Below are positions 1-64,000 of a stretch of 64,000 bases of DNA, one piece after another (position 1 is the first letter of the stretch; each line of letters starts with the position of its first letter). Under the pieces are notes generated by a model. That model was not told where the DNA came from and made no database searches. It saw only the letters and a program-made list of their open reading frames with translations. Origin of the DNA: Gracilariopsis chorda (lineage: Eukaryota; Rhodophyta; Florideophyceae; Gracilariales; Gracilariaceae). The stretch is taken from positions 177,826 through 241,825 of the forward strand of contig NBIV01000109.1 in NCBI GenBank assembly GCA_003194525.1, read 5' to 3'. A program made the translations under genes and the position numbers.

Positions 1-806
1 TATATCCTTAATCCGATCAAATTTCTGTACACGCGCACCATTTATCCTTCTCAATTGAGGCTATTCAAAATAATCCACCAGAATTCAACCCAATTTTCGG
101 GGAAAGTCATAACCTGAGAGGTGTTGAGCTGTGAAATCGGCACATCCTATGAGAACGATATTCATCGATATGAACGCCACGCGTTGCTACACCAAAATGT
201 ATCTGCTACAGTCCCCATTTGTGTGGAATCAAAATGCTACATTAGATCATGAGAATTTCTTCCACTAAGAACAGCAGACATAGTCTTTGTATAAGAAGTT
301 CGTTCAACATAAACAGGGCATAGAATGGTTGATATTAACATTCAAAATTGCAAGTCGGCTGCAGCTCACGTGCTAACGTGACAAGAGCATTGGTTCTTTC
401 ATTCGCAAATACGTCCAAACCCAAGATAGTTTATCAACAATTAGGCTTTGCAATCTCTTATGTACTACTTTTAACATCGTATTCAACGATGCAGAGAAGT
501 TCTTTGGATTTGAATACAACCGCTGCACGACACATTCAAAAATATAGCAGAGAGGTCTTAAAAGATTTTTCGTGGAGGCAGTCATCGAAAAAGATCATAA
601 CTAATGGTGGTTTGGAAGTTGTTTTTTTGCATTGCATCGATACGTTACCAATAATAGAGCTGCATTAAACAGCAAGACCGTGTCCGATTTCACACAGAGA
701 AGAACAGTACGAGAACTTTTCTACCAGTTGAAAGCTCTTCTTTATATATATGTCTGGTACACCACTTACTAAAAAGGTGAAAAACCTCCAATGAATACAA
801 TAGATC
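1..806. other. No recognisable gene
   Basis: AT-rich stretch before the first LTR. Short open frames occur on both strands (for example 348-668 plus), but they overlap one another, lack recognisable domains and have ordinary noncoding composition. I see nothing that supports a gene. Confidence 0.5.
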
Positions 807-1631
807 TGTGGTGCAATGCCCGAAAGGGGAAAAACACCGAAAGACGTTCGGGATCTTCCTCTCACGAGGTGAACCCAGTTGGGTAGAGCCCTCCCAGAGG
901 TGTCACGGCGAAGCCGGTTTGTAAGACCAGGGACACCTGTCGCGACTCGTGCAGGGAGGTGAAGGCGAAGAATCGGTATCCGCGTGAGCGGGGTGTGATC
1001 CTCAGTAGAGGTATGTTTCCACGTAAGTGGGGGCGTGTGAGCGGATGCGCACACGAGGGCCGCGGAGAGCGGGAGGTGCTACCCTAAAAAGGGGAAAAAG
1101 GAAGGGCGAAAAGGAGAAAAAGAGGGCGAAGTGAGTCGCGAGAGCGACGGGGACGAACAGCGATGCCAGTAACAATATCCCTATACAGGGCGTAACACCA
1201 ATGCAATTGGAACAATTATACTCCCAGTGATGGGTCCCTTTAGATGTGCAAGGGGGTTAGATGTCCCGTGGTTTACGGCGTTTCCCTCCAAGGAGGAGTA
1301 GAGTACGCGCGCAAGCGGCAACAACTAGAGCCAATTCTCCAGGTTGGGGTCCCTTGTTGGGGAAGGTTTACTGGTGCGACGGCAGTGCGCCGTCGCACTA
1401 AGTACTAGCTTCCCAGAAATGGGTGTGAAAATAATAAATAATACTAGCTAAAATACTCCACATTTCGTGGCAACATCCACTACTGTGGCCAACCGCCAAT
1501 TGACCCAAAACCGTGTCCCACGTGTCCATATCCACCATAGTGGGGCGTAGTTCATATACACACTACACAACCGATAATATCGGGAAAGCGTTCAAGTACC
1601 CAGAATCCCTGCCGGAGGGCGTTGCACTTCA
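807..1631 (-). repeat. Solo LTR, copy 1 (hairpin-rich Ty3/gypsy family)
   Basis: An 825-bp sequence running from TGTGGTGCAATGCCC to GGGCGTTGCACTTCA (plus-strand reading), with TG...CA ends and short terminal inverted repeats. It is flanked by a perfect 5-bp target duplication, AGATC, at 802-806 and 1632-1636. No internal element is attached, so this is a solo LTR left by LTR-LTR recombination. The same sequence recurs at 25861-26686, 57621-58445 (inverted) and 58988-59794. The sense strand is inferred to be minus from copy 4, where a polypurine tract adjoins the LTR. Like its siblings it is packed with mini-hairpins, for example CCAC/GTGG, CCCA/TGGG and an 8-bp GCGACGGC stem. Antisense open frames inside it are shadows. 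Confidence 0.93.
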
Positions 1632-4223
1632 AGATCTAAACCTAAATATTCTACATTCTTACGTATTTTTTCATGTATGATATGAGTTAGTTTGATTGGC
1701 TAGAGACGCTGCAACAATAAAATTCTTGCATGCTTTTCTATAAGAATACAAAATTCTTATTTGGGGCAAGACCTTTCTGCCACTAACAAAGTTCAGCAAT
1801 AGAAACAATAGCAAATGTAGCTGCCCAATGTGTAGCAATCATTCAATAACTACATCGATAGTCAGCTACAGAAAGCGAAATGTCATTATTTACCCTTATT
1901 CGGCGGCACTACATTAAATTCAGTCATCCTTAAACAAAAATAAATGGAACTTGCTACCCTATCTGGCAAGGATCCTTTGAGATTTCTTAGTGCTAGTGCT
2001 AGCATAAGCGAGCAAAGTGCTTAGGAAGTTTTTATATCCTACTACGTAGACAAAGGTACAAGCATGATTGGGTTTGCAGCTTTTCTGACGAACGAAGACG
2101 GCTTGTGATCGTTTCTTTACTCTTAAGCATTTTGTACAGTATAAGTCCGTATTGTTGATTGACGGGAGGCATTCCATCAATAAAGTGCCTTGTTTACCCC
2201 TTTCAATGCATGTCTCTATGTTGGCGTAAATACGCATTGCCATTAAAAAAACTCACCACCACCAGCAGCATCAGCAGCAGCAGCAGCAAAGCTCGAGGCT
2301 TATTGGCTGCTGCTGTATGTTGACTATCACTGCTGCTGGGTGGCTGACATGACAGGAGTGCAAGCCACTCAGCAGCACAGTGGCTGGCACCGCAGTTACA
2401 TGTGCAGGCCAGCCAATGGCAATCAGTTGCACACTTGAACTCTCATTTAGCACCCAAAAGTAACAAATATTAAAAGTGGCACTGAAGAGTTACAGCTTAC
2501 CGTTTGAAAGACTTAGCAGGCTTTCTGCTTGCCTCTGAGTGGCTGACGCTACAGAAACGACGGCTAAGCCAGCCACTTAGCACTGCAAGGTTATTTGCAA
2601 ACTCTATTCCATAATCCCTCTCGGCGCTACCCACCTTATTGGTTTGCAGGTCGTATGTGAGCAATAGCGAGCAGAAATGGCCTGCAGATCCCCCAAAGTC
2701 ACCCTTATTCAGCGGCGCGCAGCGCTGCCCGCGGTCGAAAGCCACTTCTACTTTTTTAGGGATAATTAGTACAACGTATATTAGTAGTGCGGCTAAGTGG
2801 CGCCAGATATCTTAACAAAACGAGTGATATCAGCTAATCTAGCGAAAGAAGTGCAGGTATCGCAACAAAGGCTTTCCCAAATATTAAACCATCTGTTTCT
2901 GCTTCGCGCACGAGCGTTATAATGTCAGGTAATCCATAACAACAGACACCCTACATAAGCACCTCAGCAAAGGCCATTGCTTGGCAGAAAGAGGTATCGA
3001 ATCATCGACATCCTCACAAGTTTTGCAAAAATGCCATACGTAGAAGACAAACAAATGGGGCTAGGCCTCAACCACCTTTTATCATACAATCCTCTTTGCC
3101 ACTCGTGCGAGCCACTGAAAACCTCCGCAACACAGCACACTTCACCAAGACATTAATACCAGTTGAAGCATAGATTTCAAGCCGGTGGAAGCTGAAACCG
3201 ATGAACTGTTTTCTTGACGAGATTTCACAAGTTATAATTTGTGAAAGTAGGCACCGTCGGACATTCTTTAAGTTTCACCCATCGCAGCCACTAGAAGCAG
3301 CAGTAGATGTACGTTTGCGACGAATAATACCACTTTGTTTCATTTCGCAAATGGACGCGTCAAGTTCTTGTGCTAAGAAAAAGAGCAGAATGGTGGCTCA
3401 AGACATAATGGTTCAAGACACATCCGGTCTCGCCACATTGTAAATCAAAATTGGTTCTTGGAAAAGCACCAGCAGGCAAGTTGGCAATCCTGCTCTCTCG
3501 TACCTTGCGTGGTAGATACCCAATGTTGCTCTCTACGCAGAACCAAACCAGAACGGAAAGTTGGCAGTCTCGCTTCCTCGGACTAAGTTTGCGGGTATTC
3601 AGTACTATACATCTTGTTACTGGATCCCGTGAGAATCAGAAAAAACCTCACACGTTAATGACATGGCAGGATTTATCGCTTCACCTCGCCTCTTCTCTAG
3701 TCTCGAGAAATTCACGTGAAGAGTTTTACCATATACATATCGATCGAAAGAGGGATGTCAATATCTGGTTTTCTCGGTGCTGACTTCTACTTGGCCAGGT
3801 GAAAGACGGTGATCCTTGTGTGTAGGACGTATCATCGAGTTGTCTGCGGAGTACGTATCCGAACTACAAGCAGCAGCAAAGATTTTTTTGTCCTCCGATC
3901 CATAAGAGGAGAACATATTCAGAGCTTTAGTTGGTTCTGTGTGTGTTGGAGACTGTTTAGCTCCAACACCATCTCTTTCTTGAGACTTTGTTTATAACTT
4001 TGACAAATTATTCGTTTCTTCGAGACAAAAGGGTCTACAAACTCTCTTTTCTGGTTTCGCATAGCACTAGGCACCCGGAACCGGTATAAAACGAGATGAA
4101 ATTCAAATGTGAGGTTAGACGAGTGTAACATCAAGCATCACTGCATTTGTGTACATTTTCCCGTCTTCGAATTCTTATCTTTCGCACTAAGTGTTTATAC
4201 AGCTTCTGCCATCTTCCGCCATC
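1632..4223. other. Intergenic region with CAC/CAG microsatellite
   Basis: About 2.6 kb without a supported gene. At 2252-2289 there is a short CAC/CAG trinucleotide repeat. The 3200-3780 open frames on plus show no domain I recognise and run into stops. The last few hundred bases presumably hold the 5' leader and promoter of the RTX-like gene that starts at 4224, but no clear TATA element can be assigned. Confidence 0.5.
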
Positions 4224-5168
4224 ATGGCGGACGAACCTGAAGTTTTCAATGTTGCTGCCCAAGCCGAGTTCTTGACGGGCTTCGTTCATTCATTACCAAA
4301 CAGATGCCATAGGTTCCTTGGTTATGGAGATAAGAATGCGTTAGAAGCAATGGATTCCATTGATACTATTGGGGATGCAATGCGCCGAGCCAACGTTTCC
4401 GAAGAATACATTACCGCCGTTGAGAGTATTAAGGACGATGTTGAAATTAAAGCAGCGATTTCCCTGTTAGAGAGCTCACTGGAAGGGAAAGCCAACGTAG
4501 ATCGACTTGCAAAGAACGTGCCAAATCCAGAGCCCATCTCGAAATTCGTTGCCTTCCGTGATGATCCCGGCGTGAAGCGAGAAGTGCTGACTGGCAAAAC
4601 AGTAGACGGGGAAACGGACCTCATACGCTTCAGCAACTACATTACTGGGCCAGGAACCACTGTAGGAGGAGCAGCCGTTTCTATGCCGTTGAATCTCGCT
4701 GATATGGCTCTTGCTTTCAACAATGTTCCACTATACAGGTACTTGAAGCTGACCAAAAAGCTAAAGGAGGCCAATCGCAGTATTATTCGGTTTGTTGATG
4801 ATCAAGAAAAAGCTTTCAAACTATTCGGACGTCGTCCTTTTGAGGTTCATAAACCAAGAAAGCCATATACGATACAGCTCATCAGGACGGTTTCAGGAAT
4901 TGTTAAAGAGGGTCTGTTTGTAAAAGACGTTTTCAATGCGAGGGATGCGATATACAAGCGACGATTTTTGGCGCTGAAAGACCTCGAAATTGAGACTAGG
5001 AAGCGCAAAAGCAGAATTCGCGGTCAGAAAAGGCTTGCTTTGGTTGGAACCGGTGTACAGGGTGTGACCAGTACTTATGGAATTGCAAATGGTGTTGTTG
5101 ATATTGCAGCCGGGGATCAAATGATAGATAACGCTGAAACGCGTTTTAAGAACGGTGAGATTGACTAA
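4224..5168 (+). pseudogene. RTX-like gene, N-terminal segment
   Basis: Begins at the ATG at 4224 (context GCCATCATGGCGG, a good eukaryotic initiation context), downstream of a weaker GTG in the same frame. It encodes 314 mostly alpha-helical, soluble residues with no signal peptide: alternating charged helices, a Lys/Arg-rich patch near residues 255-270 and a Gly-rich VGTGVQGVTSTYG segment near residue 275. The frame closes at TAA 5166-5168, but the same frame then stays open to about 5340 and reads as a continuation of the helical domain. The TAA therefore looks like a point nonsense mutation. No family assignment beyond association with the RTX part downstream. Confidence 0.6.
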
Positions 5169-5301
5169 GAAACGTACAATCGAGCTTTAAGTAACGCACA
5201 TTTGCGCGTAGCGCAAGGTAACTTTGGAATTGGGGATGGGCTCAACAATCTGCGCCGTATAGCGATGGACAAATTGGCTGAAAAGACCAAGGGCTTGCGC
5301 T

Positions 5302-6230
5302 TTGGGCTTAGACACTTCGTTTCGCCTCAGTCGTCGGGGGGGTCTTTCCCTGGCAATGGGCGTCACCGCAATTGCTAAGCACTCTATGGCGGCGCAAGAT
5401 GCTTTTAAGGGAGGTTATTACTCAAGGGGTGTGGTGTATGGAATCATGGCCGGACTGGACACTTTGTCGGTTATTCTCGACGGCGTCAGTATGGCTTTTG
5501 ATTGTATTCCCGGTGTTGGTACCGCTATTTCGCTAGTCGTGGATGTGTTGAATACTCTCGTTGATTTTACCAACATGATTATTGGATTTTTTGTTGATAT
5601 GGTCGATAACAGGAGTTCTGAAGAATTAGTCAAAGAATCATTTGCTTCTTACCTTAAGTCTTCTGCCTTCCAAAGCTACATTGATCGGCAAGCAGAAGCT
5701 TACAAGGAACAAGGCTACGACTTATCCGTGTACATGGTAGATGCGAAAGCTCTGGGTCTTGAAGAAGAAGGGGTAGACTATTCCAAAATCGACGATACTA
5801 TCATAAGGAAACTGAGTGACAAGGCAGTAGCAGATGCAACCGACATAACCCTTCGAAAGGCCATTCTTGACGACAGCTCCACTGGAAGCGCGTTATATGG
5901 AGGCTTAAGTGATGATATGATCCTTGCAGGAGCAGGAGGCGACACGCTATATGGCCTAGATGGAGATGATCTCTTGTTCGGAGAAGCTGGAAATGATTCC
6001 ATTTACGGTGGTCCGGGAAATGACTATCTGAACGGTGGAACATCAGCAGATGATCTTTTCGGAGGAAAAGATGATGATCTTATAGCTTACGAACCTGGCA
6101 TCGATCGCATTGCCGATGGTGGCGACGGTGCTGATACAATTAAGATCTCTTCGGATTTTTTTCGCCAAAAATACAATAAGGCACAGAACAGCACTAGTCT
6201 TCGAGGAGGCCGGAAGAAATCGAGTTTATG
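5302..6230 (+). pseudogene. RTX-like gene, hydrophobic domain and nonapeptide repeats
   Basis: This segment carries two informative blocks. First, about residues 45-105 after 5302, a strongly hydrophobic helical stretch (IPGVGTAISLVVDVLNTL and the following residues) resembles the membrane-active helices placed before the repeats in many RTX proteins. Second, from about 5890 to 6130, there are at least seven Gly-Asp-rich nonapeptides (GAGGDTLYG, GLDGDDLLF, GEAGNDSIY, GGPGNDYLN, GGTSADDLF, GGKDDDLIA), the hemolysin-type Ca2+-binding beta-roll signature. The frame then ends in a non-matching tail (stop at 6280-6282), while the true continuation moves to another frame near 6200-6230. Confidence 0.75.
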
Positions 6231-9001
6231 TGTATCTTCGCCCAGGAGGGCGTGGAGGAGTAGCTCTCGGAGCATTGCTTGACAGTTTTTATGCGCTTTC
6301 AAATCCAATGCATCAACCTGCATTCTCGCCAGAGTCACCAGAGGCAAGCGAACTCGTGGAACTCTATGAGAGCGACAGGGAGAGTTACGTATCAGAAAGC
6401 AGTTTAACGGGGTCATATTTTTGGTATCTTGCGAGGAGGGGTACGAAATGCTATCTGACAGATGGTGGGCACATCTATAGCTGCACAAAAAGCATAACAG
6501 GAGAAATTGGAGAATTCAAGAAATCGGCGTACAGCATCGACAGCATCTCTTCCAGCTTGGCCGTTTACAATGAGACGTATAATATTATGGTGTACAATGG
6601 AAATTCCAAACTGAAAGCAATATTCACATTTGCTTTCAGGAGACCGAACAGCATTGTCAATGTTGAGAACGTCAGTGTCAGATTCAGTTCCGACTCGGGA
6701 TCTGCGGTTGATACGAGCTGTCAAGTAATCGGAGGTCCAAACACAGCGGTGATCGAATCTTCCTGTGGAGACAATACATACATATACACGGGAAACAGGA
6801 ACACAGTTGTTTTGGTTACGCTGTCCAAATCTTCCTCTTGGCAAATCTACAAGTCCATCATTGGAGGATCTGGAAGCAATACTTTGGTTCTCAACGGGAC
6901 TAACAGCACGGCTGGTTATTCGCTTGAACGACACCAAATTATGCTGCTTGACCATGACATTGACTTGGTAAACGCAAATCGAGTGGAAAACGAAGCAAAT
7001 AGGGGACTCTGGTTTGGAGACGAGCAGAAAGTCAATCGAGGAATATTTGTCAAGAACATGCAAACGATCAAGTTTTCCAACAGTCAGAGCGACAATGACG
7101 CGTTCCGCATTGATTGCACTAATCTCTCCGCAGGCCATCATTTCATTCTTGACAGCCATGTAAATGGTGCGCGCTTTTACGGAAGTGCTGGGGATGACAA
7201 AATCTCTATCACAATGATGAGCGGTACCAATAACATCATTGACGCATACGGAGGGAAGAACATGCTTTCTATGGAATCATGCGAGATATCTGCAGATATG
7301 AATATTGACATCAACCCAATACCGAGAGCTCGAGCAGGTTCGATTAAAGGAGAAAATTGCGAAGTTGAGTTGAAAAACTTCAGTAGCGTTCGCGGTAATG
7401 CGCGTACTACATTCATTGGAGGTCATACGGAAAACAACAATCTTCTTATTGCCAGTGGCGGAGAATGTACTGTGAGCTCTCGTGGAGGAAATAACACGCT
7501 AGTGGCAATGCGAGGTCGCCATGTTCTAAAAGGTGGAACAGGAAGTGATATTTTCGAGGTATACGGCCCTTTGATGACAGAGTTTGTCATTGTTACGGTT
7601 ACAAGGAGAGAACGTCTGCCAGTAGCAACGTGCATGGGCGCCGTATCACAGGCCGCAGTACTTGCTATACCTGTACTCCAAAACGATTCTCCTGAGGTCA
7701 AGTTGAACACCGCTCAAGTTGTGGATTCGCGTGGAAATCGTATTTCTGGCAAGGGCGCTGTCACCATCTCGAGTGACAAGCGTTCAATTACGTTCTCCGA
7801 ACTATCTGCTTTTGATTTTATGGACCAAAAACTCACCGAAATTGTAAGGATCCAGTACGTCACTGAAGGCTCTACTGCAGTGATTGAAGAGCACACGGAA
7901 GGAAACGCCCTGATGTTGCATGGGTTCTCGAGCAAATCACAGCTTGACTTGGAAGTTGATTCTACTGGCGATCTGCTTTGGAAGGATTCTAGCGGTCGAC
8001 TTGTTCTAACGGACAAGTATTGGGGTGATCTTTTCCGTGCTGGAATCCGAAATCTTGATCTACTGTTCTCAAACTTCGCATCCCGATTTCCAACCATTCA
8101 ATTAAACAGCACCGACCCAAATACCAATGAGATGAGCTACGAACAAGTATTCGATTTCTTAAGCGAGAAACTGGGTCATCTGAAGACTAGTATAAACGAT
8201 TTTGGAAACACCCTTGAAGTCACCAACCCCACAACAAACATTGTCGACGCCAAAGACGGTGGGAACTATATTTACGGAAAGTCCAAAAATGTGTCGTACA
8301 TATCTGGGGTTGGTAACGACATCATTGACTTAAGTGCCCTCGGTGAAGGAACCAGTTCGGATGCTTCGCAAACATCTGTGCAGACAGGAGAAGGAGACAA
8401 GGTGGTTATTGTGACTGGCAATGCTGGTCCTGTGCAGATCAATTTCGGAGTAAGTTCTCGTAAAAAGAGGAGCACGAAGATACTTGTATTCCAAGGGGTG
8501 GACGCCAGTCAAGTGCTTACTTCTGAAGGGCTCACTTTCATGACTGGAACGTCAACAATAACTTTGGACTCCCCTCCTGATATGCTAGTCTTCTCTCGAG
8601 ACTTGTACATGGTGATCGACGATGTCGACTTGTTTGTAACCACTCGAAGAGCCAATAATCCTTCTCCTTTCTTCTACAATCGAGTTCTCAATGATAATCT
8701 TGAACAGTACGGAAATTTTAGGAATACCCACGAAGAGCGCATTTTTCTGCAAATTACGCCACAAACGGGCGTCTTACAAATCAAACTATTGGACGGCACT
8801 GAGGTGTTGCATACATGGAAGATACCAATAAGAGCCGTTTTCGACCTCGAGGCAGTTAACATTTCGCACGGATGTCAGCTTGAATTCCAATTTGGCATCG
8901 GACTTTCAGAGGGAGTGTACGACGCACAAAAAATTCGAAAGCTTGTCATGGATTGCCTTCGTTCCAGTGAGAGACACACGGTGGTAAGAGATCGTCGATG
9001 A
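6200..9001 (+). pseudogene. RTX-like gene, large C-terminal beta-rich segment
   Basis: A continuous frame of more than 900 codons (open from 6110; homologous reading probably starts near 6200). It is beta-rich with scattered Gly/Asn/Asp repeats of the degenerate RTX/beta-roll type, for example around 7170-7260 (GSAGDDKISI), 7430-7550 (GGTGSDIFEVYG) and 8260-8340. There is no transmembrane helix and few cysteines. The frame ends at TGA 8999-9001, exactly where the inserted element begins, so the stop belongs to the insertion junction and not to the gene. The length and intactness of this segment suggest the insertion and upstream frameshifts are fairly recent. Confidence 0.65.
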
Positions 9002-9130
9002 CCCGGGATGTCATTAAACTCGCCCAGGCGATCGGCGGACTGGTCGCCTTCGTCGACCTGGGATGTCTCTAAAAGCGACCAGGCAGTCGGCAGACCGACG
9101 GCCCCAAGCGACCTGGGTGGCACTGTCCAG
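9000..9130 (+). repeat. 55-bp tandem repeat at head of the SINE-like insertion
   Basis: Units beginning GACCYGGGATGTC start at 9000, 9055 and (degenerate) 9110, an exact 55-bp period. Each contains ...TAAA.CG.CCAGGC.GTCGGC.GAC. The third unit diverges after GACCTGGG. It sits exactly at the 5' end of the inserted element, so it belongs to the element and not to the host gene. Confidence 0.75.
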
Positions 9131-9883
9131 AAAAGGCCCCCGCTAAGCTGTGCGAAACGGTAGGCACGACGCACGCGCTTCCCGGAAGATCTTGCCAGCC
9201 TTTCCCTGAGTTTTCCCGGAAGGGTCAGGAGTTTCCTACGGAAACTGAGGCGGCAGTCTTACCTCACGCAGCATCTCAGCATCGCGTGGATAATGGAAGA
9301 AAACAGGCCCGCCCGTACAAGGATCTGAATGGTTTTACAGGGTTTTTACGGAACTTGCGCCAGGATTGAAGAAAAGCACGTGTGTTAGGTCGGTTCAACT
9401 ACCCGAAATCGCCAAGGGTAAAGAGGAAAGGATGGGTAGAACGTCGTTAGTGCTTCTAGACGACGAAAACGAGGCACATTGGAATCCGCCTTGTCGTGGT
9501 GTGCCCCTTAGCTGACGTCCTCTGGTGGAAAGGGAAGGAATAGCAGAGAAAAGAATGGAAAAGGCGAGTCGCGTCAGAACGAAATGGATCCGATCTCGGG
9601 TCTTCCCGTAGAAGCTTGGTACTAATCTTTCCATGTTCCGAGATAGTAGCTAGTGAGCGCAACACGGCTGCTGCAAGGTGAGAGCAAGCAGCAGTCATCG
9701 GCTACATTCCGGGGACATGAATAGAGATTGGTACTACGGGACAGAGAAAATCTTTCTTTCCGAGGAGCTTTACGTACATAGAGTTTAGCATGCTAGACGA
9801 AGAAAAGCTCCCCTGTAGAGTTAGATTCTACCACAATGCCGTAATCAGGTAATGTGTGCCCATAAAAAAGAAGAAGAAGAAGA
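9000..9883 (+). mobile_element. SINE-like insertion with (AAG)n tail inside the RTX-like gene
   Basis: An 884-bp noncoding block interrupts the RTX-like gene. It is bounded by AGATCGTCGAT (8989-8999) and AGATCGTTGAT (9884-9894), an 11-bp target duplication with one mismatch. Its 3' end is AAAAAAG followed by AAG repeats (about 9864-9883), the kind of simple-repeat tail left by target-primed reverse transcription. The 5' end has a 55-bp tandem repeat. It contains no long ORF. The sequence just before the tail (CCGTAATCAGG...CCCA) recurs near 56660, again followed by AAG repeats, which suggests a family. No tRNA-derived A/B box could be assigned with confidence. Confidence 0.7.
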
Positions 9884-9893
9884 AGATCGTTGA

Positions 9894-10865
9894 TACCTTA
9901 CCACAGTCTACGCTTCTGAGTCTAGCACGCAAACAATATACCTTCCCGATGTTGATACGTTGGTGTACGCAGACCAAGACGGTGGTGAGATTTACGGCGG
10001 TTCAGGAAATAATGTGCTCAAAGCAACAGGTTCCCACCAGGTATTGAACACAGGACGCTGCCAGAGTTCTTCTGGCAAGGACATTGTTCACATTGCTTCA
10101 GATGCCGAAGATACAAGTGTGCAATTGATTGCTCGAGGGGATACTCTGGTTGTTGGTCAGAAGTTCATTGTGATCGAGGGTATTGTCGCAGATGTTGTTA
10201 CTGTCTCTAGACCGAACGGTGACCCTATACGACCAACTGCAGGATCGGCTTTTAATGCAGCTCCGTTTTGCATCAATATAGGCACCTCCACAGTTGCAAG
10301 TTTTGACGCCGTTCCAACGTATCTGTTCTTTGGATGTGCAGGTGAATATGAGATCGTGAGCGACCCAAGTACCTTTGTTCAGACGATTTCAACGAATAAG
10401 TATACCAATCGCTACATTGTTAATGAAGAGGGAATGGTTACGTTTCTTGCAACTGGGTTTGAATCTTCAGAGCTGGTCCTTCAACTGTCTTCATTCGGAT
10501 TCCAGAATCACACTCGTGTGGCGTTTGAGACAGTTCACTCAGAAATTGTAGGGTGGATGGTACTGGAATATGCAAGGGAGAGTAACATTACGAAAGGTGA
10601 CGTGGCTGTGCAAATTGCGACCTACATTCCAGGGGGAATTCGATTCAGGGATCGTACCGTTTCGAGTGGTGAAATAGTGTCATTTCTTCATGATGTGTTG
10701 AATAAGGCGGAGACAACATTTGACAGTACAGTTGGAGTCTCTGCCGGAAATGCAACGAAGACTGTGGAAGGCATGCTGGCAAAAAACAACCCGAGCAGTG
10801 TATATCATGATATTCTCAAGACATGTCGAGAAACGTTCAGGGTAACCAACATCGACCCGGAATGA
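9894..10865 (+). pseudogene. RTX-like gene, C-terminal segment after the insertion
   Basis: The frame opens immediately after the right-hand target duplication (from 9894) and runs 323 codons to TGA 10863-10865. It resumes the same protein: an Asp/Gly-rich beta-roll stretch (DQDGGEIYGGSGNNV) near 9970-10010, followed by a beta-rich, soluble C-terminal domain with a helical end (SFLHDVLNKAETTFDS). The first methionine-like start in this segment is not a true start; it is an internal piece of the larger gene separated by the insertion. The C-terminal domain has no recognisable family. Confidence 0.65.
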
Positions 10866-13026
10866 TGCTTTTAGTATCCATAGAAAGCTGTGCTCGGTAG
10901 ACGGCAGTAGCTTGTTAGTGTAAAATGCATTAGAGTAGTTAGTAACCTTGTTTTCCCTTCGTCTCATCTTCCTTCCCTGCTGGTTACTAGTTGACAGCTG
11001 CGCTAGGAAGCCGTCTTCCTCCCAGCGCATGCGCCTGCATCGAAACCAGGGACTTATTCCCTCAAAATAAAAGTGCAACGACGGCTTTCGCTAACCATCT
11101 GAAGCTGTTTACAACCGGCTGAACAGCATTGACGTAAATGGGTGGGTATTGGGTATCATGAAGGTAGATAACGAAGTGAGGAGAGTGTGCTGACATTGGC
11201 AGCCTGACAACATGATGGTAGTCATGTCCAACCTCAAGTATGGCATTCGTAGGGGAGCCGAATATGTGAAAAGCTCTGAGTATGCGGCAATGTCGAAGCA
11301 TGAGAGGATTATGATTGGTTTGCAAGTGGCAAAGTGCTAGTGGGACAGGAAGAGTGGTGGTGATATGGATATGGGAAGTGGCATCAGGGGAACATTTCAG
11401 TGAGAATAGGGATATGATTGCGTCCGTGGGGCGGAAGTGCTAGCGGATAACTGAGGGCAGCGGAACATGCGTGAGCTCCTTTGTGCTCGTTTCCTGTAGC
11501 GCTTGTGTGGCGTTCTCTGAAGAAAAAGAGAATACTTTGTAAGGAACAGGTAGCGGAGCATGTGATTTGTGTAAGCATCATGCTCATGATGAGAGCGGGA
11601 GTGAAGGGAACAACGTCAAGTAAATTTTGGCGCAGTGGCAGTTCATAGGAGTCTCGACGGAACTGCTCGAATATGGGGACGTAAGAAGGGGGCAGAGCAC
11701 TAGGATGAAGCTGGTGCAGTGGATGGGAGTGCATCGAGGCACGGTTGCCGCATCTGACCGGGTAAACGGTAAGGGTTGGCGGTCTACCCGTGGTACTTGT
11801 GTCGAACCAAGAAACAGTCATCCGCGCAGTGTGAATATACTTTGCAAAAATCGAAGGCTTGTAGTTTGTGCTGCAACAACAGGTTTCTTTACTGAAGCTA
11901 TTCTCTGACAGGCCGTTGCCGTTCTGTCTCCTGCAAACTTTGAGGTAGCACGGGCTCTTATGTATCAATCTACGCACCCGTTCGTCCCCCCTGTCTGGTA
12001 GTTGTCTGTATCAATTCGACTCATTCCACGCACAATTACGCGCACGCTTGCTCACAATCTCACTGTCGGTTTCTAGATGTGCCCTTTCGTCTTCTCCAAA
12101 ATCAAACTGTTGCATGTACCACAAAAGAAAACAGATCCAAACGCGTCGGTGTGTAAGGGTTACTGGGCGTCTCCTGAAGACACATTATCGTGCCATCTGA
12201 AATACCCGCCGCCCGCCAAGATCTCAAGCACAAGCAAGCCGCAGTATTCACCAGTGAAGTTAAACTCCACTCTCATTCACCTATGCGCAGCATGGCTTCG
12301 ACCACGTAAAGGATGAGGAGCAGGAGTGCGCAGCGTCAAGCGGAAGCAACATGAAACGAAAGCGATATGCACTTCAGGGAGTGCGCGCCTCTAAAATGCA
12401 TTTGCGGTTGCTCGCGGCGTTCTTCCATGGGGGCTTTTACGTCGTACAGAATCATCACGTTGCCGCCGTTCTGCGATTTGTGCTTTCAGAAGACATGCAC
12501 TGTAAGGACGAACAGGTGGACATGTTACACACCAATACCACGTGGACACCATGGCAGCTCGCATTGCTGGGGGCTGTTGCCATGCGCAGGAACTCAATCC
12601 GCTTAACCGCCGCGCCATATGCAAGATACGGTCGGTAAACGGTACCGTTGGTAGCTGATTCAAAGAAAGTACGATTTTTTCCAACTGCAATTCCAGTTAA
12701 TTCTTGCTTCAGTTTGAAACCTTCGCTGTCTGAGGTTGGTCTCACTCAAAACCGCAGTGTTATGAACCCTAAAGGTTCCGTATCTCCGAATACGAAACTT
12801 TGTGCTACTCTCCAGTACACACGCTGCTTATCGCTCTACCAAGAGCCATAGAGCATTCCCATGGACTATTCAGCTCAAATTGCTTCCTTATGAATCCATG
12901 AGCGTAACTGCAATATGCCATTGGCAAATCCCTCATGTTAACGGCGCCAAATTCCAGAAACGTTCAACGTTAACTTCCCTGGAAGGTATTGACCGATTTC
13001 TCTGCTCACAGCTGATTGCAGCTAGC
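10866..13026. other. Intergenic region, no supported gene
   Basis: Several open frames of 80-200 codons exist on both strands (largest on minus, 11384-11977), but they overlap each other and have no recognisable domains, signal peptides or conserved composition. The right end (about 12800-13026) is presumably the 3' untranslated region of the minus-strand 5'-nucleotidase gene. I see nothing else. Confidence 0.5.
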
Positions 13027-14778
13027 TCAGGCTGAACACGTACTATGTTTGCAACTCCCAATTCTGTCCACCTGTGGTGGTGTAACCAGGGTTTCATCCA
13101 ATTCTGTTTCAACTCCAACAGTTTCATCCATAAACATCAATGACGAGTCACTGCTATCTGAAGCATATATTGCCGCATTGGCATCATTGATAGAAGCGAC
13201 GTCAGACCCCTTCATCAATACTCTTCCCTCTGTCACTGGCGAATACGGATCATGCTTCTCAAGATAGGTCTGTGTGGCTTCTCGAAGCATTGTTCCCCAG
13301 TCAACACCCTCTACAGGCCAGGAATAACCATCACCCCCTGCTGCGATATAGCTGTTAGTCAACAAAACATAATCCTTGTCCTCTTCCAAAGCCATTCCAT
13401 CAATGGTTACACTTTCGACAGTCACCATACTTCCGGGTGATTTTGATCCATCCACGTGCGCCTTCAATATCATGTTGCTCATACCACCAGGAAAAGCACC
13501 CTTGTTATCGGTCCCATACACGGAGAGACCGTGGTTGATCGCATCAAGAATTGCTGATCCCTTCAATGTCATTGAAACAATTGTGTTCCCAAACGGAAGA
13601 ACGTTGACAATATCACGAAGTGTTACCTTTCCTTCGCTGAAAGAGTTCCGAAGAGTACCTCCATTCATAAAACAAACCCGTGGAAGGTCGGATGCATGAC
13701 CAGCTGCAATGTGCATCATTGCGTCACATACCAAATGACCCATCGAGCACCCAGAATTGACATAAGATCCGTCGCCCGGAAGACTTTCTGGGCCTCGGCA
13801 AGGTTGTCCACCAATCACATCATCTGTTACAGTGGCTATAACTTCACCGGCTTTCTTAGCGACTTGATAGTTGTAGAGCTGTACCTTGAGAAGAACCTCA
13901 GGGTCGTATTTGACACGGAAGTCCACTGGGATGTAAGCGTGAGAATTGAGAAGAACTTTTCCATTTTCATCAAAGTTGATGTCGAGGACACCGATGTAAC
14001 GACCATGGGCATAAGTCTGGGTCACCCAACAAACAGAACCATCATCACGAGTAACCTTGACGGGGTACTGCCCCTCATTGAGATTGGTGTGCGAATGGCC
14101 ACCAATGATGATATCGATCTCCTTTACGTTGCGACAAGTCTCTATGTCGTTGTTATAGCCCTGGTGCGTAATAGCGATGACGTTGTTCTGCTGAGCACAT
14201 TGTTTGATATACTTGACCATGAATGAATCCTCATCTTCAATGGAAACATTATCCTCGACAGCCGCGAGGTCCAGGGTCTCTTTGGTAAGAGCAGACACCC
14301 AGCAGATGCCATGGAGATCAACAAAGCGAAAAAGAGGGAGATCCTCCATTCCCTGACCAGAGAAAAACACATTTGAAGAGAGAAACTTGGTAAGCGGAGC
14401 GATCTGACGGACGGTGTCATTGATGTGGGTGTTGCCGTAATCAAACTCATGGTTTCCAAAGGTAGCAAAATCGTACTTGATCCACTTGTACGCCTCAATG
14501 GCAATATCCTGCTTGAAAACGGTGTCCAGGAGCGATCCTTGTACCCAGTCACCGGCCTGGATCTTGACATCACACGAGAGCGATTTGAGAGCCGTAGAAA
14601 GACGTGCGATACCGGAATAACAGTTATCCTTCACTGAATCCCACCACTGGCATTTGACGTTGGAGTCTCCAACTTCGAGGTACTTCGCGTGGAAGTCATT
14701 AGTGTGGCAGAGACGAAGGGTGTTGGCGCGAACGACGGAACAGAATAGCAGAAGGGCAGTGAAACAGCGCACCGCCAT
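13027..14778 (-). CDS. 5'-nucleotidase family metallophosphoesterase, secreted
   Basis: An intact 583-residue protein starting at ATG 14778, with an N-terminal signal peptide (hydrophobic residues about 5-15, cleavage near ALA/RAN). The metallophosphatase domain shows all the metal-site motifs in order: HTNDFH (25-30), GDW (76-78), GNHEFDYG (108-115), THQGY (204-208) and GGHSHT (226-231). The 5'-nucleotidase C-terminal domain follows, with NGGTLR (372-377), LPFGNT (394-399) and the nucleotide-stacking SYIAAGGDGY loop (476-485). Family members hydrolyse extracellular or periplasmic nucleotides (5'-NMP, UDP-sugars) to nucleoside and phosphate. Length is normal for the family and the gene has no intron. 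About 40 C-terminal residues after the catalytic region are acidic/Ser-rich and could be a surface-anchor or linker, with no clear GPI signal. Substrate cannot be fixed from sequence. Confidence 0.95.
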   Translation of the reverse strand: MAVRCFTALLLFCSVVRANTLRLCHTNDFHAKYLEVGDSNVKCQWWDSVKDNCYSGIARLSTALKSLSCDVKIQAGDWVQGSLLDTVFKQDIAIEAYKWIKYDFATFGNHEFDYGNTHINDTVRQIAPLTKFLSSNVFFSGQGMEDLPLFRFVDLHGICWVSALTKETLDLAAVEDNVSIEDEDSFMVKYIKQCAQQNNVIAITHQGYNNDIETCRNVKEIDIIIGGHSHTNLNEGQYPVKVTRDDGSVCWVTQTYAHGRYIGVLDINFDENGKVLLNSHAYIPVDFRVKYDPEVLLKVQLYNYQVAKKAGEVIATVTDDVIGGQPCRGPESLPGDGSYVNSGCSMGHLVCDAMMHIAAGHASDLPRVCFMNGGTLRNSFSEGKVTLRDIVNVLPFGNTIVSMTLKGSAILDAINHGLSVYGTDNKGAFPGGMSNMILKAHVDGSKSPGSMVTVESVTIDGMALEEDKDYVLLTNSYIAAGGDGYSWPVEGVDWGTMLREATQTYLEKHDPYSPVTEGRVLMKGSDVASINDANAAIYASDSSDSSLMFMDETVGVETELDETLVTPPQVDRIGSCKHSTCSA

Positions 14779-15871
14779 GATTGGAAAGGGATGACGGCAG
14801 ATGGTTAGATGCAGAGACGGATAGATAAATAGACGGACAAGGAATTGGGATGTTGAGGAGACTATAAGCAGAGTACCTACTCCTCGTATGAGCCAGAAGG
14901 TAGATAGGTTGCGTGTGGGGACGCTCCGACGATCAGTTCGGAAAACGCTTGGCGCTCGTGGGTTTGTCAGGATTGGTTTAATCGAAAAGTAAATCTAAGC
15001 ATGAAGGAAGGAAAAATATCTGCCGAGATGAAGTACAAACTGCTTCCTATTGACAGTATTATAAGAGTTGAGTGATACCTCACTTCCGTTCTATTTGAAG
15101 GGACCTCAATCGATGGTGGCCCAGCTCAACCAACGCCTACGGCATGTATGACTTATGTCGACGAACTTGAGGCCAGAAATGCCCGAGTTCTTCCATATAA
15201 CGTGCTTATCGCACTACTGCCCAACGGGTAACCAATCATTGAATAAAACATATGATATCCAAATCAAAGCACCGATATCGATAACACCACCAATGGAGTG
15301 AGATAACGCTTTTAACTATGGACCGGTGGGTTATTTGCACTGGTTCGGTGCGACCATGGTCGGCACACAGATCTTCTGTGTCGCCTTCAACTTGGGACCT
15401 CTGTGTTCGGGCACGCGACACACTAACCTGCTGAGCAAAGGGGCTTCAATGATATCCAAATCAAAGGGCCGATATCGATATCACCTCGATAATTTCCTTT
15501 CCTTGTCCATTCAACCACTTGCAGAGTTCCCGTACAAGTACAATTTGTAACCCTGTGAGTGTCATGCGTACAGTACTGCCAGCTCCAATCCTATTCTCCT
15601 GTTAGGTCAACAGGAGAGTTCTTTTGATGTATAACAAGCTTTCGAAGCACCTTGGCGGTTTTGGTAGTGCACGGCCTTCCATGAAGCCGGCGATTGCCTA
15701 TACAATACTTCTGCCCACTATTCAGGCGTGAATACGTTCTAGTCAAGTAACATACAGCTTTGTCCTCTTTAGAATTGGTAGCCTAATGCAATAACATCTT
15801 CGTGGGATTCGTTTCAAATCGTGTCAAATATCTTTCAAATCAAAGAAAGGACCACTTAAACTTGACACAAG
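14779..15871. other. Divergent intergenic region with a 37-bp direct repeat pair
   Basis: This separates the 5'-nucleotidase (minus) from the glycosyltransferase (plus), so both promoters should lie here. At 15252-15288 and 15449-15485 an almost identical 37-bp sequence occurs twice (ATGATATCCAAATCAAAG followed by SSCCGATATCGATA...), with about 160 bp between copies. It contains palindromic GATATC/TATCGATA cores. No ORF here is convincing. Confidence 0.55.
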
Positions 15872-17254
15872 ATGCCTAGCGCATGGTTGTTCAAGAAGAC
15901 AAGAACTGTCACATATTTATGTTTGGACTTCGTACGTTGCACTCTTGAGAATGGATGCACTTTTCCGAAACGCTTTTGCGCTCTTAAATTTCATCTCATA
16001 TGGCTTGTTGCTGTTTCTTTCATGCTGACTCTAATATTGAACTCAAATCAAGCTAAACAACAGCATCCTTTCCCAATCGCTGAATCGCGAAATGTGGGGA
16101 TGTTCAACTTCGAGACCGTCACAGTCACAGAAATGGTAAGTAAAAAAGGAAATCGAACTCGTTATCTTCACAACATGAAAACACTTGACAACGTTCTTAG
16201 ACAAGATTATAGAAAGTGGCATCTACATCATCGGTCTATACTTGACTCACAGCCACTTCATAAATCTACGGTAAAGGTTTTGATATTTCGAGGGATGGCC
16301 AAAAACCTTGGACTTGGGGATAGACTACGAGCACTTGCGAGGTCATATCTTACAGCCGTACTAACTGATCGGTTGTTCCTAATAGATCTAGAGCTCTATA
16401 ACTCCTTTTCAAGCGTGTTATCAAGTCCTGAAGGATTCAATTTTGGTTTTGATCTCAGAAAGCTTTATATCAGCGATACTAAGAACAGAAATAAGATGTT
16501 GCCGCCACAAATGAAAGTTGTTCGCAATTACACGCAAAATGATCTCTCTGTTTTCTTATCCGAAACTCCGGTAATAGTCGTGGATGACTACCATGGAACA
16601 GATTGTAGAGAGTTATGCAAAGCTGGGACACAGATGGTGAGTTCAAAAATTAAAGATGCATTTAACAACATGCGGAAGCCGTTCCCGAAATGCGCAGAGA
16701 TCATGCCGTTCGTTATGAACGTTGTTTTTCGACCAACAAAAAAGTTTCGTCGGTATATTAAGCATATCGAAAGTCACCTCGGAGAAAACTCCCGTGCGCC
16801 GTACATATCCATCCATGCCCGAATCGGAATAAGTTTCAACGAAACAGGTAGCCGCTTTAATTTAACGGAGCATAGGCTGACTGAAAAGTCGTTGGCTACA
16901 TGCATGGCTCGGAATGTATTTCTGGAAGCATATCTGCGCAATATTTCAGTACCGTTTACTTTCTTTATTTCTACCGATACTCCACCTTTTCGCAAAACTC
17001 TTGAACAGGAAATACACAAATTTGACCGGAAGGCAAATGTATTTTTCGGCTCATGGGAGCCATTTCACATAAGAAATTTAAAGAATAAGGAGCCATCTGA
17101 CGAAGAAAAACTGATGAACATTTTTGCGGATATATACTTTTTATCGCACGGGGTTTTTATATTTCATATTCCATCGGGGTTTGCTAATTTAGCAAAGTGG
17201 TTTGGTTCTATGACAATGGAAGACTCCAAGGTGATCACTTTAGAGGAATGTTAA
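15872..17254 (+). CDS. Type II membrane glycosyltransferase, fucosyltransferase-like
   Basis: An intact 460-residue protein from ATG 15872. A cytoplasmic head of about 40 residues is followed by one membrane helix (about 41-57, HLIWLVAVSFMLTLIL), the topology of Golgi glycosyltransferases. The lumenal part has GLGDRLRAL (147-155), the glycine/arginine loop found near the nucleotide-sugar site of GT23/GT37/O-fucosyltransferase-like enzymes, and a YISIHARIG segment (about 311-319) that matches the conserved IHxRxGD-like strand of that superfamily, although with IG instead of GD. A late Ser/Gly block (HIPSGFANLAKW) matches the typical SGF(S/A)xxA motif. The likely role is transfer of a deoxysugar or related sugar to cell-wall or glycoprotein substrates in the Golgi. 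The exact donor and acceptor are not predictable. No intron is evident. Confidence 0.8.
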   Translation: MPSAWLFKKTRTVTYLCLDFVRCTLENGCTFPKRFCALKFHLIWLVAVSFMLTLILNSNQAKQQHPFPIAESRNVGMFNFETVTVTEMVSKKGNRTRYLHNMKTLDNVLRQDYRKWHLHHRSILDSQPLHKSTVKVLIFRGMAKNLGLGDRLRALARSYLTAVLTDRLFLIDLELYNSFSSVLSSPEGFNFGFDLRKLYISDTKNRNKMLPPQMKVVRNYTQNDLSVFLSETPVIVVDDYHGTDCRELCKAGTQMVSSKIKDAFNNMRKPFPKCAEIMPFVMNVVFRPTKKFRRYIKHIESHLGENSRAPYISIHARIGISFNETGSRFNLTEHRLTEKSLATCMARNVFLEAYLRNISVPFTFFISTDTPPFRKTLEQEIHKFDRKANVFFGSWEPFHIRNLKNKEPSDEEKLMNIFADIYFLSHGVFIFHIPSGFANLAKWFGSMTMEDSKVITLEEC

Positions 17255-18428
17255 AAAGGAGTTGAGCACAACGTTTTTGCATGGCTCAGAGCTGATAAAC
17301 CAAAACGACGATGAACAAACGATGGACTGTTCTTTTGTGACAGAAACGTAGAGCTATAAGCTAAACCATGGGCGATCACTGCGTTCAGCTTGCAGTTTAC
17401 ACCGATAAGAGATAGTAAGTAGCTTGTAGCTTCATGTGGTAGACGGGAAGGCTGCTGGAATTTACATAAAAGCGTGTCAGACAACCTTAACTTCCATTTG
17501 GAATAATTAGACCTCATTTCCGGTCCTACTACTATAATTTTTGATCATTTTTGTTTACCAGAAATTTCAAAACGTGAAGACTGAGCTGTGTACGACAAAA
17601 AGAGCTATAGATTCATTCTATTCTGTGTGAATAACGACAGAAATTCGACTGCATTGAGTGCCGGTCAGCATATTGCCCATCCGGCATGAAAAGGCGGTGC
17701 AGTATTGAATGGTGAGAAGAACGTGGGCGGCAACAAAGAGGGGATGATTTTTCGAGCATTCGTCTCAAGATGAAAGGGAAGCGTTTCACATGTCTCACAA
17801 GACGGAAATGAACTATACGCTTTAAGACGATACCCTTCAAAAAATTAGATGGTTGAATCGCAGATAGAGTTGTATTAGAGCGCACAACGGGAGCAGGTTG
17901 ATAGAACTGTGGTGAAACCATTACACACTGAGTTGATGATGGCTTCAGTTGATCAGAATGAATATGAATCGCGAGTGGCAGTAATTCTGACCCGCACCGC
18001 TGCTCAGCGAATTTCTACATAAGCCTCAATCCATGACATTTGTCTTCGGCCGTCCTCAACGAAGGACACGGATACCGTTTTGGTCGATCGGTTTCCACTT
18101 CTTCGTCTTCGTCTTCGTCTTCGTCTTCGTCTTCGTCTTTTGTTTGATTTGGGGTAGCCGACCAGCCACCGTCGCACTGAGAAGATTACAATGCACAATG
18201 ATGCACTCCGGTAGGCGAAAGAACGAATCTGCTTGGACGCAGATGTTTCCGAAACTGATACAACATCATTCGTTCTGTTACATGCTGCTCCTTCTGGTGC
18301 GAGCTATAAGCGGAATAAGATGATGTAATATTACTGCAGCTTATGTTCTGCTCAAACTTTAGCTTGAGCTCTGATGTATACCTTACTCATGCTTCTACAA
18401 ATCTTGGGATGATTACCCCTCTGTATCT
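17255..18428. other. Intergenic region with (CTTCGT)n microsatellite
   Basis: No supported gene. At about 18098-18140 there is a CTTCGT hexanucleotide repeat (seven units). The short open frames on either side of it translate the microsatellite and are not credible. Confidence 0.6.
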
Positions 18429-19275
18429 CTAGAAAACGGGTACAAGCCGATCCGCCTTCACGAGGTGTACCCGTCTTCCTTCCGCCAAAGAAGGAAGCGA
18501 AATGGACAAGCAATTGGGTCTCTCACGGAGACCAACAGCTTTCCAGCCATCAAAAAATAAAAAGATCAACACACGACTAACCGTCATGCAGATTAACTGC
18601 CGAAGCCTGCTCTCCGCGGGCAAGAGGGCCCGTCTCGCGAAGGCGGCCCATAAACACGATGCAGATATCCTCTGCATCCAGGAAACATACCTAGGAGAAG
18701 GAGAAAACACCCCTACCAAACAAGGATACGCGCTGGTAGGGCGATGTGATCCGAGCGAACAATATACCGTACCAGACGGGCGAAGCGGTGGCACAGCCAT
18801 ATACCAACGACTTGGTCTTGGGGCAGATCTCATATAGATCGGGAATAGATGCAGTCACTGCGTCTATACGAACCAAAAGAGGATTACTGCGGCTGACAAA
18901 CGTATATGTCCCCGCCCCAGCACGAGGCCGAACCGTGGTTGGACTACCTTTGCGAAGAAGACGTGATTGTGGCAGACTCTAACACGTGCGGATCATGGTT
19001 TGCGGATAGAACCGAGGCGGCTGGCATTGCTCTGGAGGAAACCATTCACTGTGCTGGGATATTATCGAACGGCCAGGTTCGAACCACAGGCGCGAGCGCG
19101 GTAGTTCGTAGGATAGCGCTGCTGGAGTCCAATAGGACAAGCAGTGGCTGGTTGGTGCGATGCGCTGAGGTCCAGAGGACAAGCGAACGCGGGGTAGCAC
19201 GGCAGGCGCGGTAGGCGCGGACGTAGCTGAAAAAGATAGTTTAATCAAGTAAAGTTCGTTGTTGTTATTATTATT
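18429..19275 (+). mobile_element. LINE fragment: endonuclease N-terminus joined to 3' end
   Basis: 18502-18837 encodes the start of an apurinic-type endonuclease: MQINCRSLL near the start and ILCIQETYL with the catalytic Glu. A frame change near 18838 is followed by a middle portion (about 18838-19050) with DSNTCGSWFADR, equivalent to the usual GDFN motif. The sequence then jumps to an apparent LINE 3' end with the tail GTTGTTATTATTATT at about 19258-19275. The endonuclease C-terminus and the whole reverse transcriptase are missing from this piece, so it is an internally deleted, dead copy. APE-type endonuclease LINEs nick DNA for target-primed reverse transcription. Confidence 0.75.
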
Positions 19276-19439
19276 GGCAACAGATATTACACTCTCAACT
19301 GCTACTTAAGTACAATCAAGTATGGAGTTACACGCATATGCATTGATCACACTTTCAACAATGCCATACATCACTTTGAATTCATCTTCGTCATCATAGA
19401 CATCAAACATACGCGTCAATGTACACTTCATCCGACTAC

Positions 19440-20026
19440 AGCCTTCTTCTCCAGTTTACACGATTTCCAATCACGTAGACCTTCCACAGAGAGTTGTACT
19501 TCAAGCATAAAAGGCTCCAATCCGCAGAGACCCGTCGACTGGTACACAAAGAGATATAGACATAACCGCTATTCTACTAATGTGGACATCATACGCCAAG
19601 TGGAAAGCCCTTCCAGAACCCTTTTCAGACCATCACATAGGTCTAACTACACTCCAAGTAGGACCAACTTCCGCAATGGTACACAACATGAAGAAATGGA
19701 GATTCAGAAAGGCAAACTGGCCAAAGATCCAGCCGGTGGTGGAAGTCGAACTCTATGAACATCAAAACTGGCCGAAATATGGCCAATCATTGACCAAGAT
19801 GTGGCCTTATAAGTCCAAAATTTGGAAGAACGTGTATATAAGAAAAAACAACAAGTTCAGATTCAGACTAGGTGGCCGAAAGGTGGCCAAAATATGTTCG
19901 AAGTTTGGTCATGACGCCGAACATATTTTATTTCTCTTGACCAAATACACTTTCTGCCAAGTGTTAGTTTTAAAAAGTGTTAGAATTAGTTATTATTTAC
20001 ATTTCTTTGAGTATAGCTTGCTCTAG
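19440..20026 (+). pseudogene. Second LINE fragment: endonuclease C-terminus
   Basis: The frame through 19580-20026 contains WKALPEPFSDHHIGLTTL, which matches the end of an APE-type LINE endonuclease (the catalytic SDH motif), and then MKKWRFRKANW, the usual linker to the reverse transcriptase (Trp/Lys-rich). The sequence after about 19740 no longer looks like LINE protein. It fits the part missing from the fragment at 18429-19275, so the two may derive from the same LINE family or from one rearranged insertion. No reverse transcriptase is present. Confidence 0.65.
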
Positions 20027-20040
20027 CATCAATTTGAACG

Positions 20041-20722
20041 AGCACAAACCAAAAAGATTTATTCTACTTGACCTGCTGAAGAAAACGGCTACCTATTTGC
20101 CATACCAAACTGGCTTCAAAACCGAGTTGAAATCTTCGTGACATCCTGTCAATATGACATGACAACATGTTCATGTCAAAGAAGTCTTGGTTGACCCCGT
20201 GGCCACATAGGCTCTAAAGTACACGTCGCCTGCTACTCACAACGTTGACAGACACTTCACACGGTACAGCAGGGATCGAACGGTCATGGAAGATTCCCGA
20301 GAGAATCGTGCCAAGTCATCACTGGCACCTTGGGTTCATGCCAGATCATCAAGACCTCGTCTGATGACAAGTCATCAGCATGGATGGAATTTGCCAAAGG
20401 CATCAAACGACTAGATCTGGCACTGAACCCGGTAAACCAGTCGCGTACGGAGGCCAGCACGAACACCAAGCATCATACCGTTTAACTCGCACGAATTCTC
20501 ATCGACTAGTGGCACTGATAGAAGTAGACTAGAAACTCTATGTAAACCCTGAGGGATGTTCCGAGCTTCTAACTCGGATCATCACCATTGACTTCCAACT
20601 AATTCAACCACTGCACCTCTGTTCCTAACATTGGTAGCATCGCAAGTAAGTATTGCGCTTACCTGAAACAGGTGACCATCCAGCCTTGGTGGATTTTGCT
20701 ACACAAACGTTCCCAAGTTTGG
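20041..20722. other. Transposon-rich debris, no clear gene
   Basis: Short interrupted reading frames. A roughly 65-codon open stretch on plus (about 20283-20483) shows no domain I can name. It probably belongs to the decayed retroelement sequence on either side. Confidence 0.4.
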
Positions 20723-21502
20723 ATGAGCCACAGACATCCAGATCATACTGACTGTTTATTTCTGACAAATTGTATGTTTCCAGTGAGCCCAATACTCCGA
20801 TCCAGCGTACTGCCGTCCTCGCCGTCGGTGTACACCAACACCGACATATCCTCCGAACCACCGTCAACACCGCCACCGCCACCACCCGTGAACCTTGCCG
20901 ACGCTGGAACCCCCGTAGCTGACCGCAGCTTCTCCTTCAAAGCCCGTTTCCCTTCACCCGAACCAGTGGACAACCTCGGTTCGCTTGATCCCCGGACGCC
21001 TTGTAGTCAACCACCATCTCCCGAGCCAGTGGACATAGCCCCAGAAGCCTCAGACGAACGTCAACCAACTTCAATTGTGTACAAACCTACAGGAGTCCAA
21101 ATAGTCGGGAAACGTATTCGTCAAGCGTACTACTTCGCCAATCAGAACCGCAGACGCGTCCTGCCGATCAGTGACTCCGGAAACATCAACCTCTACCGTG
21201 TGGCGAACGATCGCATTCGTCGCCAGAGAAAGCGTGCACTTCATCGTCGGCTTGGTACACCTAGGTTTGACGACTGCAATTTACGTTTCAACAGCGGCGT
21301 ACAACTTGAGGAACACCTCCACGGAACCAAACACAAAAATAAGGTGTTGTCAAAGACGTCACCACCTGGTTGTTTTATTTGCCGTATACCGTCGTTCAAC
21401 AACTAGAAGCATTACAAGGACCACCGCAGAGGTAACAAGCATCGTCTGGTTAAAGAAAAGGAAAAAAGGCGTCAACAGAAACATTTCAACGGCCGTTTTT
21501 AA
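20723..21502 (+). pseudogene. Gag-like protein with two C2H2 (U1-type) zinc fingers
   Basis: ATG at 20723 (a weaker GTG at 20672 is in frame). The N-terminal 120 residues are Pro/Ser-rich with a PPSTPPPPPPV tract and a twice-repeated SPEPVD motif. The C-terminal part is basic (RRQRKRALHRR) and carries a zinc finger remnant with the spacing of U1-type fingers, CNLRFNSGVQLEEH..GTKH, whose first Cys appears lost. A second finger begins CFICR... and is cut by TAG at 21404-21406, after which the same frame continues with KHYKDHHRGNKH to about 21502. U1-type C2H2 fingers of this kind occur in the nucleic-acid-binding part of some retrotransposon gag proteins. Host gene origin cannot be excluded. 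Confidence 0.5.
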
Positions 21503-21902
21503 CCCGGTAAACACAGTTCTGCAAAAAGTTAAAATTGGTCGTTCTACCCTTTAAGCTACCGTTTGTGGCTGTGTTCAAGCTCCCACTGCGCCAAGATTAC
21601 CAAGCTTTGTCCAGGGAGAAGTAGCCGTACAGGCCTTACTATCTTCCCAATCTCTTGACCCCTGGTAACCTCAGCTCAAGGAACTCTACTTTAGCCACTC
21701 CGACACGCTTCCTCGTTCTCACAGCGAAGGGATTCGAACTCGAGACCTCAAAATTGCGATTAATTTCCTGAAACCACACATCGTACTGTTTTATTCTGGC
21801 AGAATTCCGAAAACATCCGCAATATAATTAACGAGATCCAAATTTGGGGCCCGAAATTCCGACCCATTTGGCAAGGTTTTTTGTTTCACTTGATTCCACG
21901 CA

Positions 21903-22559
21903 ATGTCAAGCACTCCGAGCAATACCGCGCCCTCACCTCAGTCCCGCGCAAATCAGATTGTCCAAAACCTGGGACGAGCGCTGGAAGATACACGTGGTAG
22001 AATGGAAAGACTGGAAAGAGAAGCCGAACAAAAGATCTCATCGCTCGAGTCCGCTCTCACCCTCCTCCTGAGTTCTAGAGGCGAATATTCTTTTGAACCA
22101 AAGATCAATAAACCGCCTGTGTTTAGTGGAAAGCAGAACATTGATAGTTGGATCACACATGTCCGGAACTATCTGGAAGGAACCTCAAACGACAAAGCAC
22201 TTCCCATAGCGCTCAGCTATATTGGTGGAGCAGCTCACGAGTGCTACCTCGCCCAAGTAAAAAGTGGAACAGACTTTACCACACTCGACCAGCTATTTGA
22301 CGTTCTGGAGACCCACTTCAGGATAGTGAACAAGGAAAAACTTGCTCGTGATAAACTGAGCAAGTGGGAACAAATGAAGGACGTCCAGCAGTACAATGAG
22401 GATTTTCTGAAGATCATACTGGATATTCCCAATATCAATATGGAAGAACAGGTAGACAGATACACAAAAAGAGGACTGAAGAGCTTTATCTGGAAAGAGA
22501 TTTGTACCAAGGAATACAACTCTGTCACAGAGGCGATGAAAGATGTGGAAAGAGTCTAG
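21903..22559 (+). pseudogene. Gypsy 1 gag
   Basis: 218 codons from ATG 21903. A coiled-coil N-terminus (about residues 20-55, EDTRGRMERLEREAEQ) is followed by a retrotransposon-gag capsid-like domain: KPPVFSGKQNIDSWITHVRN (about 72-91), ALSYIGGAAHECY, the LFDVLETHF block and LSKWEQMKDVQQYNEDF. This is the classic gypsy gag pattern. A TAG ends the frame at 22557-22559, but the frame reads on with SVYKRGGSSEFGGG. No zinc knuckle is seen. Confidence 0.85.
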
Positions 22560-22961
22560 TCAGTGTACAAAAGAGGGGGTTCCAGTGAATTTGGTGGAGG
22601 AGCGGCGACCACTGGCACAATAATGGACCCGTACCAATGGAAATTGAAGAAGTGAAGTTAGAAAAGCTTACCGTAGAAGCCAGAGAACACTGCCGCAAGA
22701 ACGGGCTTTTTTCCGTTGCAGAGGACCAGGGCACAGAGGGAACGACCCGCGCTGCCCAAAAACCTCTCAGAAGAACTGACTCAAATTTCGTCAGTTCCAG
22801 TTGAAACCACCGTAGCCACAGAAACAACCAAGATCTCCACGACTTATATCAAGGTCGAAGAACGCACGGAACACCCGAGTGCGAATACCAAATTAGATCA
22901 CAAGAAATACAGACATTTAACGTCAAACCTTGCATCACCATTTGAAACCCCAGCCCCATGA

Positions 22962-23423
22962 TTGTTACTTGCGCAAGTAGGCGTAAACGGAAATATCTGT
23001 AAATTGTTGTTCGATAACGGATCCGAAATCAGCTACCTTTCAAAGGCTTTCGTTAAACGCATGGGAATTCCAACAGTCAAAACGAACTACCAAGCAGAGA
23101 TGGCGAATGGATCAACTACCATTCTAGAAGAAACTGATAAAGATGGTGTTACATTGGAAATACGACACCTCAAAGTGAAGAGACGGCTCGTTATCTGCCC
23201 ATTGTACGGATATGACGCAATCCTTGGAAAAAACTGGCTTCACCAGTACAACCCCTATGTCAACCACCGAACCAACGTCATATCATTTCCCCATGAAAAT
23301 AAACAAGTTGTCATTAACGCTACGTGGAAACGAAGGAACAACATGACAACAATCAACCCTATCAAGAAATGCATACAGAAGAAGTTACCAGTATTTGCGG
23401 TTCTTGTACGCCCTCAAAATTAA
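22962..23423 (+). pseudogene. Gypsy 1 aspartic protease
   Basis: An open segment of 153 codons with the retropepsin fold signature: strand LLAQVGVNGNICKLLFDNGSE, then SYLS and later YDAILGKNWLHQYNP. The active-site triad reads DNG instead of the usual DSG/DTG, which would be expected to impair catalysis and fits a decayed element. The frame before it is closed by TGA at 22959-22961, and the start shown is an internal TTG. Confidence 0.75.
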
Positions 23424-23469
23424 CCAGAAAATACAGAGGTACAAAACCCCAACCTAGAATCATTGTTAG

Positions 23470-24350
23470 GTGAATTTTAAGATGTATTTCCAGACCTACT
23501 CCCAAAAGGACTACCCCCGCAGCGAGAGCAAGACTTTCATATCGACGTACTGTCGGGCTCTACGCCACTCAAGAAAGCAGTATATCGAATTTCAGATAAA
23601 GAACTTACAGAACCACGTAAGCAGCTCGATGAACTACTTCAACAGGGTTTCATCCGACCAAGTTCAAGCCCTTGGGGTGCACCCGTACTATTCGTCGCCA
23701 AGAAATATGGAGCATTGAGACTATGAATTGACTACGGAGGATTAAACAAACTAACGGTGAAGAATAGTTACCCCATACTCCAGATTGATGACATATTCGA
23801 TCAGCTAAGTGGCTCCAGAATATTTTCAAAAATCGATCTTCTTTCAGGATATCATCAAATAAGACTTTCCGATTAGTCAATCCCGAGAACAGCCTTCCGT
23901 ACAGGATACGGTCACTTTGAGTTCCTCGTACTTCTTTTTGGTCTTACCAACGCACCAGCTTCATTTAGGAGCCTGATGGATACGGTACTAAGAGAATACA
24001 TAGACGTGTTTGTCTTATAATATCTAGATGACATTCTTATTTATAGTAAAAACAAAGAAGACCATCTGAAGCCTCTCAGATGTGTACTCCACAAACTTCG
24101 CGAGCACAAGCTTTGTGGGAAGCTTTCAAAGTGTGAATTCATGAATCAGAAAGTTGAGTATCTTGGACACATTGTGAGTGCAGAAGGTATATCCATCGAA
24201 GCGCAGAAGGTTGATTCAATCCTGCATTGGAGTACACCTAAAAACAATACCGACGTCCAGGCATTCCTGGGATTAGTAAACTACTACCGAAGGTTTATTC
24301 AAGAACTGTTCCGAAATATCGAAACCCTTGACCAAACTATGCGGAAAATC
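23470..24350 (+). pseudogene. Gypsy 1 reverse transcriptase
   Basis: The domain can be followed across several frames and stops: [50 protein letters not shown], the YLDDILIYSKN catalytic motif near 24020-24055 (preceded by TAA), and VEYLGHIVSAEGI with VQAFLGLVNYYRRF at the thumb/connection. At least four in-frame stops or shifts lie within it. This is a dead polymerase. Confidence 0.85.
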
Positions 24351-24833
24351 TGAATTTGAATGTAAACAAGAACAAGCTCAAAGTTTTGATTCCTTGAAGA
24401 AAGCTATCACGATAACCTCAGTACTAAGGCACTTTGACCCAAAACTAACCATCATCATTACTACCGACGCTTCTCAATATGCCATTGAAGCCGTTATGGA
24501 ACAGGTTGAAAACAATGTTAAACGACCTGTAGCATTTTCATCAAGAACGTTAAACGCCGCCGAACAACGTTACGCAGCCCACGAAAGAGAACTATTGGGG
24601 TAATAGACACGTTGAAGACATGGAGAGTGTACCTTCCTGGCCAAAAATGTACAGTTTACACTGACCACTACCCTTTGAAGTATCTGGAATCTCAACCGAA
24701 CCTTTCTCAAAGACAGGTACGCTGGCTGGAAAAAATCATTGAGTTTGACTTCTGTTTTCAGCCGATCAATGGGAAGTCCAACGTTGTCGCAGATGCTCTT
24801 TCAAGATACACAAAACACGCTGAGAACCCTTAA
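24328..24833 (+). pseudogene. Gypsy 1 RNase H
   Basis: Two adjacent open pieces carry ITTDASQYAIEAVMEQ (first catalytic Asp), the AHERELLG Glu motif, VYTDHYPLKYL and the closing SNVVADALSRY. A TAA at 24601-24603 splits them. The order and motifs are those of gypsy RNase H. Confidence 0.82.
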
Positions 24834-24999
24834 GTAATTAACTGGTCATTACTTCAGGAAACAATTCTCAGAACCTCCAAAGTCAATGGTATATCCCAGC
24901 TTGGTGATATATCCAAAAAGGATAGGCGCGCATTCATCAACGGATATATGAACGAAAAGGAATTCAGAAAACTATAGAAATCTCCACAGGGCCCATTCT

Positions 25000-25860
25000 A
25001 CAAACAAAACGGATTTTTTTAGAGGGAAGGACGACTCTGCGTACCAAAAGGAGACGTACGACTAAAGATACTGCAAGGCTACCACGATCAACCTATATCA
25101 GCTCATCCAGCCTTTAAGAAAACATATGAAAAGATTCAGAGACTATACTACTGGAAATCGTTACGCCAAACGATTAAGAAATACATCGACTCATGTCTGA
25201 AGTGTCAAGAAACGAAATCCGGAACCAAGAAACACCAGGGTCAACTACAATCACTAACTCCTCCTAGAAAGAAGTGGGCCCAAAATACAATGGACTTCAT
25301 CACACCGCTTCCCAAAACGAAACATGGGAATAGTGTATTGTACGTCGTAGTAGGCCGCCTATAAATTTGATCAGAATTATCCGCAGAACATCAGATTTCA
25401 CTGCAGTCCAGACTGCAGAACTCTATTTCAAACACGTATACAGACATCATGGCCTGTCCGAAATAACTATCTCCGACAGGGACAAGAATTTTATGAGCAA
25501 CTTTTGGAAAGAACTATTCCGTCTGGACGATACGAAGATAAGGACATCAACAGCATATCACCTACGGACAGATGGTCAAACCAAGGTAATGACAAAATGA
25601 TTTGAAGAAATGATTAGAGCATACGTCAACCTAAAGCAATCTAATTGGGATGAACACCTCATAGAATTCGAAGTCGCATACAACTCGTCAGAGAACTCAA
25701 CCACAAATTTTTCACCCTTCTTCTTAACTTATGGGGACCACCCAAGAGTATTATTGCTTGATACTATCATTTCAGAAAATGATGCAGCTCTGAAGTTCAT
25801 AGAAACCATGAAGCAAGCAACCATTGAAGCAAGAACAAAGATCGAAAAACAGAACCGTTA
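25000..25860 (+). pseudogene. Gypsy 1 integrase, 3' truncated
   Basis: Fragments include the zinc-binding HHCC remnant (YHDQPISAHPAFKKT and SCLKCQETKS), the core with MDFITPLP, LSEITISDRDKNF (second Asp), and the region after the catalytic Glu (WDEHLIEFEVAYNSSENSTT and SPFFLTYG). The reading ends at EKQNRY, where LTR copy 2 starts at 25861. The GPY/F region and anything beyond it are absent. Confidence 0.8.
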
Positions 25861-26686
25861 TGTGGTGCAATGCCCCAAAGGGTAAAAACACCGAAAGACG
25901 TTCGGGATCTTCCTCTCACGAGGTGAACCCAGTTGGGTAGAGCCCTCCCAGAGGTGTCACGGCGAAGCCGGTTTGTAAGACCAGGGACACCTGTCGCGAC
26001 TCGCGCAGGGAGGTGAAGGTGAAGAATCGGTATCCGCGTGAGCGGGGTGTGGTCCTCACTAGATGTATGTTTCCACGTAAGTGGGGGTGTGTGAGCGGAT
26101 GCGCACACGAGGGCCGCGGATAGCGGGAGGTGCTACCCTAAAAAGGGGAAAAAGGAAGGGCGAAGAGGAGGAAGAGAGGGCGAAGTGAGTCGCGAGAGCG
26201 ACGGGGACGAACGGCGATGCCGGTAACAATATCTCTATACAGGGCGAAACACCAATGCAATTGGAACAATTATACTCCCAGTGATGGGTCCCTTTAGATG
26301 TGCAAGGGGGTTAGATGTCCCGTGGTTTACGGCGTTTCCCTCCAAGAAGGAGTAGAGTACGCGCACAAGCGGCAACAACTAGAGCCAATTCCCCAGGTTG
26401 GGGTCCCTTGTTGGGGAAGGTTTACTGGTGCAACGGCAGTGCGCCGTCGCACTAAGTACTAGCTTCCCAGAAATGGGTGTGAAAATAATAAATAATATTA
26501 ACTAAAAATACTCCACATTTTGTGGCAACATCCACTACTGTGGCCAACCGCCAATTGACCCAAAACCGTGTCCCACGTGTCCATATCCACCATAGTGGGG
26601 CGTAGTTCATATACACACTACACAACCGATAATATCGGGAAAGCATTCAAGTACCAAGAATCTCTCCTTGAGGGCGTTGCACTTCA
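25861..26686 (-). repeat. LTR, copy 2 (hairpin-rich family)
   Basis: 826 bp, the same family and plus-strand orientation as copy 1, with TG...CA ends. It joins gypsy 1 (integrase, left) to copy A (right). The flanks CGTTA and AGATG do not match, so there is no target duplication. Ectopic LTR recombination or a deletion seems likelier than a simple solo-LTR insertion. By the inferred sense strand it points opposite to copy A's pol, so it is not copy A's 5' LTR. Confidence 0.9.
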
Positions 26687-27148
26687 AGATGGATCTAAGG
26701 AAGGCGGACTGGTACCCCACAAAAATCTGTAGCGCGTGTTGTTCTGATTCTGCGTAGGCAGAGAGAGAGCTGCGTTGCCCTCAAGTCTGAGAAAGGAGGG
26801 ACCGCCTCCCGTCACATACGACATGTCCATGAACGCTTGCGTCGTTGCGAAGAGCGTATCCCGCCTGGGAATCACTGCAGAAGTAGAACTGGTCGATGAT
26901 CTCGGGATACCGTGTTTTGTGGTTGAGAACGATGAACGGAATACCAAGGATTGGTCAGACGACATTTGTGATGATGTTTTAGATTCTAAAACTGCAGAGT
27001 CCCCGAAAGAAGTCTCCTTTAACCTTATTACTCCTGAAGAGTTGATTAGCGAGCACGAGTGCCACCCGTTATGTACGCAGATTCGCCCTCGCCTCAATGG
27101 AGGATATGACTTACCTTTCTGACGAACGATCAGGGATTCCTTGTCGGG

Positions 27149-28279
27149 TTGGTTAATTCATCTCCACAGATTGTGGTACTTCACTCTTTACAAAGACAGC
27201 TTCTCCACCTTTCTCATTATGTGAAACTTGTAGCACAACCAGGGGGTAGGAAGTTATATCTAGCTCTCTGCAGAGATTTCTACTGGCCCACTATGGCGTT
27301 TGACTGTTATGCAGTTCGCTGCTCTTGTACGGAATGCGCGAAGACCAACGTGAAGCTACGGAAGTACTCGAAGAAGCTAACGCTGTTCCAAGCTCGCGCT
27401 CCACTGGAATTCGTGGCCATGGATATACTCGGCGAGTTGATTCGGACACCCCAAGGAAACCTCTACCTGCTGGTGATAACCGACCAGTTTTCTAAACTTG
27501 TACGGACAGTGTCGCTTAAACGAGTTACCGCTGCCGTGGTGGAACAAGCCTTCGTCACACAATGGATGTTCGTTTACGGTCCATACGTCGATTTGTTATC
27601 TGAAAATGGCCTCCATTGTACGTCAAAGTCCTTTTAAGAGGTGTATCGTATTCTCGATGTTCTAAATATGACCGTCACAAACTATCACCCGCAGGGTAAT
27701 GGACAAGTGGAACGATTTAATCGAACGAAGCTTAACGCATTACGATACTATGTTGCCGATCATCCTAAGGATTGGGACCTGTATACCGATGCGGTTACGT
27801 ATGCCTACAATACCGAAGTGAATCGAGTTATATTGCTTTCACCTTTTGAGTTGGTGCTGTCGCGAGTCCCACCCCCGGTGACAATCGAGACTCAAGCGAC
27901 TTTGTCGGCGTACCCTTCACCACGGTTACACAGGGATAACTGGAGAGAATGGTGAAAGAAGATGATACCGGTTGCCCAGAAAGCTATGGACAAAGCTGAA
28001 CTTGCGTGCAAGCGTAATTTCGACGGCAAGCTCCGTCAACCGCTACTGCAGGTTAACACAAATGATTTTGTTTTCCTTCGTAAGGAGTACTATAATCCTA
28101 AAAAGGAAAAGCGTCATAAGCTTTCTCCAATCGCGGAGGGACCCTATCGCGTGGCTTCTACTACCAACGACACAGTCCTTTTGGACATTAATGACCAACA
28201 CGAACGGGTTTCGCGCAACTGCGTTACTGTATCTCCTCACCCTCTCCTCACCTTCTCCTCACCCTCACCCCGCCTCTGA
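27149..28279 (+). pseudogene. Copy A integrase
   Basis: Zinc-binding region: a His-containing HLSHYV segment and C.C..CAKTN. Core: FVAMDILGELIRT (first Asp), LLVITDQFSKLV, DLLSENGLHCTSK (normally SDNG, with the second Asp apparently replaced by Glu) and YHPQGNGQVERFNRT (catalytic Glu). Then YAYNTEVNR, SPFELVLSR, and KLSPIAEGPYRV, which is the GPY/F module. In-frame stops at 27635-27637 and 27953-27955 break it. The protein closely parallels the copy B integrase tail at the window end. Confidence 0.85.
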
Positions 28280-29734
28280 TATGGGCATACCTCCGACGGA
28301 AATCTGGACTCAGACGACCCGCTTGTGCTTCATTCTTCATCGCATCCAGCGATTCTACCGCATCCCGATAGTGATTTATCGGATTTACCGAAGTAAGCCG
28401 ATGTCCGTCTTCAGACTAGTGCCCAAATATCCCGTCTCACTTCACTCGATTCAACCCGCCATCCACTCTATTCTTTTCCCAGTTTACGCCTAAATACGGG
28501 GATGGAGGTGCAATCGCTGTCGATTCTCCCGGGTCGTCAGGGGAAACAATTCATGAGCACCAAACGATTAATCGCACATTGCGGAGCGAGGAAGTGGGAC
28601 CCTGCACGGTAAATGGGAACCCCACTAGGCAAAGCCCTCAAACAGAAGACACTGCTGTTACAGCGGCTGCGCCCGTGGCACCCCTGCTGAAATCAGGACT
28701 TTGCAGTATCGATAACACGCAAGATGTTGCTTCTCGGAGTAGTGGCGAACCGCGCCCGGTGATGACCGACCTGACTTGGGTTACCTCGACTAGGACGTCG
28801 ACCCCGATAGGGTGTACACCACGCTTTGGTGCTCGTAGTCCCTGATCGCCTGGAAGAACGAAGCTTTCGTGGAACCCTTGAAGAGGTAGAACGTTGAGAC
28901 ATGTGCTAGGGCGTGTGAAACGTTCACGCGGAACGTCTGTCACACGGCGCACAGCCGGTATACGCATTTAGACGTAAGACGCTTACAGCGTCGCGCAGCA
29001 CTGAAGTTCAGAGGTAACAGACGACGTACCCGTGTATACGACAACCCGTGGCGCCCATCGGCAAGGGTCTACCTAAAGTGGCATCGACACTTTGTGTACG
29101 TCCGGCGGCCACAGTCATCCAATCCAAATCCAGTGTGAAAGCAGTAAAGCCGGTCGATGCGCCTCCATACGCAGGGAGTGCGGCACACGAGTATCTTCCT
29201 CAAACAGTAATCCCGATCCTGTGGGGCACTAACCGAATATCGGACGCTACTGTTCGCCGGTTCACGACTCTCGGAAGCTCACTTGAAGATGTATTACTCT
29301 GAAACGCGAGTTGTATCTGGGCACACTTTCAGATTTGCGCTACGACGCGTATCACGGAAGTTACCGTTCTTCCGTTCTTCCAATTAGACGGACCTACGAA
29401 AAGTAATTTCCAGGTCCCTGGTCTCCGAGAACCGGAATACCCTCGACCAGGGTTGGAAACGAGTCCCTTGGTACCCCTGAAGGGGTCTCCATTACGGGAA
29501 TACGTCATGGGAGACGTGACATCGGACGCCTATTCCCGAGAATTCGTTATCGAACGCATCGTGCGTCACGAATATGACCCACAGGGTCAGTTTACTACCA
29601 AATCAGTTGGTATAGATACCCTCCAGAAGAGGACACGATGGAACCCATCGAACAGTTACCTATGTCTAAAGTCCTACAATATCACCGAAGGACTCGGACA
29701 TCCTTACCCGCAACGGTGGATAAAGCCCAATTAA
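28280..29734 (+). pseudogene. Copy A long linker and chromodomain
   Basis: After the GPY/F module there are about 430 codons of low-complexity, Pro/Ser/Thr/Arg-rich sequence with frame changes, and then a chromodomain: REFVIERIVRHEYDPQGQ from about 29538, continuing after a frame change near 29588 as SWYRYPPEEDTMEPIEQLP. The Trp usually found in DTWEP is Met here. Chromodomains at the C-terminus of integrases direct insertion to marked chromatin in chromoviruses. The long spacer is shared with copy B. Confidence 0.72.
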
Positions 29735-30052
29735 AGTAGAACCGTACCCAGTCCCCGAAGAGTATGAAGTGACCGCGATGCAAAGAAGCCCGAAGAAGAA
29801 AAGAAGAAGAAGAAGAACCTCACGGATGGAACAAGAAGTTGATGAACTGTAGCAAATAGAACACTACCGAATTAACGGTTATACCGGATTAACGGCTTGA
29901 AGAGGAAACCTCATGATGATGAAGAACAATATGAAGTGGAGAATGCAGAAGAGGTAGAAGATAAAAGTACGAATAACCACAAGTTTGGTTTAATCCAGAG
30001 GCTATCGCAAGATTCATCACCGATACTTGAAGGTCAGAATACTGAGCACAAG

Positions 30053-31764
30053 TTATCCCGACGAAGAGCCCGCACCAGAGTGACTACTTGACTGAGGATA
30101 GCTCGCTGCGGCGAGAGCCAGGAGCTTTCCAACATCTACCATGTCCCAAGGTTCCGAGATTCCAAGGTTTTGGAGGTTCTTGCACAATGCGATGACGTGC
30201 GCGTCCGTTACAACCTTAAGTGGCTCGTCCACCGGAGGTTGCGGCTCACTCATCGGAGTTACGAAGCCCCACCCTTCGAGAGCACCCGACTGGTTGGACG
30301 CACCAGCATTGCTCAGAATAACCGAATCCACGACCAGTCCATGGTAAAGGCCGCCACTCTCGTTGGCCTCGTCATCCATCATCGGATCATCGAAGTCGAC
30401 CGACGACTTCTAATCGCCATGAAATACGAATCAGATCGGATGACCCACTGGTATGGTCCGAGGACGTCTGCGTTGCTCGAATGCATGAGCACGGGACACG
30501 GTTGCACCCACATACGGGACGTAATAGACGAATTTTCCAGCAGTTGGATGCCGGGCACCCGAAGATTTGTCACAAAAATTTCTTGGACCCTGACCACGGT
30601 TATCCCACGGAACGCTATCCCATTTGGCCTGGTTGATCACATCCAAGATGTATAAGACTTCTTCCACGTTTTCTTGGCATACCAATGAGATGAACAGGTC
30701 GAGCAGTTTGATGATGTTCCTTACCTATGAACCAAAAGACGGTAGTTGTCATACGTTTTCCAGAGAAGGAAAATCGCTACGCGGGTAGCCTAGTCTGCGG
30801 CAATAAGCGACCAATAGCCGGATTTTGGATGATCAATGATGTGAGAACTTATATAAGTTATACAGGGAGGAAGTTCTGGGACACACCCCTTGGGTACCTG
30901 AACCTGACTCTACCACGGTGGTAACACTGCAAAGCGACCCCTGAACATTTGCAGGAGATACCGTTTGGTTTCGATAGTGGTGTATAGAATCAAATACCCA
31001 TGTCGGGAACGCACCTTGCGCTCAAACCAAATCTTCTTGAGGAATGCTGCTTGCGTTTCACAATGTTAGAGGAACCGAAACTACACAGGGATGATGGGCC
31101 TCGCCCAACTGATCATATCAGACTCGATGGTTACCTGCGTTGCGGTTTCGAACTGTGCCGTATCGAACTGGGCTAGGGTATCCCCATAGGATAGTTCGCC
31201 GTAGGTGCGATACCTCGATACGTAGAAGTCGTATTCACTGGGAATCAGATGTTGACTTGGAGTACACATGAGCTGTTTACACGCAAGTCGCGTCATTTCT
31301 TCTCGGGCCCTATCCAGGTTCTCTCCACGGCAAAGGTCTATTCTTAAAAGGTTAGGATCCAACGGGATGCATCCCCGCCAGTCGCGTAAATTGACCAAGT
31401 CAAGTGGAAGCCCACCAGGGAGAACGCCGTCGTATGCGTAGGACTGGATCAGTGGCAGGTTGAAAACATCGGACGGGTTTATGACAACCGGAGTGCCCTG
31501 AGAGGAGTGCCACGTACGGACGTGTACCGGAACGGTTATCGGAGCGTTACCATGAGGCAATGGAGCCATAAGAAACTGGCTCAGTCTAGAGGATGAAGGA
31601 GCTACACTTCCAGACTGGGAAGTGCCCGCTCTGGGGTTGTGTTGTTTGAGATTCTCTGAGTTCATTAACGGAGATGAAGAATCGGTTTCGCTGTTGTTAG
31701 TATTCGTTCGTCGCGTTATGAGTTGAACCGGAGGAAGGATGGTATCACTCATGAGGAGCTGCAT
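30053..31764 (-). pseudogene. Copy A antisense gene, degenerate
   Basis: A minus-strand pseudogene homologous along its whole length to the intact 595 aa protein at 59852-61639. The N-terminal half is still open (31081-31764, 227 codons): its YRTYGELSYGD and ISWARPII correspond to RREIGYGE and LCWERPII in copy B. The middle (30686-31080) is recognisable in translation with stops, including one in place of a Trp (SGYWSLIA...). The last third is split into frames at 30431-30685 and 30053-30382 (EEVLYILD..; DDPMMDDE; VVTDAHVIAL). It lies between pol (plus) and the polypurine tract, so it converges on pol. Function unknown; no zinc finger, protease or RT motif. Confidence 0.78.
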
Positions 31765-31822
31765 CCTTTATACCCATTTTCGTCTGCGGATCACTCGCTT
31801 TCATTGCAATGCTTCTTGGTCT

Positions 31823-31832
31823 AAGGAGGGGA
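31823..31832 (+). promoter_or_regulatory. Polypurine tract of copy A
   Basis: AAGGAGGGGA immediately precedes TGTGTAGAGCAATGCG. In LTR retrotransposons the PPT primes plus-strand DNA synthesis and sits directly before the 3' LTR. Position and polarity match copy B's tract on minus (59798-59810), giving the same order pol, antisense gene, PPT, LTR. Confidence 0.6.
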
Positions 31833-33627
31833 TGTGTAGAGCAATGCGTGTGCGTATACCCTCTAGGCGCGTTGGATCATATGACTCAATACTGAAGTGG
31901 CATCGGTTCAACTCAGGTATGAGTGGACCCTCGGAAACGATGAGTGAAATTCGATATGAGCTTTAATTGGTATTTTTGGAACCTTCGTGGGTGATTTCTG
32001 TGGTATCTGGAACAGATGGACGCGTGGAAAGCGTACGGATGTTATTCATGGCTGACATCATTCACACGTGTCGTGTTGTGCCGTGGCTGGGTGCCGCCAA
32101 GTGACACAAGTTTGCGGAACACAAGTGTGGCACACTACAGTAGTAGTATTCTTAGTTTATTGTTACCCAATAGTACTTAAGGTAGGACGGCCTTGTCGTT
32201 TCACTCTGACGTGAAGACATGCTGTGACTCGGCTCTGAATTTATCGCCTGCGCAAATTGACCAAATCCTGCTGGGGCTTCACCGCGTTCTGTCTCGTTAT
32301 ACTCACCCGCATAGTATCACCAAAAACCGCTGATCTGTATTATCCCGTTGGTTCGCCCAGTGTTCACTGCTTTTATCGTCTTGGTTACTTTCTATTGTGG
32401 GAACAGATAGCCGTTCGACTCAGTATTGAGTTTTGCCCTGCTGGCTGAACCAGCAACACCCCACACCGCCGGGTCTCTTTCAGCTTTCCGCACGACCCGC
32501 CGGGTTGTACCTTCACTTTTAGATTCTCCCCTTTCCGTTTTTTCCTTTCTGAATTCTTCGTGGACTAGAACACTGCTCACACAGACCTGTGCACTACGTT
32601 GACCAGCTGGTAACCAGATTCTCGGTATCACCTCCGTCGGTGTAGCCGGAAGCCACCTCAGTTTTACACCCAAACACCGTGTGGTACGGAGAGCCCTTTC
32701 GCTGTGCCTACCTAACAATAAAACAAGGCCGCGAACACCTTGGGAGCGTTTCCCGCCTAGGGATATTCTTCCAAAGAAATAGCCTATTCAATGCGTGTGT
32801 TGGCTGAAGCAATTGTGAAAAGCAGAGAGGAAGCCAAGAAAGAAAAGGATGTAACTGATGCGGTTGAGGACGCTATACGGCGTATAATAGGCCCCCAGCT
32901 CTGATGCTTATATAATGAAGATGTGCGAAAATCGAGTCTCTTGCGAGAAGTCTTTGTTCCTGTCCCAGACAACTTTACCTCCGGACAAGCGCTCATCTCT
33001 ACAACGATATCCTATCAGTTCTGCTTCTTGGGAAACCCAAGAAACCGACCAAAGCGCTCGAAACCGCACCCTAGGCCGTTTTCTTAGAAACCTGCACCGC
33101 ACAGCCGCGTTTCGTGCGACCAGTCCGGCTACAATGTATAATGTGACCGCCATGTCCACCAACGACCACACATCAAACGTACAGTTCACTCCCGTCCGCT
33201 CGTGCTAACCATTCCCATCTTTCCAGATTTCACACAGGCCCCTTGGCACAGTCACATACCACCTTCGTCGGGTAGTAATCCATATGGTCACTCACAGTTC
33301 CGGTCAAAATTAGGCTTCGTCTTGAAAATGGTCTCTGAAGCTCTGAGGCGGTTATCAACATACTCGAAAGAGCGGAGTTCTTACATTCAACTTCATCCAA
33401 GGGAAAATAGTCGTATAATCCCATCATGTCATCAGTGCTGCATTAGTTGCTTATAGAAACTTCGGGCCGGCAACTGCTTAATGGCTGGGTAGTCATGCGG
33501 GCCGTAGCGATATCCGGTTGTACTTGCAGCACCCACTCATCTTTACGTGTACGATTTCGACGGCTATATACTCAGTCTTCACATTCGAATACGCGCCAAA
33601 ACCATACACGTGTATTATTCAGGTTTG
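31833..33627. other. Probable copy A 3' LTR start, then unresolved sequence
   Basis: The first bases, TGTGTAGAGCAATGCG, resemble the family LTR start (TGTAGTGCAACGCCC in sense orientation), and CCCTCTAGG...TTGGATC nearby loosely follows the LTR body. The right end of this LTR could not be found. A 37-codon, highly charged open frame at 32791-32904 and other short frames have no recognisable domain. Nothing else is supported up to the transposase remnant. Confidence 0.4.
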
Positions 33628-34560
33628 TCACACCCTCGCTAGTCTCAGCAGTGGCTGCAGCTTTCGTATGAAATGAGATGGACAATACAGGTATAAAAGC
33701 CGGTATGAGTTTAAACATACGTTTATTCGACTATACAGAGACCATATTTGGTTTTGTCCTACCTTCCGCGTTCTGCACTTTACCAAGTGGCAACGCTGAG
33801 TGTCTTTCTGCGTTTTCTTGGATCGGACCGAAGGCTTGTACACAAACGGCGAACCGGTGCGCACAATCCTCGAGCCCACCATTTTCAGCTCTGACGCTGA
33901 CTGGGGTATATTTGTTTTTAGTAAGAGTTCAATGGCTGCACATTCAGAGGCCTCTGGTATACTTTTCAACTCGTTGACTTTCCGTGACCTGAGCATCGTA
34001 CCATTTGATTTTCTTGTGTTATTTACAAACGCGCTGTCTCCCAGAATTGCAAATTCAGGCGGCCTCATCGTATCATCGCCTAATGATGGCCAATACAGAC
34101 CGGAGACGTACGCCACTCTATTATCATTCCAGCTGCCCGGAACGTTTAGGGCTGCGTGCATGACTTCCTCCTTGACATTCCACACCAATAGCTTCGTAAC
34201 TTTTACTTCATGCGTGAACGCTTGGAAATACGCGTTTCGCATATCTTCATCGTCAAAACTAACACATTTTAACCTTGCTTCATCCGTCACCCCAAGCACA
34301 GTGCGCAGCGCATAGCTGTATTCACAATGCGATTGGAACAGCTCTGCCGATTTTTTCAATTCCCGTACACTAGACCATTCAATACGAAAGTCTCTCCACT
34401 TTGAATTTTCAACGACAGCAGACAGTACTGCATCATGTAGTCAAGCAGTTCTGGAATTGTGCTTGGTGTAATAACAAGTCGAGGCAAAGCTTCTGTGTAC
34501 CATCCTTTGTTCTCGAATACGCGAGTCCTAGTCCCAACAGATCCACGAATTTAGTAATGG
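33628..34560 (-). pseudogene. PIF/Harbinger-type DDE transposase remnant
   Basis: The minus frame from about 34430 down to 33628 reads WRDFRIEWSSVRELKKSAEL, then FTHEVKVTKLLVWNVKEEV, MHAALNVPGSWNDNRVAY, SGLYWPSL and FAILGDSAFVNNTRK. These are hallmark blocks of the DDE_Tnp_4 (PIF/Harbinger-like) endonuclease superfamily; GDSAF carries one catalytic Asp. The N-terminal part (to about 34560, GWYTEALPRLVITPS) is in another frame, and the sequence after about 33830 no longer matches, so the copy is frameshifted and truncated. No flanking terminal repeats were recognised. Confidence 0.75.
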
Positions 34561-37500
34561 TTTCCGATTTCTGCCAGACATTTTATGTTGAAGGAGACGC
34601 CCATTGTGAAGCTTCCATCTGGTTTCTTTGCATCAAGGAAGCATTTCGTTGCAGAAGATATATAGCGCTATAGAAAACGCAACTACAAACGGTGCGTTGT
34701 TGTCATTTAGTACTAACCGCCTCCAAGGCGTTTCATGAACGATTGAATGATGTATACCATCGCGATGGTACTTTATTTGCTTTTTACTACGATAATGTGG
34801 CTCAGGAGGCTTTTGCAGAATTACAAGGAGATCTGTGAGGACGACACGGATCAAGCCACTAATATCCACATCTTTGTTTATCATTCTGCACAGCTAAACA
34901 TCGGGATGAGCTCACGGTACTTACGAAACGTTTTGATTTAAGCTTTTAAGTGACAAAAACGTTGACAAACGCGAACTATTTGCAGTGCTTCAAAACCGGC
35001 AGCAACATTGGCGGTAAAAGCGTTGAAAATAAGAAAATAATATGTGTCAAGCAGTTTCACTCTTCTTTTAGGCCTAAATGACATGGGCGAGAGCGGCGCA
35101 GTCTGAATGGGATTTAATCTCATTTCAGAGCCACCCCTTCTCGACTGCTTCCACTACAAACGCACCCACCACCTCCGAGTGCCCCCGCGGACGAGAGCGA
35201 TGTTCCCCATTCCTGGAATGCGGCCGCACCGAGACTGGTTTGTCTTCCCCACCCCCCACTCCCAATTCTGCTCACTCATGCTGCGAGTCATGTGACTACA
35301 AGTGACCAACTGCCTCCCTATGCAGCAGCCCATGCTCTAAACAGCCGTTAGTACTCTTCAGCGGCGCCACTGCCTCCGGCAGCTCCTTGTCGTGCCAGCC
35401 AGTTCGCTGCAATCCGCCCCGCTCCCAAACTGTACCCCAGTCAGCCCTGCACTACCACAGAGAATACTACTTTGGCACGACGCGAGGAAGGAAATTTACT
35501 TGTGTAGACGGGTACTGACTAAAGATAGAAGCAGATGCAGTGGAACAACGTTGTTCAAACCGCAACAGTTTGCCGCAAATACTAGGCCTTCCAATATTCC
35601 GCGCATATATAATGTGTGGGCCTGGGCGATAATATCTTTGACCTTGGTATACTGGATTTCCATCTTGGTCTCATTTTCAGATATGTGACTCAGTATTTAC
35701 TCCCACTCCACTAGTTAATCGTTGCACCAACCAAACCCCCTGATGCTGGAAGGGATTCAATCCATAGCATCTGGTGCAGTAGTTACCGGCAAGAAAGGAT
35801 GCGTGTCTTCGAACCCTACAGCATCCATATCAATGTACGGGTAGTGTGGAACGGAATGATGTGAAGAACTAGAATCATCTGTCATTTGGCGAATGCTAGA
35901 GGTGAAAAATGGCTGTGCCATCATGGTGTTGTTGGAACAAGAGTATTGAGGCTGAAAAGCGACATGGGAGGGTATTATATAGACAAAAGATAGCCTAATA
36001 CAAACAGTGCGTTTGCCGAGCTGTTTTGCAGGGCAAGAAAGTGTCCCTTGACAGGTTGTTATGAGTTGTAAGGTACAACTGGTATGCCGAACTAGAAGGT
36101 ACTCATATAGAACAATTGTCTATAAAAGCCCAAATTCGGTGCCCTCCAAGCCAACTCAGGCCAGACAACTTCTATTTCCTTTGGCTATCCCCACCTTTTC
36201 TTAGAGCTGTCTGCTCGTACTTGCCTCCAACCCTACTTTACCCCATTTTCCTTCCATAACCATGCAGCATGATTTTGTGCACATATTGAGTCTATTAGCT
36301 GCCTCTGTCTGTTACGAGATCAAGTAACGTATTAGCGTGCTTTAAACCACACATTAGACCTAAATTTTCGGTCATGCGTGTTCAATGAAGACGTTCGTAT
36401 TCATATTACGCTAGACCTAACGTTGTGGTCGCGCATCTGTTGTCACTATTGTTTTTCTCTACCGCTAATAGTAAGCTGTTGTCCTGTGTACGCTTTTATC
36501 ATCATCTATTTTCGCCTTGACTTCGTTCAGGCCGTGCATGTCTTGCGCCTTTCGCCGCAGTACTGACACTGCCAATAATCCTCTTTGGTCTATTATCTAT
36601 TGTAATCGCATGCCAGTTTTGGTACTCTCGAGCTACGAATATATTTTCAAGCTACTTTCCGGGAAAGAAGGGTACAATGAGAGATGTTGTCGTCTTGTTT
36701 CGTGAAATCATGCAACATGAAACTCCCAATATGCTTATTGTATGTTTGTGTATGTGTTGGCTTTCGAATGAATGAGAAGAGCGAAGAGTGAATGCGAACT
36801 CTGAGCAGGAAGAAAGCGATAGGATACTGGTGGTGGTGTGAAAAATGGCAGAAACAACAGCCGTACTGTTTAGTTGGTTTGAAGACATTGTGGTTTGAGG
36901 AGACACATGCGTATACAAAGAGCAAATGCTTCCCTGCTTACTTGTCTTTTACAAGATACAGAATCTGTAGAATCTGTAGCCGGAAGTGCTTGGGGTCACA
37001 GTTACCACACTTCGCCAGAGCAATGTGAGCGATTCTCGACATTCCATTCTCTCTCTATTTGCAAAAGTGTGGAAACTGCGAATTCTCGGAAGCACCCAAT
37101 TCTCGGAAGCACCCAGTGCTGGATGGTGCATCCCTTTTGTGGCCTTTGATTGGCCGGTTTGGGATGTGGGTGCCTGCGTCCACTTGAATTGGGCCACCCC
37201 ACCAGCCAGCGGTCTTCGTGCAACGGCGGAGTTGAGCCCGTAACGGGAGCGTTAAGCCGTGCACGTTTCATAATTACTATTGAAAATTAGTCCCCACTTT
37301 CCCTCCTGTCCCTATTTGCGATACCCAATGATATGTTGCATTGCAAGCCCTGTGAACCTCCTATCCCTTCCCGGAAAGGAGTTTCCTGTGAGGTCATAGA
37401 TGATGTTGCCCCATCTCCTCCACTCGACCGACTCCGATCGAGGTGTCAATCGTTGCACCAATCGGCCTCTGAGAGATTCGCTACCTTACAAAATATCGTA

Positions 37501-37575
37501 CGGGTCTGTTCAGCCGAACAACATCCGTCCTACCCTTTGTGCCACTTCAGAGCATCGTGCTTCCGGTGACCAATA
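34561..37575. other. Intergenic, mostly uninformative
   Basis: No open frame above 100 codons has recognisable features. At 37081-37114 a 17-bp unit, AATTCTCGGAAGCACCC, is perfectly duplicated in tandem. The sequence just after it (GTGCATCCCTTTTGTGG..GATTGGCC) has a weaker relative at about 39255-39290, suggesting an old dispersed repeat. The 5' leader of the dehydrogenase gene should lie at the right end. Confidence 0.5.
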
Positions 37576-38652
37576 ATGAAGATTGCTGTCTTAGGATCCG
37601 GTAACGGCGGTTGTGCAATCGCATTCGATTGTGCACATCATGGGTACACCGTAAACTTGTTCGACTTCGAATCCTTCCCTGCAACAATAGCCGAAGTTCA
37701 AAAGCATGAAGGCATCTACTGTGAAGGGCAACTTCAAGGTTTCGCATCAGTCGCATACGCGGGTCATGACATTGAGAAAGCCTTAAACGATGTTGATCTT
37801 ATCTATGCAGTCGGCCCGGCGTATAGCACTCGTCCTTTCGCGAAGGCTTGCAAGCCGCATCTCAAACCAAATCATATGGTTATCGTATGTCCAAGCTCCT
37901 GTGGGGGCGCGATAGAGTTTAAGAAAGCTGCCGGTTTGGATCTCGTTAGCACTGAGCCGCTCGTGGCGGAGACATCCACTCTGCCTTACGCCGTCAGGAT
38001 TTGCGGCCCCGCGAAAATCAATGTTTACCTGAAGCTCAAGGGTGGTCTGTATCTCGCCGCGTTGCCAGCCTCCGAATCCCAGCGAGCCATCAGAGCGCTG
38101 AATCATGTTTACCCAGCGATGCAAATGGCCAAGAATGTGATGCAAACAAGCTTGCAGAATGGAAACCCAGTCATTCACCCTACAGTCACGCTACTGAATA
38201 CTGCCCTTATTGAGCGCACAGGCAATAAGATGCTGTTCTACGAGGAAGGCGTAACAGAATCTGTTGGTAGGTTGATGAAGGCAGTCGACAAGGAAAGAAT
38301 CGCTATTGGCAATGCCCTTGGGGTGGATGTGCTTCCAGATCCAGAACTTGCCATCGCCCAGGGTTATGCGACAGAGGCAACATACGACCGTGGTTATTCG
38401 GAAGCACCAGGTTTCCAGGGTATCAAAGCGCAAAGCAGCCTGAACAATCGGTACTTCCATGAAGACGTTGGGTATGGTCTTGTGTTTTTGAGAGATTTGG
38501 CCCGCCAAGTGGGCATCAAGACGCCGGTCATCGATTCTATCATTATTATAGTGTCGAAAGTTATGGACCGCGATTATTTGACTGAAGCTTCTCGAACGAT
38601 GGCATCGCTAGGCCTTGCAACCATGAGTGTTGCCGAGCTTAGCAAACTTTGA
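37576..38652 (+). CDS. Opine-type NAD(P)-dependent dehydrogenase
   Basis: An intact 358-residue single-exon protein from ATG 37576. The N-terminal Rossmann fold starts at once: MKIAVLGSGNGG with the dinucleotide-binding GSGNGG at residues 7-12 and an acidic residue after the second strand (LFDFE), which favours NAD(H). The second half matches the octopine/nopaline dehydrogenase alpha-helical domain: NPVIHPTVTLLNTALIE with the catalytic-type His (NxxxHP), and FYEEGVTESVGRLMKAVDKER. Enzymes of this family reductively condense an amino acid with a 2-oxo acid (opine formation) or run the reverse reaction. Length is normal. The intronless state and bacterial look are compatible with transfer, but codon use was not measured. 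The exact substrate is not predictable. Confidence 0.9.
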   Translation: MKIAVLGSGNGGCAIAFDCAHHGYTVNLFDFESFPATIAEVQKHEGIYCEGQLQGFASVAYAGHDIEKALNDVDLIYAVGPAYSTRPFAKACKPHLKPNHMVIVCPSSCGGAIEFKKAAGLDLVSTEPLVAETSTLPYAVRICGPAKINVYLKLKGGLYLAALPASESQRAIRALNHVYPAMQMAKNVMQTSLQNGNPVIHPTVTLLNTALIERTGNKMLFYEEGVTESVGRLMKAVDKERIAIGNALGVDVLPDPELAIAQGYATEATYDRGYSEAPGFQGIKAQSSLNNRYFHEDVGYGLVFLRDLARQVGIKTPVIDSIIIIVSKVMDRDYLTEASRTMASLGLATMSVAELSKL

Positions 38653-39438
38653 ATCAAATATTATTCCGCACCATTATCACCAGGCAGTGTCTCTTTCACC
38701 GATGTTCTCAACGTCATCTTTTGCTTTTGACCCTACGTCTTTCGTCTCAAACCTGGAGTCCTAGGAGACTATTAGGAGTTATTGTAGTATCTCAGTGCAA
38801 ATGCGGCATGATGAATGTGCTATCTTTGACTCTCAGAGCGTTTATGTATGATTCGGCTTTTTTCTTTCACTCTTTCTTAGCTAGAGATGATTTTCAGCTT
38901 TCTGACGCTTCTGAGCATCTTCAGGCATCTTCATGAGCACATGTATGAACAAATCAATCTAGCTTCATCGCTATCTGCTCTGTATCCATCGCTTCTTCTA
39001 GCTACCAACTACTACGCACCAACGCATTATGTCTTCTTGCTTTGGGATTGTGTCGAGAGGACTAGATTTTGTGGTACTCGTTTCTCTCTTGGTTCGGACA
39101 AAGAGCTTTGAGCACTGAAGTAACTCTACTGTGTCTGGCTTTCCCTCTACGGAATAATAGCTTTACATATCTGCACGACAAGGAAACAAGCGGAACAACA
39201 ATTGATGTTGCATTGCTTCAAGGTTTGAGCATCAGACGAAGGAGCACTCGTCATGCATCCCTTTCGCACCCTCTGATTGGCCATGTTGGGGCATGGTCAC
39301 GTGTATTGCTTGAGGTAACTTACACGTGCAATGCCGGCCACGTGAAGAGTGCACTTTCATTGCACACAACTAGTCTTGCTTGTGGCGTTGCAAAGAACAA
39401 CACTATATCAACCATGTCGATTGATGTTGTAGCTGTGT
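38653..39438. other. Downstream intergenic region
   Basis: No supported gene. It contains the presumed 3' end of the dehydrogenase transcript. The last 14 bases (GTAGCTGTGTCTAG, 39429-39442) match the empty insertion site at 53887-53900. Confidence 0.5.
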
Positions 39439-39442
39439 CTAG

Positions 39443-39814
39443 TGTCTATCGGACCAGTGCGCTGACCTCATATGAGGTCAGAGCAACGGCACGCAAAATT
39501 AAAAAAAAAAAATTGAAATCTGATCCGCATGGCCCCACATTTCAAATTTCGAACTTGAAACATGGCTAACCAGGTGGTCTTTGAACTAAAAGATCTGTGG
39601 ACGGGGCCATTGTGTACGAATGTTTTTGACGATAGTGCTTGATGTAACAGCTACGACTGTTGGTGATGTGTTGTGGACATGGTTCAGCGCTGCCGGCGTA
39701 GAAGACATGATGAGAAGATCAAAGTGAAAAAGTTTTTGGAAAAGTTTTAAGGTTTTGATAAAGTTCTAGAGTAATTACTATTGACCTCCTATGAGGTCGC
39801 TGGTCAGATATACA
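39443..39814. mobile_element. MITE 1 (372 bp) with palindrome-containing ends
   Basis: The left end TGTCTATCGGACCAG leads into the palindrome TGACCTCATATGAGGTCA (39463-39480). The right end, inverted, reads TGTATATCTGACCAG and leads into ACCTCATAGGAGGTCA (39782-39799), so the terminal inverted repeats are about 35 bp and imperfect. CTAG flanks both sides (39439-39442 and 39815-39818). There is no coding capacity. The AT-rich interior is unlike that of the neighbouring copy. Confidence 0.75.
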
Positions 39815-39818
39815 CTAG

Positions 39819-40186
39819 TGTCTATCGGACCGCTGACCTCATATGAGGTCAAAAAAATCAACTTTACGTTTAATTTTAGTTATTTTGATCGGAATGTTTT
39901 GCCTTTTGTAGTCTGTATAACTTATGAAACATGTTTTTGTATAGAAAAAATTCTAAGCTTCTCTTGTTTATGCTAGGTGAGAAGCAGAAACATAAGACAA
40001 CCAGATGGTTTGATAGAGATGTGTTTGTAAAATATGACTAATTTACTACAGAGCTTCAGAAAACAGGCTCTTTTGATATCAAAAACGTACTTTTGATTCA
40101 AAAACACCGTTCCTGACGCGTGTATGAAAGGTTCAAAACCTTCAATAAATAATCATTTGGGAACATTACGTCCGGGCGGATAGACA
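39819..40186. mobile_element. MITE 2 (368 bp), head-to-tail neighbour of MITE 1
   Basis: Begins TGTCTATCGGACC followed by the same 18-bp palindrome at 39834-39851, and ends GGGCGGATAGACA (inverted TGTCTATCCGCCC). CTAG lies on both sides (39815-39818 and 40187-40190). The sequence on the outer sides of the MITE pair is found joined, with a single CTAG, at 53887-53910, giving direct evidence of an insertion with CTAG duplication. Confidence 0.75.
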
Positions 40187-40330
40187 CTAGCTTTGTGTCT
40201 TCTCCACTGTCTCCCTCCTCCCATCATGCTGGTGAAGGCAGATCAGCGAGGTCATTTATTTGGTGCCTCCAGTCGGGACGAGTGGACTGTAAACCACGTC
40301 CCAAATGGTGGCCAGCGTGTCTCCATTCAC
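40187..40330 (+). repeat. Dispersed repeat, copy 1
   Basis: 144 bp from CTAGCTTTGTGTCTTCTCC to CTCCATTCAC, differing at a single position from 53897-54040 (CCCAAATGG against CCCAACTGG). Its start is the MITE insertion point. Near-identity suggests a recently active family or a recent duplication. Short open frames in it are shared by both copies but are too short to call. Confidence 0.85.
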
Positions 40331-40597
40331 ACCGTCCCTCGCAAGCAAGTCATTTTGCGCAGATTGCGACTAATCTACTCTATGATTATGAAGCCTAGTA
40401 ACCACCATTAAAAACCTGTACCACAGCAAAACCTTATAGGAAAAATCTGCAGTGTAGGAAAAGGTATGATACTCTTACTACATCCAGTACTAATCACCAT
40501 GAAATATAAGAATCTACTTTCAAAATAAAACTTGGTAGTATAGAAGCAAGGTTACTTAGAAATCAACATATTCAGATAATACTTACAAGTAAAAATA

Positions 40598-42850
40598 CTA
40601 CTTTGTCAAGCCACAAAGTAATGTCAGTCTTTTGAGCTTCTCAAAGACAACAGGCTTAGTGAATATGTCGGCAGCTTGCACATCAGTCCTTATTGACTTC
40701 ATGTCAATTACCTTGGTCTCCAGCAGCTCTTTTATGTAGTGATGTTTTAGAGAAATATGCTTGTTCCTTTCCGAGACCTTCGGACTCTTCACGATCGACA
40801 AAGCAGTCGAACTGTCCGTTGCTATGGATATAGGGTACATTTGAGGTTCATCCTCCAGGACTGATTCGTTGCGTAGTTCCCGGAATATTCTACGCAACCA
40901 CATTAGTGTTTTTCCACAATATGACAGTGCAATGTACTCCGCCTCTCCAGACGACAGAGCAACAAGAGTTTGCTTCTTGGTCGTCCACATTACAGGTGCT
41001 TCGTTCACCTTTTTTAATAATCCTGTCGTAGACTTTCTCGTCTCACGACAACCGGCCCAATCTGAGTCACAGTATGCCTCCATTGGTGCTGTGTTATTAG
41101 CGGGAAAGAACAAGCAAAGACCCTTTGTACCCTTCAAGTATCTCAGTACTCTTTTCGCATGCCCAACATGCCTCATGCATGGATCATGGACCTGCCTTGC
41201 CAGCATCGAAGCGGCAAACATGATGTCTGGCCTCGATGAGACGGCTAAGTACATCAAACTTCCTACCAGTTTCCGGTAGCGGTCATGTACGCCTGATGGA
41301 ATACGCCGTTCGTCCTCTCGACGAGCTGTGATGTCACATTGTGACGGCAATGGAGTTCGAACAACTTTGGAGTTAACCAGACCATTTTCCAGCAGTATCT
41401 TGTCAATATACCTGCTCTGTTGTACCTTTATTCCGTTCTTGTCCCTCGTTATGTCAAATCCAACGAAACGTTTCGCCTCTCCAAGGACCTTAACCTTAAA
41501 GAGGTTCTGCATCTCTGTCTTGAAGTCTTCCAGAAGAGACCGGGAGTTACAAGATGTCAGTAAGTCATCAACGACCACTACGATGGCCAAGGTTCCGCTG
41601 TTGGACTTGTATATATATAGTCGGCTATCGGTGCTCGACTGCTTGAATCCCAAGCGCAATAGCTCATTGTGCATGAGAGATCCCCATATTTGACCGGCTT
41701 GTTTTGCGCCGTATATTGAATTTAGAAGCAAGCATACCTTTCCAGGAATAAATGAGGAACCAGATGCGTTTTGGGGTTGTTCCATGATTAGAGGCTCGTC
41801 TAGATCACCGTACAGGTATGCATTGCTAATATCCATAGTCTCTAGTATCAGGCCCTGAGATGCGGCCTTTGCCAACAAAAGACGAATGGTTTCAATACGG
41901 GCAACCGGGGCGTACAAGTTGTCTGGGTCGTAATCCAAGTACGGGCGTTGCAGGTCGCCCCGTGCTACGCAACGCGCCTTTGGAAGGATACGCGGAGGGT
42001 CGGAGCTTAATAATTTTGCTAAGAACCTCCATAAGAATGGAAATGGTTTCATGCCAGGTTCTCTATCGATCAGCTTCCAAGTTCCTCTTTCCACCAACGC
42101 ATCGTACTCTCTGTCGATTGCTTCTGCCCATCCTGGCATCACTCTGGCTTCTTCAAAGCTCTTGGGGACTCTGCCATCATCCCCGAGGTCTTTGGAGCGT
42201 GAGTGTGCGATAAGGCAATGAGCAAGAGAAGCGTCTAGATGGTCTTCATTATCTTCACCCATAATTTTCTCGGCTTCGTATCGTCTGAGGGACGAGAAGT
42301 CCATAAGGTCTTTGATTGAAGGGAGGGACTCCTTGGTAACCTTGAAATCTGCCTCGCGGCACTTTATTACCTTTCCCATGGATGGGATGTATATCATATA
42401 CAGTGTCCGCGGGCTTTGCATCCCCACGAAGTGTCCAGGAATAGCGCGTGGTAGGAACTTCTTATTTGTGACGGTTTCAGGCCTGTATATGAACGCGTGG
42501 CCTTCTTGCCCGAACTTCCGTAAGTTTGTGAAGTCCGGTTTTCGTCCGAACCATAAGGTGTAAGGAACCTTCATTCCTGCTCGATGATTTGGTAGGCGAT
42601 TTCTCAAGTAGTTTGCGTGTGAAATGGCTTCTTCCCATAGCTCATTCGGTAGCTTGGAGGCGAACAGGAATGTTCTAGGCATCTTCCACAAGTCTTGGAT
42701 GACTTTCTCTGCTACACCGTTCGATTGGTGTGCGTACGGTGGGGTGAACTCTAGTACTATACCATTTTCCATCGCGTATAAGACGAAATCGTCTGACCTA
42801 TTCTCACCCGCTCCGTCAAGGCGAACGCGGTACATTAGGTTGGGAGGTAG
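40598..42850 (-). pseudogene. Copia integrase core end, reverse transcriptase and RNase H
   Basis: An open run of 745 codons plus five codons back to the TAA. It contains VRLDGAGENRS (second Asp region), AHQSNGVAEKVIQDLW (catalytic Glu), MPGWAEAIDREYDAL, LETMDISNAYLYGDLDEP, CLLLNSIYGAKQAGQIW, the RT active site AIVVVVDDLL (VDD form), VGSLMYLAVSSRPDIMFA, and RNase H with YCDSDWAGCRETRKSTTG, LSSGEAEYIAL and KHISLKHHYIKEL. All catalytic motifs are present. The end, KLKRLTLLCGLTK, is the usual copia C-terminus. Confidence 0.92.
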
Positions 42851-44005
42851 TTAGGTTTCCGCGCGAGCCTTGTACCAGCGGACAGATTCAAAGAATTGTT
42901 TCTTCTTACTTAGAAAGTATATTGAGCTTGCCCTTGTGTTGTCGTCAATGAGGACTTGCATATACTTCGATCCTTGTAAAGAGGTTGGGGTTATGGGTCC
43001 AGTGAGGTCGGTGTGCGTTAACTCCAAAGGTCTCTGCACTACCGAGTTTGATTGCCGAAGTGGAGCACGCTTGGTGCCGGCGTCAATGCACGGAGTGCAT
43101 ATGACGTTGTTGACTTCGTCTGGGGAGATTTTAGGTACCCCTTGACACAAATCAATGCATGTCAAGAGTTTCTCTCTTCCAGGGTGTCCGAGTTTCTCGT
43201 GCCAATCCTTGGCTCTGTTTTCAGGTGCATGTGTTGCAGCTTGTACCTGTGGTGGTGATACGGGGCTCGATAGGGGATAGAGTCCGTCCTTTGGGGTGGA
43301 GTGTTGTATGACTTGGCCCGTTGTGTGGTCTTTAATTACGAATCCGTTTGAGTATTGCACCTCGACGTAATTCACCAGGACAGATAAGGATACCAAGTTA
43401 GAGTCGAAGGTTGGGGTATGTTTGGCGGGTAACATGAGTCCGGTTCCCAAGGGTAGCTTTATTTTTCCACAGCCTACGATCTCTGACTGGTGGTCGCAAG
43501 TTTTTACGGTTTGCGGAGGTGTTTGGTGATATTCCCAGAACAACGATTTGTCCTTGATGAAAACATGACTAGCCCCAGAGTCCAGCCATGTTGGGGTTAT
43601 GTTTTCCTGGTGGAGACTGGCATTAGCTAATGCTATGAATCCACGGTAGTGGTTCCTTTCTCTGTCTCCGTGGTGGCGGTTAGCGTTTGGTCGCCCTTGG
43701 TTGTGGGCGTCGGTGAAGTTGTTAGAGTCCCAAGCTCGATTGTTGTTGCGTCCTTCGCCTTTGTTATGTTTATTATTATTGGAGTTTTTATTGTTGGGCT
43801 GTTGTTGGTTTTTATTTTTCTTGCGCCAACATTCGGCCCTGATGTGGCCTATGCGTCCACAATTCCAACATACAACTCCCTTCTTGTTCCCTTTTGCATG
43901 CTGCTTGCGTCGGGTTGTAGTCTTCTTCGCAGCGGGGTAAGGGTGAATGCCATCTTTCTTGGCTTCTGTAGCCTTCGTGGTATATGTCGATGCCCGATGA
44001 ACCCG
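42851..44005 (-). pseudogene. Copia zinc knuckle, protease and integrase N-terminal half
   Basis: In frame with gag: a CCHC knuckle CWNCGRIGHIRAEC (about 43830-43870), an Asn/Gln/Arg-rich linker, the protease active site TWLDSGASHVF (about 43570-43600), then the integrase zinc-binding and GAG-pre region (WHEKLGHPGREKLLTCIDL, VICTPCIDAGTKR) and the start of the core (ELTHTDLTGPITPTSLQG with the first catalytic Asp). The frame is interrupted by TAA at 42851-42853 just before the second core Asp. Confidence 0.88.
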
Positions 44006-44584
44006 TCAGTCCATTTCGGATCGCACAAGCGAAACGACTTGATCATATTCCATGTTGGTTGCGTCCGCCAATAATGTGATTGCCATTAGTGAGTCTGGCA
44101 AGGTACGGAGCAGAGTCGCAGTTCGCTCTTTTTCCGTGAGTGGGTCACCCAGTCTAGCAAGTTCTAAGTAGGTTGTCTCCAACTCGAGTAAATGTCTCTG
44201 TACGTCGTCGCCATCCTTGAATTTCAAGGTGCTTAGCTTTTGGCGGAGGTTCAATTTGGATTGTATGTTGTCCTTCTTATATGTAGACTCGAGTTTATTC
44301 CATACCTCCAAAGCAGAGCAGTGTTCTCTTTCGAGTAGTTCCGAAACTGCGACGATCGGCTGTGTGTCAAGGTTTTGGACGATGGCCGATCTTGCCTTTC
44401 GATCGGCGTCGTCCCATCTCTTTCGAGCTGCAGCGGGTCCTTCATTTGGACGAGGTTCCGAAAGCACGAATAATGATTGGAGGGAGTGCATGAGATCCGT
44501 AATGTATATGCGCCAAGTGTAGTAATCGGCGCCCCCTTTTAGACGGGGTATACGTTTATTTTCTTGGTAAGTCTCAGAGTCCAT
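44006..44584 (-). pseudogene. Copia gag
   Basis: 192 codons from ATG 44584. Blocks: YYTWRIYITDLMHSLQS, DRKARSAIVQNLDTQP, ALEVWNKLESTYKKDN, LRQKLSTLKFKDGDDVQRHL and the closing LLRTLPDSLMAITLLAD. This is the standard UBN2-type copia gag. The frame is ended by TGA at 44006-44008, but the same frame continues into a basic stretch and a zinc knuckle. The TGA could be a mutated CGA or a site for reduced pol expression; nothing nearby shows which. Confidence 0.88.
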
Positions 44585-45191
44585 CGTGGAGTATCACTCA
44601 ACGCGAGACTAAAGGAGACTGGCAGATAGAATTCTTCACCGGTCCCCTACCGGTTGAGGGATCCTTCTACTACTTTTGCGTAGCCGGGTCCACTGGCAGG
44701 AGATACTGTCTCCGGTTCCCTAAAGGTCAGACCTCTGGCTCCGAGTAAGACTCTCTCGGTGAGATGCGATTTCAGCGGCCCGTCCAAGTTCTGCACAATC
44801 CAGAACGAAGGTGCGTGCAACCTACGGAATGTCCAGGAGAGGTTACTAACAACGTGATATGTGTTCACCAGTTGGCCTCCTCTGATTCCTTACGGCTACT
44901 TGCACGGCGATCTTGCTCCTTGAAACGTCCTTGTTTTCACTAAGGTCCGGGCCGAACGACGAGACACCCTGTCCCCTTACGAACAGCTACACTCACCCCA
45001 GCTGAGCCAGTTATACGGCAAGTGCGCTATCCGCTGGCTTAGTTCAAGTTCCCAGTCGATTCCCAACCGGTATTCGGCTTGCGAACCTTAGCTCAGCCAA
45101 GTGCTAACTTCCCTGAAGGGTTAATAGCCGCGGAGGCCTTATTCAGGACTTCATATAATAGTTCACCGTCTGTGTTCGTGGTCCAATGATG
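44585..45191. other. Copia leader / left flank of the large DNA transposon
   Basis: No gene. It should contain the copia 5' leader and perhaps remnants of its LTR. Several inverted repeats are visible (for example GTTCT/AGAAC near 44790-44810), but no TG...CA boundary or primer-binding site could be established. The right edge abuts the terminal inverted repeat at 45192. Confidence 0.4.
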
Positions 45192-45214
45192 CGTCGGTGT
45201 TCTCGGAATGCTAG
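45192..45214 (+). repeat. Left terminal inverted repeat and GCTAG subterminal cluster
   Basis: CGTCGGTGTTCTCGGAATGC plus three bases matches the inverted right end at 53132-53154 except for one C/T. Six GCTAG(A/T) copies follow within 210 bp, a likely transposase-binding array by analogy with CACTA elements. Confidence 0.72.
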
Positions 45215-45436
45215 ATAAGGGTGCTAGATCGCAAGTTTGTTAGGCAATCACTCAAAAAAACTACGAAAACGCTAGATTCTGCTAGTTCGTGGTGGTTGGC
45301 AAGCAAAAAAAAAATTTTTCGGAAATCACTCTTTCATATTTTCTATTGTCATCCGTCCCTAGTACCGCACTTCGCTAGTTTCAAGTTTAGAGCAAGTTCT
45401 TTGCTCACTAAACGCTAGTTAGAGGGCTCGAAATGG

Positions 45437-45459
45437 CGCTGGCCGCGTAGCGGCCAGCG
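45437..45459. repeat. Subterminal hairpin, left
   Basis: CGCTGGCCGC, loop GTA, GCGGCCAGCG: a perfect 10-bp GC-rich stem with a 3-nt loop, 245 bp inside the left end of the transposon. Confidence 0.85.
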
Positions 45460-45632
45460 GCCCCACCCCCATGCAACCCAAATTAACTTACATATTTCCA
45501 TCTCGTGGATTTCAAACTTCAAATTGTGAAAGTTTGGAGCCCAACTGTTCTCTCAGCCTCACTGGGTGGCACCCACACTCTTGAACACCAAACATAAAAC
45601 CTCCCTTACCATCCTTACCATCCTTCTTCTCC

Positions 45633-46391
45633 TTATCCTCTCATTCCACGCCTCCTCTTCAACCGACTCTCACCTTCTATTCCTTCGTCGTCCTTCTCCT
45701 CCAACCTCTTCCTTACAGCCCCTCGACCGGGAGTAACAGGAGTGCCTTCCCCGACAACAGCTCTCCCTTCCGCATCACACACCTTCTTCTGCATTTCCTC
45801 GATTAGATGCACAGCCCTACCAACCAGTAAAAGTTGCTTCTCCAACACCAAAACCCGTCTACGCATCTCCTCGTTCTCCTTCCACAGTCTCCTCAGCTCC
45901 TCACCCACACACGCCACAACCCCATCGACATGCATTTCCGCCCACACCCCAGCCTCCCTTGCCCTCCTACGCAGCTCAGCCACAGCACCCATAGGCACCC
46001 CTTCCTCTGACGAACTCAGCACCATCCCCCCCATCTCCACCACAACCTCCTCGATACACTCATCCAAACGCTCCTTAAGCCCTCCGCCCACGCTCCTCAC
46101 CAGTTTCTTCACATCGCGGTAAAACCGACTCATTCGCCCCGCCCCACCTCCTCCTCCTCCCCGTCCTCCTCGACTTCCCTCGCCCTCACTTCCCTCCCCC
46201 CCATCCCCTCCCATCATCGTCCCAACCCCAAGCTCCCCGAACCCAACAACGTTCCTTCCCTTGCCCTCTTCACCATCACCCTTCCCTTCCTCCTCCTTCT
46301 TCGTCCTTGGAGGCGTCTCGGGGACCTCCCTCTTCTCCGCTTTATCCAACAACGCCAGTAGCTCCTCATCATTCACGTCTTCGCTAGACAT
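45633..46391 (-). CDS. Coiled-coil acidic/basic cargo protein of unknown function
   Basis: ATG at 46391 (MSSEDVNDEELLALLD; an upstream GTG is in frame), 252 residues. The N-terminus is acidic, followed by a Gly/Glu/Lys-rich disordered segment (about 35-85, with an eight-Gly run), then a helical region with heptad character (about 85-205: YRDVKKLVRSVGG, RRRAREAGVWAEM, LWKENEEMRRRVLVLEKQL), and a basic tail (SRLKRRRGMRG) that could be a nuclear signal. No known domain. Codon bias is GC-rich and strongly polarised (pyrimidine-rich plus strand), like the transposase gene of the same unit and unlike the AT-rich flanks. A nuclear DNA- or transposase-associated role is speculative. Confidence 0.6.
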   Translation of the reverse strand: MSSEDVNDEELLALLDKAEKREVPETPPRTKKEEEGKGDGEEGKGRNVVGFGELGVGTMMGGDGGEGSEGEGSRGGRGGGGGGAGRMSRFYRDVKKLVRSVGGGLKERLDECIEEVVVEMGGMVLSSSEEGVPMGAVAELRRRAREAGVWAEMHVDGVVACVGEELRRLWKENEEMRRRVLVLEKQLLLVGRAVHLIEEMQKKVCDAEGRAVVGEGTPVTPGRGAVRKRLEEKDDEGIEGESRLKRRRGMRG

Positions 46392-46633
46392 GGCTACTAC
46401 ACGCCCCACCACAACGGCGCTCCCGTTCCTAACCCAACCACCAAGCGAGCACTCCCCAGGTACTTATCCAACCGCATTTTTTCACTCGCCCGTTTTCGCG
46501 CCATTTCCCACCGAGTCGTGTCCCACCAATAATCTGAAACGAAAAATTTAGAACGACATTAGTTTAACACTTCCTTCAGTTTACAACTCTATCACACTAA
46601 CTTAGGTATGTACAGGTAGAACTACGAACGTGT

Positions 46634-47830
46634 CTAAAGAAATGGTTCAAAACGAGAACCAACAGGCCTACAGTGCTCTCCTAGATTCGCAACATACCTT
46701 CGAAAATGGTACTCCAAGTCCATATCCACAGCCATACCCAAAAGAAGCAGCACGAAAAAGATAGTATTCTCCACTACAGGCGCGAGTCCCCTTACCTTGT
46801 GCAAAGAAGTATCGCTCAGGAACGTGAAAATCAAGTAGGTAAACACAACAGGGAACACCCTTCCGATATAGAGCCTCATAGTAGCCACACCATCTCTAAA
46901 CCCAAGCACCTTATTCAAACCACCGTATACGGTCCTGCACACATCCAAATTCAGCCCAACACTACCTCTCTGCACATATGGGAGCTCTCTCTCATTGTTA
47001 ATGCTGTCCCTAGTCACAAAAAACATCGTTAGCCGTTCAACCACATACGACATACCCCCAAACATGAAACCACCAGTGAAAAATGCAAGAGCACCAGTCC
47101 TAAGTTCCATTCCAATCGAAATTGGCGCTTCCAAGAAGTGATAGCCAACAAAAATACAAACATTCAACGGCAAAAGACCTGCCATCGTGAATCCAAGTAG
47201 TCTGTTTCGAATCACAGAAATCCGTGCCATTCGCTGGCTGTCCCGCAAAGGTACGTATGCCAATGAACCAAAATGCCTTCTATGCAATGCAAACCCCATA
47301 TCGAAGATAAACAAATGCAAAACAGTCTCCAGAATTACCACAATCAACATCTTCGGAGACATTCGAACATCCCCTACCACATAATGCATCAAAAGCGGTT
47401 TCAATACCCCATAAAGAGCACCAATGGCTAATGAAAACAGAAACGCATATGCGCACCAAGCCCTGAAACTGAACATATGACGAGGGCTTCTAGAAAGGTT
47501 TGGCGCATTCTCCAGATATTGTATCAAATGAGTACTCCCGTACAGCACGTGCAAAAAATTTGAATTCGTTAAGATATAATTATGTGTCGGTACTTCGTCT
47601 AGAACCTCGTATATCTCCGTCACATCCTCCAAAACACCCGCGGTGAGCAACCTTGACGCCCCTCGCACAACACCCTTCTCCGTATCCGTACTATACCGAA
47701 TTTCAAGTACTTCGTCAAACCGAATCACCGTCTCATTCGGAAAGATATTCAGATACGCACGAGTCCTCCGGTCACTCTCGGAAGACTGCAAATAGTAGTC
47801 GTGGTGCTTGTGGATGTTCTCGAATGCCAT
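46634..47830 (-). CDS. Polytopic membrane protein, cargo gene
   Basis: ATG at 47830 (MAFENIHKHH), 398 residues; the open frame extends 15 codons further to a TTG. The N-terminal 120 residues are soluble. Six hydrophobic helices follow at about 125-150 (AWCAYAFLFSLAIGALYGVL), 160-182, 212-235, 245-268, 325-345 and 360-380. The C-terminus is short and cytosolic-looking (HFRRYVANLGEHCRP). I do not recognise the family. It lies inside the DNA transposon, divergent from the 106-residue ORF at 48392, with 561 bp between their starts that should hold both promoters. A membrane protein is odd cargo for a DNA transposon, so the gene may be a captured host gene. Confidence 0.65.
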   Translation of the reverse strand: MAFENIHKHHDYYLQSSESDRRTRAYLNIFPNETVIRFDEVLEIRYSTDTEKGVVRGASRLLTAGVLEDVTEIYEVLDEVPTHNYILTNSNFLHVLYGSTHLIQYLENAPNLSRSPRHMFSFRAWCAYAFLFSLAIGALYGVLKPLLMHYVVGDVRMSPKMLIVVILETVLHLFIFDMGFALHRRHFGSLAYVPLRDSQRMARISVIRNRLLGFTMAGLLPLNVCIFVGYHFLEAPISIGMELRTGALAFFTGGFMFGGMSYVVERLTMFFVTRDSINNERELPYVQRGSVGLNLDVCRTVYGGLNKVLGFRDGVATMRLYIGRVFPVVFTYLIFTFLSDTSLHKVRGLAPVVENTIFFVLLLLGMAVDMDLEYHFRRYVANLGEHCRPVGSRFEPFL

Positions 47831-48391
47831 GTTTGAATGTCGATCACGATTGTACCTCCTCCCCACTTGAACCAACCTCTTCCTCGCTTATATGCACAAC
47901 GTACCATCCTCCGACTTGCTAAACCCTCCCAATTCCAAACACGCGAAGCAGTGTTTTGAACCAGTACACGATAATGCATTCAGTGTCTACACTCCTTTTC
48001 ATAAATCAAGCACTGCTTGCACCCCACACCGCATTCTGATATGAAAGGAACCACTACCTTCACTATGGACACATTTGGGAACCGCAGTCTTTCCCTGTAG
48101 CAATTTCGTGCTTCACATCCCTACAATCTCCTTTAATTCTCATAAATAATTACATATTCACTTTCATTTACATTCATATCTCATATGATTTGTCCACTAT
48201 ACCTTTCTTTATTCTCCCCACCGATATACCCGCCCACCAAGTTTCTTCTTATACCTGTACCTCTCTTAATAAAATATAACAGAGCTTCATCTTTCCAGAC
48301 ATCATCCCTTCACTATTAAACATCATCCAACACAAATGGCGTCATCTTTTCCACTCCCATCACCCTGTCCCTCTATTTACATCTATTCAAC

Positions 48392-48712
48392 ATGTCAGAA
48401 AGTCGCTTCCCTCCTCATCCTTATGTCGCAACAACACATCGGGAGGAGGTACCCGTCGTGATGAGAGAACTTTTGCGCCTTGTAGCTCTTCATACACGAA
48501 TTCATCATAATACTCTCACCAATGAGCACTCCATGGAAGCACTACTCAAGTACGGAAAATCCCTCACATCCCTCAAGGCCTCCTTCTCTGAGTTTCACGT
48601 TCGAAACGGTTTCTTCTACGAAATCTCAAGAAAATTGAAGGAAGCTGGAGCTAAGGACCCAGCCCCCCTCCATACAAGGCTCGTAGACGTTATCCAGTTC
48701 CATATTGTATGA
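48392..48712 (+). CDS. 106-residue helical protein, cargo gene
   Basis: ATG 48392 to a stop at 48710-48712. Soluble and mainly helical, with a hydrophobic heptad stretch (PVVMRELLRLVALHTRI, residues 21-37) and a second helix block (LTSLKASFSEFHVRNGFFYE). There is no signal peptide, cysteine motif or known domain. It is the only plus-strand gene in the transposon and faces the membrane-protein gene head to head. The AATAAA at about 48775-48780 could serve as its poly(A) signal. Short length keeps confidence moderate. Confidence 0.5.
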   Translation: MSESRFPPHPYVATTHREEVPVVMRELLRLVALHTRIHHNTLTNEHSMEALLKYGKSLTSLKASFSEFHVRNGFFYEISRKLKEAGAKDPAPLHTRLVDVIQFHIV

Positions 48713-48845
48713 TAGTACTCAATAGAAGACCCATCATGAGTATGATACTTGCTCACATCCATTTCAAAAGAAACGAATAAACACATTGCACTAATTTAAG
48801 TCAAGTTTTACAAACGTTTATCACCATATATACTACTTATCATCA

Positions 48846-49676
48846 TTAATCACTTTCATCGTCCTCTCCTATCAGACCCTGCAATCCTTTAGGGACCATC
48901 TCTCCCTCCTCATCATCCTGTTCATAATCCCCATCAGTATTCATCTCCACGGGCTTCCATACGTAATCCTCCTCCTCATCGTCTGACTGATTGTTCCCCT
49001 CCACATCGTCCATATCAACGTCTCCATCATCAGAACTACCACCTCCCGCCTCCATCTCTTCATCTTCCTCTTCCTCCTCAAATCGAGGTGTAAATCCGAC
49101 CTGTCTATGTACAGCATCTGGGAGATTGTATCCGTCAGGCACAAGATACATATGGTAGCGGAAGCAATACCCTTTCACAATCGCATCATCATACCCAGCT
49201 CCAGCGTGGAATACATCCCCTCTTCCAATAAACACAGAAAACGGCGGAATCCTCACCTTTCGCACCACCATAGAACCAGAAAGCCGTTTCACGTTCTCCC
49301 GAGTCATAGTCAGGTTATGAGACCTCTCGCATACCCAAATCATGAACGCATCTGGCCCAGATGCCATTACGAAATAGCCCGGGTTTGCTTCCTTCTTCCT
49401 ATCCGCCTCCGACAGATTCCTAAAATCAGTGTGCAACACTTGCCTAGGGCAATCCTCTCCAGTACACAATACACGACCACCAGTTTCAGGCGCATACATC
49501 GCTCCACCTTCTGAGTTTCGCTCAGTCAACCAAAGTGCTGCCGCAATCTGACCAATTCTTGCATCCAACAACGCCCTCTTCCGCACAAGCACTGCAGCGT
49601 TTTTGAGCGCCTCAATTCTATCCACAATCCCCCTCTTCGTTGTTATAAAACGTCCCACTGCCTTTAGGAGTTTCAA
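48846..49676 (-). CDS. Probable Fe(II)/2-oxoglutarate dioxygenase-like protein
   Basis: 276 codons in the displayed frame, starting at a TTG; the frame is open upstream only to about 49781 without ATG, so the true 5' end is probably in another exon. Residues 82-84 give HTD (LHTDFR), followed by a distal His at 157 (GDVFHAG) and an Arg 16 residues later (CFRYHMYL, R173). HxD...H...R with this spacing is the metal and 2-oxoglutarate-binding pattern of the double-stranded beta-helix oxygenases. The last 80 residues are extremely acidic (EEEEEDEEMEAG, DDEEEDY), a nuclear-protein-like tail. TET/JBP-type dioxygenases are known passengers of some fungal KDZ transposons; whether this protein acts on DNA is open. 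Confidence 0.6.
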   Translation of the reverse strand: MKLLKAVGRFITTKRGIVDRIEALKNAAVLVRKRALLDARIGQIAAALWLTERNSEGGAMYAPETGGRVLCTGEDCPRQVLHTDFRNLSEADRKKEANPGYFVMASGPDAFMIWVCERSHNLTMTRENVKRLSGSMVVRKVRIPPFSVFIGRGDVFHAGAGYDDAIVKGYCFRYHMYLVPDGYNLPDAVHRQVGFTPRFEEEEEDEEMEAGGGSSDDGDVDMDDVEGNNQSDDEEEDYVWKPVEMNTDGDYEQDDEEGEMVPKGLQGLIGEDDESD

Positions 49677-49930
49677 AGGTTCAACGGATGGCGATGCAGA
49701 GATCGGCAGAGTCCTGTTCCAGGCCCAGATCCACCCGCTACGTCCATACCCCGCAATTGTGCTTTGCCAACCTTCACCTTTTCATCGCTATTACCGATTC
49801 GCACAAACAAATTGACAGACGCCCCACCATGGAGCTCTCTGTTTGCATCGCGTTGAGCCGGCGGAGGCGTGGAAAGGTTGGAAGCTCTGGAGCTGCCCAT
49901 GCTTTTCGCTTTTCCTCGCGTAGTCGGCAT
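49673..49930 (-). CDS. Possible 5' exon of the dioxygenase-like gene
   Basis: The frame from ATG 49930 reads 85 codons (MPTTRGKAKSMGSSRASNL and onward; basic, Ser-rich, then VNLFVRIGNSDEKVKVGKAQ) and overlaps the start of the dioxygenase-like frame by four bases. A short intron or one frameshift between about 49700 and 49790 would join the two, but no convincing GT...AG pair restores the frame. The open frame itself extends upstream to 50173. It could equally be an independent small gene. Confidence 0.35.
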   Translation of the reverse strand: MPTTRGKAKSMGSSRASNLSTPPPAQRDANRELHGGASVNLFVRIGNSDEKVKVGKAQLRGMDVAGGSGPGTGLCRSLHRHPLNL

Positions 49931-50235
49931 TTCTATGTCAGGCCTTCGCAGCGAAGCGGATTTCCTGGGACAATGCTTCTTCGTCTTCGTAGAACTCTTA
50001 TTCCGGCCGAGAACCACGCTGCAATCTTGAAGCGTTCGCGTGATCAAGTTGTCGTGGCACCCAGTCGCGTAAGATGCTCTCGTGATCACGTCTGCTCGGT
50101 TCAGGCGACGTGAGCATCTATACTTTTGAAATACATGGTATTGAAGACGTTTCCTGACAACCATTAAGTTCATTTAGGCGGCGCTGCAATGCACCTGTAA
50201 TGATTTTGCATTGGTATTCGAAGTTCGTTTTTGGG

Positions 50236-50321
50236 GGTGGAGGTCCGTGGACCGGAGTGTCGTGGCGCTTCATCAGGCGCCTGATGAAGCGCCACGACAC
50301 TCCGGTCCACGGACCTCCACC
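50236..50321. repeat. Perfect 86-bp palindrome
   Basis: Arms of 43 bp, checked base by base around a centre between 50278 and 50279, with no mismatch and no spacer. It starts GGTGGAGGTCCGTGGACCGG. It lies downstream of the transposase stop (50437) inside the DNA transposon. Perfect spacerless palindromes of this length usually extrude or are deleted, so it is either a functional or recent structure or an assembly fold-back. Confidence 0.97.
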
Positions 50322-50436
50322 ACGTGGCGGCCAGCAGTTCCGAAAATCAAAAAATTAGTTTAAAATTAGTGTCTGGAATGAACGGACATCTGCGGTACGA
50401 CCTAGTAGGTCATGGGCGGAAGATGCATGGTTCATT

Positions 50437-52794
50437 TTACACTAATTTTTTGAGGGTACCGAGGTGCGAAGAGTGGTAGGGTCCGAGGACGGTGGTGGCT
50501 GTGAGTTTGAAGGATCTGATCTGTCGTTCGAGTGATTTGAGAGAGTCTTCGGTCCATTCGGAAGTGGAGTTGTATCGCATGGCGTAGAGAACGAGATCTG
50601 TGTACTTGGTGAAGACGGAAGTGATTGGGGAGGAGTCGATTTCGTTGCAGCATCTGTCGAAGAATGCTCCGATGAAGGGGAATACCATGTCGAGTGCGCG
50701 GTAATCTTTTGCTTCGAGCATTCCACGGAGTCCTTCTGTGGTGAAGAAGCCGTTAAGAGCTTGAGCGTTGTCGGAGGTGGAGAAGTCTATGTGGAGTCCA
50801 GTTGCAGGGGAATCTTTTTCGATGGCCGCAAGAATGGAGTTGGAGTGTTTGAGGATGGAGGTGCGGATGGATTGGAAGGATCTCTTGGATTCGCTGGGAC
50901 CGACAATGGAGAAGAGGGAATCGGATCGGAGACGTTCGATTGCGGTGGCTTTGATGAGTTTAGAGACGCCGAGGTGGAAGTTATGCAGTGGCTCGAAGGC
51001 GAAGATGTTGTAAGAAGAGAGAAGCGGAGTGATGTTGAAGATGGGGTATGATTCGAAGAGAGAAGTGTACTTTGCGAGGGAGAGAGAATGAAGTGCTGTT
51101 GCTGCCTCTTCTTTTTTGGTGCGTGCCACTTTTGGTTTCCGGGCGAGTTGCGCTTCCTCGGATTCGCGGAGAAGGCAGGTGTGCTGTCTGCGATTGGTTC
51201 GAGTTTGGAGTTGTGTGCGGAAGGGGATGGGATCTGTATTGAGGAAGAGGTGTTCCCGAGGGACGGTGCATCTCGGGCAAGGGTGCTGCGGCCGTGTTCC
51301 GTGGGAGATGGCGAGGATGTCCTTTGCTTCGGGGATGTCTGCGCAATAGCTGGCGAGGATGGGGTGGCAGTGGCGGAGGACACCGTGAGCGTCACGGAAG
51401 GAGAATCCTGGGAGCGCAGAGGTGAGGAGTGGGTTGAGGATGGTAGAGATGGCGCGCTGAATGAGGTTCATTTTGGTCTCGCGTGGGATGTTGGAGGATG
51501 ATTTCGGGACGTAGTCGCCGCCGTCGTCGAAGGCGGTAAACGGGGAGAAGGAGGTTGGAAGGTATCCGAGGAGTGTGAGATTTTCGGATATACACTTTCG
51601 GCGGAGGGCATCGGAGAAGTTGAGAAACGTGACGTGGAGGGGGTAGGAATTGACGGAGGAGCTTTTCAGGGAGGTTGCGGACTTGTCCGAGTAGAGCTGG
51701 ACGAGGCCGATGAATGATTCGATACCGGTTTCCTGGGGGGTGTGCCAGACGATGTCATCGACGGGGGACTGCATAATTTCCTGTTTGATGGCTGGGACGA
51801 CTTTCTTTCCGAGGGCTGCAGCCATGGGATGTGCGAAAGCCGGGTGACCAGAAGACGAAGAAGATGAGGAAGATTGAGATACCGGCTGGAAGAAGGTGTT
51901 GTTGAGGTGTGCGAGTGCGAGTTGTTGCTTGAGGACGTCGATGGCACGTTTCTGGAAGAGGGTTGCGGAGAAGGTGTTGCGCTTGTCTGTGATGGTGGAA
52001 GGGATGAAGCCGTTGGAGCTGATGCGTTGCTTGAAGAGGTCCTCTTGCAGTGCGAGGCACTGCCTGGCGGAGGAGATGGAGGTCTGGAAGGAGGACTTGG
52101 AGAAGTCTGGATGGTTGAGGATGGAGATGAGCTCGTCTGCTTTGCGGGTGCTGACGGAGGATGCGATGGAGGAGATGTAGAGGACGAGTTGTTCGAGATG
52201 AGGGTTGTCGGCGAGAGGGGAAGGGGAACGAGAAGGGGGCGGGAGAAGGGGGTTTGAGGAGGAGACGGAGCCGATGGCGTGACTTGCGATATGGTAAGCG
52301 TCTTGGGTTTGAAGAGAGAGGGAAGCCTGTTGAAGTTCATATGGATCATCATCGGCGAGGGGGACGTTGTCGGAAGGACGGTGAGAGGGAAGGGGAGGAG
52401 AATTGATGGAGAGGTTGGGAACGGATTTTCGCTTCTTGGTCCTGGGAGGGAACTGAACTGGAGCGGTGGCTGTGGAGGAGGAACGCTTGTTGGCGGTGAG
52501 GCGATGGGGGCACCTGCGTTGGTGACTCTGGAGAGAGTATGTGGTGCGGCCGTGGAAGGAGCAGCGAGGGTAGCAACAGGGGAACATGGTGCGGGAAGGA
52601 GAGTTGAAGGATTGGAAGGAGAAAGGGGAGCAAAGGGGTTGTTGGAGAGCGAAATGCGGGAGCGTAATTATTATGGCGCACGGGGATGAAGTGGAGCAGG
52701 TGATGCCGAGCGTTTTGCGCTGGCTCGTGGACTGGTGCATGCTATGCAAGGCCGCAGACACTGACAACGAGTGAAGGATAGCGAGGGCTATCAT
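50437..52794 (-). CDS. Plavaka-like transposase (CACTA superfamily)
   Basis: 785 codons from ATG 52794; a more likely start is the ATG at 52587, which leads straight into a zinc-finger-like MFPCCYPRCSFHG...SHQRRCPH. The central region carries LVQLYSDKSATSLKSSSVNS with YPLHVTF and LLGYLP, the signature block of Plavaka transposases (SDKT...YPVYLT...GYLP; its Asp belongs to the DDE site). It continues with HPILASYCADIPEAKD and HPCPRCTVPREHL, matching the ...YPILA.Y..D.PE......CPRC block, and then FEPLHNFHLGVSKLIK. The N-terminal third is Ser/Pro-rich and disordered. Compared with family members of around 900-1,000 residues the C-terminus looks short. It should bind the subterminal repeats and catalyse cut-and-paste transposition. 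Confidence 0.8.
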   Translation of the reverse strand: MIALAILHSLSVSAALHSMHQSTSQRKTLGITCSTSSPCAIIITLPHFALQQPLCSPFSFQSFNSPSRTMFPCCYPRCSFHGRTTYSLQSHQRRCPHRLTANKRSSSTATAPVQFPPRTKKRKSVPNLSINSPPLPSHRPSDNVPLADDDPYELQQASLSLQTQDAYHIASHAIGSVSSSNPLLPPPSRSPSPLADNPHLEQLVLYISSIASSVSTRKADELISILNHPDFSKSSFQTSISSARQCLALQEDLFKQRISSNGFIPSTITDKRNTFSATLFQKRAIDVLKQQLALAHLNNTFFQPVSQSSSSSSSSGHPAFAHPMAAALGKKVVPAIKQEIMQSPVDDIVWHTPQETGIESFIGLVQLYSDKSATSLKSSSVNSYPLHVTFLNFSDALRRKCISENLTLLGYLPTSFSPFTAFDDGGDYVPKSSSNIPRETKMNLIQRAISTILNPLLTSALPGFSFRDAHGVLRHCHPILASYCADIPEAKDILAISHGTRPQHPCPRCTVPREHLFLNTDPIPFRTQLQTRTNRRQHTCLLRESEEAQLARKPKVARTKKEEAATALHSLSLAKYTSLFESYPIFNITPLLSSYNIFAFEPLHNFHLGVSKLIKATAIERLRSDSLFSIVGPSESKRSFQSIRTSILKHSNSILAAIEKDSPATGLHIDFSTSDNAQALNGFFTTEGLRGMLEAKDYRALDMVFPFIGAFFDRCCNEIDSSPITSVFTKYTDLVLYAMRYNSTSEWTEDSLKSLERQIRSFKLTATTVLGPYHSSHLGTLKKLV

Positions 52795-52926
52795 GTTTTG
52801 TAAACTCTAATGTATTTCCTATATATGTATTTATCTGAGCATCCTATCCTTCTATTTGAAGGGGCAGTTCCGGTGGTCCGGTCAGATTTTCAATCTCACG
52901 TTCACATGTGAAGGTATGTAGTAGTG

Positions 52927-52959
52927 GAGTCTGGACTCCACTTCGCGGAGTCCGGACTC
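52927..52959. repeat. Subterminal hairpin, right
   Basis: GAGTCTGGACTCC, loop ACTTCGC, GGAGTCCGGACTC: a 13-bp stem with one G-T type mismatch, about 195 bp inside the right end of the transposon. It is the counterpart of the hairpin near the left end. Confidence 0.85.
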
Positions 52960-53131
52960 GGTTTTTGGTCCGAAATAACTTGGAAATGTGAAGTGCTTTA
53001 CTAGTTTATACTTTCAAAAAACTAGCAGTGTTGAATGTGTGAAAATATTTTGATGGAAATTGATTCATTCAAAAGTGGGTTTTAAGAGTCGATATCCGTC
53101 CATTTCAATTCTTTCCCTTTTTATTGTCAAA

Positions 53132-53154
53132 CTAGCATTCCGAAAACACCGACG
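53132..53154 (-). repeat. Right terminal inverted repeat
   Basis: The inverse complement of 45192-45214 with one mismatch. It is preceded inside by further CTAG-type motifs (ACTAGTTTATAC, AACTAGCAG). Outside it the sequence changes to unrelated flank. Confidence 0.72.
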
Positions 53155-53358
53155 TGAAGGCGTTTATGCGGAGCGTGCAGTAACTGCGATGTGTCGCCAC
53201 TAGAAGCTTCAGGTGATCGGTCCAGACCACAAGCCAGGGGCAAGGGTTGTTCAACGACACGGTGGCTTTCAAGAAGCTTCTAGTGCGCACGCTCTAACGC
53301 AACGCCGGATACGGGGGGAGGGTTTTGGCAGCGACTCAACAATGGGCGCAGGCGGGGG

Positions 53359-53644
53359 AAGGTTGTCCGGCGTGTAGAACGCGGAATGTGCACGGGCTGC
53401 CAGGGGGGAGAAGGTTGTTCGCAGTGTGTGTGGTTGTCCGGAGTGTGCAAGGGCTGCCGGAAGGCGGAAGGTTGTTCGCTATGTTTGTGGTTGTCCGGAG
53501 TGTGCAAGGGCTGCCGGGGGGCGGAAGATGTTTTGGGAGCGCAACACGAGTAGGCGCAAGTCCAGCGCGGAGAGGGCAGAGTATGCATGGGCTGCAGAGG
53601 GGCGGGAGATGGTCTGGGAGCGCAAAACGAGTAGGCGCAAGTCC
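53359..53644. repeat. GC-rich minisatellite, two nested unit types
   Basis: Units beginning AAGGTTGT(T/C)CGC start at 53359, 53411 and 53468 (52- and 57-bp spacing), each ending near GGGCTGCC. These are followed by a second unit type: GGGAGCGCAACACGAGTAGG around 53535-53563 recurs around 53617-53644 with an ~80-bp period. Open frames on both strands through this block simply translate the repeat and are not called as genes. Confidence 0.85.
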
Positions 53645-53896
53645 GGGAAAAAGTTGTTGTGCGCAAGGCGCGCCGAAGGCGCAAATTCTATAGAAAGTGG
53701 ACAACGTTGGCGTTTCTCACTCTTTTGTGCAGATAAACCTTGCGTTTGAGAGAAGCCTAAAGCCGGGTTTATTCAGTGTCGGCTTTTGCGCCGGCGGTTG
53801 CTGTGTCCCTTACGTTTTCGATATTGTTCTTGATACGTCTTTCTCACGTCGACGGTGTTATCGATAACCGCATGCGATGCTACCATGTAGCTGTGT

Positions 53897-54040
53897 CTAG
53901 CTTTGTGTCTTCTCCACTGTCTCCCTCCTCCCATCATGCTGGTGAAGGCAGATCAGCGAGGTCATTTATTTGGTGCCTCCAGTCGGGACGAGTGGACTGT
54001 AAACCACGTCCCAACTGGTGGCCAGCGTGTCTCCATTCAC
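53897..54040 (+). repeat. Dispersed repeat, copy 2 (MITE-free)
   Basis: Differs from 40187-40330 at one position. To its left, GTAGCTGTGTCTAG (53887-53900) matches the far side of the MITE pair, so this locus represents the site without the MITEs. Confidence 0.85.
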
Positions 54041-55129
54041 AGATGTCCATGGTTGCCATTACCATAACGTGCATGTTGGACTATTCGTACTCCGATGTTT
54101 TGTGCACTCTGACGAATTCAAGCCCAACTCTTCTTGAGTAACTGTAATGTCTGTACTGAACATTGAATGCTTCACTTTTTATTTACCAACTTTTGCAAAT
54201 ATTGCGAACAATGCTTTGGCGATGTAACCCTTTCCATACATCTCTGCACTCATTACCACGCGCAGCCAAACCCCTTCCAGAGAATTCACCATCACCAGGC
54301 TGTGGGGGTGTCGATCAGGAGATCTCGTACACCCCATGGCGGGCCTGGAGCGACAATGAGTTCAATCTTCTGTCCTTCGGTTTCGTGGTGATGATCACCA
54401 TCAGACAGTGCTGTACATTAGGTTGCAGACGGGAGGAATGATATGAAAGTAGACAGGCTTTGTGTCGAAATTGAAAATCTCAGAACACCTGTAAGGCGAC
54501 ATGACATTCATCAGCAATATGGGCATTTGGGGTTTTCACGAATTTACGTTCCAGCTCGCTGAGTCTTGTTATCTCTCGGCTGGTAGATAGGATTGCAGCC
54601 TTGTTGACGGACTTGGGATATCTTATGAATCGCTTCTATTGGCATAGAATACGCGGAATCAACAGCTGGTAAAGCACACAATGTGTAGAATGTCATTCTA
54701 CAAGTTACGCTGTGCCCAATCGGTTTGGTTTATAATTTTGATATGAAAGGCGCCAAAAGCTGGCAACGAAGATGCACTGTCCCCGTAGCTTACGCATGTG
54801 AAATTGGGATTCGCAACACACCCTATTACCATTTGTTGTCACGTTGGTCATCTTCGTTTATTTCAATGGCATTCTACACTGCATTGAAAGACAGAAACCA
54901 TTCTCATTTAATCGCACTGTCGTGTGATTCTCGATGCGCCCCTTCTCGGAAATCTAGCAAGCACCAGCGTACTAGAGATGTTTCGTGAAAGGGCACTCTC
55001 TTCGCTTGGTACTTAAAGAGCACTCAGTGTAGCCGAGGTCAATGCAGTGTATACCAAATCATCAACAGTCACAGAAATCTGCTCTTAACTCTACGTTTCT
55101 GCAATCAACTAAACTCTGAGAATCTTTCG
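54041..55129. other. Intergenic, no supported gene
   Basis: Short open frames only (up to 92 codons), none with recognisable features. The last part should hold the promoter and leader of the small secreted-protein candidate at 55130. Confidence 0.45.
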
Positions 55130-55762
55130 ATGTATTCACATATTTCTCATCATCTCGGCGCAGTGTGTGCGCTTCTCGCTTTCTTTGCCCCTCTGATATC
55201 ATCCATACTCTCAACAAGTGTTCCAAACTATCCCACACAAAATTTGGAATTCTCACCATTATCGAGACCTCTCGATTCACCAGATGCCCTCGGTTTACCA
55301 GACCCATTTGGTTCACCAGAACCATTCGATTCACCGGAACTACTCATATCACCGGAACCCTTTATCTCATTGGTAATCACATGCAGAAAAGGTTCATGCA
55401 ATAGCAAACTGGGCGAACTCATTTGCAAAGACGATGACAACAGCACTGTGGAGCCCTCAGAAGGTAGTATTATTCTACTCTTTGCTGAGATTAGTTCAGA
55501 CGAAATCAACATCCAATACCGGGCAGTGATGCGAGATGAACGGACCCTATATTCAATTCCATGGCAGTCCATTGTGAGCAGCGGCACCAACAAAATACAT
55601 TGCGAGTTGGCTCATACTTTCACTTGGCTACGTTCACCTTCCATGCCTTTTATCCCTTTCATCCCATTCGTCCGTTCTCCAGGGTGGTGCTGCCCCTGTA
55701 ACTGGCTTGGGCGGATGACATCCAACCCACCATCGCTACTCTGCTGTGGTTGGTGTTATTAG
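55130..55762 (+). CDS. Small secreted repeat protein candidate
   Basis: ATG 55130, 210 residues. The N-terminus is a good signal peptide (residues about 8-27, LGAVCALLAFFAPLISSILS). A Pro/Ser-rich repeat region follows (about 45-80) built from six-residue units of SPEPFD/SPELLI type, encoded by imperfect 18-bp DNA repeats containing TTCACCAGA. A Cys-containing domain follows (CRKGSCNSKLGELICKD, about 85-101), and the tail has a Pro/Phe run and a closing CCPCNW...LLCCGWCY Cys cluster. No family is recognised. The combination of signal peptide and Cys pairs suggests an extracellular or cell-wall protein. Coding status rests on length and the signal peptide only. Confidence 0.45.
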   Translation: MYSHISHHLGAVCALLAFFAPLISSILSTSVPNYPTQNLEFSPLSRPLDSPDALGLPDPFGSPEPFDSPELLISPEPFISLVITCRKGSCNSKLGELICKDDDNSTVEPSEGSIILLFAEISSDEINIQYRAVMRDERTLYSIPWQSIVSSGTNKIHCELAHTFTWLRSPSMPFIPFIPFVRSPGWCCPCNWLGRMTSNPPSLLCCGWCY

Positions 55763-57600
55763 TCAACGTGTTATCATGTACTAAAGAGCGAGCGTATCGA
55801 ATGGTTTTACTATAAAATCATTGGAGTGCCCCATTCGCAGCGTAACCCTTTACCTTTTGCTTCTGATTGGACCACAAATGTTCTCTATACTAATGGGTTT
55901 ATCTCTATAGATTACACATTTAAACAATAAAATACCTGATTCTGCGCATCGGTCGTATCGTTGGATTGGTGTCTCAAAAGGTTATCGCTTGGCGTACAAA
56001 TGCGATCAGGTGCGGCCAGGCCTGTTCGAGTATGATCCTCCCCATGAGTTTGGCACCACTGAAAGAAGCAATGCGTGTGGTCAGTTGGTAGGAAGCAAAG
56101 AGGCCAGTTGAGATTCAATCAGACGCCTGCCCGTTTCTCAAGTTTTATCCAAAACCATCGGTCCTTATGTATGGTCTCTGGCTTGGCCTAGCATACTACA
56201 ACGACTCTGCACTAAGCTACTTGCATGTCATGCACTCAGTTTGGAAACTACCCAAAGCGGATGCATATACCTCTCTAAAGAGCACCGCTTTGATCTAATA
56301 AATTGTGAGCACCTTATCACGACAATACATCGGATTATTTTGAAGACACATATCACTTTGACCTGTATGTTGGAGCGTTTCGGTTCAAGTGAGTTCTCAC
56401 GTCGTGCTGACCCAGGGCTCACTGCGTAAACAAAACCATTCCAGCCAAAGAAGAAGCACAGGCTTCTTGTATTGATCAGAACGGAGCACTTTGTGCTTCG
56501 CTGTGCCTAGCGAACGTAATCTAGGAGACGAGAGCTTCCTGCCCCAGCAGAGGGAAGAGGCAAGACCCTGGCAGAGATAGTCCGCCAGTGGCCACAAAAA
56601 ATTGTTAGCCTTTCTTGGGCGAGAAAGGTTTTCTCATAAGAAAAAGGCTATCAATATTCCGTAATCAGGCATATTGAACCCACAACGAAGAAGAAGAACA
56701 CGTCAGCGAGATGCAGATCGGAGACACTATCAGTACTTCAACACCCCCAGCCATGTGCCCTGGGCAAGCACATGAGCAACCGCATCTCAGCTGGTAACCA
56801 CCGTATGTAATATAGTGGCACGCGCCTAGCACTATGACCATTCTATGTGATTACAGCACGACCGTACAAGTAGTACAAGTACAGAGGTCCCTGTTGCAGT
56901 GTCGCTCTGTTAGTCCAGTTATCGACAGTGTATCGGTCCTGGTTCTGGTAAAAATGTTCAGTACCACTTTGCATCAGCCCTCACTTCCTTGCACCGTGAG
57001 GACTTCTCGCAGAAGACCGTGAAGCGGGGATCGAGTACTGCCGAGGCCACTCCCCCCAGTTAGCAATACTTTAAGCCTTTTACTTTCGACAGGAGCAACT
57101 GCTCATCAAATTTTTCTTGGTCAGTGAGATCAAGGAGTTATATCGCATGGGTTTGTGATTTCCTTCAGTCGAGGTTCTTCGAATAACATTGTGACAAACC
57201 TGCATTCCTCTGTTACAGTTAAAAACGCGGCATCCTCTCAAAGATTTTGTTGATAAAAGTTGATGACAGGTTACGTTCTAATCACTTAAGATGAATTGTG
57301 GATTACAGGAGAATAATATCTTTCTCTTCTTTATATAGTTACAGAGACTTCAATTGTTCATGTCAAGTTTACAGACCAGTTTGGACATGAAGTTCAATTT
57401 TTTTTCTACTGAAGGCAAAGTCAACAGTCTGCTCAGAGTAAATGCGATACATCCAAGTCATGATCAAGTAACAAGTTATGGGCACAGAACGCTAACCCCT
57501 GCACTTTGTTCATCCCAACCAGCGCTTGTTTCTAAGCAACCTGTCTCTTCGTTGTTTTGTTCTACTTAGTTCACGTCGTTTGCTGTCGTACTCTTTGAAG
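55763..57600. other. Intergenic with a SINE-like 3' end
   Basis: No supported gene. Around 56405-56698 a probable SINE-like copy ends CCGTAATCAGG...CCCACAAC followed by GAAGAAGAAG, matching the 3' end of the insertion in the RTX-like gene. CACGTC at 56398-56403 and 56699-56704 might be its target duplication, but six bases are weak evidence. Confidence 0.4.
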
Positions 57601-58987
57601 ATGAGGGAAGATTGGGATGATGTAGTGCAACGCCCTCAAGGAGGGATTCTAGGTACTTGATCGTTTTCCCGATATTATCGGTTGTGTAGTGTGTATATGA
57701 ACTACGCCCCACAATGGTGGATATGGACACGTGGAACACGTTTTTGGGTCAATTGGCGGTTGGCCACAGTAGTGGATGTTGCCACGAAATGTGGAGTATT
57801 TTAGCTAGTATTATTTATTATTTTCACACCCATTTCTGGGAAGCTAGTACTTAGTGCGACGGCGCACTGCCGTCGCACCAGTAAACCTTCTCCAACAAGG
57901 GACCCAAACCTGGGGAATTGGCTCTAGGTGTTGCCGCTTGCGCGCGTACTCTACTCCTCCTTGGAGGGAAACGCCGTAAACCACGGGACATCTAACCCCC
58001 TTGCACATCTAAAGGGACCCATCACTGGGAGTATAATTGTTCCAATTGCATTGGTGTTTCGCCCTGTATAGGGATATTGTTACTGGCATCGCCGTATCCG
58101 TTCGTCGCTCTCGCGACTCACATCGTCCTCTCTTCCTCCTCTTCGCCCTTCCTTTTTCCCCTTTTTAGGGTAGCACCTCCTGCTATCCGCGGCCCGCGTG
58201 TGCGTATCCGCTCACACACCCCCACTTACGTGGAAACATACCTCTAGTGACGACCACACCCCGCTCATGCGAATACCGATTCTTCGCGTTCAACTCCCTG
58301 CGCGAGTCGCGACAGGTGTCCCTGGTCTTACAAACCGGCTTCGCGGTGACACTTCTGGGAGGGCTCTACCCAACTGGGTTCACCTCGGGAGAGGAAGATC
58401 CCGAACGTCTTTCGGTATTTTTCTCCTTTAGGGCATTGCACCACAGATGAACCTACGTCTGTTGTTGATGTGAATAAGATTCGCGTACCGTTGTTGACTT
58501 CAACAAACTACTTTCTCTGTTCACGCAAGGTCGAATTGGTGTTGCGCAGCAAAAGACTTTGGAGCTTTGTAGATGGTTCCCAAACCCAGCCAGACGATGA
58601 TAGTGACGAAGCTTTGAAGTCTAATCGTCATAACGAAGTCGGGTGATCTACCATATTTCTTTTGGTTCATTACTCATGCGCTGCGCCTGGTATGGACATG
58701 CAAGACCCCTTCGTTGTCTGAAAATCCCTCAAAAAACATCATCAGACCGTATTGCAGGCTCGTAGAGACGGTCTGCTGGATCGCTACCAGGCCACTAACA
58801 TGAAGCCTAGTAAAACTGTGCTTGAGCTTAGGGCTCGTTTATCCACATTAGAATCTCAACTTGGCGGGATTGGGTACATAGCATCTGAGTCAGAGCAGCT
58901 GCGTGCTTTGCTGCAGGGTTTACTTACACGAACGAACAGACACTTGTGTGATTTTAGCCACCCATGTGCTTTCTTACGTGCTTCAAG
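57601..58987 (+). pseudogene. Copia-type gag split by a solo LTR
   Basis: ATG 57601 opens a gag (MREDWDE) that is cut after seven codons by the solo LTR at 57621-58445. Beyond the second copy of the GATGA duplication the same reading frame continues: VDVNKIRVPLL, then a copia gag N-terminal block (STNYFLCSRKVELVLRSK) and WSFVDGS. Stops follow near 58645, and another part (LLDRYQATNM, STLESQLGGIGY) continues to 58987, where the LTR of copy B begins. Two successive insertions therefore landed in one old copia element. Only the gag remains. Confidence 0.75.
57621..58445 (+). repeat. Solo LTR, copy 3 (hairpin-rich family)
   Basis: 825 bp in the inverse plus-strand orientation to the other copies, from TGTAGTGCAACGCCC to GGGCATTGCACCACA. 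The target duplication GATGA is perfect (57616-57620 and 58446-58450). Removing the LTR and one duplication restores the copia gag frame, which confirms the boundaries. Confidence 0.95.
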
Positions 58988-59794
58988 TGTGGTGCAATGC
59001 CCCAAAGGGGAAAAACACCGAAAGACGTCCGGGATCTTCCTCTCACGAGGTGAACCCAGTTGGGTAGAGCCCTCCCAGAGGTGTCACGGCGAAGCCGGTT
59101 TGTAAGACCAGGGACACCTGTCGCGACTCGCGCAGGGAGGTGAAGGCGAAGAATCGGTATCCGCGTGAGCGGGGCGTGATCCTCAGTAGAGGTATGTTTC
59201 CACGTAAGTGGGGGTGTGTGAGCGGATGCGCACACGAGGGCCGCGGATAGCGGGAGGTGCTACCCTAAAAAGGGGAAAGAGGAAGGACGAGTGGGTCGCG
59301 AGAGCGACGAGTAGATACGGCAATGCCGGTGGACAGGACTCCCTATACAGGGCGAAACACCAATATGATTGGAACAATTAGTACTCCCAATGATGGGTCT
59401 CCTTTAGATGTGCAAGGGGGGTGAACTTCCGTACACTACGGTGCTTCCCTCCAAGGAGGAGTTGAGAACACGCGGAGGCGGTAAAGCTCAGAGCCAATTC
59501 CCCAGGTTGGGGTCCCTTGTTGGGGAAGGTTTACTGGTGCGACGGCAGTGCGCCGTCGCACTAAGTACTAGCTTCCCAGAAATGGGTGTGAAAATAATAA
59601 ATAAAATTAACTAAAATACTCCACATTCCGTGGCAACATCCACTACTGTGGCCAACCGCCAATTGACCCAAAACCGTGTACCACGTGTCCATACCCACCA
59701 TTGTGGGGCGTAGTTCATATACACACTACACAACCGATAATATCGGGAAAGCGTTCAAGTACCCAGAATCCCTCCCTGAGGGCGTTGCACTTCA
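58988..59794 (-). repeat. 3' LTR of copy B (LTR copy 4)
   Basis: 807 bp from TGTGGTGCAATGCCC to GGGCGTTGCACTTCA in plus reading, inserted in copia gag. On the inner side it adjoins TATCCCCCCCCTTAAG, the complement of a polypurine tract. On minus the order is therefore tract then LTR, making this the 3' LTR of an element running on minus. It holds about 26 short perfect hairpins. The 5' LTR lies outside the window, so the target duplication cannot be checked. Confidence 0.9.
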
Positions 59795-59797
59795 TAT

Positions 59798-59810
59798 CCC
59801 CCCCCTTAAG
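59798..59810 (-). promoter_or_regulatory. Polypurine tract of copy B
   Basis: On minus it reads CTTAAGGGGGGGG, followed by ATA and then the LTR start TGAAGTGCAACGCCC. This fixes element polarity as minus. Confidence 0.75.
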
Positions 59811-59851
59811 ACGGGAAAACGACCGCGGGCGCGGAGGATTCCCAGACGAAA

Positions 59852-61639
59852 ATGGGTGATAAAAGCGCGTGCTTTGTCTCCGGTTCTCCGGTAAATCCCT
59901 CTGCACCAGAGTCATCAAGCACACAAACGACAACAACAGCCACCCTCCAAAATGGACAAATGAACGACGACAACCATATCAACAGCCACAGCCAACCGCC
60001 GAGACTTCTCGGGCGGTACACCACCGGTTTCCGGTCAGTTCCCCTGCCTCAGGGCGATCGAAATCCGGTACAACCGGGGAATATGGCTGCTGCAGCCGAC
60101 CATCCCTTCGCACTACCCCCTTCGGTGGTGTCCTCCGGAACCACTCCGGTGTCCAACTGGCCAACCTACAACACCCTGGTGGGGCTCAACCCGATGAATC
60201 GGAATCACGCGTCGCGCCTGCGCCTTGCCCCGTGGTTTCACCCGGTCGCTGTCCTCAATGAGGGGTTGGTCACCGCTTATGCGGATGGTTCAGACACCCT
60301 TCCGGGGGATCTGCCCAGAGCAGTCACCACATCGTGGGATTGGCGTCACCGGATTGCGATTCCGCGTCACCACCTCCGAAGAAACTCGGGCGAGACCGTC
60401 GCTGCGGCGCAGACCGCGTTGACGCGGATGGCGTACCAACGGCAGAGCCGGGCTCCATTCGATGTACCGGTCCCACCGGAGTTTGGCTTCGACGTTAGCT
60501 ACTTCCGCACTCGCAGGGAGATTGGGTACGGCGAGAACCTGTTCCGCCTCGAGACCCTCGCTTGGAGGAATTTCCCCGCAGCGCGGCAAGAGGCCCTTTG
60601 CTGGGAGCGACCGATTATTCGGGCGGAGTTCAGGTACCTTCCCCGGCAATACCGGTCCAACTTTCTCCAAAACTTCATCCGCTACGAGCGGCGTTGGCGA
60701 TCCCGATTCGGGTACTTTATCCCGTATCAGAACGTGGAGATAGAGCGGATTGCGCCGCCTCACCGACTAGGTCGGTATGTAGCACTCCCCGAGTGGTGGC
60801 GCTTCCATGAAGCCTGCCGGGGGTGCTACATAGAACTCCCGCCGGTACTTACGTACCTCGGTTCGCTGCTCATGCAGGATCCCCGGTCGGGGTTGTGGTC
60901 CGTAGTGGTTACGGAGTGGGCGGCCCGCAGTGCGGCTTATATCCTCAACGAGGCGTACGACCAGTATCGTCTCTGGTTCCTTCAACCGCGTGTGCGGGCA
61001 GCGATCCGAAACCTGGATCTTCGCATCCCCCTTGGGAGCCAGGCCAACAATGAAGAGGTCCTCCAATTACTTGGGTACATCGACAGCGTTAGCTGGAGTG
61101 AGGTCCCGCTGGAGCAAAGCGGTCGTCTGGATGGCGGCAGCGGTAACACCGGTGGTCCGGGACTCGGTAGAAACACCGCCCTTGCGGGGGATTTTATCTA
61201 CTTCGACCCCTGGGAGTTCCGGGAAATTTCCTCCGAGGAGGCGCGAGAGCTTCGCGATACGCCCCGGCATGTGCCGGAAGACCACCCGGTGGGGTACGTC
61301 GATTCTGACGACTACTACCGCGCATACGGCGGGGATGACCCAATGGTCGATAACGAACCGGAAGAACCCGGGGAGATGGACGTAGAGGAAACCGGCGCTA
61401 GCGCGGAAGCTTTCCCAGAGGGGGTATCTCCGGCCGAGCCGGCTGCTGACCCTTCAACGGCAAGTGCCGGACCTTCTATCCCCAGCGGGGTGACGGCGAA
61501 TGAAAACGAAATCATCGCACGTTTCCTCCGGGGTGCCGGTCTTAGCGCTGCCGAGGTATCGGGGGATGTCACCACCATGGCGGACGCGTTGCCCTACCGC
61601 CTTGCTGGGGGTTACGCCCCGGACGATGGGGGTGAGTGA
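59852..61639 (+). CDS. Convergent antisense gene of the Ty3/gypsy family, unknown function
   Basis: An intact 595-codon ORF from ATG 59852, on the strand opposite to pol. The N-terminus (1-115) is Ser/Thr/Pro/Asn-rich and disordered. A globular, Arg/Trp/Tyr-rich middle (about 115-420) includes WDWRHRIAIPRHHLRR, RREIGYGENLFRLE, LCWERPIIRAEFRYLP, FGYFIPYQNVEIERI, WWRFHEACRGCYIELPP and EWAARSAAYILNEAYDQYRL. An acidic tail (about 470-540, DSDDYYRAYGGDDPMVDNE) ends with a short helical NEIIARFLRGAGLS segment. There is no zinc knuckle, transmembrane helix or enzyme motif. Full-length homology to the decayed copy at 30053-31764 implies it is part of the element. An AATAAA at 61727-61732 follows its stop, and the LTR upstream could drive it in antisense. 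Gag-like, regulatory or envelope roles are all unproven. Confidence 0.82.
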   Translation: MGDKSACFVSGSPVNPSAPESSSTQTTTTATLQNGQMNDDNHINSHSQPPRLLGRYTTGFRSVPLPQGDRNPVQPGNMAAAADHPFALPPSVVSSGTTPVSNWPTYNTLVGLNPMNRNHASRLRLAPWFHPVAVLNEGLVTAYADGSDTLPGDLPRAVTTSWDWRHRIAIPRHHLRRNSGETVAAAQTALTRMAYQRQSRAPFDVPVPPEFGFDVSYFRTRREIGYGENLFRLETLAWRNFPAARQEALCWERPIIRAEFRYLPRQYRSNFLQNFIRYERRWRSRFGYFIPYQNVEIERIAPPHRLGRYVALPEWWRFHEACRGCYIELPPVLTYLGSLLMQDPRSGLWSVVVTEWAARSAAYILNEAYDQYRLWFLQPRVRAAIRNLDLRIPLGSQANNEEVLQLLGYIDSVSWSEVPLEQSGRLDGGSGNTGGPGLGRNTALAGDFIYFDPWEFREISSEEARELRDTPRHVPEDHPVGYVDSDDYYRAYGGDDPMVDNEPEEPGEMDVEETGASAEAFPEGVSPAEPAADPSTASAGPSIPSGVTANENEIIARFLRGAGLSAAEVSGDVTTMADALPYRLAGGYAPDDGGE

Positions 61640-61830
61640 AACCTCTAGTCCAGTTTCCTGGTTCTTCTTTCCCTGGCTATGCCAGTTAGTGTAGTGTAGT
61701 ATTGTGGGGAGCTAGCTGCTCCCTTGAATAAACTTTCCCGTTTAGAACGGTGCTTCTCGGTTGAGTTCCCCGTCTTCGACGGACCTTGTCTTGTTATCCT
61801 TTCCTTTCGCTCTCCGCTCGCGCGGCAACG
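61640..61830. terminator. Convergent 3' ends with poly(A) signal
   Basis: A 191-bp spacer between the stops of the antisense gene (plus) and pol (minus). It contains AATAAA at 61727-61732 on plus, directly after an imperfect hairpin GGGAGCTAGCTGCTCCC. This is likely the 3' processing region of the antisense gene. Confidence 0.5.
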
Positions 61831-64000
61831 TTACCCAACTTGGGCATTTACCAGCGTGGCTGGAGCTGCAGTTCCCGTTTGACGGTGGTATCGCACGACC
61901 TGCGACCGTGGGAGGTGTTCCATTGGCTCCCACGTATCCCCACTGGGGTCGTACCCGTACCAGCGGACGCGGTATTGTAGAATACCATCCTGGTCCCAGG
62001 TGTGTCCGACAAGTCGGTCTACTACGAACTCTCGTTCGTAGACCTGCCGGCCGTGCCGGGTGGTGGTTGTAATCCCTGGCGAGGGTTGCCCGCGGTGCGG
62101 TATAATGTCCCTTAGCAGGGTGTTCGGCGATAACTCCGACGTTGCCGTGCGCTGTCCTAGTGGCCGCTGCTCATGCGGGAAAATATCCCTCAAGAGGGTG
62201 TGTGGTGCCACGGTTTTCACCGGCAAGTCGTTCCCCAGAGGGGTGTCGTTGTTTCCGTCTTCACGGTAGGCCGGGCGAACCGCCAGTCGGCGGGGGACTT
62301 GGGTTCCGCCTTCGCGGTTGAGCGCACGAACCGCGAGTTTGCGGGAAGATGACCGCTCCTGCGGGATCGGCATTTCCACAATCCCCTGGGGGGTCCCGTG
62401 CGACACGGTGATTGGGTGGCAAACCGCCTCCCTGCCAGGCGCACGAGTGCTCTGCACCATACGTTCCGGCGATGCCGTGGTGTCCCCGGCTACTGACGGG
62501 TTGCCTGGGGCTAACTCCGGTACACCGGTATTTTGGTCAAAATTCCCCTGTGGGGGGTTCCGGGCAGGTGCCGATGACACCCTTTTCAGGGGAATTGCCG
62601 CTGAGCGCAGTGCACCATCTCCGTGAGGAGGAGCAGCGTCCGGTACGACCGGTTTCGAGCGTGCGATGGCGCGCGTTATTCCCGAGTTCCTCGGTTCTTC
62701 GCCACAGCGATGCGGGGGTTGGCGCAAATTATTCCCCGTAGCGGGGGCTTTGATTCCGTCAACGACGGGAGGCGTTTCCGGTGCTTGCGAGCCAGGGCTT
62801 AAAGCTTCGACTGCAGCTTGGCCGCCTTTTTCCCCAAGAGGGGTGTGGGTATTCCCCTGTGAGGCCGGCGTATCTGGGCGCCCCTTCTCCGCAGGGCTCG
62901 GGTCTGATCGACCTGATTGAACCGCTTCCGCGGGGACTTCCGCCAACGGCGGCTTCGAGGCATCGGGCGATTGCCTTTCCGCTGCTGCGGTATTGGAGTG
63001 AGGCTTCTCGTTTTCCCGGGACAAACGGTGTATTTGCCGCTTTTGCAGGGCCTGTGCGTCTGGTTCCTGTTGCACAGCACTGCCCGGGAACGGGGGATTA
63101 GTGTCGCGTGACATACTCCGTGCTCCACGGTCAGTGTTCCGTATGTTACGGTGTGTTTTCCCGTTGCGACGGTGATATCGTTCCTCGAAAACGAGTGTTC
63201 TCCTCCCCTCCCTTAGACGGAGCGGCGGGATAAGGGATAACATTCCCCGCCTGGCGGTATAGATGCGCGCCAGTGGGGCAGACGTGGTAGGGGCGGGCGC
63301 TGAGGGGCCCGAATTACCCGGCTGAGCCGGTGAGTCCGACAGAGTCGGTAGGTCTGAGAGTCCCCGGCTGGGGTGTGGTAGTACCGTAGGTCTAGTACTC
63401 CCGGATTGTTCCGGTGTAGCGGAGTCCGTAGAAACGGGGTTGCCTGGATCCAGGACTACCTCTGACGAGGGAGGAGGGGCGAGGACAACACGATCACGGG
63501 AAATCCGTTCCGTGCGTGTCCCCCATCTCTACCACGACAGTGTCGGTGTTAACAGAGATCACCTTGAAGGGTCCATCCGCCACAGGCGAGAGTTTGTGAC
63601 GCTTCTCCCGTTCCGGGTTGTAGTATTCCTTCCTGATTGAAGACGTAGTTATTTGCCCGAATCGGGGATGGTTTTCCTCGCACGCGAGCGTCAAAATCCC
63701 GCTTGTAAGCGGCTTGGGCCCGTGCCATAGACTTCCGCGCAGCGGGGACCAGCTTGGAAAAGCCATCGCTTCCATTGCTGCCGGTAGATACCACAGATGG
63801 GAAATTGTCCAAGGTAGCTTGGGGTTCCAGCGCCACAGGCGGGGGTGTTCTAGATAGAACTAACTCGAATGGCGAAACTCCGGTAGTCCGGTGTACCTGC
63901 GTATTGTACGCGTAGGTTACCGCATCAGCGTAGAGATCCCAATTCGTTGGGTGGTCAGCGACGTAGGAACGTAACGCCGCGAGTAACGTCCGGTTAAACC
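61831..64000 (-). pseudogene. Copy B pol C-terminal part: integrase, GPY/F, long linker, chromodomain
   Basis: From the window edge: the integrase core end (FNRTLLAALRSYVADHP, YAYNTQVHRTTGVSPFEL), then KRDFDARVRG, a 1-nt insertion near 63636-63641, and KEYYNPEREKRHKLSPVADG with GPFKV (GPY/F). A second 1-nt shift lies near 63500-63510. The frame then stays open to 61831 through about 480 codons of Pro/Arg/Ala-rich, hairpin-encoded linker and a chromodomain at about 61879-62040 (EREFVVDRLVGHTW, YRVRWYGYDPSGDTWEP). Chromodomains tether integration complexes to modified histones. The linker contains short repeats such as LAVRALNREGG/LAVRPAYREDG. The frameshifts could also be sequencing errors in homopolymer-poor but hairpin-rich DNA. 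Confidence 0.82.

What the first reader, a model, noticed from the sequence alone, without database searches (positions are those of the whole stretch)
58988..64000. LTR and internal region studded with mini-hairpins about every 20-30 bp
In the 807-bp LTR I count about 26 non-overlapping perfect stems of at least 4 bp with loops of 2-6 nt (examples: CCTC-TCAC-GAGG, CCAC-GTAA-GTGG, GTCGC-GAGA-GCGAC, CCCA-GAAA-TGGG, CCGAT-AAT-ATCGG, plus one 8-bp stem). A rough random expectation is about a dozen. The pattern continues through both coding regions: six such stems fit in 60841-60960, and 62205-62345 shows a run spaced about 25 bp apart (CCCC-AGA-GGGG, CCG-TCTTCA-CGG, CCGCC-AGT-CGGCGG, CCGC-CTTC-GCGG, CCGC-GAGTTT-GCGG). 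Several loops fit GNRA tetraloops. Protein-coding DNA constrained to form regular tetraloop hairpins is, as far as I know, undescribed for LTR retrotransposons. It could reflect genomic RNA folding, avoidance or creation of small RNAs, or a template-switch mutation process that keeps writing quasi-palindromes.
Basis: seen in the sequence. Interest (0 to 1): 0.88.

Follow-up and report, generated by a model that had tools for sequence, protein, structure and literature searches.

The report
Retrotransposon tiled with mini-hairpins
A family of jumping genes in what is probably a red alga carries small hairpin-forming sequences about every 20 letters along its whole length, through genes and non-gene parts alike, and evolution seems to keep them for a purpose that is still unknown.

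Summary
Window 58988-64000 holds 158 non-overlapping perfect stems (at least 4 bp, loop 3-5) against 54.4+-5.7 in dinucleotide shuffles, z=18; one complete 11.5-kb copy holds 369 against 117.5. Protein- and codon-preserving shuffles give z 6.6-12.4 in six ORFs. The unit is exact: 11-13 nt, stem 4-5 bp, loop 3-4, foot CC..GG, spacing about 20 bp. In this stretch the next pair forms with probability 0.73-0.76 while the loop stays at 3-5 nt, and 0.20 for loops of 1-2: physical single-strand hairpins are maintained. Related families with a homologous antisense ORF carry hairpins with other stem feet (AC..GT, or mostly N-CC-N); 26 of 30 loci of other gypsy elements show none, the other 4 contain an LTR of the sister subfamily. 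Fixed LTR differences between sister subfamilies avoid stems (3 of 31), private changes do not (54 of 150), which favours selection over a mutational generator; outside fast-diverging blocks stems are no more conserved than the rest. Inferred, not shown: dispersed binding sites for an element protein on the genomic RNA or cDNA. Eight literature searches found no description.

The parts
58988..59794 (-). LTR (3' LTR with respect to gag-pol, which reads on the minus strand); 28 stems of loop 3-5
59537..59561 (.). longest stem of the LTR: 10 bp, 5-nt loop; unlike the lattice units in size
59852..61639 (+). antisense ORF, 595 aa, between pol and 3' LTR; 52 stems against 20.5
61831..63243 (-). ORF with the chromodomain (pol C-terminal part)
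63244..64000 (-). further pol, with C-terminal integrase part matching at 63615-63998; 5 stops in the one frame tried
60841..60960 (.). example run: six lattice hairpins (60844, 60866, 60881, 60899, 60925, 60943)
62205..62345 (.). example run; in the sister subfamily linkers and loops here are changed, stems kept, one pair compensated (CCGT/ACGG to CCGC/GCGG)
59255..59515 (.). approximate place of the two fast-diverging LTR blocks (alignment columns 268-406 and 421-548) in which stems are kept
807..1631 (+). LTR of sister subfamily A2 (strand as aligned to 58988-59794); same hairpins
25861..26686 (+). LTR of sister subfamily A2
57614..58445 (-). LTR of sister subfamily A2
26687..32200 (.). older relative (pol piece 52% aa identical at 27110-28549; antisense-ORF homologue at 30347-31482, minus); 103 stems against 52.0, foot AC..GT; outer limits approximate

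Best explanation
SHOWN: chromodomain Ty3/gypsy elements of this genome (host probably a gracilarioid red alga) that bear a certain antisense ORF are tiled with hairpins. In the best case, family A, these are 11-13 nt (stem 4-5 bp, loop mostly 3-4), about every 20 nt, in LTRs, gag, pol, antisense ORF and spacers. Families differ in the foot of the stem (A and A2: CC..GG; C: mostly N-CC-N; older lineages: AC..GT) while inner pairs and loops vary freely. LTR stems are conserved between subfamilies and decay after insertion. INFERRED: the hairpins are many copies of one degenerate binding site for an element-encoded nucleic-acid-binding protein that coats, condenses or packages the genomic RNA or single-stranded cDNA, one unit per about 20 nt; the stem foot would be the recognised code. 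Candidates: Gag (a CCHC-like knuckle can be read in its translation; motif recalled) or the antisense-ORF product, whose range among elements matches the lattice.
For: Whole-element coverage: 369 stems against 117.5, each full 500-bp bin above expectation. Synonymous codon choice builds the stems, z 6.6-12.4. Steric rule: next-pair probability 0.73-0.76 for loops 3-5, 0.20 for loops 1-2 (CC foot); same break in family C and the old AC lineage. Defined size and foot, spacing about 20. Foot differs by family. Fixed LTR differences avoid stems, 3 of 31 (0.25% of mask shifts as low), private changes do not, 54 of 150. Fast-diverging blocks: stems 5/119, others 63/261. 30 of 30 loci found by the antisense ORF exceed expectation (29 with z above 2), 26 of 30 loci found by the integrase domain do not (ratio 0.89-1.22).
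Against: No binding protein is shown; structure prediction never ran. No conserved loop motif, unlike known packaging signals. RNA folding is only mildly favoured and about half of the hairpins appear in predicted folds (185 of 366 against 52 of 123 in a shuffle). Outside the fast-diverging blocks stems and the rest differ equally between A and A2 (58/1799, 131/4124). The fixed LTR differences form only 11 events, two of them large. No excess of G.U pairs on the gag-pol strand (17/16.8). The foot is a preference, not a rule, in family C. Lattice and antisense ORF may be linked only by common descent.
Confidence: 0.42

Rival explanations
1. Defence evasion: the hairpins protect the element's RNA or cDNA from host silencing or nucleases (poor siRNA loading or target access), without a dedicated binding protein.
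For: Palindromic form puts a hairpin in both strands; pairs are almost purely Watson-Crick; spacing near 20 nt resembles small-RNA length (recalled).
Against: Does not explain a family-specific stem foot nor the rare outward extension of family A stems (25 of 241). Other young gypsy families in the genome do without. No small-RNA data.
Confidence: 0.2
2. General ordered structure of the genomic RNA (timing of reverse transcription or translation, dimerisation, stability), with the foot only a mutational or compositional habit of each family.
For: Mean folding z of -1.19 in family A against 0.02 and -0.18 in two control stretches; coverage of coding and non-coding parts.
Against: Family C keeps its stems with z of -0.35 and -0.14; size and foot are narrower than stability needs; no sense-strand G.U excess.
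Confidence: 0.22
3. A mutational process (template switching during reverse transcription) keeps writing quasi-palindromes; no function.
For: Perfect Watson-Crick arms; hairpin places are not significantly shared between families A and C (243 against 206.8+-23.2). A process confined to reverse transcription cannot be watched directly here.
Against: Fixed LTR changes avoid stems while private ones do not; 1 of 21 loop-only changes is a spacer inversion; stem length is capped and the foot fixed.
Confidence: 0.09
4. Two-fold symmetric binding sites read in double-stranded DNA (such as a dimeric regulator), not hairpins.
For: Strand symmetry; spacing near two helical turns.
Against: Inner bases vary but stay complementary, and complementarity stops where a loop would fall under 3 nt.
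Confidence: 0.03
5. Chance or base composition.
For: The stretch is GC-rich (0.59 against 0.47 in most of the window).
Against: Dinucleotide shuffles z=18, codon shuffles z 6.6-12.4, steric rule.
Confidence: 0.01

Closest known systems
Dispersed RNA packaging signals of viruses (MS2, STNV, parechovirus, HBV: PMC4751978, PMC3593212, PMC5431903, PMC7612645, PMC6281560; listing and start of abstract only)
   Same: Many small stem-loops spread through a genome, coding parts included, sharing a degenerate motif.
   Different: There the stated motif (HBV) lies in the loop; here the loop is free and the shared part is the foot of the stem. Here about one per 20-30 nt in an LTR retrotransposon; binding not shown.
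Genome-scale ordered RNA structure of RNA viruses (term found in listings; content recalled)
   Same: Structure spread over a whole genome, through coding regions.
   Different: Here units are capped at 4-5 bp with a fixed foot and folding energy is only mildly low.
Ty3 genomic RNA structure (PMC11381356; abstract and one section read)
   Same: Ty3/gypsy element with a structured genomic RNA.
   Different: Described as a mosaic of stable and dynamic regions; no hairpin lattice in what I read.
Coding palindromes of Nematomorpha mitochondria (PMC6649704; abstract and outline)
   Same: Perfect inverted repeats inside coding sequence, kept together with protein function.
   Different: Those reach 284 bp; here 4-5 bp stems at fixed spacing in a nuclear retroelement.
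Plant Retand elements with antisense ORFs between pol and 3' LTR (PMC11963269; passages)
   Same: Position and orientation of the extra ORF, with suspected nucleic-acid binding.
   Different: Retand is a non-chromovirus lineage with the TRP28 domain; here pol has a chromodomain and the ORF has no significant Pfam match.
Template-switch quasi-palindromes (PMC8604942; listing and start of abstract)
   Same: Short inverted repeats in coding DNA.
   Different: Spacer inversion is rare here (1 of 21).

Membership tests
Ty3/gypsy chromovirus | RT, RNase H, integrase and a chromodomain after the integrase | tested here: met
   RVT_1, RT_RNaseH, H2C2, rve in the C28 copy; Chromo in the window
Ty3/gypsy chromovirus | LTRs and target-site duplication | tested here: met
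   LTR starts 10,703 bp apart and a 5-bp duplication read from the printed flanks of one copy
Retand-type elements | antisense ORF between pol and 3' LTR | tested here: met
   (59852-61639 plus; pol on minus)
Retand-type elements | TRP28 domain in that ORF; no chromodomain | tested here: not met
   no significant Pfam match in 7 of 7 homologues; chromodomain present
Dispersed packaging signals | many dispersed stem-loops, selected | tested here: met
Dispersed packaging signals | shared recognition motif in the loop | tested here: not met
   near-even loop composition; no dominant loop class
Dispersed packaging signals | coat or Gag protein binds the stem-loops | not testable with these tools
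   needs binding assays
Genome-scale ordered RNA structure | folding energy clearly below shuffled sequence throughout | tested here: inconclusive
   mean z -1.19 and -1.06 (A), -0.35 and -0.14 (C), controls 0.02 and -0.18
Template-switch quasi-palindromes | arm homogenisation and spacer inversion between relatives | tested here: not met
   1 of 21 loop-only changes is an inversion; 1 compensated hairpin in 6.3 kb
Coding palindromes (Nematomorpha type) | long perfect inverted repeats | tested here: not met
   no excess above 6 bp, longest 10 bp

The most novel reading that the evidence does not exclude
The lattice is a genome-wide self-recognition code: each retrotransposon family writes its own stem foot (CC, mostly N-CC, AC) into a hairpin every about 20 nt, read by its own protein, so that related families living in one genome package or copy only their own nucleic acid. 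It would be the first dispersed hairpin code known in LTR retrotransposons, and one that has changed letters between lineages while steering codon choice throughout.
Probability: 0.25. Interest if true: 0.93.

Novelty: new variant of a known kind. Interest (0 to 1): 0.83.

Why it matters
About a third of the sequence (0.36 of the antisense ORF) and some 370 hairpins per copy appear to follow a second code that cuts through several coding regions and non-coding DNA alike. If it is a dispersed recognition code, it makes testable how retroelements choose their own genome for packaging, with several natural dialects in one host. If it is an evasion device, it is a new way for a transposon to resist silencing. 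Gene annotation does not see it, and my eight searches found no description.

Tried and rejected
Rejected: composition and codon artefact; a genome-wide property; duplex palindrome sites; template switching as main driver.

Withdrawn: my first conservation test, with stems defined in one copy only (36/1698 against 187/3905; by codon position), is biased, because a change in the defining copy removes the stem from the class. Redone with stems from either copy: 63/1918 against 194/4385 (p 0.038); third codon positions 20/467 against 60/1080 (p 0.32); codon positions 1-2 26/916 against 68/2178 (p 0.73); non-coding 17/535 against 66/1127 (p 0.021); chance stems of longer loops run at 0.045-0.060. 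Base-matched subsets point both ways (C/G sites 61/1477 against 179/2262; A/T sites 54/493 against 176/2284) and are confounded with composition. I rely on the fixed/private LTR test and the fast-diverging blocks; two of the four blocks lie in the LTR, so the two tests share changes.

Led nowhere: older relics L035/L042/L043 and L014/L019/L028 are swamped by decay and gave no clear covariation. No weak stems beyond chance in the middle of 34-46-nt gaps (8 of 71 against 5.6). No relative of the antisense ORF in viral contigs or PDB.

Caveats: genome searches score only the best candidates (40 of 1780, 109 of 1209, 150 of 2616). The 26 lattice-free loci include many copies of few families; that they lack the antisense ORF was judged by eye from coordinates and is not proven. 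Loci L019, L028, L029 and L030 contain pieces of A-type LTR. The LTR test used 13 A and 9 A2 copies; partial copies L019, L028, L029 and duplicates of one place were left out, and columns with under 8 A or 6 A2 letters dropped. The CC-foot subset of the control loci is small and uneven (loops 2-6: 0/17, 6/26, 10/22, 13/33, 13/27). L077 shows a weaker break at loop 2 (23/51). Outward extension is low in A (25/241) but not in C (34/110; old AC 12/65).
Full report
WHAT THE ELEMENT IS. The window lies at the end of contig C109 of a 91.3-Mb genome in 1081 contigs. Window 58988-64000 is the 3' part of a Ty3/gypsy chromovirus whose gag-pol reads on the minus strand: chromodomain in ORF 61831-63243, C-terminal integrase part at 63615-63998. 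An antisense ORF of 595 aa (59852-61639, plus) lies between pol and the 3' LTR. A copy on contig C28 is 11,510 bp long, with a 5-bp duplication read from its flanks. The LTR search scored 40 of 1,780 candidates; 40 places came back at 100% (rounded), the window's own included, and one at 90%. Homologues of the antisense ORF are few (5 proteins, 7); those with a name come from Gracilariopsis chorda and Gracilaria domingensis, so the host is probably a gracilarioid red alga (inference).

THE HAIRPINS ARE REAL. Non-overlapping perfect stems (at least 4 bp, loop 3-5) in 58988-64000: 158 against 54.4+-5.7 in 100 dinucleotide shuffles. C28 copy: 369 against 117.5+-9.7 (20 shuffles), 11-21 per full 500-bp bin against about 4-6 expected. 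Shuffling synonymous codons, which keeps protein and codon usage, gives z=6.6 (antisense ORF), 6.8 (chromodomain ORF), 7.6 and 12.4 (two pol parts), 10.5 (gag) and 7.4 (family C antisense ORF); no codon phase of hairpin starts is common to the six ORFs. Elsewhere in the window (obs/exp): three sister LTRs 76/23.2, older relative 103/52.0, other gypsy 54/51.5, copia 51/36.6, remaining 41.7 kb 453/423.4.

THE UNIT. The excess sits at stem 5/loop 3 (28 against 3.5), stem 4/loop 4 (51 against 12.7) and stem 4/loop 3 (31 against 13.1). In 58988-64000, 127 of 158 stems start with C and 115 have C second. In the whole copy, CC..GG units of total length 11, 12 and 13 with four pairs number 57, 103 and 81. 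Given three or more pairs with a CC foot, the next pair forms with probability 0.73, 0.76 and 0.73 if it leaves a loop of 3, 4 or 5 nt, but 0.20 for loops of 2 or 1. With any foot the figures are 0.49, 0.50, 0.45 and 0.23, 0.18; eleven pooled lattice-free gypsy loci and 19 kb of the window stay at 0.23-0.30 for loops 2-6. The CC-foot subset of those controls is small and uneven (see caveats). Family C and the old AC lineages show the same break, L077 a weaker one at loop 2. This is the geometry of a physical hairpin in a single strand. Outward extension of family A stems is 25 of 241, below one in four, but 34 of 110 in family C. Centres are spaced about 20 bp: 164 gaps of 16-25 against 118.1+-8.3 for random placement, 20 of 11-16 against 54.5+-6.5, 62 of 25-35 against 79.7+-7.3, 63 of 35-46 against 50.2+-6.3 (366 hairpins by a longest-first count), with a dip near 30 and a second rise near 40.

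A FOOT THAT DIFFERS BETWEEN FAMILIES. A and A2: CC. Family C antisense ORF, 32 four-bp stems: first position free, C at the second in 26 and third in 24; over 5.4 kb of C, CC stands at positions 1-2 in 45 and 2-3 in 64 of 214 stems, so this is a preference. L077: CC 20, TC 20, AC 15 against 2.3-3.1 each. Older L014, L035, L042: AC 28, 32, 28 against 4.4, 4.3, 5.8. Families A and C share 38% of antisense-ORF residues and their hairpin places are not significantly shared (243 columns against 206.8+-23.2): form and density persist, places turn over. All 30 loci cut for the antisense-ORF search exceed expectation (ratio 1.15-2.31; z above 2 in 29). Of 30 loci cut for the integrase-domain search, 26 are at 0.89-1.22 and 4 (1.31-2.09) contain an A2 LTR.

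SELECTION RATHER THAN MUTATION ALONE. Among 13 A and 9 A2 LTR copies (803 columns, stems from either reference copy) private changes fall on stems as chance predicts (54 of 150; shift null 52.1+-5.9), while fixed subfamily differences avoid them (3 of 31; null 10.8+-3.4, 0.25% of shifts as low; Fisher p 0.003); polymorphisms shared within a subfamily are 9 in stems and 37 elsewhere. The fixed differences form 11 events, two of them large, so the effective sample is small. In four fast-diverging blocks of the 6.3-kb comparison of A with A2, stems changed at 5 of 119 columns and others at 63 of 261; two of the blocks lie in the LTR, and the blocks were chosen by their divergence. Elsewhere stems and the rest differ equally (58/1799, 131/4124), as expected if most differences of single copies arose after insertion, but this is no support by itself. 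One hairpin shows a compensated pair. An earlier, apparently stronger test was biased and is withdrawn.

WHICH STRAND AND MOLECULE. Undecided. Near-hairpins with one G.T among the two inner pairs are in excess only on the strand complementary to gag-pol (36 against 19.2; gag-pol strand 17 against 16.8), mainly in the antisense-ORF and 3' pol part; A2 leans the same way (27/9.8, 15/9.8), family C (27/18.4, 23/15.6) and old AC lineages (19/10.0, 16/10.7) show no clear asymmetry. RNA folding z is -1.19 (sense) and -1.06 (antisense) for A, -0.35 and -0.14 for C. gRNA, first-strand cDNA and antisense RNA all remain possible.

MECHANISM. Whole-length coverage speaks for a role of the full genomic nucleic acid. 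The defined size, the spacing and the family-specific foot with free loop speak for recognition by something that changes with the family, hence an element protein. This step is inference: neither Gag nor the antisense-ORF product is shown to bind, and the latter has no significant Pfam or PDB match. The nearest known principle is the dispersed packaging signal of RNA viruses (listing only), from which the place of the shared motif differs.

LITERATURE. Eight searches of an open-access library, read as listings, showed nothing on a hairpin lattice in LTR retrotransposons or red-algal elements; most subscription papers are not covered.

Noticed in passing
G000 contigs C15 (287199, 293216, 299233, 305253), C509, C10, C573, C516: Matches to one element repeat at constant steps of about 6.0, 6.3 and 5.7 kb, which suggests tandem arrays of LTR elements sharing LTRs.
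   Followed up: no
59537-59561: A 10-bp perfect stem in the LTR, unlike the 4-5 bp lattice units; present unchanged in the A2 LTR shown.
   Followed up: no
59255-59515 and about 62209-62290: Short blocks in which subfamilies A and A2 differ strongly while their surroundings are nearly identical; possibly recombination with another subfamily.
   Followed up: partly
52001-53000 and 3001-4000: Stem count high (14 against 6.3) and low (3 against 10.7) respectively in parts unrelated to the lattice families; not explained.
   Followed up: no
40598-44600: Copia element with a mild stem excess (51 against 36.6).
   Followed up: no
5302-10865: Host-region ORFs with repeats that look like calcium-binding RTX repeats (recognition recalled), perhaps of bacterial origin.
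   Followed up: no
L074:5448-6255: An A-type LTR (97.8%) directly beside an antisense ORF of another family; probably a solo LTR inserted there.
   Followed up: no
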